Shown: one piece after another, positions 1 to 64,000 of the stretch | Layout of the letters: the number at the start of each line of letters is the position of its first letter | How positions within the stretch are numbered: the first letter of the stretch is position 1 | Position numbers and translations under genes: made by a program | Notes under the pieces: generated by a model | Seen by the model: the letters and a program-made list of their open reading frames with translations, nothing else | Told to the model about the DNA's origin: nothing | Databases searched by the model: none | Source of the DNA: Macrosoma leucophasiata | Lineage: Eukaryota > Arthropoda > Insecta > Lepidoptera > Hedylidae | Direction: 5' to 3' | Length of the DNA: 64,000 nt | Assembly (NCBI GenBank): GCA_036365455.1 | Contig: JAWQUS010000008.1 | Coordinates: forward strand, 10,709,501-10,773,500

Positions 1-3000
1 TTCCTTTCAATCTCATTCGGTTTTTGCAACTCTTTCGGCGAAATAATTTTAATTTCATCTTCCTCTTCTGATTTTTCTATTTTCATCATTTTTAACTCTT
101 CCGCTATTTGTGTTTGACTTACTTCTTCTGTCTTTTTTAAACGTGACTTCCTTTCCTTATTTTTTTTCTTGCTTCCCGCTTCATTTTTTTCTTGTTGTTT
201 ACGTAATTTTTCAGCTTCATCTTTGCTTCGGTCTGGGCTTTTTTTCTCTTCCTGTGTCTTCATTACTGATTCCATCTGTATTTTATCTACTTGTTCTTCT
301 TTAATACATGTTTGCTCTTTGATCAGTGTCGTTTCTTCTGCTTGATGTCTCGTACGTTGTTTCTCAGATTCTTCTTTCTTTTCTCCTGGTTCCACTTTTT
401 TTATTTCTGCTTCTGGTATACTCTTCCGTTGTTTCTCTTCCACGTCTTTTTCTTGTTTTATCAGCAAAGCGGCATCTTCTTGTTTTTTTTTGTCGGCTTT
501 ATCTAGCTTTTGTAACGGCAGTTCTTTTATTTCTACTTTCTCCTGTTGTAAGATAACATCGCTTTCTTTAAGAAGTTCTTTAGCTGCTTGATCTTTTTCT
601 TGTATTAAATAGTTTTCTTTCTCCATTTTTTTCTCTTCTGCTTCATACGTATCAAGCTGTTTTAGAGACTGATCTGTCTCGACCTTCTCTTGCTTCAAAA
701 TAGTTTTTCCTTTTTCAAGTTTCTCATTTTTTTTTTGGTCTATTAGAAATTCCTCAAGTTCTCGTGCTTTCTTCAAACGCAATTTCTCTTCCTGGCGTTC
801 TTTGTTTACTGATTTTGTTTCTTCCTGTTGCACCTGAAGCTTTTCTGCGTCATCTTTATCTTGTGCCGATAGAAGTAATTCGACTTCCATTTTTTTAGTG
901 ATTCTTTGTTCTGATTCTTCATTTTGCAATTTTTCTTTTCTTCGGCCTTCTAAATTCGTGACTTCTTCTATCACATTTGTTTTCCCTGCTTGATTTATCT
1001 CCTGCTGATCTATTATTTCACGGTTTTCTTCTTTTAAGCACTGTTTGTCTTCTTCTAGTTTTTTAATTTCTGTCTGGAGCAAATCCAGCTCTTCTTGTTG
1101 TCTCTGGGCAATATCCTTTATTTGCTTATCATGTAAGTTTTCAGTCTCCGTTTCCTTTTTGTCAATTGTATCTAGTTCTAGTTGTGTTTGCATTTTATTG
1201 TCATTGCCTTGTTCTTTTTGTAAGCTATCTTCTTCTTCAATTGTTATTTTTTCTGCTTCATCTTTTTGTTGCTTGAAATGCACTTCTTCCACTGTTATTT
1301 TCTTTTCTTTTTCAGGGACTTTATGTTGCTTTTCTAAGTGTGAGTCGACTTCTTGTTCTATATTCGTTTTTTTATCTGATTGCAGTGCTGTTTTCAATAC
1401 CAACTCCACGTCCACAAGCTTTTTGTTATCAGATTCCAATATTTTGTGCTGTTCAGAATTTTCTACCTCATCATTAACTTTTTCTAATTGTGTTACCTCT
1501 TCTTGTTTATTAATTTCCATTCGTTTTCTTTTTTTTTCTATTTTCTTTTGTTGTTCTTCACTCGGATAAGTTTCCTCTTTTTTAATTTTTGATTCTTCTG
1601 TTTGGTTTATTTCATGTTGTTTCAGACTTCTCTTCTGTTCAACACTTAGTTTCTCGCTTTCTTTATGCTCTTTAGCTTCTGTTTCTTCCATTCTATGCCT
1701 TTTCACTGATTCTTCATTAGCATATTTTTCTTCTTTTGTACATAATTCCTCTTCATTTTGCATATTTTCAGCTACGTCTTGTTCTCCTTGTTTTTGAGCT
1801 TTTTTCTCAATACTAACTTCCTTTACTTCCAGTATCTTGTCATCTGATTCAAGCATTTCTTGTTGTTTTTCTAATTCGATTTTTTCTTTAACGTTTTGCA
1901 CTAATAAATTAGCGGTTTCTTCGTCAGGTTGTTTCGGTAAAGCATCTTTTTTATATTTATCTTCAGGGATAGGTTCTTCAATTTTCTGTTGAATATGCCT
2001 CTTGTCAGGTTTTTCTTTGGCTTGTTGTGAGGCGATTATGTCTGTATCTTGTTTATTTGCGTCTTCACTTTCTTTTTCCTGCAATGGACATTCAGCGTTT
2101 CCTTTTTCTTTTGGGTTTACATCCTGCTGTTTATTTTTTTGTACTTGACATTGTTCGTCCCGTATACAATTTTGTTCTTCTTTAAGGATCTCCTTTTCAA
2201 CCCCTTGGTTATATTTCTGTTTCTGGAATGTGTCATCAAGGTCGTATGCTATTTCAGTTTTTATCATTTTTTGTTTATTTGAATAATTTTCTTCCTCTGC
2301 TTTAATTTCAGTTTCTTCCTTTTTCAATGTTTCTATTTCGACTCTCTCCTGATCTTTTCTATCAACTTTTTCAATGTAGTTTTCGTCTTGCCGTGCTTGT
2401 TGATTATTATCTAACAGTTCGTAATGTTTTTGAGTTTGCATTTTATCGGACTCTATTTTAATTTGGTCGATAGGAGTTTTATCCTTTTCTAACTCGCTTT
2501 CTGTAATTTCTAGAATTTGTTCCGTTGAAATTGCTGACAACTCTTTTAAATCTCTATCTTTAGATTCATTTATTACTTTTTTCGAAATCTCAGTGTCTTT
2601 TAAGATTTTGATACTATCTTGCTCTTTATTTTCAGTCTCTACAATTGCCACCTGATTTGATGTACCTTCTTTATCCATTATATATACTTCGAGTTGTTTT
2701 TTAGCATATTCAGAAGATTGTAATTCCACTTTTCCTTCCGCTTCATTTGTTGAAATTAATTGTTGCTGCTTCTCTATTTCAGTTTTTTCTTGCTTAAGAC
2801 ATACGATTTGTTGATCTTCGTCTTGTTTTGTCAAAACTTGTAATTTTTTCAGATCTTCCTCCTCTTGATTTGATCGTGTTTCATATTCTTCAGAGATATT
2901 GGTAGGAATGGCAGTTATTTCTCGCGGTTCTTGTAGCAACTCAATACTTTCCTGGTTTGATTCCGAAAGCATTTCTTCCTGGTGTTTTACCATTGCACCA

Positions 3001-4768
3001 TCTTCTGTCTGCCGAGCTTTCACAAGTTCACCAACGGATGTTAGTTCATGTTCCGCATAATCTACTCCTTGCGTTTCGTGCTGTGTTTCTGATATGTGTG
3101 AATCTATATTCTGGAGTTGAGGGGTTATAACAGTTTTGTATGAGCTATCCATTTTATCCTCTTGGTTTTGTTGCTTACTGGATATAATTTTTTTATCTTT
3201 CTGGTCCATGGTCTCATTGTCTTTAACTTTCTCTTGCTCTTGGTTAGAATCTTCATAAACTATTTCTTTCAAAACATCTTGAGATTGTATGTTTTCAATA
3301 GTTTCTGCTGTGTGAGATGAAGTCGATGGTGATTCTACTAAAGATGTGTTTTCTAGTAATATCATATTCTTTTTTCCATCTGCGAAACCTGAATCAACGT
3401 CTTGTAGCGATTGTTGATCTTTTTCAGTTTTAATATATTCCGACGCCAGTTCTTTATATATCTCTTCTTTGTTCAAGTCAATAATGGATTCAGTAGCTGT
3501 ATCCATAGTGTCGTTATTTGAATCACGCGTTTTCATATTTATGTCCTGTTCATCTAGTGTTAATTCTTTTTTTTCTTCTTCAACCCACGTTTTAGTAACT
3601 TTATCTTCTAGGTTTTGTCTTATCAAAGTCGTAGCCATTAAAATTGTGTCTGCAATATCTTTAAATATTGGAATTTTATCTTTAACGGCTAAAGTTGATT
3701 TTGATTCAATACTTACATTATTATTTTCAAGACATTGAAGAACATCGTTTATTTTGTCGGTAACAATTAAAGGCAAATCTTTTACGTTGGGTAAAACCAT
3801 CTCTATTAAATCAGTTTTAAATTGATTCAAAATGACTCTAGTAAAATCTGCGTCGCATGGAAGCCTGGCTGTTTTATCAAGATTGATATAAAATTTGATA
3901 TCTTCGAAATGATTCATGACATTACGTAGAGACTTGCTGAATAATTTCCAAACAATTTTATTTTGATGCTGAAATATAACGTTCATATTTTTTACGGATT
4001 TCAAAAAACACTCAGTTGGTTTTCCATAGTTATCGTGAATATAATGTTTTTGAATACTCGCTAAGGTACTTCTCATGTTTGACAGACTTCCATACATTGA
4101 ATGTACCGCTGTTATAATTATATCTTTAACATCAGATTCTATGCCACATATTTTTTCTATATCTTTATCCATAGAAAATATTTGGTCTTCCATCTGATTA
4201 AGTTGTTGTATTACTTCAATACCTTTATCAATCAGAGTTTGTGCACTGCCCATAAAGCATAGATTTAATAACTTCATAGCATCTTTCATATTATTAAATT
4301 TAGATATTATATCCAAAAGTTGTTTACTAGTTTTACTTTCTATAGCAGTCACATCATCCAGCAAGTTAATTGTTTTTTCCGTATCATGTGAACAATTCTG
4401 TAATATATTTACGGCGCTTATTTCTTTAGGAGCAGTAGTAATATCTTGTGAATGAATCATGTTTGATACGAGGAGCTGTAGGGTAGCACAGGATTCTTTA
4501 AGGAACTCCATGGGACTATCTTCATTTATTTGTAACTGGACACTCCTCACTGTGCACTCTAAGTCTTCTAGAGTTTCATTGAGAGTGTCATTTATTGATC
4601 CATCATAATCGCGTTTCAGTTTGATGATTACTGTTTGGATCTCATCAAGTGTATTTTGTAAAGATTCGGTATCATCTGGTGGTTTATCAGTTGAAATATT
4701 TATCTTAACATTTACTTCTTGTAACAGATTTTGTAATGTTTCCATAGGTTTATCTTCCTGGATGTAAT
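1..4768 (-). CDS. Large exon: helical module followed by Glu/Lys/Gln-rich coiled-coil or PEVK-like region; continues off left edge
   Basis: Reading the minus strand from the acceptor TTTTGTTATAG (exon starts at 4768) gives one open frame of about 1588 codons to base 1, with no stop found. It enters in phase 1, matching the donor of the last array exon. The first about 390 codons (4768 to about 3600) are a mixed helical segment, starting DYIQEDKPMETLQNLL, like the helical modules elsewhere in the gene. The remainder, to base 1, is dominated by Glu, Lys and Gln with runs such as QEEKLRLKKARELEEF, few aromatics and few prolines. This suggests long charged helices or an elastic spacer. No Ig or catalytic domain is seen. 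The plus-strand reading frames here are Ser/Phe/Leu-rich shadows of this composition. Confidence 0.85.
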
Positions 4769-5439
4769 CTATAACAAAAGATATGGATAATAAAAACTTG
4801 AACCAAATATTTATATAACATAAATATATCAAATACAACTTTATGTATACAGGAATGCAAATAATTCTAGCCAGAAAACAGCTTCGCCATAAATACTGAA
4901 CCAAATATTATGTATTTGTTAAAGTAGAAATAAGGAAGTAATAGAGCTTTTGCGTTGGCCACGCCATCGTTACGTGGACGAGGATGGACAATCTCAGCAG
5001 CTAACGAAAGCAATAAATGCTATCAAAGTTATGTTAAAGAAGGTAAATAAGTCCAAGAAGTGGCCGCGCGGTGGATACACTACTTTGTGCGCTGACATCT
5101 CATTATCTATAAATGCTATTTGCATATGCATTTCAGAGTGAACATCCATTATTCAGCATATTATAACAACTTTATAAGAATCACACAATAATATTTTACC
5201 CTCAGTTTTCAATAATTGAGGTACTTATTATATAAAAATAAATAATAAAGCGTGAACTTGATTATGGCCAATACATATTATCACAACTGCTAATCATTCG
5301 ATTAAACTGGAGAATAGGTCTCCAGTTTAAATCGAAATTAAGGTAAGATTTTGGAAGTTCGAACATTATATTATTATTATGAGAAAACGTCGTTTTTGGC
5401 ACACGTTGAAAACACATAAATTAAAATAGATTAAAATCC

Positions 5440-5590
5440 CAAGGCCCCCCGACCTTTCTTATTTTTGAAGTAACAAATTTTACGGAATAGACACTCTATA
5501 TGTGTTATAGAGTATTTGCTCACTCCCTAGCTTGGCTAGGTGGCTCGTTCACAGGTAGCAGCAGGTAGAAAAGTAGACACGGATATAACT
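5440..5590 (+). repeat. Dispersed repeat copy without the MITE carried by its relative at 46 kb
   Basis: The sequence around CCCGACCTTTCTTATTTTTG through CTTGGCTAGGTGGCTCGTTC matches 46060-46330 in order. That copy carries about 118 extra bases flanked by inverted TTAGGTTCG-type ends. This copy therefore shows the unoccupied state. Confidence 0.6.
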
Positions 5591-5601
5591 TAATAATAAT
5601 A

Positions 5602-6590
5602 ATGTTTACCGCCGTCGGAGATATGCATAAGGATATGGTGGCAGTTGATAGTGTACTCACTCCTATCTGTTTAACTAAAGAGAACTGGCGCAAACCTGAG
5701 GTGTTCACGACCAGTGTCCGCAGGAGTGTATGGCAGGGCAAGGAGCTACTTGGACGTTTTTACCGGGCCCTTCATGGGCCTGATGTTGATACATTAGCTT
5801 CCGCAGCCTGGCAACGGTTCCGCGTCCTATTTGGGGCAACCGAGAGTTTTCTCTGTGCAATTATGGACGAAGTGGTAATGACACAATAGTTCTGTCAGTC
5901 AATGTCACAATAGTTCTGTCAGTGATAATAAACCGGTCCCAATATATTGTGGCACGGTCGTTCTCGAGAACTGGGTCAGACCTGTAGTATGGCACCTCCA
6001 TGGCCACAAGACTATATCGCAAGGCAAGTTGCTAGTGGATAATCCTGGCTACTTGGTTGTGTCTGTGCAAATATTAGCCGTTGGCAAGACTTGAACAGCC
6101 GGACACAATATGCCTGATAGATTCACCCGGCCGGAAATGACCAATAACTACCGGAGATTTATCCTGAAAGATGGCACGGTCGACATATGTCGGGTGGCAT
6201 GCTCGTGTGGCCAATTTTATTTGGCCACTATTGTGGCCAATAAGCCTGATATAGTGGTAATAGAGTGTTTGGAGCGCTAAGCAATGATTATCGACGGACG
6301 GTGATATCCCTCATGATGAGAATCTTGTGAAGACCGAAAAAGACAAGGAAATTAAATATCTTGATCTGGCTCACGATATTGTCGCCATGTGGGATGTGGA
6401 TTCGGCCATCATTGTGCCGATAGTCGTCACGGTCAACGGATTGATAGCTAAGAGCCTCAACCAACATCTCAAGAAGCTCAAGTTAGGAAGTTGGATCAAG
6501 GGTCTGAGTCAGAAGGCGGTACTCCTCGGCACGGCACGTATAGTGAGGAGGTTCCTGTCTCTCTGACATTAACCACCGACAGCTTTCACC
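5602..6590 (+). pseudogene. Decayed 3' end of a non-LTR retrotransposon ORF2
   Basis: The plus-strand peptide at 6327-6566 (EIKYLDLAHDIVAMWDVDSA ... KAVLLGTARIVRRFLSL) matches a well-known C-terminal segment that follows the reverse transcriptase in several insect LINE polyproteins. An open stretch at 5602-5889 may be a separate piece of the same element. The DNA between them has stops and no continuous frame. No RT catalytic motif survives. It lies in an intron, opposite in orientation to the host gene. Confidence 0.55.
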
Positions 6591-6719
6591 CTGTGCCCGC
6601 TGTCGGCGACACACAATTTCTATTTATTTTATACATATTTGTTTTTTTAAGTAACTTATATACGTAAAAAAAAATATTTCATATGTAAATGAATAAATGA
6701 GTGTAACAATAATAATGGG

Positions 6720-7040
6720 AACCCTTGATACGTCCCACCTCGTGCCCAGCGCACGAGTCTCTCCCCTTCTTGGGAGAAGTCCTGGAGCTTACTCCGCTAA
6801 GTGGCTAACCCGCTGTCGGATGTCTTCAAACCGCCCATTAGGCTTCCGACAAGGTTTGACGACTGCTATCTATCGACAACAACCGGGACCGACGGCTTAT
6901 CGTGCCCTCCGAGGCACGGAAACGCGCATTTTAATTACCACTAGCAGTCACCCATCACACACCTGATTCGCCCATATCGCTTAACCGAGTAGATCGCTTC
7001 CGATCTACACCAGCCGCGGGACCATGCTCGCTTCGGGATA
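6720..7040 (+). repeat. Dispersed repeat, inverted relative of 40625-40935
   Basis: Shared blocks include CTCGTGCCCAGC, AAACCGCCCAT, CCGAGTAGATCGC and CAGCCGCGG. The same blocks appear reverse-complemented at about 40625-40935, including GCGATCTACTCGG and GGGCGGTTTGAAAACATCCG. No coding capacity is seen. The family is not named. Confidence 0.6.
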
Positions 7041-7222
7041 TAACTTACTTTAGTTAAATTCGAAACACTGTCACTTTTAAAAATGACACAAAGAATGTTA
7101 TTCAAAATAAAAAAAAAATGACAGATTCTGTCTGTAGCCCCGGTTATTAAAACTAAATACACAAAGGGTTAATATTACGAATAATAGATGATTATTCCGA
7201 AATCCTATCTGTAAATGTATAC

Positions 7223-7633
7223 CTTGCACTTCTTGACCTAAAATACTTTTTATTTCAGTTTCCACAGAAATTATCGCTAAATCTTCTTGCAAATGTTTGA
7301 AAGCTTCACAGAAATGTTGAACTGCATTATGATCAATAGATGGATCAATTTCTTCCGCTTTACACAAATCTTGAACTTGAATTGTTGATAGAGCATACTG
7401 TAATGTTTGAACCAGTTTAGCCTGTTCTTTGGAACTTTCAATGGTTGCCATTGAATCGGCAATTTCGGTTGGTATAAGTTTTTCAGAAGATGCTATATTT
7501 TCTCGTAACTCTTTGGCTATTGAAATAGATTTATTCAATTCAACCACATTGACGACTTGTGAGATTTGTTCTATAAATTCAACCACTTGTTTAGAAGTGA
7601 GATCGTCTATGTGCTCGATCATTTTCTCTTTTT
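7223..7633 (-). CDS. Array exon 17 (last, most diverged)
   Basis: This is a 411-bp exon with acceptor TTTTCAG and donor CAAG before GTATAC, in phase 1-1. It keeps EHIDDLTSKQVVEFIEQISQ but differs over its second half (IPTEIADSMATIESSKEQ, KHLQEDLAIISVETE) and ends EVQG instead of EAESG. It is the 3'-most copy and precedes the Glu/Lys-rich exon. Its divergence suggests it escapes homogenisation. Confidence 0.88.
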
Positions 7634-7797
7634 CTGAAAACATAACTAATTGAAATCAATTAAATCTATCATACCCAGATTAATCGTAGCGGCATATTTA
7701 TCTCTATCATGCTTTTATTATCAAGGATGAGTGCGCTCAATCAAACAAGATAATAAAGCTCAGTACCTAAATTGAACGACCAATATTGTGTACATAC

Positions 7798-8208
7798 CTC
7801 TTTCATGTTGTGTTATAGTGACTGGAGCCTCAACCTCGACGGAAATTAAAACAAGGTCTTCTTGCAGACTTTGCACAGCTTGACAGATATGTTGGATAGC
7901 ATCATGATTAATAGTCGGAACGAGCTCTTCGGCTTTATGCAATTCCTGAACTTGCACTGTTGATAGCTCATGTTGCAATATTTGAACTAATTTAGCTTGT
8001 TCCTTGGCACTTTCGAAGACTTGCATAGAATCTACATTCTCAGTTGCTTTAAGTTTTTCAGAAGCTGCCATGTTTTCTTGTAATTCTTTGGCGATAGCGA
8101 TAGATTTTTTCAATTCATCTACCTTGATAACTTGTGCGATTTGTTCTATTACTTCCACGACTTGTTTTGACGTGAGATCATCTATGTGCTCCATCATTTT
8201 CTCTTTTT
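7798..8208 (-). CDS. Array exon 16
   Basis: This 411-bp phase 1-1 exon has distinctive residues VIKVDEL, VFESAKEQ, PTINHDAIQH and LQEDLVLISVEVE. It ends TITQHERG in place of TIKEAESG. The intron after it is longer (164 bp) than the roughly 99 bp of other units. Confidence 0.9.
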
Positions 8209-8306
8209 CTGAAAACAAATTAATTGTAATAAACGAAATCTATCGTACCCAGGTTTATAAACGTGACAGAATCAGCTTAACTGGAAAATTTATATTGTGT
8301 ACATAC

Positions 8307-8717
8307 CGCTTTCAGCTTCTTTTATAGTGACTGGAGCTTCAACTTCGACGACAATTAAAGCAAGGTTATCTTGCAGACTTTGGACAGCTTGAAAGATATG
8401 TTGGATAGCAGCATGATCAATAGTCGGAACGAGCTCTTCGGCTTTATGCAAATCTTGAACTTGCACTGTTGATAGCTCATGCTGTAATGTTTGCACTAAT
8501 TGAGCTTGTTCCTTGAAACTTTCGAGGACTTGCATAGAATCTACATTCTCAGTTGCTTTAAGTTTTTCAGAAGCTGCTATGTTTTCTTGTAATTCTTTGG
8601 CGATAAAAATAGATTTTTTCAATTCATCTACCTTGATAACTTGTGAGATTTGTTCTATTACTTCAACGACTTGTTTTGACGTGAGATCATCTAGGTGCTC
8701 CATCATTTTCTCTTTTT
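8307..8717 (-). CDS. Array exon 15
   Basis: This 411-bp phase 1-1 exon carries KKSIFIAKEL, ESFKEQAQLVQT, HAAIQHIFQ and ALIVVEVE. It is moderately diverged from the core and forms a gradient with exons 16 and 17. Confidence 0.92.
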
Positions 8718-8815
8718 CTGAAAACAAATTAATTGAAATAAACAAAATATATCGTACCCAGGTTTATGAACGTGAATGAATCAGCTTAACTGGAAAATTT
8801 ATATTGTGTACATAC

Positions 8816-9226
8816 CGCTTTCAGCTTCTTTTATAGTGACTGGAGCTTCAACTTCGACGGCAATTAAAGCTAGGTTATCTTGCAGACTTTGCACAGCTTG
8901 ACAGATATGTTGGATAGCATCATGATCAATAGTCGGAACGAGCTCTTCGGCTTTATGCAATTCCTGAACTTGCACTGTTGATAGCTCATGTTGCAATATT
9001 TGAACTAATTTAGCTTGTTCCTTGGAACTTTCGAGGACTTGCATAGAATCTGCATTCTCAGTTGCTTTAAGTTTTTCAGAAGCTGCCATGTTTCCTTGTA
9101 ATTCTTTGGCGATAGCAATAGATTTTTTCAATTCATCTACCTTGACAACTTGTGAGATTTGTTCTATTACTTCAACGACTTGTTTTGACGTGAGATCATC
9201 TAGGTGCTCCATCATTTTCTCTTTTT
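8816..9226 (-). CDS. Array exon 14
   Basis: This 411-bp phase 1-1 exon has core-type sequence with LQGNMAAS and ATENADS. The LQGN variant is shared with array exon 11. Confidence 0.93.
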
Positions 9227-9324
9227 CTGAAAACAAATTAATTGAAATAAACGAAATATATCGTACCCAGGTAAATAAACGTGACAGAATCAGCTTAACT
9301 GGAAAATGTTTATTGTGTACGTAC

Positions 9325-9735
9325 CGCTTTCAGCTTCTTTTATAGTGACTGGAGCTTCAACTTCGACGGCAATTAAAGCTAGGTTATCTTGCAGACTTTG
9401 CACAGCTTGACAGATATGTTGGATAGCATCATGATCAATAGTCGGAACGAGCTCTTCAGCTTTATGCAATTCCTGAATTTGCACTGTTGATAGCTCATGT
9501 TGCAATATTTGAACTAATTTAGCTTGTTCCTTGGAACTTTCGAGGACTTGCATAGAATCTGCATTCTCAGTTGGTTTAAGTTTTTCAGAAGCTGCCATGT
9601 TTTCATGTAATTCTTTGGCGATAGCGATAGATTTTTTTAATTCATCTACCTTGACAACTTGTGAGATTTGTTCTATTACTTCAACGACTTGTTTTGACGT
9701 GAGATCATCTAGGTGCTCCATCATTTTCTCTTTTT
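9325..9735 (-). CDS. Array exon 13
   Basis: This 411-bp phase 1-1 exon has core-type sequence with LHENMAAS, LKPTENADS and VQIQEL. Its donor reads GTACGTAC rather than GTATGTAC, a variant shared with exon 12. Confidence 0.93.
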
Positions 9736-9833
9736 CTGAAAACAAATTAATTGAAATAAACGAAATATATCGTACCCAGGTAAATAAACGTGACAGAATC
9801 AGCTTAACTGGAAAATGTTTATTGTGTACGTAC

Positions 9834-10244
9834 CGCTTTCAGCTTCTTTGATAGTGACTGGAGCTTCAACTTCGACGGCAATTAAAGCTAGGTTATCTTG
9901 CAGACTTTGCACAGCTTGACAGATATGTTGGATAGCATCATGATCAATAGTCGGAACGAGCTCTTCAGCTTTATGCAATTCCTGAATTTGCACTGTTGAT
10001 AGCTCATGTTGCAATATTTGAACTAATTTAGCTTGTTCCAGGGAACTTTCGAGGACTTGCATAGAATCTGCATTCTCAGTTGCTTTTAGTTTTTCAGAAG
10101 CTGCCATATTTTCTTGTAATTCTTTGGCGATAGCAATAGATTTTTTCAATTCATCTACCTTGACAACTTGTGAGATTTGTTCTATTACTTCAACGACTTG
10201 TTTTGACGTGAGATCATCTATGTGCTCCATCATTTTCTCTTTTT
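9834..10244 (-). CDS. Array exon 12
   Basis: This 411-bp phase 1-1 exon has EHIDD, ESSLEQ and VQIQEL. It has the same GTACGTAC donor variant as exon 13, suggesting these two neighbours share recent ancestry or conversion. Confidence 0.93.
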
Positions 10245-10342
10245 CTGAAAACAAATTAATTGAAATCAACGAAATATATCCTACCCAGGTTTATAAACGT
10301 GACAGAATCAGCTTAACTGGAAAATTTATATTGTGTACATAC

Positions 10343-10753
10343 CGCTTTCAGCTTCTTTTATAGTGACTGGAGCTTGAACTTCTACGGCAATTAAAGCTAG
10401 GTTATCTTGCAGACTTTGCACAGCTTGACAGATATGTTGGATAGCATCATGATCAATAGTCGGAACGAGCTCTTCGGCTTTATGCAATTCCTGAACTTGC
10501 ACTGTTGATAGCTCATGTTGCAATATTTGAACTAATTTAGCTTGTTCCAGGGAACTTTCGAGGACTTGCATAGAATCTGCATTCTCAGTTGCTTTAAGTT
10601 TTTCAGAAGCTGCCATGTTTCCTTGTAATTCTTTGGCGATAGCAATAGATTTTTTCAATTCATCTACCTTGACAACTTGTGAGATTTGTTCTATTACTTC
10701 AACGACTTGTTTTGACGTGAGATCATCTAGGTGCTCCATCATTTTCTCTTTTT
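10343..10753 (-). CDS. Array exon 11
   Basis: This 411-bp phase 1-1 exon has LQGNMAAS, ESSLEQ and the unique AVEVQAPV (Gln for Glu). Confidence 0.93.
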
Positions 10754-10852
10754 CTGAAAACAAAAGTAATTGAAATCAACGAAATATATCGTATCCAGGT
10801 TTATAAACGTGACAGAATCAGCTTTACTGGAAAATTAATATTAAGTACATAC

Positions 10853-11263
10853 CGCTTTCAGCTTCTTTTATAGTGACTGGTGCTTCAACTTCGACGGCAA
10901 TTAAAGCTAGGTTATCTTGCAGACTTTGCACAGCTTGACAGATATGTTGGATAGCATCATGATCAATAGTCGGAACGAGCTCTTCAGCTTTATGCAATTC
11001 TTGAACTTGCACTGTTGATAGCTCATGTTGCAATATTTGAACTAATTTAGCTTGTTCCTTGGAACTTTCGAGGACTTGCATAGAATCTACATTCTCAGTT
11101 GCTTTAAGTTTTTCAGAAGCTGCCATGTTTTCTTGTAATTCTTTGGCGATAGCAATAGATTTTTTCAATTCATCTACCTTGACAACTTGTGAGATTTGTT
11201 CTATTACTTCAACGACTTGTTTTGACGTGAGATCATCTAGGTGCTCCATCATTTTCTCTTTTT
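10853..11263 (-). CDS. Array exon 10
   Basis: This 411-bp phase 1-1 exon has core-type sequence with EQISQVV and VQVQEL. The intron after it begins GTATGTACTTAATATTAA, a variant also found after array exon 1. Confidence 0.93.
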
Positions 11264-11362
11264 CTGAAAACAAAAGTAATTGAAATCAACGAAATATATC
11301 GTACCCAGGTTTATAAACGTGACAGAATCAGCTTAACTGGAAAATGTATATTGTGTACATAC

Positions 11363-11773
11363 CGCTTTCAGCTTCTTTTATAGTGACTGGAGCTTCAACT
11401 TCGACGGCAATTAAAGCTAGGTTATCTTGCAGACTTTGCACAGCTTGACAGATATGTTGGATAGCATCATGATCAATAGTCGGAACGAGCTCTTCGGCTT
11501 TATGCAATTCCTGAATTTGCACTGTTGATAGCTCATGTTGCAATATTTGAACTAATTTAGCTTGTTCCTTGGAACTTTCGAGGACTTGCATAGAATCTGC
11601 ATTCTCAGTTGCTTTTAGTTTTTCAGAAACTGCCATATTTTCTTGTAATTCTTTGGCGATAGCGATAGATTTTTTCAATGCATCTACCTTGACAACTTGT
11701 GCGATTTGTTCTATTACTTCAACGACTTGTTTTGACGTGAGATCATCTATGTGCTCCATCATTTTCTCTTTTT
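11363..11773 (-). CDS. Array exon 9, same protein as exon 6
   Basis: This 411-bp phase 1-1 exon has EHIDD, VDALKKS, MAVSEKL and VQIQEL. The encoded residues are identical to array exon 6, three units (1530 bp) away, and the DNA looks identical by eye. Confidence 0.93.
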
Positions 11774-11872
11774 CTGAAAACAAAAGTAATTGAAGTCAAC
11801 GAAATATATCGTACCCAGGTTTATAAACGTGACAGAATCAGCTTAACTGGAAAATGTGTATTGTGTACATAC

Positions 11873-12283
11873 CGCTTTCAGCTTCTTTTATAGTGACTGG
11901 AGCTTCAACTTCGACGGCAATTAAAGCTAGGTTATCTTGCAGACTTTGCACAGCTTGACAGATATGTTGGATAGCATCATGATCAATAGTCGGAACGAGC
12001 TCTTCAGCTTTATGCAATTCTTGAATTTGCACTGTTGATAGCTCATGTTGCAATATTTGAACTAATTTAGCTTGTTCCTTGGAACTTTCGAGGACTTGCA
12101 TAGAATCTACATTCTCAGTTGCTTTAAGTTTTTCAGAGGCTGCCATGTTTTCTTGTAATTCTTTGGCGATAGCGATAGATTTTTTCAATTCATCTACCTT
12201 GACAACTTGTGCGATTTGTTCTATTACTTCAACGACTTGTTTTGACGTGAGATCATCTAGGTGCTCCATCATTTTCTCTTTTT
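11873..12283 (-). CDS. Array exon 8
   Basis: This 411-bp phase 1-1 exon has core sequence with EHLDD, EQIAQVV, ATENVDS and VQIQEL. It differs from exon 7 mainly at QIQ versus HVQ. Confidence 0.93.
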
Positions 12284-12382
12284 CTGAAAACAAAAGTAAT
12301 TGAAATCAACGAAATATATCGTACCCAGGTTTATAAACGTGACAGAATCAGCTTAACTGGAAAATGTATATTGTGTACATAC

Positions 12383-12793
12383 CGCTTTCAGCTTCTTTTA
12401 TAGTGACTGGAGCTTCAACTTCGACGGCAATTAAAGCTAGGTTATCTTGCAGACTTTGCACAGCTTGACAGATATGTTGGATAGCATCATGATCAATAGT
12501 CGGAACGAGCTCTTCGGCTTTATGCAATTCTTGAACATGCACTGTTGATAGCTCATGTTGCAATATTTGAACTAATTTAGCTTGTTCCTTGGAACTTTCG
12601 AGGACTTGCATAGAATCTACATTCTCAGTTGCTTTAAGTTTTTCAGAAGCTGCCATGTTTTCTTGTAATTCTTTGGCGATAGCGATAGATTTTTTCAATT
12701 CATCTACCTTGACAACTTGTGCGATTTGTTCTATTACTTCAACGACTTGTTTTGACGTGAGATCATCTAGGTGCTCCATCATTTTCTCTTTTT
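12383..12793 (-). CDS. Array exon 7
   Basis: This 411-bp phase 1-1 exon has core sequence with the unique STVHVQEL (His). Confidence 0.93.
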
Positions 12794-12892
12794 CTGAAAA
12801 CAAAAGTAATTGAAATCAACGAAATATATCGTACCCAGGTTTATAAACGTGACAGAATCAGCTTAACTGGAAAATGTATATTGTGTACATAC

Positions 12893-13303
12893 CGCTTTCA
12901 GCTTCTTTTATAGTGACTGGAGCTTCAACTTCGACGGCAATTAAAGCTAGGTTATCTTGCAGACTTTGCACAGCTTGACAGATATGTTGGATAGCATCAT
13001 GATCAATAGTCGGAACGAGCTCTTCGGCTTTATGCAATTCCTGAATTTGCACTGTTGATAGCTCATGTTGCAATATTTGAACTAATTTAGCTTGTTCCTT
13101 GGAACTTTCGAGGACTTGCATAGAATCTGCATTCTCAGTTGCTTTTAGTTTTTCAGAAACTGCCATATTTTCTTGTAATTCTTTGGCGATAGCGATAGAT
13201 TTTTTCAATGCATCTACCTTGACAACTTGTGCGATTTGTTCTATTACTTCAACGACTTGTTTTGACGTGAGATCATCTATGTGCTCCATCATTTTCTCTT
13301 TTT
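12893..13303 (-). CDS. Array exon 6, same protein as exon 9
   Basis: This 411-bp phase 1-1 exon is identical in translation to exon 9 (EHIDD, VDALKKS, MAVSEKL). The intron just upstream differs from that of exon 9 near the acceptor, so the identity covers the exon and downstream part of the unit rather than both introns. Confidence 0.93.
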
Positions 13304-13402
13304 CTGAAAACAAAAGTAATATAAGCCAACGAAATATATCGTACCCAGGTTTATAAACGTGACAGAATCAGCTTAACTGGAAAATGTATATTGTGTACAT
13401 AC

Positions 13403-13813
13403 CGCTTTCAGCTTCTTTTATAGTGACTGGAGCTTCAACTTCGACGGCAATTAAAGCTAGGCTATCTTGCAGACTTTGCACAGCTTGACAGATATGTTGG
13501 ATAGCATCATGATCAATAGTCGGAACGAGCTCTTCGGCTTTATGCAATTCCTGAATTTGCACTGTTGATAGCTCATGTTGCAATATTTGAACTAATTTAG
13601 CTTGTTCCAGGGAACTTTCGAGGACTTGCATAGAATCTGCATTCTCAGTTGCTTTTAGTTTTTCAGAAGCTGCCATATTTTCTTGTAATTCTTTGGCGAT
13701 AGCCATAGATTTTTTCAATGCATCTACCTTGACAACTTGTGCGATTTGTTCTATTACGACGACGACTTGTTTTGACGTGAGATCATCTAGGTGCTCCATC
13801 ATTTTCTCTTTTT
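13403..13813 (-). CDS. Array exon 5, first copy after the retrotransposon in transcription order
   Basis: This 411-bp phase 1-1 exon has KQVVVVIEQ, VDALKKSMAIA, ESSLEQ and LQDSLALIA. Its upstream intron carries the DIRS-like insertion. KQVVVVIEQ is shared with exon 2. Confidence 0.92.
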
Positions 13814-13913
13814 CTGAAAACAAATTAATTGAAATCAACAAAATATATCGTACCCAGGTTTATAAACATGATAGAATCAGCTTTACTGGAAAATTTATAT
13901 TATTTATTCGGTA

Positions 13914-13938
13914 TCAATATCCGGAATCCATCTTGAGT
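13914..13938 (+). repeat. Left inverted terminal repeat of the DIRS-like element
   Basis: The 25 bases here are the exact reverse complement of 18235-18259. The shared core is GGAATCCATCTTGAGT. Confidence 0.85.
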
Positions 13939-14106
13939 CAAGCACCTGTCTCTTTACCGTATTTAGTCAGCGTTTCCCTCCGACAGTGGCGCCCTCTGTT
14001 GGTCTAGATTAGGTACTTTCGGGCGCACGAGCTCCGGGTGATGTCTTATATTATAGCGTCAAAAATTGCACGTTTATAGTATATTTTTGTTTAAGTTTAT
14101 TATAAC

Positions 14107-15295
14107 GTGTATCTCTCCGATACAATGGAGGATCATATTGATGTAGATAGTGGAAAGTTACCAACTCCTAGAAAACGTAGTCGTTCTAAATCAGTTTCGG
14201 ATAGTAATTCCTCTTTAAGGGATTGTGGTTCCAGCCTGACAAGCCATAGCAAGAGGAGGAAAGAGGAACAAACTGTGAGTTATGCACATTTTGAATTTTT
14301 TATCCCAACAAGTGGCGTTTTTAACGGAACTGATTTCGAAAAGAGATCTACCTACAAATTCAATTTCTGACAACGTTCAAAAGGCGGCTACGTCTTTGCA
14401 AAATTCTTATGACACCCAACCATACTTTAAAGTCTGCTCAGCTTAACCTATCAGAATTAAAAACTACCGTCAAAGATCCTTTATATGTGTGCGCTAATGA
14501 AAATTATCTTCATAAGTTAAAAACTATTCAACGGTTTAATAGCGATGATTGGTATGATGTTTGATTTTCTGAAGTGCAAAAGAAATATTTGGCTACCCCC
14601 GGTTTTGTGGAGTTGAATGTTAATGATTCTTTGAAACGATTTGAGGCAGCCATGTTGCGCGATGATCCTCGTTCGTATTTACTCGAGCGTTACTTTGCGG
14701 GGTTAACTAATGCTATGCTTGCCCAGAAGGACGAGTTACATAAAACATTACAAACATTGATAGATTGGTCAAATGATTCAAAACAAATATTAACTCCAAA
14801 AACATTATTCGATAAAATAGAATCATTATTTTGTAAAGATTCCAATTATGGCAAAGTGTCGGATGATTTGTTGCAAATGGTGTGTGGGCGACGAGCTGAT
14901 TTTGTTAGTATGCGTCGGGATGCACTGCTCCGGCAAATACAGGAAGAATTTCATCGGAACGTTTTATTTAAAATACCCCCAGTACAGAATTTCTGTTCGA
15001 TGACGAAGCAGTTCAAGCCTACCTTCAAAAAATTGGTGGGGTGGATAAACTTATTGCCTCGCCACAATCAAATCAGCAGAATCAGTGGCAGTCTAAAGAT
15101 TATTTTTATCGTAACCAAAAGCCATCTACTAGCAAACAAACAGGCGATAAGCCCTTTCGTTGGCACACTATCGCCAAGAGAGGAAAACAAACCTCCCGAC
15201 CACACAACCAAATTAATAAAGATACGACAGGACAAAACAAGCACAAGAGAAAGAAATCAAACTTCAATTCTTTTAAAAACAAGCATCACGATTGA
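14107..15295 (+). pseudogene. Gag-like region of the DIRS-like element, broken by frameshifts
   Basis: A basic, Ser-rich start (PTPRKRSRSKSVSD) is open at 14107-14370. Sensible sequence then continues in other frames: KRDLPTNSISDNVQKA near 14340, a segment ending in TGA near 14562, one frame from 14574 to about 14990, then a different frame at about 15000-15295 ending in a Lys/Asn/Gln-rich tail. At least three frame changes or stops are needed, so no intact gag is encoded. The assignment rests on position before the RT and on composition; no zinc knuckle is seen. Confidence 0.6.
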
Positions 15296-15474
15296 CTGTC
15301 AATCATTTCACGGCGGTTGTCTAAAACAATTTCAGTGTTTGGAGCAATTTCGGGGCACCAAATCATATCTGCCAACTATTAAACGGAGCTCGCATTCCCT
15401 TCAAACTGAAGCCGCCGCTTATTTTTCCAAATTCAGTAGTTCTCCAAAAGTACAGAACCAAAACCTCTTCCAAT

Positions 15475-17121
15475 ATGACTGCTCAAATTCAAACTATGTT
15501 AGAATCGGGTATACTCGAGGACGTAGAACCGAGTCCGAGCTACCTTTCAACATTCTTTCTGGTACGCAAACAGGACGGCAATTACCGCCCCATTTTCAAT
15601 TTGAAGAAATTAAACGAATTTGTGGTCACAAAGCCATTCCAGTTATTCAGACATTTTCGAGTACAACATCAGGACTGGATGGCAAAATTGGATTTGAGCC
15701 AAGCATACTTCCATTTACCAATAGCTCAGCACCACCGCCGGTTCCTGAGGCTGAGTTATCATCACGATCCCAACCAGCACAAACTGCTCCAGATGACCTG
15801 CTTGCCCTTCGGTTTGTCGTCGGCACCGAGAACATTTGCCACGCTAACCAACTGGGTAGCAGAGTTCCTCAGGAGTCACGGCATCAGATGCGTAGTATAC
15901 CTAGACGACTTTTTACTAGCAGACCAGTCGATGCACGATCTACACGACGACATAGCCTTTACAATCAAGATTATGAAATTATTGGGATGGACAGTCAATT
16001 TAGACAAGTCTGTGCTGGCTCCGACACAATGCCTCGAGTTTCTCGGCATAACTTGGGACACCAAACGCAACGCAACGTCCCTGTCGGAGCCGAAGTGCCT
16101 ATCGCTACGCAAAGCACTTCAGCTACAGCTCGAAAAAGGCAAATGGTCCCTCAAACAGTATCAAAATCAAATGGGGAGACTGAACTTTGCTGCATACGTT
16201 ACTCCGAGAGGTCGGCTCCACTGTCGAACACTGCAATACTTCAGTCGACAGCTGCCAAAAGACCATCCATACCACCAAGTGAGTCTTCCCCAGCAAGTGA
16301 TGGTAGATATGGAATGGTGGAGAATAACTATTGGAGAAACAACTCCGATTCATATGAGGGAAATCACACATCTGTTAACGACCGACGCCTCCGATATCGG
16401 CTGGGGAGCTCACCATGGAGACAAAAATATTATAGGGACATGGACAAAACGGCAACTCTCTTGGCACGCAAACAGAAAAGAGATGTTCGCCGTTTACGCT
16501 TCCATTCTACAGGAGCAGCATCACCTTCAAAGTGCACAAATAATTCTTTAGACAGACAATCGAACTGTAGTGTCCTACATAAACAAAGAAGGTGGCACGA
16601 AATCGAGAAAACTTCTGGATCAAACTCCTCAACTTCTTACAATCCTGGACAGATTGAACATACACCTTCTGGCTCACTATCTGCCGGGCAGGTTCAATGT
16701 AGAAGTAGATGCTCTGTATCGTCAAAAGATTTGTCCAGAGTGGCACCTGACATCAACCGCGACCTCGAACATATTTCAGATGTTGGGCACTCCGGAAATC
16801 GACTTGTTTGCGTCGAGAACAGCTCACGTGACGTCGAGATATGTAACGTTGGACACAGCGGACCAACAAGCGGAACATCACAATGCATTCTGTCATCAGT
16901 GGCAATACCGACTAGCATGGTTGTTCCCGCCTCCAAACCTCATTCCCAGAGTACTAAATCACCTGAACCAAGCAACGGGGTCGTACATATTGATTGCTCC
17001 GAAATGGAACAAAGGCTTCTGGCGCGCAGATGTTCAACGTCAAGCTCTGCGCCTTCCATATCTCATTCCACATCTGGAACAAGTTTTGATAGACACGTCA
17101 ACGGGAACGCACCCGTTTTGA
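15475..17121 (+). pseudogene. Reverse transcriptase-RNase H ORF of the DIRS-like element with one internal TAG
   Basis: The frame runs from 15475 to the stop at 17119-17121, interrupted only by TAG at 16549-16551. RT motifs are clear: YRPIFNLKKLNEF, MAKLDLSQAYFHLPI, LPFGLSSAPRTF and the YLDD catalytic motif. RNase H follows with TTDASDIGWGAH and NRKEMFAVYASI, then the stop, then TDNRTVVSYINKEGG and LPGRFNVEVDALYR. The stop falls just before the TDN motif. The last third (GTPEIDLFASRTAHVT, FPPPNLIPRVLNHL) resembles the region between RNase H and recombinase in DIRS elements, sometimes described as methyltransferase-like. The original start may lie upstream of 15475. Confidence 0.85.
16549..16551 (+). 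other. In-frame TAG stop within the RNase H domain
   Basis: The frame before it (YASILQEQHHLQSAQIIL) and after it (TDNRTVVSYINKEGG) is the same and continues the RNase H fold. A point change or readthrough is therefore the only barrier in this ORF. Confidence 0.8.
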
Positions 17122-18047
17122 TGTCAGGATGGCGAGATTCTACGATCAACACCTATAAACCAGCATGGAATAGGTGGAGAAAGTGGTGTGCATCTCATTC
17201 AATAGATTTTAAATATCCTAGGGCCGACCAAATAGCTCGTTATCTTGCGCATTTACATTCTGATATTGGCCTTGCATATAAAACTATTTTGGTGCATAAA
17301 TCTGTAATTTCTTCGTTCACTCATTTATGTTCTAATATTGATTTATCATCCAACTTTTTTGTTAAGCATATGTTGAAAGCTATATCGGTTGCCCGTGATA
17401 AACGTATAAAAGCACCTATCTGGAATCCGAAGCTGTTACTAGATTACATCAGTGCACATGAACCTGACAAGAATAATATTTATCAGGTATCAAGGCTTAC
17501 AGCAACATTATTATTACTAGCTTCAGGCCGCAGGGTTCATGATCTCACTTTATTAAGGGTAGATAAAGATAGTTTAATAGATGAAGGTGATCATATAATA
17601 TTATGGCCAGCTTTTGGCTCAAAAACGGACACTATCAATCAACGACAATCGGGCTGGAGAATTAAACAACATCCAGATATAAATTTGAATATAGTCTTCT
17701 GGATTAGACAACTTCTAAAATTGTCTTTAAATCGTAGAATTGATATTAATAATTTATTTATAACCACTAGAGGTGTGATCAAACCAGCTTCTAGAACTAT
17801 AATTGGCGGTTGGATAAAATGTCTTTTAAAAGATGCGGGCATTGAAGACACGCCAGGTTCAGTGAGGTCAGCAGTAGCTTCACTGAATTGGGTGGAAAAA
17901 TTTCCTATAGATAAGATTCTTGAAACAGGAAACTGGAAGGCCAAACATACTTTCCAGAATTATTATAAAAAAGAAATAATCAATCATAATTTTCATAAAC
18001 CTGGGCAATCAGTATCGCTTTCTAATTATTTTGATCCTATACATTGA
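17121..18047 (+). CDS. Tyrosine recombinase of the DIRS-like element
   Basis: This is a 308-codon frame whose ATG overlaps the RT stop in the sequence TGATG. It begins MSGWRDSTINTYKPAWNRW, a typical core-binding N-terminus of DIRS recombinases. Catalytic-domain signatures are ASGRRVHDLTLL (first Arg), GSVRSAVASLNW (second Arg), ETGNWKAKHTF (Trp) and NYYKKE (Tyr nucleophile candidate). It would cut and join circular cDNA during integration. The frame is uninterrupted. It also stays open upstream to 14574, overlapping the whole RT frame. Confidence 0.85.
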   Translation: MSGWRDSTINTYKPAWNRWRKWCASHSIDFKYPRADQIARYLAHLHSDIGLAYKTILVHKSVISSFTHLCSNIDLSSNFFVKHMLKAISVARDKRIKAPIWNPKLLLDYISAHEPDKNNIYQVSRLTATLLLLASGRRVHDLTLLRVDKDSLIDEGDHIILWPAFGSKTDTINQRQSGWRIKQHPDINLNIVFWIRQLLKLSLNRRIDINNLFITTRGVIKPASRTIIGGWIKCLLKDAGIEDTPGSVRSAVASLNWVEKFPIDKILETGNWKAKHTFQNYYKKEIINHNFHKPGQSVSLSNYFDPIH

Positions 18048-18234
18048 AATAGATTAAAAATAATTATTGATATAACGAAATAATGAGTACATTGATAATT
18101 TAATTTCTTTTGATTAAAGTAAACTGCTTAGTTCACATCCACATCCTATTTTTTCTGTGAATCATCTTACCTTTACACAATATAACGTCATCAGTGGTAC
18201 TACTTTACGGGCACCAGGTGACAATAAACACATC

Positions 18235-18259
18235 ACTCAAGATGGATTCCGGATATTGA
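18235..18259 (+). repeat. Right inverted terminal repeat of the DIRS-like element
   Basis: Exact reverse complement of 13914-13938. Confidence 0.85.
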
Positions 18260-18378
18260 ATGAAGAAATAATAGGCAAGTTTTATTTGATGGTAAGACTC
18301 TCTACTATTTATAATATTATTTATATTGGATGGATTCCGGATATTGAATGAAGAAATAATAGGCAAGTTTTATTTGAT
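18241..18378 (+). repeat. 50-bp direct duplication and palindrome at the right end of the DIRS-like element
   Basis: Positions 18241-18290 and 18329-18378 are the same 50 bases, 88 bp apart, each starting GATGGATTCCGGATATTGAA. Just after them, 18384-18396 and 18399-18411 form a 13-bp perfect hairpin with a 2-base loop. Extra terminal copies are plausible by-products of the circular-intermediate chemistry of DIRS elements, but the cause here is unknown. Confidence 0.75.
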
Positions 18379-18439
18379 TTTAAAACTCTCTATTATAAAT
18401 AATAGAGAGTTGATGGTAAAATTCTCTATGTGTACATAC

Positions 18440-18850
18440 CGCTTTCAGCTTCTTTTATAGTGACTGGAGCTTCAACTTCGACGGCAATTAAAGCTAGGTT
18501 ATCTTGCAGACTTTGCACAGCTTGACAGATATGTTGGATAGCATCATGATCAATAGCCGGAACGAGCTCTTCGGCTTTATGCAATTCCTGAACTTGCACT
18601 GTTGATAGCTCATGTTGCAATATTTGAACTAATTTAGCTTGTTCCTTGACACTTTCGAGGACTTGCATAGAATCTACATTCTCAGTTGCTTTAAGTTTTT
18701 CAGAAGCTGCTATGTTTTCTTGTAATTCTTTGGCGATAGCAATAGATTTTTTCAATTCATTTACCTTGACAACTTGTGCGATTTGTTCTATTACTTCAAC
18801 GACTTGTTTTGACGTGAGATCATCTAGGTGCTCCATCATTTTCTCTTTTT
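18440..18850 (-). CDS. Array exon 4, just upstream of the retrotransposon
   Basis: This 411-bp phase 1-1 exon has VVKVNEL, NIAASEKL, ESVKEQ and LVPAIDHD. Its donor keeps GTATGTACACA, after which the retrotransposon begins about 11 bp into the intron. Confidence 0.92.
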
Positions 18851-18949
18851 CTGAAAACAAAAGTAATTGAAATAAGCGAAATATATCGTATCCAAGTTTA
18901 TAAACGTGACAGAATCAGCTTAACTGGAAAATTTATATTGTGTACATAC

Positions 18950-19360
18950 CGCTTTCAGCTTCTTTTATAGTGACTGGTGCTTCAACTTCGACGGCAATTA
19001 AAGCTAGGTTATCTTGCAGACTTTGCACAGCTTGACAGATATGTTGGATAGCATCATGATCAATAGTCGGAACGAGCTCTTCGGCTTTATGCAATTCTTG
19101 AACTTGCACTGTTGATAGCTCATGTTGCAATATTTGAACTAATTTAGCTTGTTCCTTGGAACTTTCGAGGACTTGCATAGAATCTACATTCTCAGTTGCT
19201 TTAAGTTTTTCAGAAACTGCCATGTTTTCTTGTAATTCTTTGGCGATAGCGATAGATTTTTTTAATTCATCTACCTTGACAACTTGTGCGATTTGTTCTA
19301 TTACTTCAACGACTTGTTTTGACGTGAGATCATCTATGTGCTCCATCATTTTCTCTTTTT
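18950..19360 (-). CDS. Array exon 3
   Basis: This 411-bp phase 1-1 exon has core-type sequence with EHIDD, MAVSEKL and ATENVDS. Its acceptor is TTTTATTTTCAG. Confidence 0.93.
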
Positions 19361-19459
19361 CTGAAAATAAAAGTAATTGAAATCAACGTAATCTATCGTA
19401 CCCAGGTTTACAAACGTGACAGAATCAGCTTAACTGGAAAAATTATATTGTGTACATAC

Positions 19460-19864
19460 CGCTTTCAGCTTCTTTTATAGTGACTGGAGCTTCAACTTCG
19501 ACGTCAATTAAAGCAAGGTTATCTTGCAGACTTTGGACAGCTTGACAGATATGTTGGATAGCAACATGATCAATAGTCGGAACTTCGGCTTTATGCAAAT
19601 CTTGAACTTGCACTGTTGATAGCTCATGCTGTAATTTTTGCACTAATTTAGCTTGTTCCTTGGAACTTTCGAGGACTTGCATAGAATCTACATTCTCAGT
19701 TGCTTTAAGTTTTTCAGTAGCTGCTATGTTTTCTTGTAATTCTTTGGCGATAGCGATAGATTTTTTCAATGCATCTACCTTGACAACTTGTGCGATTTGT
19801 TCTATTACGACGACGACTTGTTTTGACGTGAGATCATCTAGGTGCTCCATCATTTTCTCTTTTT
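19460..19864 (-). CDS. Array exon 2, shortened by two codons
   Basis: This exon is 405 bp because it lacks two codons in HKAE-VPTIDH (EELVPT in the others); the frame is preserved. It also has VVVVIEQ, NIAATEKL, KLVQKLQ, TIDHVAIQH and ALIDVEVE, making it one of the more diverged copies. Confidence 0.92.
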
Positions 19865-19963
19865 CTGAAAACGAAAGTAATTGAAATCAACGAAATATAT
19901 CGTATCCAGGTTTATAAACGTGACAGAATCAGCTTTAATGGAAAATTAATATTAAGTACATAC

Positions 19964-20374
19964 CGCTTTCAGCTTTTTTTATAGTGACTGGTGCTTCAAC
20001 TTCGACGGCAATTAAAGCTAGGTTATCTTGCAGACTTTGCACAGCTTGACAGATATGTTGGATAGCATCATGATCAATAGTCGGAACGAGCTCTTCAGCT
20101 TTATGCAATTCTTGAACTTGCACTGTTGATAGCTCATGTTGCAATATTTGAACTAATTTAGCTTGTTCCTTGGAACTTTCGAGGACTTGCATAGAATCTA
20201 CATTCTCAGTTGCTTTAAGTTTTTCAGAAGCTGCCATGTTTTCTTGTAATTCTTTGGCGATAGCGATAGATTTTTTCAGTTCATCTACCTTGACAACTTG
20301 TGCGATTTGTTCTATTACTTCAACGACTTGTTTTGACGTGAGATCATCTATGTGCTCCACCATTTTCTCTTTTT
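19964..20374 (-). CDS. Array exon 1 (first intact copy)
   Basis: This 411-bp phase 1-1 exon has EKEKMVEHIDD and ends TIKKAESG where others have TIKEAESG. The acceptor is CTTTGTTTTCAG. Unlike exon 17 it is close to the core sequence, so divergence is not symmetric at the two array ends. Confidence 0.92.
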
Positions 20375-20829
20375 CTGAAAACAAAGTAACTGAAGTCAAA
20401 GACAAACTGCCGAAACCAATTTTTATTATTTAATCACTTGACCGCTATATGAAGCATGTTATAGTCCATTTTATTGTTTAAACAATTTTGATTGATTTGC
20501 AGCAGATGATGGGCTAAAAGAGTTATTCCTACTTTAATATTATAAATGCGAATGCAAGCTAAAAAAAAAAAATAAAGGCTGTAATGAACGGCGAATGATT
20601 TTGCCTTCGCAATTTTTGCATAAAAAATACAAAACATTGCTTTATCAACAAAATACATGGGATTAAGTGATAAAATTGAACGAGCATGTTTTATTGCAAT
20701 ATTAAAAGTATAAAATAAGTAACTATGTTTTAGATTAATTAAATTAAGTAAACATGTCATTTTTTGTTGCAAAATAAAGATTAAAGATTAAAGAATATTT
20801 TTTTAAGGCAGAGTGTATGTGTATAGAAT

Positions 20830-20990
20830 AGACACTTCGACGTCCTGCCCGATTTCCCCACCTCACCCAACCTCCTCCCCTCTTATGGGAGACGTTTGGC
20901 ATTCTCCACGTGCTACGCACACAGGTGCTTGTGTAAATACACGTCACTGATTGATGTCTGTGTAATAGATACCAAATTAAGCGTTTGTCA
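20830..20990 (-). repeat. Dispersed repeat, inverted relative of 42290-42450
   Basis: It shares CGATTTCCCC, CTCTTATGGG, CACGTGCTACGCACACAGGT, TACACGTCACTGATTGATGT and CTGTGTAATAGA, which occur reverse-complemented at 42290-42450. Confidence 0.65.
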
Positions 20991-21429
20991 CTTTGGCAGA
21001 GAGTCCGCGGTGTGATTAAGGTTTAAAGTGCGAATTATTTTTGGAAGTTCTCTGGATTTCCAAGGTTTGAAAGGTAAATACTGAATAGTCCATACTTATG
21101 AAACCTTAGACTTATTATTTAATTCTATGGCGATGCGAAGTTTACCGGTATAGATAGTAAGTATATAAACATCTCCAGGTAGAGATAGATGAGGATCAAT
21201 CTAAACACAACACAACAAGACAAAAATTCAATTTAGATATTAACGTAGGGTCTGATATACCTCTACATTATTGTATTTATTAATGGTGAATTTCAAGAAA
21301 TAAGTGATATTTCTTTTTTCTATATTATTTTTTTAGCAGCCGTAAAAAGCTTGTGCGTAAAATATTGAGATTCCGTTAATATGATTTAGTAATAGTTTTC
21401 TTAATGTAATTTTATTGATTTAAGTTGAT

Positions 21430-21537
21430 TTTGAATCAAAACATCTTCTACGTTGATTATTTGTGAGATTAGTTCTACTACTTCATGTGCTGGTCCTGAG
21501 ATAAAATCACTTATGCTCTGAATTACTTTCTCTTTTC
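21430..21537 (-). pseudogene. Relic 5' half of an array-type exon
   Basis: After an acceptor-like TTTTCAG, the minus strand reads EKEKVIQSISDFISGPAHEV then VELISQIINVEDVL. This aligns with EKEKMMEHLDDLTSKQVVEV and IEQISQVVKVDEL of the array, then reaches a stop. Only the first third of the module survives. Confidence 0.65.
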
Positions 21538-21804
21538 CTGAAAATTAATAAAATAAAAATGTACAAAATCTAAATTTGCCAGACTATATAACACATTAAT
21601 CTATTATAACACTTTAATCTTTTTTTCAAGTATATTAATGAGTCTTTGAGTAGAACCTAGCAAACAAGATTGATGAATGGAATCTGCATCACGTAACAAA
21701 ATGCCGTTCTACCTAATATTAAAAGGTACCTACTCTGTATCATGTGTGAAAGTTTATGTGCAGTATAGTTTTTTAGTATCTCTTAAAAGCAATTGGTTAC
21801 ATAC

Positions 21805-21930
21805 CACTAGCTTCTTCTTTGATTGAAGCTGGTATTTTTGTTCCAATTATAACTACATAAAGAATAATCTTAAATTTTTAACAGCTTGCTTAATAATGCT
21901 AAACAGTCAATTATATTTTTTTTAATTTAC
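21805..21930 (-). pseudogene. Relic 3' half of an array-type exon with preserved donor
   Basis: The minus strand reads IPASIKEEASG before GTATGTAACC, matching APVTIKEAESG and the GTATGTAC donor of array exons. Further upstream the homology is broken by frameshifts and stops (a trace like DCLALLSKLLK). It lies 5' of the other relic, so these are parts of two former units. Confidence 0.6.
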
Positions 21931-22097
21931 TGAAGCGTTTAAAACGAACTTAAAAATTAACAAAACAATTTTTAAAGCTAACTTAGCCACGAGTAAAGCA
22001 TACAGTCTTGTTAATAAAAGAGTTCGTTATATACATGGCAGGTTAATATATAATTAAAGATTGTTATAATGAGTTTTTTATTAAATGTCATTATTAC

Positions 22098-22433
22098 CGA
22101 ATGAATTACTTGGTAGTGGCAAATTTCCGGATACAACTAATTCTGATTTTTCTTCGTCTACATCATTGATGCATAAATGTGTTAACATTATTGGTATATC
22201 ACGAACAATTATATTTTCAATAACCAGTGTGCCTTCAGATTGCATTGGTGTGCCTTTTGAAATTGAGGAATTTGTAACACCAATCTCTGACAATTGTGCT
22301 CCTTCAACTTCGCTAACACTTTCGTTTTCTACATAATCACTGTCGTTCCTTGTAGATGCCTGATTTGTTTTACGGGGGGTTTCGACATCAGTGGTATCTA
22401 TTTGATTATACCTTTCTTCTTCAATTTTTTGGC
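22098..22433 (-). CDS. Probable acidic linker exon
   Basis: An open minus-strand frame runs from about 22545 to a stop at 22081. With acceptor TTGCTTCAG (exon starts 22433) and donor TCG before GTAATAAT (ends 22098) it is 112 codons, phase 1-1, and fits its neighbours in frame. The stronger-looking acceptors upstream would enter in phase 2 and break the frame. The peptide (EEERYNQIDTTDVETPRK, SDYVENESVSEVEG, NDVDEEKSELVVS) is acidic and without a known domain. Alternatively it is a terminal exon, since an in-frame TAA overlapping AATAAA follows the donor. Confidence 0.5.
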
Positions 22434-22894
22434 CTGAAGCAATATTTTCGTGATAATTATCACAACTGAAAATGGTTTTTATACTGTCAACGTTTCTACC
22501 GTCGTTTTCATAATAGTTTCTGAGTAATACATAAATTTTATGAAGTTACTTCAGAAAGTTACCGATTATAGGCATCCGTAACATCGATCATTTTTCTTGT
22601 AATGTAGAATGCAAAAGATTCAACGATTCAAGTTTATTAATTTTCAATTTTTATTAGACTTTATTTAAAGGTTTTGTAAAGTGAGTTATATATGGTAATA
22701 TTAAGAAATAGGTAGGCTATCAATATTGTTTACATTAATCTTCACTAAAAACTATTTCCTCTTTAATACGTTTATAACTTTATTAAGACAATAATATATA
22801 AATTATTGTAATTTCCTATCTTTGAAACGTGCGGAATAATACAATCATGTTCCGTTTCTTTTGACTTTTTACACCTTTTGAGTAATCTATACTT

Positions 22895-23580
22895 AAAATA
22901 AAACTGTAGAAGTGTAAATTCTGTACATTGAAAATATTGAAATAATAAATGTTACTAGATCGATACCGAACACAAATATGTGATTAGAAATTTTTTTGTC
23001 TGTCTGTCTGTCTGTTTGTTCAAGCATCACACAAAATCTACCGGTCCGATTACAATGAAATTTGGTATAATTATACTTTAACGTTTGGCGCACAACACTG
23101 GGTACTTTTTATTCCGAAAAATGTATGTTTGTCTGTGTGTTTATGCATGCTAATTTCAGAAACGGTTTATCCGATTTGCGGTTTTTACTATTATATCGTG
23201 ATAAGTTTCACTTAACTTTTAGTGTTTGTTTCATGGCAATCGGTTCAGAAATAAAAATAAAATTACGTCAATTTAAAGAATCATATCGCATGTTTTTAAA
23301 CTATTTTGTATCAATCTTCTATCTTTTTTAACCTTTTAGGTACGGACCCTATTACTAATCCTCCGCTGTCTTTCTGTCTGTCTGTCACCAGGCTGTATCT
23401 CATAAACAGTGATAGCTAGAAAGCTAAAAATTTCACAAATTATGTATATCTGTTACCGCTATAACGACATAATTAAATACTAAAAATGAGAAATTAAGGG
23501 GTCCAAGGGGGCATACAATAAACGTGTTTTTTTTCGTATATTTTGTGCTCGATATTAACAACGGTACATAGCACGTAGAT
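22895..23580 (+). repeat. (TCTG)n-linked dispersed repeat, copy 1
   Basis: It starts near AAACTGTAGAAGTGTAAATT and contains a TCTG tract followed by CAAGCATCACACAAAATC, GCGCACAACACTGGGTACTT and a long shared tail. The same order occurs at about 61380-62120 (plus) and reversed at about 54300-55170. It is a mobile-element family of unknown class. Confidence 0.75.
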
Positions 23581-24139
23581 GCTTAAATTTTTTACAGAAT
23601 ATGAAGTATATTACCTTCCTTAATAAATCCATACTGTCTCTATAAAATTATAAATGTGAAAGTGTGTTTGTTTGTCCGTCTTTCACGTCAAAACGGAGCA
23701 ACGGATTGGTGTAATTTTCTATGTAGAGATACTTGAAAAGGTGCAGTGACATAGGCAACTTACTTTTGTTTTCTTATATTTCCCCACCCCCTAAAATAGG
23801 AGGTGGAAATTTAAATGGAGCAATCCACAATTTGCAAGGTACAAAGTTAAAACTTGGTAAGCGAACTCTTTGAAAATAACAAACAATACGTACATCTTTT
23901 TTTTAGAAATCTGCTCCCATCCCCTTATAAGAGGAAGTGAAAATTGGGATTTCCGCAGTGTTCAAGGTGGAAAGTCAAAAATTGGTATGCGGACTCTTTG
24001 TTACTAAAAAAAACAGCATTTACTTAAATTTTTTATTTTGGATTTTATCTGCCTACCTCCCTAAAATAGCGTTGGAGCATTCCACAATTTTCAAGGCAGA
24101 AAATTAAAACTTGGCACACTGACTCTTTGAAATGTAACG

Positions 24140-24310
24140 TAACTTCACGCCTGTAATCCCAAAGGGGTTGTCAGAAGTAAAGGCAATCATAATGCTTGCA
24201 AACACCGACTATATGCCGGTTACGTTTGGGCCCATGTAACAGGTGGCAAGCCTGTTGACATCTCCGGACACATTACCAAACTTCGAGATACTGAGAAATT
24301 TCCAGAAAAG
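24140..24310 (+). repeat. Dispersed repeat (GCCGGTTACGTTTGG family)
   Basis: Shared blocks GCCGGTTACGTTT, GGCAAGCCTGTTGACATCTC and GGACACATTACCAA recur in diverged form at about 46975-47115 and 57480-57600. A fragment occurs at 40120-40180. Confidence 0.6.
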
Positions 24311-25069
24311 TGAAAAATCCCAATAGAATCAGAGGACTGCCAAAAATTGGTATACTGTCACTAAAAAAAACAAGATAGATAAAGTTAAAAAAGTTTATAC
24401 AGAATTTTCTAATTTTTAGTCTATATGAATATAAATTTAAATAGTTAGGTATACTTAAAGGTTTTGGATAACAATTGGAACTTGATTGGAAGATTTCCGC
24501 GGGATCGTAAAATTTGAATTATTGATAAAACGAACGTCCACGTGGGTGAAGCCGCGGGCAACAGCTAGTATTAAAATAAATATAACTGACAATAAAGCAA
24601 CTGATACGATGAACTGAATGATATAAGACACACAAGAGAACATTGCCATTTAGCAAGAGTTCGTGACTGCCAGTCTTATCACAAAGTATAAAATAAAGCC
24701 TTAAACTTTATTTACACAGGATCGTCAACACGAATATTGATCTAGTGACAATCTCGTACTTTGTCTGGTTCATAGTGGTATCGGGAAATATGTATTATTA
24801 AAATGTGGAAAATATGCTTATAATATGAAGCTCTGCAATTCGGACTCTGTCTGTCTTATTGGTAACGTAATTATAATGTAAAACATGTGTTTTTTTAACG
24901 TATGTAGTGCGTGTCCCTATCACCAATGTACATCATTACGCAGCTTGCTTGGAATTGTGCTGGTGTTTTGTGTACTGTCAGTCGCACAGATGTGACAAAG
25001 CAATATATTGTGTAGGTATATAAATGCAACTGAATATAAAAGTTGTGATAAACTCCTAGTAGCCCATGT

Positions 25070-25330
25070 CATTTTTACTGGTGGTAGAGCTCCAGTGATG
25101 GAGCTCGCGGGCGTAGGCACCACCGCATAAACTGATTTACTTGCCGCTAAGTGGTAGTGTTCAGCACTATCGTGTTCCGGTCAGGTAGTAATGTCCGGCC
25201 CTGTAATTTCCGGCACAGAGGCATAACACCTTAGGCCTCAGGAGTGGGTGTCTATAGGCTGCAGTCATCACTGAACATCAATGTGAACTGCATGCTTGTT
25301 AGCCACTTCCATTACATAAAAAAAAAACAT
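25070..25330 (+). repeat. TTCCGGCACAGAGGC-family dispersed repeat, copy 1
   Basis: The sequence runs from ACTGGTGGTAGAGCTCCAGT through TTGCCGCTAAGTGGTAGT, AATTTCCGGCACAGAGGC and CCTTAGGCCTCAGGAGTG to GAACTGCATGCTTGTTAGCC and an A-rich end. Five copies occur in the window. Short length and an A-rich end fit a non-autonomous retroelement, but I do not name it. Confidence 0.75.
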
Positions 25331-25633
25331 TCATAGGAAATTTTGTTCAAGGGCAACTTCACAATTTTTTCAACTGTAAAAACTCAAAACATTCAAAGTT
25401 TTTTGATAAATTACCTGATTAGTTGTAAAAGTTTGAAAAAACCATAAACGCAAGTTATTTTTCAAATTTCGAAGAGTGCGCTAAAATTAATAAATCTTAT
25501 TTCTATTAAACATAACGAGCTGTGGGTTGATTTGATAAGTATATTCCACAAATTAATAGCATTAACTTTTATGTAATTAAATATTTTTCTTTGAATGTGT
25601 ATAATATGTGATAATATTTGCTAATAAACTCAC

Positions 25634-26197
25634 CCATTGAATCATATCCGACGACCTTTGATGATTCTGTAGATGGGGGCTCCATTGTCTCTGTAGGTTT
25701 ATCTAATAATGTTTCTTCAACAATGTGAGGAGATTTTGCTATTGTCAGAATTCCTTCTTTGTCAGGTGTCCGGGATGGTATAATCAGCTGTTCTGACGAT
25801 GTTATTCCATAGTTCAAATTCAAGGATTCTGATGGTGCTTCGAGTGCAACATGCATACTTGTTATTGCAACTAAATCAGCTTGTAATAATGCTACTACTT
25901 TCAATATACGTTGATATGCATTCTCGTTGAGACTAGGTGCTAGTTCTTGAGCGTTTTCAAATGATTGTACCTGGAGAGTAGATAAAGATCTTCGTAACTT
26001 TTCTACTAATCTCTCCTGTTCTGCATCAGATTGTTCATTAGAAGCTAAATTTGACATCGCTATGTTATCACGCAGTTCTCGGGCAATATTTACGGTCTCC
26101 TTTAAATCATCAATTTTTAAAACGGCTGTAATTTCTTCAACTATTTCTATTGTTTCTATGTATTGATCAATATGTTTTATTATTGCCTCTGAATTAT
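25634..26197 (-). CDS. Diverged module exon with proline/serine/threonine tail
   Basis: This is a 188-codon phase 1-1 exon, with acceptor TTAATTTCAG at its 5' end and donor ATGG before GTGAGT. The first about 125 residues align with the array module: IKHIDQYIETIEIVEEITAV, IDDLKETVNIARELRDNIA, LVEKLRRSLSTLQVQSF and ILKVVALLQADLVAITS match the corresponding array helices. It then carries a unique tail (TPDKEGILTIAKSPH, PTETMEPPSTESSK). It is a strong candidate for a relative of the unit that was amplified downstream. Confidence 0.85.
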
Positions 26198-28614
26198 CTG
26201 AAATTAAAAGACAGTTTAATTAATAAAAAGAACTCTCATAAGTTTACTAACCGGTAAGGTACATTTTATAACGATAAACATAATATACATTACTTTACGC
26301 TGAAGAAGTTCGAACTTGAACATAAAAGCATCTGATTTCTAGAATTTTGTTATTAAAACAATAAAACTTTCTTTTAGCCTTAGCAATGAAATAAAAACAC
26401 AATGCATAAATATGGCATTACTTATGTTATACGTAAAATGAAATCACAGTTGACGGCAACCTTGACTATAGTAAAGTTTTAAAATCCAGTTTTCCAGCTG
26501 ACTTGACCATTAAAACTCGGTGGCAGTATAGTTAATCAAACAGGTAAGTATTGTAAGTATACATTTTTAGATATTACCTTTCACTACCATTTATTTCTCC
26601 ACAAACATTTAATATTATTTTACATTTTAAATACAGTGAACCGCCGACTAGTATACACTAGAGCCAGGCCACCGGTAACTATGAACCCAGGGATACGAAA
26701 CTTCTAACGATGCGTGCCATGTCAGTTCGATAATCGAGCCATGAAGCGATCAGAAGTTTAGATTAATAGAGAAAATTAACAGTCTTATTCATTATAATGT
26801 ATGTATGTATCTTCACGCCAGGTCCCTAACGGGGTAGGCAGAGAGTGTAGAGCGCCAGACATCCCGGTTCTGACAAACCTCTCGTGCCTCGTCTACCTTC
26901 ATCATTCTCTTCATACATGCACGCATTCACATTCATTATAAATAGTGCAGTAATTAATTGTTTACCCTGCTGTTTTTGTTTGTAAAGAATTGAATATAGA
27001 TACCACAGTAGCTAAAACAAAGTTTGTTGTAACACGGCCCAGTACGCCTATTGCAAGTTTTAATGGTAGTTCAAGTAAACAATTTCTTAATTTTACTATG
27101 AGAACGAAAGTTAAATCGCTCAATCAACAATATGTACAAATCTTTATATATATCATAATAGATGCCTAAAATAGATTATTGTAATAAATAATGCCATATT
27201 AATATATTAACCTCATAAACCTAAAATTGGCAATGTATGTAACGCTGTACAGTTAGGCAGCAGTTTAGTTGGTAATTATTTTAAAATCTTTAATCAATTA
27301 CATTTATATTAATCAAACAGTTAATGTGAGTGAAATTTAATGTAATGGCGGCTTTTCAGTATTTTCACGAATGGCGCTTGGTATCAGTTCACCGAGATTA
27401 TTTATTTATATATTTATCAAAACTACATCTATTTGAGTTGGGTCAGTTTAACGAAAAAAAATACACAGAATTGTTAATCCATAAAAACATGATATTTATA
27501 TATTTTTTAAATAGATAATGGTAAAATCGAGATAATATCGAGAGACAAAAGATAATGTCAATGGAAAAAAAAGAAACAACATAACAAATAAAACAAAAAT
27601 GAATGATATATGAATAAATTATTCAATACTAGCTGACCCGGCAAACTTCGTATTGCCTCAGAATGAAATTATAATGTGTCAAAGGTTTGATAGATACGGA
27701 CTATTTGTATGGGTAAATGAAATTGTCGTTTTTACTATTTCCCTTCAATTTCTTCATATTTTCTTACCCATTTAAACCTTCCCTGGCCTTCCAAAAATCA
27801 TTCAAAACAAAAAATTAGCCAAATCGGTCCAGCTGTTCTCGAGTTTTAGCGAGACTAACGAACAGCAATTGATTTTTATTTAAATAAGATTTAGGTTTTA
27901 AGATTACCCATAGAACTGTTTTGTGTCAAATTCCATATTTTCTCATGCTGACCGGGTTATTCGACATAAATATTAACGTTTGTAACGTGTAGGTCCCGTA
28001 GTAAGAAAGTAAAAATACACAACTTGGTTAATGGTACATTATATCACACATTTATTTATAAAAAAAATATGATGTCGAGCTTATATTAGAGTTAAATTTT
28101 AAGTATTTGTAATACTGTTTGTTATTTACCCGAAGAAGGTAAAATGCTCCCAAGTTTGACCTATGAAATAGAACTCATTTGATATTTGCGAAATATAGAT
28201 AAGACAGGGAGGAAATTGCCCAAAGTTAGAATTTTTATTTTGCAGTAAGACAGTCACTATCTTGCGTCAGATATTCTACAACCAAATTTGAATGCGTCAC
28301 CAGAGGTATATCACCTCTCTTAATTGGTTTTGGTTCATTCCACTGGATACTGCTATTTTTGTATTATTTTTCACACAAATATATGGATCTGTTAATTACA
28401 GGAGTAACATTACACTTTCGTTGAGGACCTGTAGATTTAGCACCATTATGAATTACCCGCTACTTCTGTTTAGATGGTATCATATCCTGACCAACATTAA
28501 AACTAAAAACAAAACGCATTTTTTTAAAATACAGGTGGTTAATTTTAGTTAGATACTTTAAGCTTTCACTTATATATTTGATGACGAAGCGTGAATGTTA
28601 TTTAACCATATTAC
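26198..28614 (-). other. Intron with scattered repeats
   Basis: A repeat fragment near 26795-26935 (CTTCACGCCAGGTCCCTAAC onward) and a GACCCGGCAAAC-type repeat at about 27630-27890 are recognisable. The rest is AT-rich and holds no supported gene. Confidence 0.5.
27630..27890 (+). repeat. CTAGCTGACCCGGCAAAC-type dispersed repeat
   Basis: It begins CTAGCTGACCCGGCAAACTT and contains AAATCGGTCCAGCTGTTCTC and TAACGAACAGCAATTGAT. A reverse-complement relative lies at about 39000-39260 (GAACGACTGGACCGATTTGG). Relatives of this type are common in insect genomes. Confidence 0.65.
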
Positions 28615-28971
28615 CTTCAATAGGATTTTGGTTTAGGAGTGTCATCAACTGATAGTTTGTTAAAAACAGTTTCTTTATTTGCTGAATTTCAAAAGTAGTT
28701 TTTCCTTCCGAATATTTTTCTGTATTCAACCAATCAAATTTTGACAAAATTTCTTTCAAATGAAGAATTTGTTTGTTTTTCATATCTAATACTTTAGGTT
28801 TATCTTGATCTTCAGCTTCTAATATCAACGTTTTTTTTAACTCCTTTGCAATGACGATAATTGTGTCGATGTCAACATCGCAGAATAAATAAGACATAGC
28901 GAATAATTCTTTTTCTTCATTAATAAGACGGTCAAGAGCATTTTCCAGAGAGTCAATATTAGCATTGATAT
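28615..28971 (-). CDS. Helical linker exon, 119 codons
   Basis: A phase 1-1 exon with acceptor TTTATTTTAG (starts 28971) and donor GAAG before GTAATATG. The peptide starts DINANIDSLENALDRLINEE and continues DTIIVIAKELKKTLILEAED, a match to the IAIAKELQENM helix of the array modules. It therefore looks like another diverged module, shorter than 137 residues. Confidence 0.8.
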
Positions 28972-29064
28972 CTAAAATAAATAGCATATAAAGGAATAAT
29001 AACAAGAAGAAACAGTTAATCGTTCAAAAGCTTTTTTTTTGTTACAAAGATTAATGAAACTCAC

Positions 29065-32000
29065 CTTTTAATAATTTTGTGTCCTTCTCATTGATGTCTT
29101 CGATTGGAGTTAAAATTAAGGATATTGATTTTTCAAACTCTTCAATAGGTCTGGATAATTCCTTCACGATATTTGCAACTTGTGAATTTTCAATCGATCC
29201 AATGCTGTCTTGAATAGAATGAATTTCCTTATCAATTTCTATTATAACAAACACATCGTCAGGTTCAATTATTATTTTTTTCAGTTCAAGGTTTTGTTTT
29301 ATTTCTTCGTTAAGTATATTTAACGTTTGAACACATGATTCTGTAGACGAAACATCAATTGATTCTGAATTTTCGTCAACGGCCGTTAATAAGTCTTGTT
29401 TTAAATTCATCAACTGAGTTTGGAATGCTTGCATTGGCTCTATCATTTCATTGAAAATAATTTTCAGAGTATTTTCTTCTTGCAATAATGTACTCGGTAA
29501 TAACGTACTTTGCTCAGTTGTTTCTCCTATTATTTGATCAAATAAATGACAACATTCAAAAAGATAATTTAATAGTATTAATTTCTTTACGCTACCTAAT
29601 GTAAATTCATACCTTTCATATTTTTTTAAACAGTTTAATATACTTTTGACTATAGTTTTATTGGCATCATCAGGTAATAAATCTAATTGATCTTGAGTAG
29701 TATCTATAAAAAAATGCATTTGTTTATTTATTTCTTTTGCCATTTCATCAGGCTTTATTGCAGCCGTTTGTAATTCATCTATAATTATTGTTCCTAAATT
29801 ATCAAAGTACGGTTGAGCAACTCTTAATAATTGTACGTAATTTTTAATCGTAGTCTCAAAATCAGAACTACTTTCTAGTATTGAAATTTTATTAAGCTTA
29901 TCACAGCTTTTTATTATTTTTGATTCACGATTTTTTATCCATAAACTCATTTCAGAATCCACTATCTTTTGTAAGGAGCTTTGTATATCTTTTAAGCATA
30001 TGTCTGTTTGAATATAAAAAGTAGACATATAGGTTTGAATATCATTTGCTAAATTAAGATCGGCTGACTGATGTCTGAAATCAGTTATTATATTTCTCAG
30101 TGAAGTAAATTCTTGGAGCATTCTTATTATCTTCTTATGGCTCATTGCCTTACCAGCCAAACACCGTAAAATCATAAATTTGTCCTTACATATCAAAAAG
30201 AATTCTTCAATGTTTGAGAAATCGGATGCAGATATATCTTGTATTAAATTTTGAACAATATTTACGGCATTTTCTACTAAATCACTAATTTCAATGAGTG
30301 AATTTGTTTCTAATTCTACGGCTAACTGCGGTGATTTACAACATCGGCTTATATCTGAAGCTCGAGATAATTCAACAAAATCATATTCTTCTAAAACAGC
30401 AATATTATACTCAATATCGTGAATTGTTTGTATTAGTCTGGCTTCCTGCATATTTCCGGTAGTAAATTCAGACATAAATGGTATTAGTTCATCCTGTACT
30501 AAAAGTATATTTTGGTAAAGTTCTTCGGCAATTGACTTGACTTCATTTATGTTAACTCGACATGTAGGACTTGTAGCTTTTAACATGTTACTAATTGTCG
30601 TCTCTAATAATACAATTTCTTGTTTTTTCGAAGAACTATTATCGGGCAGTAATTTTCTTTTTTCAATAGCATCTTTCAATTCTTCACACATGTATCTCAG
30701 TGATTCAATTTTGTTTGAAATTTCTATAGTTTTATCTACAGTATCAGTAGCAGGTAAAATTGTATTTACATAATTGTATAAATATTCTTTGAACTTAGAC
30801 AGTTTCAGTAAAACGGAATGCATCTTTTCCGCTGGTATCTCTAAAGCATTATCATAAACTGGAATGTTATCTAAAACCGACAAGTTTTCTTGTATTTCAA
30901 GCAAAGGTCTAGCAATAGTTTCCAGCATGGAAATATTTATTTCACGATGGATTTCATTCGAAGATTCTATCACTATGGGATGTATTATTTCTTCTATTCC
31001 AACGTGAAGATCGTTAAGGTTGACAACAATAGATTTAAAACTTGAAAATTCACTTAGTTCAGATAGTGAATCCAACACCTCTACAATATCTGGTGATTGT
31101 AATATCATAATATGCTCATTAATTGTTTGTAATGTTTGGGCGGTAACAGATAAAGGTAAAGATTCGTGAATAGGTAGGAGGTCATGTTCAGTTTCAGTTA
31201 TTTCTGCTGTAGGCAAAACAAGCCGTTCCGAGGGTATGGAATCAGCTGTAGTTTTTATTGCCGAAATATCTTCTAAAGTAGACATTTCATCTGCAACTTC
31301 GATACCAGCTTGTTCCTTAATCATAACAATACAGCTTTGTAGATTTTGTACTGTGTCTGCAACATGAGTACTGATTTTATAAGATGCTATGTTTTCTCCA
31401 CACTGAGAAATAACGTCTTGTTGCAATATTTCGAGGCTAGAATAAAGTTCCTGCAAGGGTTTTGCATAAAAAGCAATGTCTTGAGAATAATCATCTAGTC
31501 CCTTAGCATTTTCAAAAATTGTTTGATTCAATATACTTATATTTTGATTTAAGTCACATATTGGTTTAGCCAAACACGTTGCAAATGAATCTTCAATCAT
31601 TTCTGTTAACTGGTCTTGCTCTTTCGATGTACCGATTGAAGCTATATTACGTCTAAGATCTACTAAAATCGGGCAAATATTTTCTATAATAGGTTTAACA
31701 ATCACTTGTAAATCTGTGGTAGTTTCAATCGAAGTTATACTATTTATTGATGCTATAGTCTGATCTATTCTTTCTAAAACAATATTTGCTTCGAACTTTT
31801 CTCGTTTAGTCATGTCTTGTATATGATCAGAGTCCACTATTATACTAATTTCTTCAGCATGATTTATAGCTTCTTGTACTGAAATGAGTATGTCTGTTAT
31901 GTTATTTAATACTGAACAATTTAATTCCGAATCAAACACATTGACAATGAAACATTCGTGAACTATTCTTAGTGTATTGCTAATGCTTGCTAATGGAAGT

Positions 32001-34677
32001 ATAGTGTGTAACTCCAAATTCTTTAGTGAATTATTCATTCTGTTGATTGAATCACAAATTTCTAATAAAGTAAAATATTTTGCAGTATCGTTACTCTCAA
32101 TTACATTTTCTAAAACTTTCGTTAAATTTTTATGAAAAACTGACATATGTTTCTTGACTTCTGACATTGAATCTAAAATAGGTATATTATTTTCAAATGT
32201 TATTAAAGTCTGTGCCATTCTCTGAAGTACTTCTAATTTATTATCATTTTGCAAAACATCAAAAGTGCCGATGTTATTTTCGATAACGTCTATATGTGTA
32301 GATATTTCATTTAGATTCTGTTTGACAGCATGTAAAGCTTCTTTTAGGACATCAAAATCTTCGTTCATTGCTTCTTTAGATAGTAATTCAAACGAGCCTC
32401 TCAATTTTAAAACAGATTCCATGACAGTTTCTATGATTTCAGTATTATATTTTTGCACTGTTGTCGATGACTCCCGCACTGAAAGTGACTCAATGTGTTC
32501 CAAAGCATTCTGCAGATTTTGTATCGATACTGACATATCATTCAGAATAACTTCACAATTATTTATGCCAGGTATAGTTGTTAGTGTTCCACTTTCAGCA
32601 CTATTCATAATGCTTAGTAACGAACGAAGAGGAGTCCTTAATTCAAATATTGCCTTCTGAGTTTCTTTCAAATGCTTTGTTTCAACTGAAGATTCATCTA
32701 TCGTTATTTCATTAGCTTCATTTATCAAATTCTTGGTTTTGATGGTAGCACGTGCAAATTTCAATATTGTGATTATATCGTTCGACGTCAATTCGATATC
32801 GGATAAGATTTTGTCATCAATTTGAAGATAATCTTTGGTTGTAACATTTTTAATTTCTGTAACAATATTCTGCAAAACTTCACCACATTTTTCAATGAAG
32901 GATATACAAGTTCTCTGCACAAGAGTTTTTTTATCACTTTCAACGTCAATACACTTTTCAACAATCGTAAGAGACTGCAGTAAAGTTTTCAGGGATATAG
33001 GTAGACTACAAAATATTGTGCTAAAGCTTCTAACCTCTGTAGATTCTAGTAGTGATTCTTTAGCAGCCTCTGCTATACTATGCACTTCAGACAGAGGCGT
33101 TATCAAACTACTTATAATTTCCAGGCTTCTGGTAGCAGTAGCAGCAGAAGACATCAGTTCTGATTTGAGAATGATATCTCTTTCAATTATTTGAACTTCA
33201 TTTATTACTTTGTTTAGTACTATACTTATATCAGTCACTTTTGATTTAAACTCTTCATTTGACATTATCGGTTTCACAAACGGTTGAGACAGTTGTTCGC
33301 TTTTATTTATTACGTCTTCTATTTTACCGATAGATTTATCACTGCCAGAACTTGATCTTCTAGAGCTTCTACTTCTTCTGCGTTCCTTCCTTTTTGAAGC
33401 TACTGGTTCGACTGTTTCTTTTCTAGTGTCATCTGTGTTTAAAACATTTTGAATAGCATCTGAAGTCGCTTGCCCTTCATCTGATGATGGTTTCAATGAT
33501 CTAGGTTTGCCTGAGCTATGCGCACTAGCAAAACTTTGTAAATCACTATCCGACAAAACTTGAGTGTCATCGTCTTTTTTTTCTTCTGAAAGAGATTGAT
33601 CACGAGACAAGCTGTAAAAGTCATCGACGCTTTTTTGTGAATCCGATTTCTTTCTCGAGAGTTTTTGAGGAATATCAGCTTTTTCGTCTGATAGCAGCGC
33701 CATTGTTCTTTCTAAATAATCGTCAGGACTCATTTCTTGGTCTAAAGAAAGCTGTTGTGGACCATTCTCATCTGCAACGGAAATATCTTCTATATTAGCC
33801 TCGGTTCTCAGATCTTCTTCGGGTGAAACAAAATATTCTGGAGATACACCTATAATAAGAGCTTCCATCACAAGATTTCCGGAAGTAGAAGTTTCCTTCA
33901 CGTATGTGAGCGGAGGAAGTTCAATAATATTATGCTCAGTAACATTTTCTGATATCTGATCTGCGTACATTTCAACAATTTGTAATGCTTCTTCTTTTGT
34001 TAAGTCTGGCGTTTCATAAAGAGACACAGATACCTCTTTTCCATCAAAGGAAAATGATATATCCCCTTTTTCATCCAAAGTTATGTCCCCGACGGGTGTA
34101 TCATACATTTCAGATGTTCTTTCTTCATGAATAATACTCAGTGAAAGATTTCTTTGTAATGTTTGCTCCTCTGCCTTCTTTTTACTTTTCGCTTTCATAG
34201 AATCATCAAAACTAAGAAGTGAAGCAGAACTTGCTGCTATTCCCATACAGTTTTGCGCCTCACAAGTATAAGTACCAAGACAGCAAGTGCCATCTTGTCC
34301 AGAAATAATCTTATGTATGTCTCCTGGTCTAAGTTCTTCACCGTCTTTATACCACTTAAGAGTAGGCTGCGGTACTCCAATTACCTTACATTCAAGATTT
34401 ACAGCTCCTTCCTCGGATAAAATAGCTTGAAGATTTTCGAGGAAGCGTGGTTTTTTAAAATGCCTCGGTATTATCAATTTAAGGAAACATGACGTTACGC
34501 TATGGCCGAAATCGTTCAAAGCCACACATTTCCATTCAGCTTGATCTAAAAATTCCAAGTTTTCAATATCTAAGTTGAAAATGCCCCGTTCTTCTTTACC
34601 GATGTGACAGCGGGACGATTCGTCAACGGGTTGATCATCTCGATACCAAAGAAGTGATGGTTCAGGTGGAATAGCCA
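29065..34677 (-). CDS. Strn-Mlck: 5.6-kb exon: Ig domains, Ser-rich linker and long helical-repeat region
   Basis: One open frame of 1871 codons, phase 1-1, runs from acceptor TTTTTTTGCAG (34677) to donor AAAG before GTGAGT (29065). Residues 1 to about 52 are the second half of an Ig domain (SLLWYRDDQPVDE, AEWKCVALNDFGHS). Residues about 52-142 are a full Ig (KPRFLENLQAILSEEGAV, LECKVIGVPQPTLKWYKDG, TYTCEAQNCMGIAA). Next comes a conserved motif (ISFSFDGKEVSVSLYETPD, EEALQIVEMYADQIS), then a Ser/Glu-rich stretch with RRRSRSSRRSSSGS near residues 440-460. About 1400 residues of helical sequence follow, with a recurring pattern such as ARPLLEIQENLSVLDNI, AKPLQELYSSLEILQQ and SRPIEEFEKSISLIL, related to the array module. 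A spacer or spring role is inferred. Confidence 0.9.
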
Positions 34678-35602
34678 CTGCAAAAAAATGAATCAGTTGA
34701 TAAAACATCAGTAATATTGATTATATATTTTCAATAAATATATTAAAAGAGACCTTAATGGCGTAATGATCAGGCCACTACTGGTACTGCTCCGTGTTGG
34801 CGGTAAGTGCTATTAAGCTTTTTCAGTTTCGTTAACAGCCGCCATGCACGTTACACAGGATTTAAAATCGTAATTGGACTATCATGGGTTTTGGTATATC
34901 ATGCACAAATGCATTACTCAACAACTGTGAGATAACGTAATAAAATATATATTTTTTATATACAACATGTAACGGAAATATCGCTTTCTTTCAAACACCG
35001 CAATAAGAAAATAGAGTTAAAAGCATAATACATGGACTGAAATTACATGTTTGTGTTAAATATTGTTTATTTAAGAAATAAGTTGTACCTGAACCTACAG
35101 AAACCTACTCTCACACGCGGCTTAGTCGAGGAATTACTAATTCGCGACAGAGTCGCGAATTAGTTGCCTACAGAGTCTAAGATTGACCGATTCTTGGAAT
35201 GTACAATTCTATAAATTACTGATTCTACAAATGACCGATTCTACTAATGACTGATTCTACAAATGACTGTGATGTAGCGTAAACTGCTCAACACCGTTTC
35301 ACACTCGCTAGTAATAAGATTCTTTTTTCATTATTTTATTTCTTAAATTACATATTTATAATAAACTGTAAGTCTTATATTTTATTGTAAGTAGACGTAT
35401 TTAATTAATGTATTAAAAATGGATGAAATCGATTCGGTTAGCGATTCTGAAAAAACTACCTTCAGGGTGTACGTTTATTACGTTACACGTTGTATTAAGA
35501 TGTCACTTGAAAGATATTTAACATATAAAAACTTACTAACTTTATGCTAAGAAATATGCTAAGTATCAATTAAAATATGCTAAATTCAAACGATAACGTT
35601 AC
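34678..35602 (-). other. Intron
   Basis: AT-rich. It has a short hairpin at about 35130-35164 (CTAATTCGCGACAGAGTCGC and its complement) and a 15-17 bp imperfect tandem repeat at about 35185-35270 (GATTCTACAAATGAC type). Nothing coding was recognised. Confidence 0.6.
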
Positions 35603-35983
35603 CTTTAATAGTAAAACGGAATGGCTCATCAATTTTTGCTTCGACACTTTTTAAGCCCTGAATAAATTTCGGAGCTTGATTCTCTTTGAACAGCTGTAAC
35701 TTATCTTCTTCGTTCAGTTGATTCTGAATATCTTCTACAGTCAATTCAGCGGAACTACTTGCTTGGCCCATACAATTTCTCGCTATACAGCAGTAAGATC
35801 CAAGGGAGTTAGTACCAGTTAATTGGTATACATCTCCTGGCTTCAGCTCCTGACCGTCTTTGAACCAACTGAGCACAGGCGTGGGGAAACCTACGACCTT
35901 ACACTCGAAAGATACAAGTCCTTCCTCAGTCAAAATGGCCTGAAGATTCTCCATAAAACGAGGTTTACGATAATTCTTCGGTA
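35603..35983 (-). CDS. Strn-Mlck: Ig-domain exon plus first half of the next Ig
   Basis: A 127-codon phase 1-1 exon. Residues about 1-90 form an I-set Ig: KPRFMENLQAILTEEGLV, FECKVVGFPTPVLSWFKDG, then SYCCIARNCMGQASSSAELT with the second Cys before the C-terminal strand. The tail (APKFIQGLKSVEAKIDEPFR) starts the next Ig, finished by the 34677 exon. Acceptor CTTTTACAG; donor AAAG before GTAACG. Confidence 0.9.
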
Positions 35984-37117
35984 CTGTAAAAGAAAAAAAT
36001 ATATTGAGTACGTCACCACGCTTAAAAGCTGCTGACATCGAAGTCAATGAGATAGGTAGGTACTTCCACTTAGAAAGAGGATTGTTCGATTCTTTTGTTG
36101 ATAGGGCAAGTTAAAAAATAATCCACAACACCACCCATTTTAGTTGGTAGTTCTCTTTATACAATATATTCAATATTTAATATCTAGCCTAGGAAGAGAA
36201 GAAATAAAATTACATACAATGATAGAGAAAATACATACGGCACGCGATCTTATTTTATTGATCCTATTTTATTTGTAATGTTTATTTTCCCGCAGATAAA
36301 TGATTCTGTCTTGTTAGTACAATCGAACTATAAAATTATCTTTTATTACTTTTACCACATCACAAAGCACGTGATCTTATTTTTAACCGACTTCAAAAAG
36401 GAGGAGGTTCTCAATTCGACCCGTATGGTTTTTTTTTGTGTGTATGTTACGTTGTGTGTATGTAATCCGGCGTCAAAGATGTAGGTCTGGAAACAGCAAG
36501 TTTAAAGTGGGATTGGGCGGGTCATATTTGTAGGATGTCTGAAGAAAAGTGGACAAAAAGGTCTACCGACTGGACTCCGGACGTTCGACGTCGTCGAAGC
36601 CGTCCTCGAAAGCGCTGGCGAGATGACCTCGACCGCTTTAAACCAGACTGGTTCGCGACAGGTGGAAAAAATTAGGGCAGGCTTTTGCCCAGCAGTGGGA
36701 CAGTTAAAGCTACAAAAATAAGGTATGTTACGCGGTTTTTCCGTCTGTTATGGGTCGATTTGCAATTTTTTTTTTCCTTTAAAATTGAATTAATATGTAT
36801 TAACTCTTTTTCACCTTGTCGGCAGCGCACGGTAGTGTGCGTGCAGTCGTTCAAGTTGTGCACTCACTGATGTTAAATGGGTACCTATAGAGAATTACTA
36901 CAGAAACATTTTTTTTATATTTTGTAGGTTATCTCTCATGTTTTGATAATACTACTAAAACAAATCGATCTGCCACGGAAGAATTACCACTAAAATTTCA
37001 CCGTACGTATCGTGTTTTGCGTGGGACTTAATATATTATGTACAATCTGAGACCAACTCTGGACTACCTATAAATAAAATGAGGCTTTTACAAAGATAGC
37101 ATAATTTATAATCTTAC
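35984..37117 (-). other. Intron with an RTE-like LINE tail
   Basis: It contains the TE stretch at about 36375-36715 described separately. The rest is AT-rich with nothing recognised. Confidence 0.6.
36380..36715 (+). mobile_element. 3' fragment of an RTE-like non-LTR retrotransposon
   Basis: The plus-strand frame from about 36488 reads LETASLKWDWAGHICRMSEE, then DWTPDVRRRRSRPRKRWRDD and a stop at about 36673. This is the C-terminal signature of insect RTE/BovB-type reverse transcriptases (KWxWAGH...RxxGRPxxRWxDD). It ends GCCCAGCAGTGGGACAG, a typical tail. Upstream, CCGACTTCAAAAAGGAGGAG is a common dispersed insect repeat and may be a separate insertion. Confidence 0.7.
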
Positions 37118-37260
37118 CATCCATGGAAACGTAACAGGTGGTAATACCGACCCGGCCGCCGGTGGTGGTAGCTACGCATTTCCATTCACCCTCGTCAGAC
37201 CATTCCGCTGACGGTACTTCCAATAGATAGCCTCCCACGCCGTCTTCTAACACGTGATAC
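37118..37260 (-). CDS. Strn-Mlck: Exon encoding second half of an Ig domain
   Basis: A 143-bp exon, phase 2 in and phase 1 out, with acceptor TTTGTCAG and donor GATG before GTAAGA. It reads YHVLEDGVGGYLLEVPSAEW then EGEWKCVATTTGGRVGITTC, the E-F-G strands of an Ig with its Cys. The next exon continues VPKNYRKPRF in frame. Confidence 0.88.
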
Positions 37261-37415
37261 CTGACAAATAATCATAAACACCATCTTATATTACCATTTT
37301 AAATCTTACACATGTTTAAATACAACTGTTTTCATCTATTTGTCACAATTACGAACATGCCGTTCCCGGGAAGGGCACATCCGTTCAAAATATTCGATTG
37401 ACTCTCCAATAGTAT

Positions 37416-37621
37416 AATTCGACCGCGACAGGAAATGGCCGAAAAGACGTGAAATGACGTTAAAATAGGTAACATTAACGATTTTAATACCTTTATTTAA
37501 CGTTATTCAAATACATGGGCCTTACAATAAAATAACATTATGAGTTATATTATTAACGTTAACGTTACTTATTTTAACGTCATTTCGCGTCTTTTCGATC
37601 ATTTCGTGTCGCGGTCGAATT
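37416..37621. mobile_element. MITE with long inverted ends in an intron
   Basis: The roughly 58-bp ends are near-perfect reverse complements: AATTCGACCGCGACAGGAAA on the left, mirrored by TTTCGTGTCGCGGTCGAATT on the right, continuing through AAATGACGTTAAAATA. The total is 206 bp with no coding capacity. The right end is 24 bp from the 5' splice site of the exon ending at 37646. Confidence 0.8.
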
Positions 37622-37645
37622 AAGGTTTTCTCCACGCAGTCTTAC

Positions 37646-37807
37646 CTCTCACTAGATTCAATTTTTCCTTCCTTGTTGTACCAAGCGACACTGCGCGGCC
37701 AGGGCGGGACGACGATATGACAGTTCAAGGTCAGCGGCTCGCAGATCTTCACGAATTGGTCCTCCAGCTCCTTCGTGAAGATGGGAGGTGGATCTGGTGT
37801 CACGCTT
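37646..37807 (-). CDS. Strn-Mlck: Exon encoding first half of an Ig domain
   Basis: A 162-bp exon, phase 2-2, with acceptor GCTTTTCCAG and donor GAGAG before GTAAGA. It reads SVTPDPPPIFTKELEDQFVK, LTLNCHIVVPPWPRSVAWYN and KEGKIESSE, the A-D strands of an Ig with the first Cys and core Trp. It joins in frame to RYHVLEDG of the next exon. Confidence 0.88.
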
Positions 37808-38218
37808 CTGGAAAAGCCGGTTAAAGACAATTTTTTTTTTAAACTTCTCGTAAATACATTTTTGTATCGTGTAAATCGCTTACAAATTTGGGGTTAAAAG
37901 TTTTATCTATTGTGAGGACAACACAAAAAAAGGAACGTTAATATTAAGATCGCAAATAAAGGTCATTTTCAGTCATCAAGGAATCCAGTCATAATACACA
38001 TTTGTTACCATATTTATTAAGCCATCGGGACGTGACGACCTCTAAGAAGAATAATAACATATAAACTACATGGCTATTTGCTATAGCAATTTTCGAATTC
38101 ATTCTTTCCACATATAAATAAATCAATGTGTTCGGCAATACATGCATAACTCTTGTTATTGGCGATTTGTGTAATAGGTTGGTCCTACCGCGGGGAACTA
38201 CTAATAACGCCGGCCGTC

Positions 38219-38473
38219 TACAGTACTCAACAATTAATATTGCACATCGAGTCTACGAAAGAGACGATCGGCTCGTTTCGACTTCGTAGAGCGTTATATC
38301 TGCTGCACACCGCCTACGTAAGCAATGACAATCCGGTATTGGTCAAAACTTGATCAAATTGGTCGACAAACGTCCGAAAGTACAGTGCGAAAGAGATAAC
38401 GCTCTACAGACCCGAAGTAAGCCGAAGTCTCATTCCTAAGCTCGATGTGCAATACTTATTGTTGAGTACTGTA
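38219..38473. mobile_element. MITE with TACAGT...ACTGTA ends, copy 1
   Basis: The ends are inverted over about 35 bp (CAGTACTCAACAAT, ATTGCACATCGAG). Internally it has AGAGCGTTAT and AGATAACGCTCT arms. Flanking TA is consistent with a Tc1/mariner-type target. Relatives are at 39907-40092, 53597-53803 and, truncated, about 56556-56615. Confidence 0.75.
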
Positions 38474-38542
38474 CGTCGTTTAAGGTACTCATTGCAATGT
38501 TTCATTCATTATCGATAAAGTGTGAAGATAAATATTGCTCAC

Positions 38543-38721
38543 CCCAAGCCAGGTCTAGCAGAAGTTTCCCAGCTGGCGCGACCGACGACGTGGACTTTGG
38601 ACGACGAATACGCTCTACCCATACAGTTCACGGCTTCACATGTGTACGTGCCGAGAGATGTTGGGTCTTCCGCATTCGCCGTCAAAGCGAACACGTCTCC
38701 AGCCTTTATTTCGCGGCTGTC
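38543..38721 (-). CDS. Strn-Mlck: Exon encoding second half of an Ig domain plus linker
   Basis: A 179-bp exon, phase 0 in and 2 out, with acceptor CATTTTCAG and donor TTGGG before GTGAGC. It reads DSREIKAGDVFALTANAEDP, then SLGTYTCEAVNCMGRAYSSS and a short linker (ASWETSARPGLG). TYTCEAVNCMG is the hallmark of this Ig subfamily, shared with the exons at 34.3 and 35.8 kb. Confidence 0.9.
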
Positions 38722-39277
38722 CTGAAAATGTACGAAAGTTTAAAATTTATTTCTGTAGTACATTTTATATGGTATTTTAAATAATATCAATAATACACCT
38801 AATATCAACAATATAAATCTTTAATGTATAATATATGGGAGAGCCCAAAAGGGAATTTATGTACTAACTAAGATATGGAGATACCTTATTACCAATATCT
38901 CCACCAAATCGGTTTCGTCTACCAGGATCTCACCTAATATTACGTGTCACAATGTAGACCGATAATAAACTGAAGTACTAGCTATTGTATAAATATATAT
39001 ATATCAGTTATTGCTGTTCGTTAGTCTGGCTTAAACTCGAGAACGACTGGACCGATTTGGCTAATTTTGGTTTGGAAGTATTTTTGGAAGCCCAGGAAAG
39101 GTTTAAAAGGTGAGACAATATGAAGAAATTGTAATTGTACTCTTTACTCGGTAACAATAACAATTTCAATATACCAAGCAACCATTTCATTTTACCATAC
39201 AAAATCTTGTACACTTAATCTAATTCTAAGGCGGTACGAAGTTCGAAGGGTTAGCTAGTTATAGGATAAATATTTAC
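38722..39277 (-). repeat. Intron holding an inverted copy of the 27.6-kb repeat (about 39000-39260)
   Basis: The part from GCTGTTCGTTAGTCTGGCTT to GGCGGTACGAAGTTC is the reverse complement, with drift, of about 27630-27890. The remainder is AT-rich. Confidence 0.6.
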
Positions 39278-39402
39278 CTTGAACCATCGTAGCACGGGCG
39301 TAGGAACCCCCACCACTTTACACTCGAGCGACACCGTACCCTCCTCGGTTAGCAATGCACGTAGCTCCTCTACGAATTCGGGACGTTTGTATGCTTTTGG
39401 AA
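39278..39402 (-). CDS. Strn-Mlck: Exon encoding first half of an Ig domain
   Basis: A 125-bp exon, phase 1 in and 0 out, with acceptor TGCCTGCAG and donor TTCAAG before GTAAAT. It reads VPKAYKRPEFVEELRALLTE then GTVSLECKVVGVPTPVLRWF, the A-C strands of an I-set Ig. It joins DSREIKAGD of the next exon. Confidence 0.9.
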
Positions 39403-40201
39403 CTGCAGGCAAACGCAAAACCTTAATAAGTATATTAAACTTCCACAAAAGGATTCGTAAAACCTGCATACACATGAGTGTATGCAGGTGTACCTTGTAC
39501 CTTGAGAATGATCTCAAGGTACATAGTCGGATATCTCCGTGTTTACATTTATGTATGTAACTGACCTCCGTTCAGTGAATATGTTAGGAGAGCTTTAGGA
39601 CCAAGAACTTTCATGTATTACGTCTACAACCGTGTTCTACGTCATTCGTTTCTGTCATACTAGCTATTCCCCAGATTCGCGCTTCGATTTTTTTATCAGC
39701 GACAGTATTTTCAAAATGTTTAAAAGAGTTTGTCTAATATTAGACCCAATTTCAATGTAATCTCATTAATGCGTATGTTGATTCATCGAGATACCCAAAC
39801 CTCCCAACAGGTTTCCGCACTTAAACCTCACCGAGTCCCTGTGAATCCGCGGTCTGTCATCACAGAAATAATCTCACTATTATTCAACATAGCTACAAGA
39901 AACACGTACAGTGCTCAACAATAAATATTGCACATCGAGCCTAGGAAAGAGACTTCGGTTTGTTTCGGGTCTATAGAGCGTTATCTATTTGACGTTTGTC
40001 GACCATTTTGATCAAGTTTTGACCAATACCGAACTGTCACTGCTAGTGGAGCTCCGCTCCGTAGAGCGTTATCTCTGTAGGCAGTGTGCAATAAGAAGAA
40101 TTCGTGCATAGGTAAATGCACGAATTCAAGCATACATGCAAATTGCAAACACCCACGATTCGCCGTTTACGTTTTTACGTAAATGGTGACTTTATTATTA
40201 C
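39403..40201 (-). other. Intron with a MITE relative
   Basis: It contains the second TACAGT-type MITE (about 39907-40092), a fragment related to the 24.14-kb repeat (about 40120-40180) and otherwise unassigned DNA. Confidence 0.5.
39907..40092. mobile_element. MITE of the TACAGT family, copy 2
   Basis: It starts ACAGTGCTCAACAATAAATA then TTGCACATCGAGCCTAGGAA, matching the 38.2-kb copy. The right end has lost the clear inverted terminus. Confidence 0.6.
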
Positions 40202-40382
40202 CCAAAACATTGAGGTGAGCGGAGCAACTGGCCCGCCCTCCGAGATTCTCCGCCGTGCAAGTCCATCGGCCCGCGTCGTCCACGCTCACGGCGGCGACGT
40301 CGGCGCACCAGAAGTTGCCGTCACGCACCAACGCCACCCGCTCCGCTTCCAGCAAACGACGGTCATTTCGAAACCACGTCAC
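40202..40382 (-). CDS. Strn-Mlck: Exon encoding most of an Ig domain
   Basis: A 181-bp exon, phase 0 in and 1 out, with acceptor GATTCCAG and donor TTGG before GTAATA. It reads VTWFRNDRRLLEAERVALVR, then VDDAGRWTCTAENLGGRASC and LNVL: core Trp, the D-x-G-x-W/Y-x-C motif and the G strand. The base composition is more GC-rich than neighbouring exons. Confidence 0.9.
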
Positions 40383-40624
40383 CTGGAATCAAATTCATAC
40401 AATAAATTATATTATCAATTTTGAGAAGAAACGTCAGAGTTTATATTGGGAAGACAAAGAAAAACAAGAACGCTTGTTTTTGTTGGCCCGTGGAGGACCG
40501 CGTATGCTGGCAAATACCATCTGGAGTATAGAGCCCATCCCACGCTGGGCTTCGTTAAAAGAATTTTATAAGACTATTCAACACAAAAGCTAGTAGTGCT
40601 TTCTTCTAATAAAACGGTTGTTAT

Positions 40625-40935
40625 AGTAATATAAAGCGCGCATGGCCCCGCGGCTGGTGTAGATCGCAAGCGATCTACTCGGTTGTGTGGTACGGGCGCG
40701 GTTGGGTGAGTGATGCGTGATCGCTGGTGGCAATCCGTGCTTCGGAGAGCACGTTAATCCATCGATAGATAGTAAGTCGTTAAACCTTATCAGAGGCCTT
40801 ATGGGCGGTTTGAAAACATCCGGCAGCGGATTGGCCACTAACCCGTATCCACCAACCCGCATTGAAGCAAAGCTCTAGGCCTCCCCCCAAATAGGGGAGA
40901 GCCTCGTGCCCAGCAGTGGGACGTTTCAAGGGTTG
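40625..40935 (-). repeat. Dispersed repeat, inverted relative of 6720-7040
   Basis: It shares CCGCGGCTGGTGTAGATCGC, CGATCTACTCGGT and GGGCGGTTTGAAAACATCCG with the reverse complement of 6720-7040. It ends GTGCCCAGCAGTGGGACG, a common retroelement tail. Confidence 0.6.
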
Positions 40936-42289
40936 CCGTCATTATAGTCATATAAGTAAAGCAAAGTAAATAAACTATAGTGCAGAAACTTCTGGAGAGT
41001 GTGACATAAATCTTTGACAGCAGCTACTAGTTATCTCGACAAATTTCAGGAATCCAAATGTCTTATCTTAACAAATATGGTCACCAATCGTAAAAAAACA
41101 TAACATATTGCTTAATTTCTCTCAATGGTCACTTGTCTATGCTCCTGCGGTGCCATGCAGAATTTTCGTAATTGGAAAAACCCAACATGAAACAGTAGAT
41201 AGAGCAAAGTTGGCAGGTTTCGTATAGGGAGGGATATTCGTTCAGTGGTTATACCTATCTATCTTTATACCTACACACCTATACTAAATCTATGATTTTT
41301 TCATTAATTAAAAAATTAAGAGAGCCTTTACTAGAGTTTAACTATACGAGACAAAAGCTAGTAAGTAGTGTGTAACCTATGAAGGTTGATGTTTGTACAG
41401 AGTTCGAGAAATTGTTATAAGTAAAAAATGAATTAGGTAAACAAATAATTATTCCGTATTTTTATAGTAAGTCTTAGAAACTTGAAGTCCTATTTCACGA
41501 AATAAGTACAAATTCAACGAAGGCGTTAGTATATATTATGTTTGCTCGATGTCTGAACTTATTAACTAGGTAGGTACTTGGCAACAATATCACATGAATG
41601 AGTTGATATAATATATATCCATAATGTCATATGGAGGTGAAATTCTTGTTATAAAAAAGAACATCTCTTGCATATTATAAAAGTAATGATAATCATATAC
41701 TTGTTTTTAGGTTGGTACACAAAGGAAAGCCATGGTCACTATTCAAACTATCGTCTAGTCCTGGCTTCGTTTGGGTAGAAGGTAATGTCATTTTGGAGCA
41801 TTCAATAGACTAAGGTGTGGGTACCTACTATTATTTCATTAAAGCCTATAGTGCCGTCCGATGCATCTGTTTTAAACGGCATTAAAAAGGTTTAGGGTAA
41901 GTAGGTGTTAGGGTTAAATATGGTCATTCATTATTCGGAAATTATCTAATTTACAGCGCAACTTTCAATTTTTTCTCCTACTCGATGTGAAGTAGGTATC
42001 AATATATACTTAAATATATTCACAAGTAGTAGGTACAATCATAATCATATTTACTAACAGTAATTTATAACCGGATAATATACTTTTATAGACTACTACG
42101 TAGGTATGTACTCCAGCCAATTTACAAGTAATCTTTGCCCAATAAAACGTGATCCCGTGATATATTGTTTTAGCATAATTTTTATGCGATCAACCGTCCC
42201 GTTCCTCTGCGGGGCTGTCCCGCATTTCTGTGTATTGTTTCACATTTCTCGGTACACTATCACAACGCGGACACTTGGCCAAAATTCCA

Positions 42290-42450
42290 TACAAACGCTT
42301 AATTTGGTCTCTATTACACAGACATCAATCAGTGACGTGTATTTACACGTGCACCTGTGTGCGTAGCACGTAGAAAATACCAACCGTCGCCCATAAGAGG
42401 GGAAGAAGTTGGGTGATGCGGGGAAATCGGGCGGGATGTCGTCCCAAATC
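42290..42450 (+). repeat. Dispersed repeat, inverted relative of 20830-20990
   Basis: It runs from TTACACAGACATCAATCAGT and ACGTGTATTTACACGTGCAC to GGTGATGCGGGGAAATCGGG, matching the minus strand of the 20.8-kb copy. Confidence 0.65.
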
Positions 42451-42596
42451 GTTGTGGAATAGTCCCACAAAACATTGAATGCAAACCGTGTGTCACTACC
42501 CTGCAGTATTCGTAGTGTTTTTGATGACCGAAAACTTCTACGATAGTACCTACATGACACAGTAACAGCGCAGCGCAGCTGTTGCTGATAGACAGA

Positions 42597-42850
42597 TTTA
42601 CTGGTGGTAGAGCTCCAGTGACGGAGCTCGCGGGCGTAGCCACCACCGCCTTACCTAATGTACTTGCCGCTAAATGGTAGTTTTTAGCACTATCATGTTC
42701 CGATCAGGTGGTAATGTTCGGTCCTGTAATTTCCGGCACAGAGGCATATGCAACACCTTAGGCCTCAGGAGTGGTGTCTATAGGCTGCAGTCATCACTTA
42801 ACAATGTGAACTGCATGCTTGTTTGCCACTTCTATTACATAAAAAAGACA
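42597..42850 (+). repeat. TTCCGGCACAGAGGC-family repeat, copy 2
   Basis: Same order as copy 1 at 25070-25330, from ACTGGTGGTAGAGCTCCAGT to an A-rich end. It is the closest relative of that copy. Confidence 0.75.
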
Positions 42851-44399
42851 GGTAGGTATAGATTCCCTCTCTGGCTCATTTATTAACTACGAGTATCATT
42901 TGATGTTGCCATCCCATCGTCAATGTAGGTATTGATTCGCATTAAATTTTCCCTTCCATTTTCTTCTTTTTGTCCCGCATGCAGTTTAGAGAAAGATAGC
43001 CGCTTTACAATATTTTAAAATTTAGAAGCCAATATTGTTTACCTACTAGCACACATGGATATCAACACGTGTGTGGTTGTATTAGCTCAAAAACACATTA
43101 TAAATACGACAGAGCGGACGCGAGTATCCAAAATAGAAGAATTATGTCATTGGGCTTGACGTACACATTCCTCGGAGTTTCAAGGTCTAAACTACTTTCC
43201 TCGGGTATTTTACTCAATGAATACTAAACCCGTCTCGTGATGATTTAATTTCTTTATTTTACAGCTCCTCGTCAAATTCGATTAGGTATACCTATGCCTA
43301 CGCACAGTATTGTTTTAGCTACCAATCTTGAAAGAAAAGAGTTTTATAAACACAGACAAGGTCTTGTCTAGTCCTGTTATCACGACTGTTAGTAATATAG
43401 GCTAGTCGAGTTTCGGATGTTAATCAAGCGCACTTCCAGAATTGTGGGAGGTATCTAGGTACTGTTACTGAATTAAACCCACTTCCCAAATAAACATATT
43501 GTAACTGACAAAGCCAGCGAAAGAACTGGAGGCCGACCGCCTAACTCAAAAGCTTTCATATTCGTTGCTATTCAAAAAAAATCTTTTGAGCGATTTAAAA
43601 ATAAAAACCCAAAAAAGCGGTTGAGTTTATGTAAAAAATGCAAATACAGCTTCACAGTTGTAGTTCGTTTTATTCATGACAACTTTGCGATGAATATTTT
43701 TCTATAGGACTCGTAGTTTGCCCGCAAATCATGATAAACCGTTTTCAACCTTAAAATGCCTCCCTCACATTGATCGTAATTTATTTTTCCTTTTAATTTT
43801 ATATATTTTCTTACTTTTCTGATAGGTTTCATTGTGTTCTATGTTTTTGTACCACATCGCCGTATTACCAGCAAGCCGCCAGTCGCCGGCGTGTAGACCC
43901 AGCTTTACGAATCAATACAAGAATTTTAAGACACCCCTCGAGGTATTTACACTTAAAGTTATTTAAAGATGTGATGTTATTCTAATATTGACTTGAGAAG
44001 ATCTTATTTTGTTTTATATTTAAACAAATGTAAACAATATTGATAAAAGCGCTAAAGTGCTATCTTGTTTTAGTATGCCTTAATTATAATAAAGAAGTCG
44101 AAACGCCCGGAACCATCCTTCTGGTTAGCGAATTTTAAGTATTTTTCGCTACTAGTTATTTTAATAGTAAACATTAATTTTATAATGTGTCTCTGTAATT
44201 ATGAGGTTCTTCTATTTTGCTCTCTGTTATTTGATTAGATACCTCCTCAGTTATATAATTACACTGTTGAAGAAAACTATTGTATAATGAGTATGGGATA
44301 TTTTCAATTTTATACAAGAATCAGGTGAAATAATATGTTAATTTTGCATAAAAATGTAGACTTCATACTACTATATTTACTTTAAATATATTTTATAAG

Positions 44400-44660
44400 T
44401 CATGAAGGTGGCAAAATCTGCAGTTCACATTGATGTTAAGTGATGACAACAGCGTATATAGCCATATAGACCATATATCAAAATAAAGATGCGTTGCCAC
44501 CCCCGAGACCTTAGTTATTTATGTCTCTGTAATAGTTATTACGGGGTCATACATTAATCACCATCTAACCGGAACACAATAGTGCTGAACACTACATTTG
44601 GATTAGGTAATGGGTGATGCCTACGCCCTCGAGCTCCTACACTGAACCTCTACCCAGTAA
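44400..44660 (-). repeat. TTCCGGCACAGAGGC-family repeat, copy 3, diverged
   Basis: Reverse orientation of copy 1. Recognisable blocks are GAAGGTGGCAAAATCTGCAG, GATGTTAAGTGATGAC and CCGGAACACAATAGTGCTGA. It abuts the mariner element. Confidence 0.6.
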
Positions 44661-44695
44661 TCTGGAACTCTATCACCAAAAAATAGTAATATATA

Positions 44696-45925
44696 GGTTG
44701 GGGAAAAAGTTTCTTCGCATTTTTTAAGATAATTCAAAACATTTTTTAATATAGAAAGTATGTATGTACCATTTTGTTCGATAACCTTTTGCCATCTTGT
44801 AGGTAGGGACATGATCCCATTGCTATAAAAAATTTGGGACTTCTCATCAAAATACCGCGACAAGTGGATTTGGCAGTCCTCTCGTGATGTTAACCTAACA
44901 TTGCATAAAGAATTGAAATCTGAAGGTGCAAGGTCAGGACTATACGGCGGATGCATTAACACCTCCCAGCCAAACTCTCTTAATTTTTGCTGAGTGGCTA
45001 CAGATGTGTGAGGTCTAGCGTTATCATGATGAAACACCACACCCCTTCTGTTGATCAATTCCGGCCGCTTTCTCTCAACTTCTTGCTTTAATCTCATCAG
45101 TTGTTCGCAGTAGAGTTCAGAATCGATAGTCCTGCCTGGTGGTAATAGCTCATAATGAATAATGCCCTTCCAATCCCACCACACACACAACATCACCTTA
45201 TTGCGAGTTAACCCGGGTTTCGCCACAGTCTGTGAAGCCTGACCGGCCTTTGACCACGACCTTTTTCGCACGTTCTTGTCGTACGTGATCCACTTATCAT
45301 CACCAGTTATCAGCTTCTTCAAAAATGATTCGGTTTCATTACGTCGTAATAAAGAATCACAAATGAGTACACGGTTCATTAGGTTTCGTTCAGTGAGCTC
45401 GTGAGGTACCCAAATATCGAGCTTTTTTTTGTACCCAGCTTTTTTCAATAATGTTTTGTGATCAATTCTCAGTTCTTCAGCTACGTCGTAACTACTGATT
45501 TGTCGATCTTGCTCCACTTTTTCAAAAATGGCATCCATTTTATCCGTAATAGGGCGACCAGAGCGAGGTGCATCTTTGACATCAAAATTTCCGGATTGAA
45601 AACGCTTAAACCAAATTTGTGCTACTCTCAGACACTGCACTAGGTCCATAAACATCGCAATTTTTTTTCGCGACTTGCGTTTCATTTTTACCTTTTTTGT
45701 AGTAAAATTTTAAAATGTATCGAATTTATTCATTAGATTCACTCATCTTTACAGTACGAAAAACAAATGAAAATCACACATTTGCCTAATTAGAATTTGG
45801 AATTATGTTCTTTAAAATTTTAACTTACAATGATACCAAAACCAGCCAGATACAAATACTACAGCCAAAGAGATTTTATTACAAGTTCATACATACTATA
45901 ATGCGAAAAGACTTTTTCCCCAACC
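44696..45925 (-). mobile_element. Mariner (Tc1/mariner superfamily) element with both TIRs and TA flanks
   Basis: Terminal inverted repeats of about 25 bp start GGTTGGGGAAAAAGT at 44696 and end in the complement at 45925. TA flanks both ends (44694-44695 and 45926-45927). The length is 1230 bp. The transposase is on the minus strand. This is the most complete DNA transposon in the window. Confidence 0.92.
44730..45685 (-). pseudogene. Mariner transposase, D,D34D type, with internal losses
   Basis: Clear motifs are WFKRFQSGNFDVKDAPRSGR (helix-turn-helix region), WVPHELTE, ITGDDKWITYD (first Asp), VVFHHDNARPHTS (second Asp) and MHPPYSPDLAPSDF (third Asp), with 34 residues between the last two. 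The N-terminus (MKRKSRKKIAMFMDLVQ) lacks the usual beginning of the DNA-binding domain. After SDF the usual YYLFRSLQ-like stretch is replaced by a short odd segment before LTSREDCQIHLSRYF. The coding frame is open but probably not functional. It would act by cut-and-paste at TA. Confidence 0.85.
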
Positions 45926-46059
45926 TATTATGATCATCTTTTTTTAAAGTATCGCTCAAATATTTAAATAATACGTGAAAAACCGGCCAAATGTGAGTTG
46001 AACTCGAGTACGCACGGTTCCGTATACAATAAAACTGAAAAATAGAGTAAGATCGCAGA

Positions 46060-46330
46060 GGCCCCAGACCTTACTTATTTTTGAAATAATGAATTTTACG
46101 GAATACTCTTCTATATGTGTTTAAGGTTCGGTTGCACCAAAACTTTTGTTTAAGTTAATGTTAAATTGTAGGTACGTCCTTCTCTAACTAGTTCAAGTTT
46201 GCTAAAGTTGTTCAAATATTTTGGTGCAAGCGAACCTAAGAGTATGTGCATACTCACTAACTTGGCTAGTCGGGTCGTTCACAGATAGCAGGAAGAAAAG
46301 GTAGAGAAATATATAACTTTCTTTGGACTC
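46060..46330 (+). repeat. Dispersed repeat interrupted by a MITE
   Basis: The two halves match the uninterrupted copy at about 5440-5590 (CTTACTTATTTTTGAAATAA on the left, TCACTAACTTGGCTAGTCGG on the right). Confidence 0.6.
46122..46239. mobile_element. Small MITE nested in another repeat
   Basis: About 118 bp with ends TTAAGGTTCGGTTGCACCAA and the inverted TTGGTGCAAGCGAACCTAA. The empty site is seen at about 5510 in the related repeat. No coding capacity. Confidence 0.75.
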
Positions 46331-46375
46331 GGTAGTAATTTGTATAAGTAATAAACACCTATAAAGTGAACATAC

Positions 46376-46549
46376 CTTGCATTCAGTAGAGCTAACAATC
46401 TCCACCAGGAATCGGGTCCTGGTGCCAACTTTAACAGTGAGATCTTGTAGTCGCCGCAGGAAGTTGGGAGGGTCGTCACCGGTTGGCATCTCATCCGGGG
46501 AAACTTCCAATCTGACCCGGGTCGTGTCCTTTCCGGCAGCATTGCTAGC
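46376..46549 (-). CDS. Strn-Mlck: Exon joining two Ig domains
   Basis: A 174-bp phase 0-0 exon with acceptor TTTGATAACAG and donor TGCAAG before GTATGT. It starts ASNAAGKDTTRVRLEVS, the end of one Ig, then a linker (PDEMPTGDDPP) and the start of the next (NFLRRLQDLTVKVGTRTRFL, EIVSSTECK). It joins VTWFRNDRRL of the following exon in frame. Confidence 0.88.
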
Positions 46550-46974
46550 CTGTTATCAAAACACAATGGATAGATAATATGTGGTGGTGGTATGTAAAAA
46601 GATAGATGATATATCATAAATACTAACTATAATAAAATAGCTTTACTAGGTGTATGAATATGTTTTCGAGAAGTCTGTAGTTATTTGTTTTTCAGAGTTT
46701 AACGAATAAAACCTCACTCTGTGGTTTGTGTAACAAGCGTAAGTACCGAAAAATTTCAAGTAGTTCTTAATCACAAACACAGTTAAATTGCAAATGTAAT
46801 TAAATGAATGACAGTTTTCATTGTTGCAGCAAGTGAGACCTCACAGGCTCTTGAACTTTTTTATGTCTGGATGAATATTTTAATTTTAGTTATTAAAAAA
46901 TAATTATTGATATTTTTTTAAGACTTTCATTAAACACGAACCACGTTGTCGCACTCGAGGAGGGGCAGGCAGAG

Positions 46975-47115
46975 GAAAATGCATGCATGCATTCAAACAT
47001 ACATGCAAACACCCGCGATTCGCCGGTTACGTTTTGGCCTTTGGCCCATGTGGCCAAAGTACCCCATCAAGTGGCGAGCCGGTTGACATCTCCGCAGTGG
47101 CGGACTAAGGTCCTA
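46975..47115 (+). repeat. Dispersed repeat related to 24140-24310
   Basis: It contains ATGCATGCATTCAAACATAC, CGATTCGCCGGTTACGTTTT and GGCGAGCCGGTTGACATCTC. A close relative is at 57480-57600. Confidence 0.6.
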
Positions 47116-47639
47116 GGCCTCTGCCCAGTGCATACAAGCGCGTGGCCCCTACTCTAACATTTGGTAAAAGATTTAAAATACTTAACAATAAGAATGCGCG
47201 AGTAAAAATAAAAAGACATTTCTCTCCGTGGGATCTAAAAATCAAAACTCAGTCGACCTATATGATAGTAAATCACAACTATCTTAGAAGATATCTTTAG
47301 TAAATAACTACTTATCTGATGATTTTCCCTCTCATCTATCTCTACATACCTACATCAATATTGTTTATGAGTACATCACTTTGGTTTAATGCCAACCAAA
47401 CGAGGTCTCTGTAGGTCGCATACAATAATAATATGATTAGCTTTTTTTGTTTATGATCTTCTGCGGATTTTGTCTGCTTTATAGTAGGCGGAGATTTTAC
47501 TTAAAGACTAATTAGACTGGATCGTAGACAAAACAAGTTGAAATGCCCTTCATATGTTAATTAATTTTGCTTTATGTTTGTTCAAAGTTGGCTATTATTT
47601 TAATCAAATATTATTGTGTTGTATTCTTTTATATAATGG

Positions 47640-47910
47640 TAGTGGCAAACAAGCTTGCAGTTCACATTGATGTTAAGTGATGACTGCAGCCTTTAGACAC
47701 CCACACAAAGACCAAGGTCAAAATGCTAATGCGTTACCACTCCTGAGGCCTAAGGTGTTATGCCTCTGGGCCGGAAATTACAGGGCCGTACATTACCACC
47801 TGACCGGAACACGATAGTGCTGAACACTACCATTTAGCGGCAAGTATATTAGGTAATGCGGTGGTGCCTACGCCCACAAGCTCCTTCACTGGAGTTCTAC
47901 CACCAGTTAT
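47640..47910 (-). repeat. TTCCGGCACAGAGGC-family repeat, copy 4
   Basis: Reverse orientation, from GTAGTGGCAAACAAGCTTGC through CCTGAGGCCTAAGGTGTTAT and CACTACCATTTAGCGGCAAG to CTACCACCAGT. Confidence 0.75.
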
Positions 47911-48389
47911 TACCTACCTTCTAATTTTCATTAGGTACTAGTCTGAAACATATTCAATTGTGCATCTACAGGTTCTAATTTTTAATGTTAACTGAATATT
48001 AAGATGTTATATGTACGTATTTGTATTCGAATCCATAATTAACTAGGTATGTAATTTTCTATCTATTATTATGCATTAATATGTCAAAGGTCAAACTTTT
48101 GATGTATCTACATAATCTGATTCAACTGTAGCTAAATGTCACGATGTTGAACGTGTAACCTTTGACATTCATAGTAAAATAAGGACTAGGTGGATAGGTA
48201 AATCTGTCACGGACTGACGGTAGAATAAACAGAGGTAGGTAGTCAGCTTCGTAGGTAGTTATGTAGGCATGTACGTAGGTAGGAGATTGCTTCTTAGTGG
48301 TACACAATATAAATTAAAAACGATAAAATTGTACGGATTTTTTTTCCGGCAAGGCTCTACTCATACACGCAGTAAATCTGAAGTCTATT

Positions 48390-48640
48390 GGTACTGCCTA
48401 GAATCTGTAGGATAGTGGTAATAGGCTACTACAGCCTGGTACGCTAGGTTCGACCCCACCACGGTTGGATAGTTAGCGCTGCATAAGTTTTTACGTTTTT
48501 TGGGTGGTCATCCTAGGAAATTGGCAATGTGCCTGGAGATCTCAATAAGCTAACCAGTCTCGTCACCAATAACATGGGACCAAACGTGACTGACTAATCG
48601 AGGGTTGCACATATCACGCACCCGCAATTACATAAGAAAG
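48390..48640 (+). repeat. Possible tRNA-derived SINE remnant
   Basis: GATAGTGGTAATAGGCTACT and GCTAGGTTCGACCCCACC resemble A-box and B-box promoter regions of tRNA-derived SINEs, spaced about 30 bp apart. About 150 bp of unique tail follows, ending in (GAAA)n. The fit is weak and only one copy was seen. Confidence 0.3.
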
Positions 48641-49007
48641 AAAGAAAGAAATGTTTAAGAAATTTGGTAAGTAAACAGTTTTGAATGCTACGGGCAACGA
48701 CATGATGTTATCCGTTCCGAGAGAGGGGGGGGGGGAATAAGTTCTTGTTTACTGTATGTTTCTCTATCACACTTTCATTCGAATCGTTTAAATATGGTTC
48801 AATTTGACTGAAAAAAAAAATAAGTTGAAACGGATGACTCCAGATTCTTAAAACGCGATTTCTCATAAACTACTTTTTTGAATTATACCTTTTTATTATC
48901 TTCTGATGTTGCAGTATATTTGAACGCATGTGGAATGCATGTACACCTATTTACCTCTGAATGCTCTTTACAGGAATATAGGCGTAAAATGACGTAGGTA
49001 TACTCAC

Positions 49008-49122
49008 TTGCAGCGTGTAAACGCCGCTGTCGCCGGTGCGTGCAGCGGAGACGGTGAGGCGGACGCCGCCCGAGTCCTCGGACGTCACGAACCGCTCATC
49101 CAGTGACGCTCCCACCCGGCTC
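49008..49122 (-). CDS. Strn-Mlck: Exon encoding the middle of an Ig domain, first host exon in the window
   Basis: A 115-bp exon, phase 2 in and 0 out, with acceptor TACTGCCCCAG and donor CTGCAA before GTGAGT. It reads SRVGASLDERFVTSEDSGGV then TVSAARTGDSGVYTLQ, including the D-S-G-V-Y motif. It continues as ASNAAGKDTT. The preceding exon, needed to complete this Ig, was not found up to 64000. Confidence 0.85.
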
Positions 49123-49492
49123 CTGGGGCAGTAATTAATTGTCACTTCTATACAGCAAATGTATAAAATAAGGCGAAATGACCCCACCTCGCATTTATGG
49201 TGGTAATTCAACCGAATAATGGCGGTCAAACCATCCCAAAGGGACGACAGTAAATGCAATAACGCGGAGTAGGCAACAGCGTTCCACGAGATAACGCCAC
49301 TGCGACTGCATGCCAAGCATGGAGATTATGACATTTGGCCATTTTTGCAATAAAGCATCTTTGGAGTAGGCTTTTATCTAGCAGTGGACGTCTTTTGACT
49401 GGATTGACATTGAATGATGATTTATGCATCTAATTTGACAAACAAGTTTAATCCACATTGATGGGCAACGAATGCTACAGACTTTTACATTT

Positions 49493-50181
49493 AAGGTGCA
49501 ATTCCGCGGGTCGCAATCGATCGCGGCCGCGCGCAGCCTATGACGTCATCGGCCGCGCGCGACTATAGATGCACTATGAAAATGTATGGAACCACTGCCG
49601 AGGTTCGCGACAGACGCGCGCGGCCGTGTTAGGTTAGGATCCCACTGCAGAATCATTTCGTTCATCCAGATATGCTGCAAACCTATTTTTACGCATATTT
49701 ATAATATTGAGAATACATATCCACTAGGTTGCCTATAAAAAATGGCCGCAAGTATTTTTTTATATTTTTTTTGGGAAATATTTTTTTTTTGTTTTTCTAA
49801 TTAAATGTTGTCCAACTCACGGCAATATGTATAAAGACTGAAAAATCACGTCCGCCGTTGCGCACTACGTATTTTAGTTCCCTCCGTTCGTTCGACTACG
49901 TATGTACGTATATATTATTTACATATCACATTAAAGCTATTTTATTTCTCATTATTTTGGTATACGGAAGCCAAATTAAATCGGCAGCAAATGAGCGTTG
50001 CTGGCTGTTAAAGTATTTCAACATAGAGGTTCGTTATGTTTACACCATGAAATCCATGACGTTTCTGACGTCATCGGTCGCGCGCGTCTTTCGCGAGCCG
50101 CGGAATCGGTTCCATACATTTTCATACTGCATCTAGAGTCGCGCGCGCCGCGATCGATCGCGACCCGCGGAATTGCACCTT
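49493..50181. mobile_element. Non-autonomous element with GC-rich inverted ends
   Basis: The ends AAGGTGCAATTCCGCGGGTC and GACCCGCGGAATTGCACCTT are exact inverse matches, continuing through GATCGATCGCGG. A second inverted block (GACGTCATCGGCCGCGCGCG and relatives, TTCCATACATTTTCATA) follows inside. The middle is AT-rich and non-coding. The very GC-rich ends contrast with the AT-rich surroundings. Confidence 0.75.
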
Positions 50182-50714
50182 TACACTGTATACATCGCAG
50201 TCTATGTGACATCGCAGTATATATATCATTTATAGCATCCACAGATTTTAGCACCGGACTAGCACCGAACGCTACCTCACTGCTAACGCTAAAAGCTTCG
50301 TACGTGGCACTACTACAAGATTTTCGTATCCAGAACGAGCAATACCAGGTGTATTCACAAATCCCATCACAGAATTGGATCGGGGAGTACTCAAACAAAA
50401 TGTAAAACTGAATTACAACCGTCAATCCGAATGGAAGTTAAAAGCCACTAAATTAATTATTCAGCGCCGACGATGCCGGAGTCGAAACCAATTTAGTGGC
50501 TACCTACTTGATGTCAACTGGAGAGTCGAGTTTTGCAAATTATTTGCAATGATTAATTATTTTCTATTTGCACGATTCAAATATTTATGGTATATAATAA
50601 TATTACGTACGTTCGTTGTTTCAACTTACTTAAAGAAAATTAAGTTGTATACATACTTAATTGCCAGTTGTATGGAAGTATAAAATATATTTTTTTATTA
50701 TGATGTATCTAACG

Positions 50715-50965
50715 AAGGTGGCAACCAAGCATGCAAAATCACATGGAAGTGAAGGGATCACTGAAGCCAGATATGCACAAAAACCAGAGATCAAAATGTG
50801 TTGCCACCCCTGAGATCTTAATTGTTACGTCTCGTTGTTATTACGAGGCCTTACATCACCTTCTAACCAGAACACGATAGTTCTGAACACTACCATTTGG
50901 AAGATAGATTAGGTAATGCGGTGGTGGCTACGCCCTTGATTCCCTACTCTGGAACGATACCACCA
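50715..50965 (-). repeat. TTCCGGCACAGAGGC-family repeat, copy 5, diverged
   Basis: Reverse orientation: GAAGGTGGCAACCAAGCATG, CCACCCCTGAGATCTTAATT and ACCAGAACACGATAGTTCTG through AGGTAATGCGGTGGTGGCTA to ACGATACCACCAGT. Confidence 0.7.
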
Positions 50966-53387
50966 GTTAGATTAAAGTTTATAAATTAGTTAGATATAAA
51001 GTTCATAAAATATTAAGTTTTTAAAATACACTATTGTTTATGACTAGCTCTGCCTCGTAGCTGCACAAGGATTATGAAACTTTCTCTTATATCGTCGTTG
51101 CGAATTTTCTCCCGTGAAGGGCGTAATGAGATTTTTGGTACCTACTACTTTACCTTATCAATAAGGAAAACAAACGAAATTCGCTGGCAGTGTTCCAAAG
51201 GTAAATATAATTGCAAAGTTTCCTAGAAAACACTAAGTAGACTTTCTTCAAAGCCTACACTTGTCATCATATTTCAACGTGATGGGTCGTAATCCGGCAC
51301 CAGACTACAAAAATAATTTATCGGGAGGTGACTTATCACATGAAGTACTAGGTGGGGGTAATGTTATCGATCGCAGCGCTCATGGTGGCGAAAAGTAGCA
51401 ATAATGTTGGACCTGTCATTTCAAAGTAATCTGTTTAGACTTGGATATGTAATTTTCATAAATAATCACATTTAACCGCCGACAAAATGGTAAACAGCAG
51501 TTTTTGTGTTGTAAACTGCAAAAATATCAGTTAGAAATAAGAGTAAAGGTAGTAAAGGGAGAAAGAAAGAACGAAAATATGTTTTTTTCAAGTAACATTT
51601 TACAACCGTTTTGAACAGTCCTTAGAAGTCAATAATAACTTAAAGTTAATAATTACTTATTTCATAAAGAAAAAGTAAAACAGATAATTAAGTAAATTAA
51701 AGTAGGGATAAAATAAACTTACTATTAGGACAAAACATTTTAATTCCTTCCTCCCAAAAACTAGATAAGAAGAGAAGTAAAAACTTATTCGTCAAAATCT
51801 AAATCTATGTTATTCACTTGGCGGAATTCCAAGTACAATCACTATTGAGAAGAACTCCGCAACCGAACAAACTCAGATGGAGCTCTTTTAAATTTTTAAC
51901 TTATGTCTAATACAGATAATAATGAAACAGACACCATAATGAAATGAAGCACCGGCAGACCAACAGATCTGTCTGTGAGAAAAGATAAAGACGTAGGTAG
52001 GTACTCGCTTTATTTTATCAGTATATGTTTAAGGTAGGCAACTTTTCGATGCTTGACGGTCTACAAAAGCTCGCCTTTATAAATAAAGCTTAAAGCTCGC
52101 AAATTTTAATTCATGTTATATCATTGAAACAGCATAACGACTTAAGAGAATGCATATAATTCTTTACATCATGTGTGAACACTGTGTGAATCATCAATCA
52201 TACCTGTAATTCATTAATTCAAACTTCTTATAAAAACAACTTCAGTGTATTTTTATATAATATACTTCCGGCCTATCTACGTCTTGGCTACGTCTCTGCT
52301 CGCACTAAGATTGTTCGGGATGACATCAGTGAGTTGCATAGAGGTGCAAGCAGGCATACAAGACACAATGGGCTCAGTTGAATATAATGTTACATTGAGG
52401 TCAATTCCTAGGTATGACGTTTGGTTCAAGTTTCGCATTCACCGGATGGCAAACCATACGGCACATAGGATATAAATACCTATAGTTGATAATCAAATTG
52501 CACTTTGTAAATACAATATCACGAATATCATCTAGGTGTATTATACTATATTTTATTATATTACTATATATTATTTACTCTTGCTTTTCATGTCACTTTC
52601 GTACACTCTTAAACTGTTGACGATAAAACATTGTCTGGCGTTTTATTTTCATCCTACTTTCGCGTACGTTCAGCGCAATAATTTGGCAGTAACTCGGACA
52701 CGAAACCTGCCAGTTTCGTCTGTAGTGAGATCACAGTAAATTCTATATACACTTTATGCAATATACTATATGTTGGACTCATTAGTGACCCAACAACTCT
52801 AGATCCTTATACCCCAAGCTGTTAGATATTCCCTGTTGGTGCACGAGGAATCAAACCTCTTTTCGGTTCCGGTTAGTTCGGGAATCCATTAAAAACTGCG
52901 TCAGATTAACGGTATCCGTCGTAGTATATTCCAAAATAAACAAAAACGTGTTATAAGCAGTCATCTAAATATAGCTCCATATCCGATATATTTGGCCTAA
53001 ATCCGTCCCCGTCATTCGTCAAACGCGTGATAGATGTGAAGATAGGTTACGCAAACTTTTATATGTAGATATTCTAAGCACGGATGATGTAAGCCGTGAT
53101 GAATGAACGCAATTGGCATAAGATTTGTGTCTATAAAGTGGTCATATTGTTTCGAAGATCATAATAATGTCTTAGTGCAAATTAAATATTTGACCTAATT
53201 TCATTAAACAATTCTTTCCTCTGCAGCAACATAGACCAGATTATCAAATCTTATTGATGTAGGCTGTTTGTATGATAAGTTCTGTTAATTGGCTAAATCG
53301 GACTCAAAAATATAGGTACATTTAGAATTTACCTGGCTATTTAAAAACAAGGGCCAAACAGGACCGTCAAACCCTAATGCTTTCGTG

Positions 53388-53542
53388 ATGCTTTCGATTA
53401 TGACATCATCTTGTTAGTTTCGTACCGCCTAGTCCGCCTAACTTATGCTTGGATTGGAAGTGTTTTCATCCGCAGGTACTTTTGAGAAAAATGTTTTACT
53501 ATGCGGTACGAAACTGACAAAATAATATCATAATCGGAAGCA
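53388..53542. mobile_element. Short MITE with about 35-bp inverted ends
   Basis: The left end TTCGATTATGACATCATCTT then GTTAGTTTCGTACCGC is mirrored by GCGGTACGAAACTGAC then ATATCATAATCGGAA. The total is about 155 bp and non-coding. Confidence 0.65.
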
Positions 53543-53596
53543 CTATCTAAGATTAGGCTTATATCGGCCCCGGTCGATAATCGAATAGTAAGTAGG

Positions 53597-53803
53597 TACA
53601 GTGTTCATCAAGAAAAAATGCACATCGAGCCTATGAAAGTGACAACCGGCTAGTTTCGGCTTTATAGAGCGTTATCTCTGCTACACACTGCCTACGTAAG
53701 CATCCGTAGTCCGGCATTGGCCAAAACTTGATCGAAATGGTAGACAAACGTCAAATAGGCAAGGTGCGAAAGAGATAACGCTTATTTCTTGTTGGATACT
53801 GTA
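53597..53803. mobile_element. MITE of the TACAGT family, copy 3
   Basis: It starts TACAGTGTTCATCA and ends TTGGATACTGTA. Internal blocks (TGCACATCGAGCCTATGAAA, AGAGCGTTATCTCTGCTACA) match the 38.2-kb copy. Confidence 0.7.
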
Positions 53804-54039
53804 CCTATCTATAAGAAAATAAAACAATAGTGCTAATCTGTTCTTCCTTTCGTATTTGGTAAACAAGTGATATTGTTGTACTTAGGCTGAATAATTAGTA
53901 ATTACCATCAGAGAATATAATTTTATTCTATTTCACCGGTCAATTCTATTTTATTTGTTTGTTTGTATTTAACTGTGCGTGAACAATTACCGGATTCTGG
54001 CAGAATTACTCGAATTCTTTGCTAGTAAGTAATTAATTA

Positions 54040-54290
54040 TAAATAACTAGCTGTGCCCGCGACTCCGTCCCCGTGAGAATTTATGATCGTTCAGTATCTA
54101 CCCGGACGAAGTCGGGGGCGCAGCTAGTATAAATGTAGCCTAAGTTACTCCTTATTACATAAGCTATCTGCTAGTGAAAGTCCCGTCAAAATCGGTATAG
54201 CCGTTCCCGAGATTAGCGGGAACAAACAGACAGACAGACAGACAGGCAGACAGAAAGACAGGCAGACAGACTGACAGACAAAAATTGTAA
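54040..54290 (+). repeat. CTAGCTGTGCCCGCGAC repeat with AGAC microsatellite
   Basis: It begins AACTAGCTGTGCCCGCGACT, contains GTCAAAATCGGTATAGCCGT and ends in a roughly 60-bp (AGAC)n-like tract. Short TE tails of this type are frequent in moth and butterfly DNA. Confidence 0.55.
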
Positions 54291-54299
54291 ATAATGTTG

Positions 54300-55050
54300 T
54301 TGTGGTATATGTACCGTGTATATATACATATGCAATTAGTAAAAAGCTGTTATTTTTATATTACAGACAGTCCAATTATATTTATTTGTATAGATTATGG
54401 AAAGTAATATACAACATAAGACCTAAAAATTATGTGAAAATTTTAAGCGTCTACTTACTACCGTTATTATTATCGATCAAAAAATATACGAAAAAAAACA
54501 CGTTTATTGTATGCCCCCTTGGACCGTTAAAATTTTCATTTTCTTATTTTTAGTAATTAATTTTGTCTTTATAGCGGTATCAGAAATACATGATTTGTGA
54601 AACTGTTAGCTTTCTAGCTATCACTATTTATGAGATACAGGCTGGTGACAGACAGACGGACGGACCGACGGACAGACAGACAGTGGAGGATTAGTAATCC
54701 GTAGGTCCGTTTTTACCTTTTAGGTACGAAACCCTCTAAAATATAGAACTAAGATACAGAATAGCTTAAAAATATTCGATATGATTCTTTAAAAACTTTA
54801 AATTGACATAACTTTTTTATTTCTGAACCGATTCACATGAAACAAACACTAAATGTTAAGTGAAACTTACCACAATATATTAGTGAACCGCAAATCGAAT
54901 AAGCCGTTTCTGAAATTAGCGTGCACAAACACACAGACAAACAGATATTTTTCCGGGATAAAAAGTACCCAGTGTTGTGCGCCTAAAGTTAAAATATAAT
55001 CATACCAAGTTTCATTGTAATCGGACCGGTAGATTTTGTGTGATGCTTAA

Positions 55051-55081
<31 letters not shown>

Positions 55082-55170
55082 AAAAAAATACTAATACACA
55101 TATTTGGGTTCGGTATCGGTTCGGTATTTTTTCAATTTTTTTAATGTTCAGAATTTACACTTCTTCAGTT
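54300..55170 (-). repeat. (TCTG)n-linked dispersed repeat, copy 2, reversed
   Basis: It contains AGTACCCAGTGTTGTGCGCC, AAAATCTACCGGTCCGATTA (reversed) and AGAC tracts. It matches copies at 22895 and 61380 in reverse order. Confidence 0.75.
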
Positions 55171-56555
55171 TTATTATAAGTATAGATATAAATAAGAAGA
55201 AACAAGTGATAATGATAGTTAGATTAGGAGGTCGGTACAAATTGAGGTGAAAAATTGACGGACGCGCCCTAGGATTTTCGGGACCACACCGATTTATATT
55301 TCACCGTGTATAGATATGACACAATAGTTTCAGATAGAAAATAAAATATAGTGACGCAAGCAGGCAACGCTAGCCGGCGTTATTTATTCGTTTCCGTTCG
55401 AGAGTTGTATTGACGACACAACACAGCTTCTATCGTCAATGGAGTGTTGGTACCTGAGTGTCACAATTAATTAGGTACATCATTTTCATTTAGATTTTAT
55501 TAGCTCATCAAAAGCTTGACCTAATTTTAAGCGCTTCAAGATGGTAGCCAATACACTTGCAGTTTACATTGCGGTAGGTGTAGGGTAGGTAAGTAAAGAC
55601 TGTAGGTATGTAATACCTACAATAAATAAAGTGGTGCACACCATTTGGCGGTGCAGCATGCAGAACGAAATTACACTGCACATAAACTGATATATCCAAC
55701 GTGCACTCACACAAAATAAATGTACCTACATAAGTAAATGCCTACACCTATTATATATTACGAAAAAATAAAAAGTGATATTTTACAGCAGATCCTAAGA
55801 TAACATTTTTAAATTGACTTAATTAATAATTTCAAAATCAGATTCTCAAAAGCAGAATAATAAAAGCTAAAAGCATTACACAAATGAAAACACTTTTGTT
55901 TTTGCTCTTGAAATTACGAAAGCTTTCAAAAATACCAATCACCACGATAACAATAACGTGGCGCCACTAATATGGTTGCCAGATGTTTGGGAAATCCAAG
56001 AAAAGCCCTCTAACTGTGTTGTACACGAAAAATAAAATTACATTCAACCACTTTCCAAAATTCAGTTTGGGTTTCATAAAATACTAATTCTCAGAACGCA
56101 AACACAAATTAATTACAATAAACCTACATTATCTTAATGATATTAAAATTTTGTGAGTCTTTATGTTTATTATGTTCAATTTAGATTGTTGATGAATAAT
56201 TTATTTAGGACTGTTTAATCCAACAAGCAAAACAAGCTTACCAATCTAATAAAGCCCTAGTTAACATTTTGGGACTCCAAAGATATCTATGGATTTCCTT
56301 TGCTGCCATTTACTGACTTCGTGCTTACTGCTACCTACTGTGTTCCGGTTATTTCTTAATAGTTATAGAGACTAGTGATCGCCCAGTGATCGAAATTCAA
56401 CTGCAATACATATGCAAAAAATATACCTAAGTTTGAGTTCTTTAACGAACCTCTATGGTGAAACCGTTTTACCACTGGATAGTAACTGGTACTGGTACAC
56501 ATCACATGTTTGATTACCTTTGTTTGACATTTTGACATTAACAATGTGAATGTAC

Positions 56556-56615
56556 TTATTGCTCATCAAGAAATAATGCACATCGAGCCTATGAAAGCGA
56601 CAATCGGCTATATTG
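56556..56615. mobile_element. Truncated MITE of the TACAGT family, copy 4
   Basis: Only the left part is present (TGCTCATCAAGAAATAATGC, CACATCGAGCCTATGAAAGC, GACAATCGGCTA). Confidence 0.55.
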
Positions 56616-57479
56616 AAATATTAGCGTTCTGCGCTTCTCTTATAATTAATTGTGCCAAATTTCATACTCCACCGTCCGCGCAATTTTCGTGAAAAGGCGT
56701 CCTCAGTTTATGCTTCACGTATTAATATTATGATGATATCTGTATTGGCACAAGCATAACTCGCGAGCCATATGAACATGCCTCTACATAGGAGTGCTGG
56801 CTGTTTTAAAGATATCTAAGAAACTTTTTAACCATCATTATAGGCTGCATGATTGTTTGCTATGTCACATACAAAAATTCCATGACCTTGCGTCCCCAGG
56901 TTGCAACATATTCGCTTTGAGCCGACTCCCAAAGTTCTCTACCTAAAAATAATCATTGCGGTACGCCAATGCCGCGGCCAAACGTATAGCCCCATTACTT
57001 TGTGCGTGTTTCAACTATTGTTTTCATTGTGATTATAAATATGAAAAAATATACCAAAGCTAAAGCGGTATTATAGGTATATTGCGAACAATTAATATCG
57101 ATATTAATATGATACCTAATGCAAAATTATGCAACAAACGAAAAAGATAGGATTTAAAACTATTGTGCCTGACATTTATTCTTCGAAGGCTTGTCTCCTC
57201 GTACAGGATAGCTTTAGCATTGTACGCATATGGCAGTATTACAATTGTGTAGCTGTTTTGTAATTCAGCTTTTGAAGACATATTTCCAACGAATGGTTCC
57301 TAAAGCTGACCTATATCCGTGTAATCGGTACGGTTGCAGAAATGTGTTCAATTATGTTCTCTTGATTGTTTACTACACGCCGTCTTCCGGCCGCAACTTC
57401 TTCCGTGTAGAACGTCATAATCCGGGACAAAAATAACGTAATTTCACATCTTTATTCTCGGAAGGGATAAGCATAGTTG

Positions 57480-57600
57480 AATGCATGCATTCAAGCGTAC
57501 ATACAAAGAGCCACGATTCGCCAGTTACATTTTGTACTATGTTATAGGCGGCGAGCCTATTGACATCTTCGGGCACATTACCAACCTACGAGAGTGACAC
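57480..57600 (+). repeat. Dispersed repeat related to 24140-24310 and 46975-47115
   Basis: It has ATGCATGCATTCAAGCGTAC, CACGATTCGCCAGTTACATT and GGCGAGCCTATTGACATCTT. Confidence 0.6.
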
Positions 57601-58250
57601 TAGGCCTCTGCCGAATAATAGAAAAAGCCCACTACAATCACTTAGCCTCTGATCAAATTTATTGAGATAAAAAATATTCTACACGTTAATCTGAGTTATG
57701 TACCTACTCGTAAAAACTACTCGTAATTCTTGCGATTATAATCTTCGAATTTTACTATTGAATCCAGTAATGTTCCGGACGCCTTCTGTTTCAACTAGCG
57801 AATGTGTAAAGCCGAAAATAACTGAAGCCACAATTACAATCTAAGAGAAAATTATCAAGTCACTGAACCGCTATTGTATTAATCCAACATATCCATATGA
57901 ATTCGGCATCTAATTTTATCTTCATGTAGGTTTTTAAGTATCTTTTATCTCGCGTTCCAATGTAATAAATTCATTAAGTATGTATGTAGGTTTGAAATAT
58001 GTAGTTTGAATTGTATCAAACTATCTTTATTTATTTTTTTATGATAATTATCTGCCTTACATGTCAGTTTAGTAACTAATCGAGTATAAAATTCATCTAA
58101 GCGTAATTTTACCTAAATATATTTCAACAAGTAAAGTACCAAATAAAAACAATAATAGGTACATATTATATGTAATTTTCTTGTTTTTAATTGGTACCTA
58201 CCAATACTAGATACAATTATAGGCTCGACACATCACGTCACTCTCAACAA

Positions 58251-58878
58251 TAAAAAAACCGGACAAGTGCGAGTTTGACTCGCGTGGTGAGGGTTCCGTA
58301 ATTTAAATAAATATTTTCGAAAATATTACAGATTTAAAATGCAGGGACAAAGCGGTTACGGTGGTACCGGCAGGTGGGGGGGTTATATTATTAAGAATTT
58401 TCGATTTAATTTGAATACTCAAGCTTCTTATAAGTTTTCCAGTAATCTATAGGCAAAGAACTATTATCCACAATTTTTTTAAAATTTGAAGTTCAGTAGT
58501 TTCGGAGATAGGGGGGGAAAGGTCAATTTTCGTCGTTTTTCTTAAATAACTTCAAATTTGTTAGTGCAAAAATTATTAAAAAAATATATCTGATATGCTG
58601 ACAACAACCTCTTTCATTTGATATGTCACACGACACAGTTTACGATTTTTTTTTTAATTTCTGAATTTCTCCCCTTAAGTGGCCTCCCCTGTTTAAAATT
58701 TATTATTTTACTTGACGTGTTCATCTTTGGGTCACCAATTTACATATATTCATCAAATTTCAACTCAATCGGTCCAGTAGTTTCGGAGCAAATTGGCTGT
58801 GACAGACGGACAGACAGTCAGACAGACGCACGAGTGATCTTATAAGGGTTCCTTTTTTCCTTTTAAGGTACGGAACCC
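58251..58878 (+). repeat. Dispersed repeat bounded by GGTTCCGTA / TACGGAACCCT
   Basis: It begins AAAAAACCGGACAAGTGCGA then GAGGGTTCCGTAATTT and ends AGACGGACAGACAGTCAGAC then AAGGTACGGAACCCTA. Fragments with the same ends occur near 45980-46030 and 60640-60830. No coding sequence. Confidence 0.65.
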
Positions 58879-60639
58879 TAAAAAGGATTATAAGTAGGGT
58901 TGTTAATAGAGGAATTTAAAAAGCGGCCATGGTCAAATCGAATTTTCTCATCAAAAGTTGTTATAAGTATTTGACTGGATATTCACCACTATCGTTATAA
59001 GCAAAAAAGTTTGTTCTTAGAAAAAGTTATCTTTGAGGTTTTTTTTAAATATGTTGTATCTCCAACGGAAGATAATAATATGTAATAATACTTGATCTCC
59101 ATAACTGCTAACTAACTACCTATAACTCGTTCAAACTAAATTTCGTGGAAAATTTCATAGAAAACTACAGTACCTACGTATTATTTTAGTCTATTTTACT
59201 CTTATTTTAAAAAGTTAAGGAGGAGGCACTAATGGACCTCCATAGTCCATAAAAAACCTCATGTATTTTTTATTACTTACCTATCTTTAAACTATAAGCC
59301 GTATATGATTCCGTTTGATGAATAGGTACCATTTTTTGTTTCGGTTCAAAGTATGGGAAGATCCCATTTTATTTTGAAGTTTATAGAATAATCATAATCA
59401 ATATGAAGTTTCAACATATATAATCCTAATTGTTGTGGAATAAAGTGACTGAGACATACCTACGGACGGACGAACGGACGGACAGACACATAGACCTAAT
59501 GAATCTATAAGGGTCCCGTTTTTTGCCGATAACAATACACCGTATGCTGGCCCGAAATATTGTACCTACAATACTATATTATAGTACGGATAGCAACCCT
59601 CATTCAAAGTCTAGCAATAGCAACGTTCAATAAACTTCCATTACAAAAATAAGCTTTATGTTATTGAAGTCACGTTGTGAACTAAATTGATTTGTTACGT
59701 CTGGAAATAGCTATACCTTTGCAACGTTCTTGTTGGCCTGGATTGCCTTTTCGGTAGCATTTCATTTTACGATCCATTTTCCGGGTGTTGAGGTCAATAT
59801 ATAACAACGCTGCAGCACCATGAATGTTTTATAGCATATGATACTCTCGCTGTTTCCCAAAAAGGGTGGCCTCCTGAGTTGTCCTTTTGTTTGGCTCAGG
59901 GTGGGGCAGCAGTCTAAAATAATATGTAACTAGTAAACTATACCCGCGGTCTTACCCTAGTTATTCCTAGACGAAACCAAATTTTTCATACAAAAAGTTT
60001 ACATCCACACCCCATAACAACCTGTAGCTGTATGTATAATTCGACTGACGATTGTTGAGTATGAACTTTCCTACGGATTTTAAGTATTGTAGTTCGTATC
60101 TACCTAGATGATTAAGTATTTTAGGTTTGATTTGATAGGTACCTTCAAGATCAGATCCAGGGTGGGGCAAACACCCCACTCTGCCCCACCGTGGCTACGT
60201 CCATGCCCCGAGGGTATTGTTTACCTTATAAAGTAAAATATTTAGTAGGTGTACCATGACCTCTATTTTGCTATTCAATTGCCTACCTTAATCGTAAACT
60301 ATTATTTCTGTTTTTGCTGGTTCGAAAACACTTGTTTCTTCGGATCATTCGAATTTAAAGGTTCGGTACAAATAACTAATTATAAAAGGCATCCGTCTAG
60401 CAAAGGACAAATAAAAGTGGATTGAATGGTAGGTGGCTGGAAATAAAAGAAACGGAAACTGCGGTTGCAGTTGGAGTGTGGTAAAAGAAGCCTTCGATCA
60501 AAATGCATACAAACTGTATACTTTTGATAAGAAAAACTCGAGGCTAACGTAGATGCTTGCTTATCTAAGTTTTGCTCATCATATAAAAGAAATACTGGCA
60601 TAATCTTTTTAAAGCGGTATTCTATCTCTTTTATTATTC

Positions 60640-60830
60640 TCTTTTTTAGGGTTCCGTAGTAAACAAGGAACCCTTATAGTTTTGCCATGTCCGTCTCTCG
60701 GTCTGTCTGTCTGTCTGTCCGTCCGCGGTTTAACGAAAAAACTATTGGTACTAAAGAATTGAAATTTGGCACAAGTATACACCTTAATTACGCTGACAAA
60801 GTGGTAGAATAAAAACATGAAAAAAATAAT
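60640..60830 (-). repeat. Fragment related to the GGTTCCGTA repeat with TCTG tract
   Basis: It contains TTTTAGGGTTCCGTAGTAAA, AAGGAACCCTTATAGTTTTG and (GTCT)n, then ATTGAAATTTGGCACAAG. Confidence 0.5.
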
Positions 60831-61379
60831 ATTTAGGGTACTTGTAACGCACGGATATTTTTTTCGATTTTCATACAGTGTGGGGTATTGTTGGATAGGG
60901 CTTTCAAAAAAGTTAAGGGTGTGCTCACATCATTTTTCGATTTAGTTAACTGTTCGTGACTTATTAAGCTTTAAAGTGCAAATTTTCGTAAGAGTCAAGT
61001 GTCCCCCCCCCCCTGTACCAACTAAACGGTTGTTGTTAGAAATTCAAACGTTACGGCATTAGTAGCTACATACATATAACGAAATTAAAAGGAAAACTGT
61101 GGGCCGTGCAAGTTTGTGAGTAATAGTCGACCAAATGTATTTTACTCGAAAATTTCGAACAACTCCATAGAAAATATTTTTTGATTTCATTACATCTCTT
61201 ACTCTGTAACTGCTGAAGATGTTGATTTGTCGAATTAAAGAAAATATTACTAACCGGATACTTCATAGTTAAAATTGGAAGCCAGAAACGGATATCCAAG
61301 GTGTAGGAGTAGGTCAGGTGCTACATATAGCTAAGTTCGAATTGCTGTACCCGCGACTTCGTCCGCGTAGAATTTAATC

Positions 61380-62120
61380 TATACTTATAATAAAACTGTA
61401 GAAGTGTAAATTCTGTACATTGAAAATATTGAAAAAATAAATACCAGGGGATGTTATTAGATCGATACCGAACACAAATATGTGATTAGAAAAATTTTTG
61501 TCTGTCTGTCTGTCTGTTTGTTCAAGCATCACATAAAAACTACCGGTCCGATTACAATGAAACTTAGTATGATTATACTTTAACCCTTGGCGCACAACAC
61601 TGGGTACTTTTTATCCCGGAAATATGACTGTTTGCCTGTGTGTTTGTGCACGCTAATTTCAGAAACGGCCTATTCGATTTTCGGTTTTCACTAATATATT
61701 GTGGTAAGTTTCACTTAACATTTAGTGTTTATTTCATGTGAATCGGTTCAGAAATAAAAAAGTAATGTCAATTTAAAGAATCGAATCGAATATTTTTAAG
61801 CTATTCTGTATCTTAGTTCTATCTTTTAGGGAGTTTCGTAACTAAAAGGTAAAAACGGACCCTACGGATAACTAATCCTCCGCTGTCTCTCTATCTGTCC
61901 GTCCGTCCGTCTGTCTGTCACCAGGCTGTATCTCATAAATAGTGATAGCTAGAAGGCTAACATTTTCACAAATTATGTATTTCTGTTACCGCTATAAAGA
62001 CAAAATTAATTACTATAAATAAGAAAATGAAAATGTTAAGAAGTCCAAGGGGGCATCCAAGGTGTTTTTTTTTTCGATAATAACGGTAGCATGTAGACGC
62101 TTAAAATTTTCACTGAATTT
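61380..62120 (+). repeat. (TCTG)n-linked dispersed repeat, copy 3
   Basis: Same order as copy 1: AAACTGTAGAAGTGTAAATT, GATCGATACCGAACACAAAT, TCTG tract, GCGCACAACACTGGGTACTT, ending AAGGGGGCATCC. Its length and order support a defined family unit of roughly 700 bp. Confidence 0.75.
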
Positions 62121-62256
62121 TTAGGTTTTATGTTGTATTGTAGCTTCCATAATAAATCTATACATATATATATACATACATACAAATAAAATAAAATTGG
62201 AGTGTCTGTTTGTAATATTAAAATAACCGCTATTTGCTAAACGCACATGTTAAATG

Positions 62257-62308
62257 TTATTTTGGTATATGTACCGTGTATACATACACGGTACATATAC
62301 CAAAATAA
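62257..62308. repeat. 24-bp perfect hairpin
   Basis: Arms 62257-62280 and 62285-62308 (GGTATATGTACCGTGTA and its complement) with a 4-base spacer. One arm also occurs at about 54302-54320 beside another repeat copy. Confidence 0.7.
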
Positions 62309-62326
62309 CTTTTTTTTTTCAATTTT

Positions 62327-62357
<31 letters not shown>

Positions 62358-62642
62358 TTGGCGGGGCTAATCTTGGGAATGGCTGGACCGATTTTGACGG
62401 GACTTTCACTGGCAGATAGCTGATGTGATAAGGAGTAACTTGAGCATCTTTTGTAATATAGGTAGCTGTATTTTTTTTAATGTTTTCATGATGTTTCTGT
62501 TCATCAGTATGACACCGCAGTGTTTTCATTTAGGATCATCTAGTCTTGTACACCTTATTAATTTATCTATCACATTATGCCACATAGATTTTTCAGATCT
62601 TATAAGAATTTCCAGAGACTAGATGGAAAGAAAGGAAACAAA

Positions 62643-63141
62643 CAATCAATAAGCTCTTCAACTTTGCTCTAGGTATACTTACAGTAATTAATATTTTTTT
62701 ACAACTTCATACGTTGTTTACGTCTATGACTAACAGTTAATTGGTAAGTGTAGTGGAAGATGGAGTAGAATTCACATCGACCATATAATCTTCCGTTATA
62801 CGGTCGATGATAATCCAAAACTATCAAAGTGACTACGGCAGTTTATTATCAAACTATACGAACCCTAAATCGGCGAAAATTAAAGAAGTGCAATGGTTAG
62901 TACCGCCTATCGTACTTACTAGATTAGCATCTAATGGTTCGAAATTTGAGAAAGTCTTTCGATTTGCTTATTTGATTTTCTACAAATTGGATAGTGTCAT
63001 AGGAAGATTAAATTTAGAAGGGCAAAAGTACCTATTGCTTTCGACCACCATCGTATTACCTATCCCCACCTTCAACTGTATATTGTCGGCTTAATAATCT
63101 AACCTGCTTATTCCATTTTAGACGGTCTTCAATTTGGAAAA
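62643..63141 (+). repeat. Left arm of a large inverted repeat
   Basis: About 499 bp, nearly the same as the reverse complement of 63504-64000, starting CAATCAATAAGCTC. It contains a 95-codon open frame (62807-63094) beginning MIIQNYQSDYGSLL whose counterpart in the other arm differs at three residues. I do not recognise that peptide. Confidence 0.9.
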
Positions 63142-63503
63142 TCCTGTCAAATACGCTCCAACCGTTCCAGAAACTAGCTAGACAGAAGAAACAAGACAGA
63201 CAGAAAGACAAAAAAATATGTGCGTTCGTTCTTTTTAATGAAACGGAGAATAAATCTATCCGATCTGGGACAAGATTGACGAAAAAAGGTTCTGAGACCT
63301 GATTAACACTAATTTTACGAGATGTAATGTAAAGAGAGTGAAATTAAGGGCTCGGCTGTAAGGAAGGTATTGGTAACCCACATTTGAAAAACCCTACCCG
63401 ACTTCAGCGCCGTCTATTGGAAAGAATTGTGAATTTGGGGGATGTTTTAACCGAGGAGGACGCACACATCAAACTTCGCAATCAATTGATCCATTTTCGA
63501 TTT

Positions 63504-64000
63504 TTTTCCAAATTGAAGACCGTCTAAAATGGAATAAGCCGGTTAGATTATTAAGCCGACAATATCCAGTTGAAAGTGGGGATAGGTAATACGATGGTGG
63601 TCGAAAGCAATAGGTACTTTTGCCCTTCTAAATTTAATCTTCCTATGACACTATCCAATTTGTAGAAAATCAAATAAGCAAATCGAAAGACTTTCTCAAA
63701 TTTTGAACCATTAGATGCTAATCTAGTAAGTACGATAGGCGGTACTAACCATTGCACTTCTTTAATTTTCGCCGATTTAGGGTTCGTATAGTTTGATAAT
63801 AAACTGCTGTAGTCACTTTCATAGTTTTGGATTATCATCGACCGTATAACGGAAGATTATATGGTCGATGTGAATTCTACTCCATCTTCCACTACACTTA
63901 CCAATTAACTGTTAGTCATAGACGTAAACAACGTATGAAGTTGTAAAAAAATATTAATTACTGTAAGTATACCTAGAGCAAAGTTAGAGCTTATTGATTG
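63504..64000 (-). repeat. Right arm of the large inverted repeat, reaching the window edge
   Basis: Reverse complement of 62643-63141 with few differences. It is cut by the end of the window at the base that pairs with 62643, so the arm may be longer. The spacer 63142-63503 shows no gene. Confidence 0.9.

What the first reader, a model, noticed from the sequence alone, without database searches (positions are those of the whole stretch)
7223..20374. 17-copy tandem exon array encoding a 137-residue helical module
Seen directly: 16 exons of exactly 411 bp and one of 405 bp, each phase 1-1, with matching splice sites and about 99-bp introns at a 509-510 bp period. Coding changes are few among central copies. 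Phase symmetry means any number can be included without frame loss, so the locus could tune protein length by splicing or by copy number. I know of no described stretchin/titin spring built this way, so the array may be a new length-encoding module in insect muscle.
Basis: partly seen in the sequence, partly recalled or inferred. Interest (0 to 1): 0.88.

Follow-up and report, generated by a model that had tools for sequence, protein, structure and literature searches.

The report
Expandable seventeen-exon array in stretchin
In this butterfly or moth genome, the gene for the giant muscle-type protein stretchin holds 17 tandem copies of one exon, each predicted to fold into a four-helix bundle, and because gene models of other Lepidoptera hold from none to 18 related units, the array likely sets the length of part of the protein by copy number.

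Summary
Fourteen of the 16 introns inside the array are 98-99 bp; one is 164 bp, and one is 4,626 bp because a DIRS-like retroelement sits in it. The gene is the lepidopteran stretchin (Strn-Mlck type) orthologue. The module is a rod unit found 0-4 times, diverged, in 33 of 40 lepidopteran models. Separately homogenised arrays occur in Papilio machaon (13), Battus (18), Aricia (6) and Choristoneura (4). Different paralogous modules were amplified: C-type here and in Choristoneura, A-type in Aricia. AlphaFold2 gives a helical bundle (pLDDT 83). The same gene in Drosophila carries a different, 65-residue array, and predicted isoforms differ by whole units, so the principle has a precedent. Expression, splice choice, copy variation between individuals, and any mechanical role are not shown. 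Recent changes inside the array look nearly neutral. Verdict: real, a new variant of a known kind, interesting mainly because the expansion recurred.

The parts
7223..20374 (-). array of 17 tandem phase 1-1 exons; module of 137 residues (135 in copy 2); 2,327 residues in all
19964..20374 (-). module exon 1 (411 bp)
19460..19864 (-). module exon 2 (405 bp)
18950..19360 (-). module exon 3
18440..18850 (-). module exon 4; its downstream intron (4,626 bp) holds the retroelement
13403..13813 (-). module exon 5
12893..13303 (-). module exon 6 (matches exon 9 over its whole length, part of a 598-bp exact repeat)
12383..12793 (-). module exon 7
11873..12283 (-). module exon 8 (the copy folded)
11363..11773 (-). 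module exon 9
10853..11263 (-). module exon 10
10343..10753 (-). module exon 11
9834..10244 (-). module exon 12
9325..9735 (-). module exon 13
8816..9226 (-). module exon 14
8307..8717 (-). module exon 15
7798..8208 (-). module exon 16
7223..7633 (-). module exon 17, the diverged last copy (73-76% to the others)
25634..26197 (-). single A-type module exon (188 residues, phase 1-1), by profile and tree the orthologue of the first module of other Lepidoptera
29065..34677 (-). large exon (1,871 residues, phase 1-1): Ig domains followed by helical rod sequence
28615..28971 (-). 119-residue rod exon, phase 1-1
3..4768 (-). exon after the array: conserved C-terminal domain, then a Glu/Lys-rich region; runs off the window
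13902..18429 (+). DIRS-like retroelement inside intron 4 (reverse transcriptase ORF 15325-16551; weak tyrosine-recombinase match in ORF 14565-18047); end points approximate, from the alignment of intron 4 with intron 5

Best explanation
The locus is the lepidopteran stretchin (Strn-Mlck-type) gene, in which one helical rod exon stands in 17 tandem phase 1-1 copies that are likely spliced together into a rod of 17 predicted four-helix bundles (2,327 residues). The amplified unit is C-type, the type that stands next to the C-terminal domain in moths, while a single A-type module stays in its own exon upstream; this is shown by profile scores and a tree. The number of units is inferred to change by unequal crossing-over and gene conversion: a 598-bp exact repeat links units 6-7 with units 9-10. 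Because the neighbouring rod and C-terminal exons that I could place are phase 1 as well, any copy number would keep the frame. The protein is inferred to work as a thick-filament-associated tether whose rod length, and whose reserve of bundles that could unfold under load, scales with copy number. Muscle location, expression in this species and force response are inferred from Drosophila stretchin and from talin, not shown.
For: Exact exon anatomy; stops in 17 of 17 introns if retained, so a coding transcript requires splicing. Orthology: the Ig and linker region is 78-86% identical to 40 lepidopteran proteins, one of them named Stretchin-Mlck isoform A (P0116), and 58-73% to the listed fly, ant, wasp, cockroach and caddisfly proteins, many of which carry kinase domains. 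The exon order along the window matches them, and the rod exons that I could place are phase 1-1. Copy number: 0-4 modules in 33 of 40 models, 5-18 in 7 of 40. Within-array protein identity: window copies 1-16 94%, Papilio 98%, Battus 95%, Aricia 85%, Choristoneura 91%; between these arrays 19-36%. Window copies score best as C-type in 17 of 17, Choristoneura in 4 of 4; Aricia as A-type in 7 of 7. One isoform pair each of Manduca and Choristoneura differs by a stretch that begins within about a residue of a module start. Constraint: dN/dS 0.30 against copy 17 and 0.45 among copies 1-16. Fold: pLDDT 83, pTM 0.74.
Against: No RNA or protein data for this species. The 64 distinct derived states in 15 copies are 44 nonsynonymous, 20 synonymous and 0 stops, against a neutral expectation of 45.7, 15.4 and 2.9 (P for 0 stops 0.052; P for 44 or fewer nonsynonymous 0.36), so recent constraint inside the array is hardly visible. 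Most of the 40 relatives' models manage with 1-4 modules and one (Dendrolimus) shows none, so a long array is not needed for stretchin function in Lepidoptera. Structural matches are generic.
Confidence: 0.6

Rival explanations
1. The array is a selectively near-neutral by-product of unequal crossing-over in a repeat-prone gene: extra bundles are tolerated because exons are phase-symmetric, and number carries no function.
For: Nonsynonymous to synonymous counts of recent changes match neutral expectation (44:20 against 45.7:15.4). Copy numbers range from 0 to 18 among 40 models. The part between rod and C-terminal domain also carries other lineage-specific repeats in several Lepidoptera.
Against: No stop or frameshift in 17 copies and all splice sites intact; dN/dS 0.30 against copy 17; related modules amplified in at least three lineages.
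Confidence: 0.3
2. Alternative splicing, not genomic copy number, is the working dial: muscles include different numbers of the 17 modules.
For: Phase 1-1 exons; ten Drosophila isoform pairs chosen for comparison differ by whole 65-residue units in the same gene; Strn-Mlck is spliced in a muscle-type-specific way under Bru1 in Drosophila (PMC11081514, passages; PMC8742874, passages). One Manduca and one Choristoneura isoform pair differ from a module start onward.
Against: Near-identical exons and introns give no visible differential splice signals; short-read gene models are unreliable in repeats; the Bru1-controlled event concerns isoform R and an alternative 3' end, not a repeat array; no transcript data for this species.
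Confidence: 0.25
3. The array is an assembly artefact (over-expanded tandem repeat).
For: Copies are up to 100% identical in sequence (exons 6 and 9), and two Papilio machaon models give 2 and 13 copies, so counts depend on the assembly or the individual.
Against: 43 private states in 15 copies, longest exact repeat 598 bp, retroelement in one intron only, diverged last copy.
Confidence: 0.05

Closest known systems
Drosophila Stretchin-Mlck repeat region (65-residue units)
   Same: Same gene and same side of the rod; tandem units that differ in number between the predicted isoforms compared; copy-number variation in a PEVK and SAIDE repeat region of the protein reported for one D. melanogaster strain (PMC13322080, passages).
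   Different: Unit is 65 residues and Lys/Glu-rich; the module profile finds no match above 25 bits in the 80 non-lepidopteran proteins.
Stretchin-klp, the Ig-pair isoform on Drosophila flight-muscle thick filaments
   Same: Product of the same gene; string of repeated units along the thick filament (PMC7391215, PMC10573858, PMC11509062, passages).
   Different: Its repeats are Ig pairs with linkers, as described in those passages, not helical modules of the kind described here.
Nebulin triplicate region and titin segmental-duplication region
   Same: Sarcomeric giant genes whose internal repeated blocks vary in copy number (PMC9109913 and PMC9142044, abstracts).
   Different: Vertebrate genes; in nebulin a block of eight exons in three copies; no relation of the domains is known to me.
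Insect titin Sallimus PEVK exons
   Same: Exon inclusion goes with spring length and sarcomere length (PMC12063666, passages).
   Different: PEVK-rich sequence in large exons (31 and 32), not a tandem array of predicted folded bundles.
Talin rod bundles (R1-R13)
   Different: No sequence relation found; Foldseek finds nothing at E 0.001 or better.

Membership tests
Stretchin / Strn-Mlck orthologue | I-set Ig domains followed by the conserved post-Ig linker and helical rod | tested here: met
   Pfam I-set in 29051-34720 and 35586-36110; 78-86% identity to 40 lepidopteran and 58-73% to other listed insect proteins over the 381-residue region; colinear exons
Stretchin / Strn-Mlck orthologue | C-terminal myosin light chain kinase domain in long isoforms | not testable with these tools
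   the gene runs off the window at position 3; kinase Pfam accessions (PF00069, PF07714) stand in many fly and hymenopteran rows but in none of its 40 lepidopteran rows
Stretchin / Strn-Mlck orthologue | A-band location in muscle | not testable with these tools
   described for Drosophila stretchin-klp only (passages)
Lepidopteran stretchin helical module (defined here) | sequence match to modules of other Lepidoptera between rod exon and C-terminal domain | tested here: met
Titin-type PEVK spring | Pro/Glu/Val/Lys-rich disordered sequence | tested here: not met
   array has 1.5% Pro and 23% Glu+Lys and is predicted folded
Drosophila Strn-Mlck 65-residue array | 65-residue Lys/Glu-rich unit | tested here: not met
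   unit is 137 residues; no module match above 25 bits in the Drosophila proteins listed
Talin rod domain | talin-type helical-bundle fold | tested here: inconclusive
Talin rod domain | sequence similarity to talin chains of known structure | tested here: not met
   profile A3 finds 0 PDB sequences at E up to 10
Copy-number-variable exon array (nebulin, titin type) | unit number differs between alleles of one species | tested here: inconclusive
   two Papilio machaon models hold 2 and 13 modules, but they come from different contigs, by length, and probably different assemblies; one haplotype only for the window

The most novel reading that the evidence does not exclude
Stretchin in Lepidoptera carries a genetic length dial: lineages have repeatedly and independently amplified one of several paralogous four-helix-bundle exons, so that the count of force-unfoldable bundles in a thick-filament tether is written in exon copy number and can be reset by unequal crossing-over between generations and by exon choice between muscles.
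Probability: 0.3. Interest if true: 0.8.

Novelty: new variant of a known kind. Interest (0 to 1): 0.6.

Why it matters
What sets filament and sarcomere length is a long-standing question. In Drosophila, loss of Strn-Mlck lets flight-muscle sarcomeres overgrow and then hypercontract (PMC6005683, passages). A gene in which relatives differ by whole, countable rod units is a natural experiment: module number per allele can be set against sarcomere length, thick-filament length and wing-beat physiology across Lepidoptera. The array also suggests how a module predicted to be folded, and not only a disordered PEVK segment, can be multiplied inside a giant muscle-type protein.

Tried and rejected
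Own-genome search (genome search) was tried seven times; each time the machine was busy and nothing was answered, so paralogues elsewhere in the genome were not checked. Pfam gives no family at its cut-off for the module and PDB sequences give none. A profile iterated five times drifted into generic helical repeats, with weak hits of about 8-32 bits in other insects such as Periplaneta, so a very distant relation of the module to helical parts of other insects' stretchins is not excluded; counts therefore come from the curated profile. The default HMMER filters had lost several species (for example Epargyreus, Parnassius, Bicyclus, Colias, Leptidea, Pieris brassicae); they reappeared with the filters off. 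A search with a six-row module alignment, which admits only proteins of about 75-240 residues, found one protein (P0220), so no own-species transcript was found. A 550-residue piece of the rod exon gave a low-confidence, mostly helical model (pLDDT 56, pTM 0.31) and is not used. Talin rod domains appear among many unrelated bundles in VIA and Foldseek; I do not claim a relation. Papilio and Battus arrays cannot be typed: B and C profiles score alike. Placement of the window beside the skipper Epargyreus rests on support 0.80. The ten Drosophila isoform pairs were picked by me because their lengths differ by multiples of 65; other pairs differ otherwise (D. hydei 7,088 and 7,172 residues differ by 84), and these were not aligned. 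Literature searches, with papers listed of papers found: 20 of 12,362; 15 of 529; 20 of 21; 15 of 181; 15 of 829; 15 of 6,900; 8 of 14; 8 of 34; 10 of 8,262; no listed title or abstract start describes a module array in lepidopteran stretchin. In one search the word start 'stretchin' also caught 'stretching', and none of the 10 listed papers held Strn-Mlck. Champagne 2000 and Patel & Saide 2005 were seen only as references in other papers. One further paper, on lepidopteran projectin (PMC3835035, abstract and outline), concerns another gene and is not used.
Full report
What is there. On the minus strand, 20374 to 7223, stand 17 exons, 16 of 411 bp and one of 405 bp, each starting after TTTTCAG and ending in G|GT, phase 1-1, without a stop. 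Of the 16 introns between them 14 are 98 or 99 bp, one is 164 bp and one 4,626 bp. The long one holds a DIRS-like retroelement on the plus strand: reverse transcriptase in 15325-16551, a weak tyrosine-recombinase match at the end of ORF 14565-18047, inserted about 10 bp inside an otherwise normal intron. If any of the 17 downstream introns were retained, translation would meet a stop (17 of 17). Copies 1-16 are 92-100% identical, copy 17 73-76%. Introns differ by 0.076 and synonymous sites by 0.065 on average, so exon and intron were copied or converted together and recently. A 598-bp exact repeat ties units 6-7 to 9-10, which fits duplication of a three-unit block or conversion.

Which gene. 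The 1,871-residue exon at 29065-34677 carries I-set Ig domains followed by helical sequence. A 381-residue region of it matches 40 lepidopteran proteins at 78-86% and the other listed insect proteins at 58-73%. The Danaus plexippus match is named Stretchin-Mlck isoform A, and several hymenopteran and fly matches carry kinase domains or the name myosin light chain kinase; many others are named titin or unc-89. Lepidopteran proteins map along the window in order: N-terminal Ig exons from about 49 kb down to 35.6 kb, the large exon, a 119-residue exon, a single module exon at 25634-26197, the array, and a C-terminal domain from 4768 on. From the large exon onward, the exon borders that I could place are phase 1. 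The exon or exons that link 25634 to 20374 were not resolved: an open stretch at 22081-22545 has a phase 1 donor but no convincing acceptor.

The module elsewhere. A curated profile was run without speed filters on the 219 proteins returned by the first two searches. Among the 120 rows listed (301 were found; the other 181 were not seen) 40 are lepidopteran models, of 36 species. Their counts between rod exon and C-terminal domain (score over 20 bits, over 60 profile positions) are: none in 1, one in 10, two in 8, three in 9, four in 5, five in 3, seven in 2, thirteen in 1, eighteen in 1. No hit above 25 bits appears in the 80 other proteins of that list; the non-lepidopteran proteins of the first search were not part of that statement. 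Tandem near-identical arrays stand in Papilio machaon (13 units, period 164), Battus philenor (18, period 161), Aricia agestis (6, period 187) and Choristoneura (4, period 121). The seven units of Tuta are diverged. A second Papilio machaon model has 2 units, so counts depend on assembly or individual. Within-array identity is 85-98%, between arrays 19-36%.

How the arrays arose. In the tree of 118 modules the 17 window copies form one clade (support 1.0), and Papilio (1.0), Battus (0.99), Aricia (0.98) and Choristoneura (0.997) each form their own. Profiles of three module types, built from other Lepidoptera, score the window copies as C-type in 17 of 17 and Choristoneura in 4 of 4, Aricia as A-type in 7 of 7; Papilio and Battus are undecided between B and C. 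The window keeps its A-type module separately. So different paralogous modules were multiplied in different lineages, which an old shared array with concerted evolution does not easily predict. Deep nodes of the tree are weak.

Selection. Pairwise dN/dS is 0.45 among copies 1-16 and 0.30 against copy 17. But the 64 distinct derived states in 15 copies (copy 2 left out for its deletion, copy 17 for its divergence) are 44 nonsynonymous, 20 synonymous and no stop, against 45.7, 15.4 and 2.9 expected for a transition weight of two. Singletons are 31:12 and shared states 13:8. Long-term constraint on the module is thus visible; constraint on each of the recent copies is not.

How it likely works. 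Drosophila stretchin-klp, the Ig isoform, lies along the thick filament (PMC7391215, PMC11509062, passages), and flies mutant for Strn-Mlck overgrow and then hypercontract their sarcomeres (PMC6005683, passages). I infer that the lepidopteran long form is a tether with a rod of serial bundles between an Ig region and a charged C-terminal part, and that copy number sets rod length. Talin bundles of 120-170 residues give steps of about 30-40 nm when they unfold, in force groups from under 8 to over 21 pN (PMC4941051, passages); if the modules behave alike, 17 of them would hold a reserve of roughly 0.5-0.7 micrometre. This last step is analogy. Length tuning by splicing has a model in the same gene: in D. 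biarmipes, D. albomicans and D. hydei the predicted isoforms of ten pairs that I picked for lengths differing by multiples of 65 differ by inserted or missing stretches of 65 to 390 residues, all multiples of 65, inside a 65-residue array (10 of 10 pairs). Other isoform pairs were not aligned, and gene models in repeats are uncertain.

What is new. Copy-variable blocks in giant muscle genes are known (nebulin, titin: PMC9109913, PMC9142044, abstracts), and copy-number variation in the Strn-Mlck repeat region of a D. melanogaster strain is in print (PMC13322080, passages). The lepidopteran helical-module array, its recurrence and its use of different paralogous modules I did not find described in the searches named under Tried and rejected. 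I file it as a new variant of a known kind.

Noticed in passing
window 13902-18429: DIRS-like tyrosine-recombinase retroelement in intron 4 of the array, reading opposite to the gene, with reverse transcriptase and a weak recombinase match; the insertion left the intron's donor and acceptor in place.
   Followed up: partly
window 44621-45928: Mariner-type element: Transposase_1 match in ORF 44621-45709 and terminal inverted repeats 44693-44721 / 45900-45928, 93% complementary, in the region of the N-terminal Ig exons.
   Followed up: no
window 3-4768, minus strand: After the conserved C-terminal domain the open frame turns Glu/Lys/Gln-rich, with Pro+Glu+Val+Lys rising to 40-47% per 250 residues, and runs off the window.
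   Followed up: no
proteins P0108, P0120, P0123, P0125, P0126: Several other Lepidoptera carry other tandem repeats (units of about 96, 38 or 23 residues) between rod and C-terminal domain, as if this part of stretchin were generally prone to repeat growth; their relation to the module was not tested beyond the profile.
   Followed up: partly
window 54222-54280, 55051-55081, 62325-62360: ACAG / TGTC microsatellite tracts on the far side of the window.
   Followed up: no
window 46124-46237: Short inverted repeat, arms of 25 nt, 64 nt apart.
   Followed up: no
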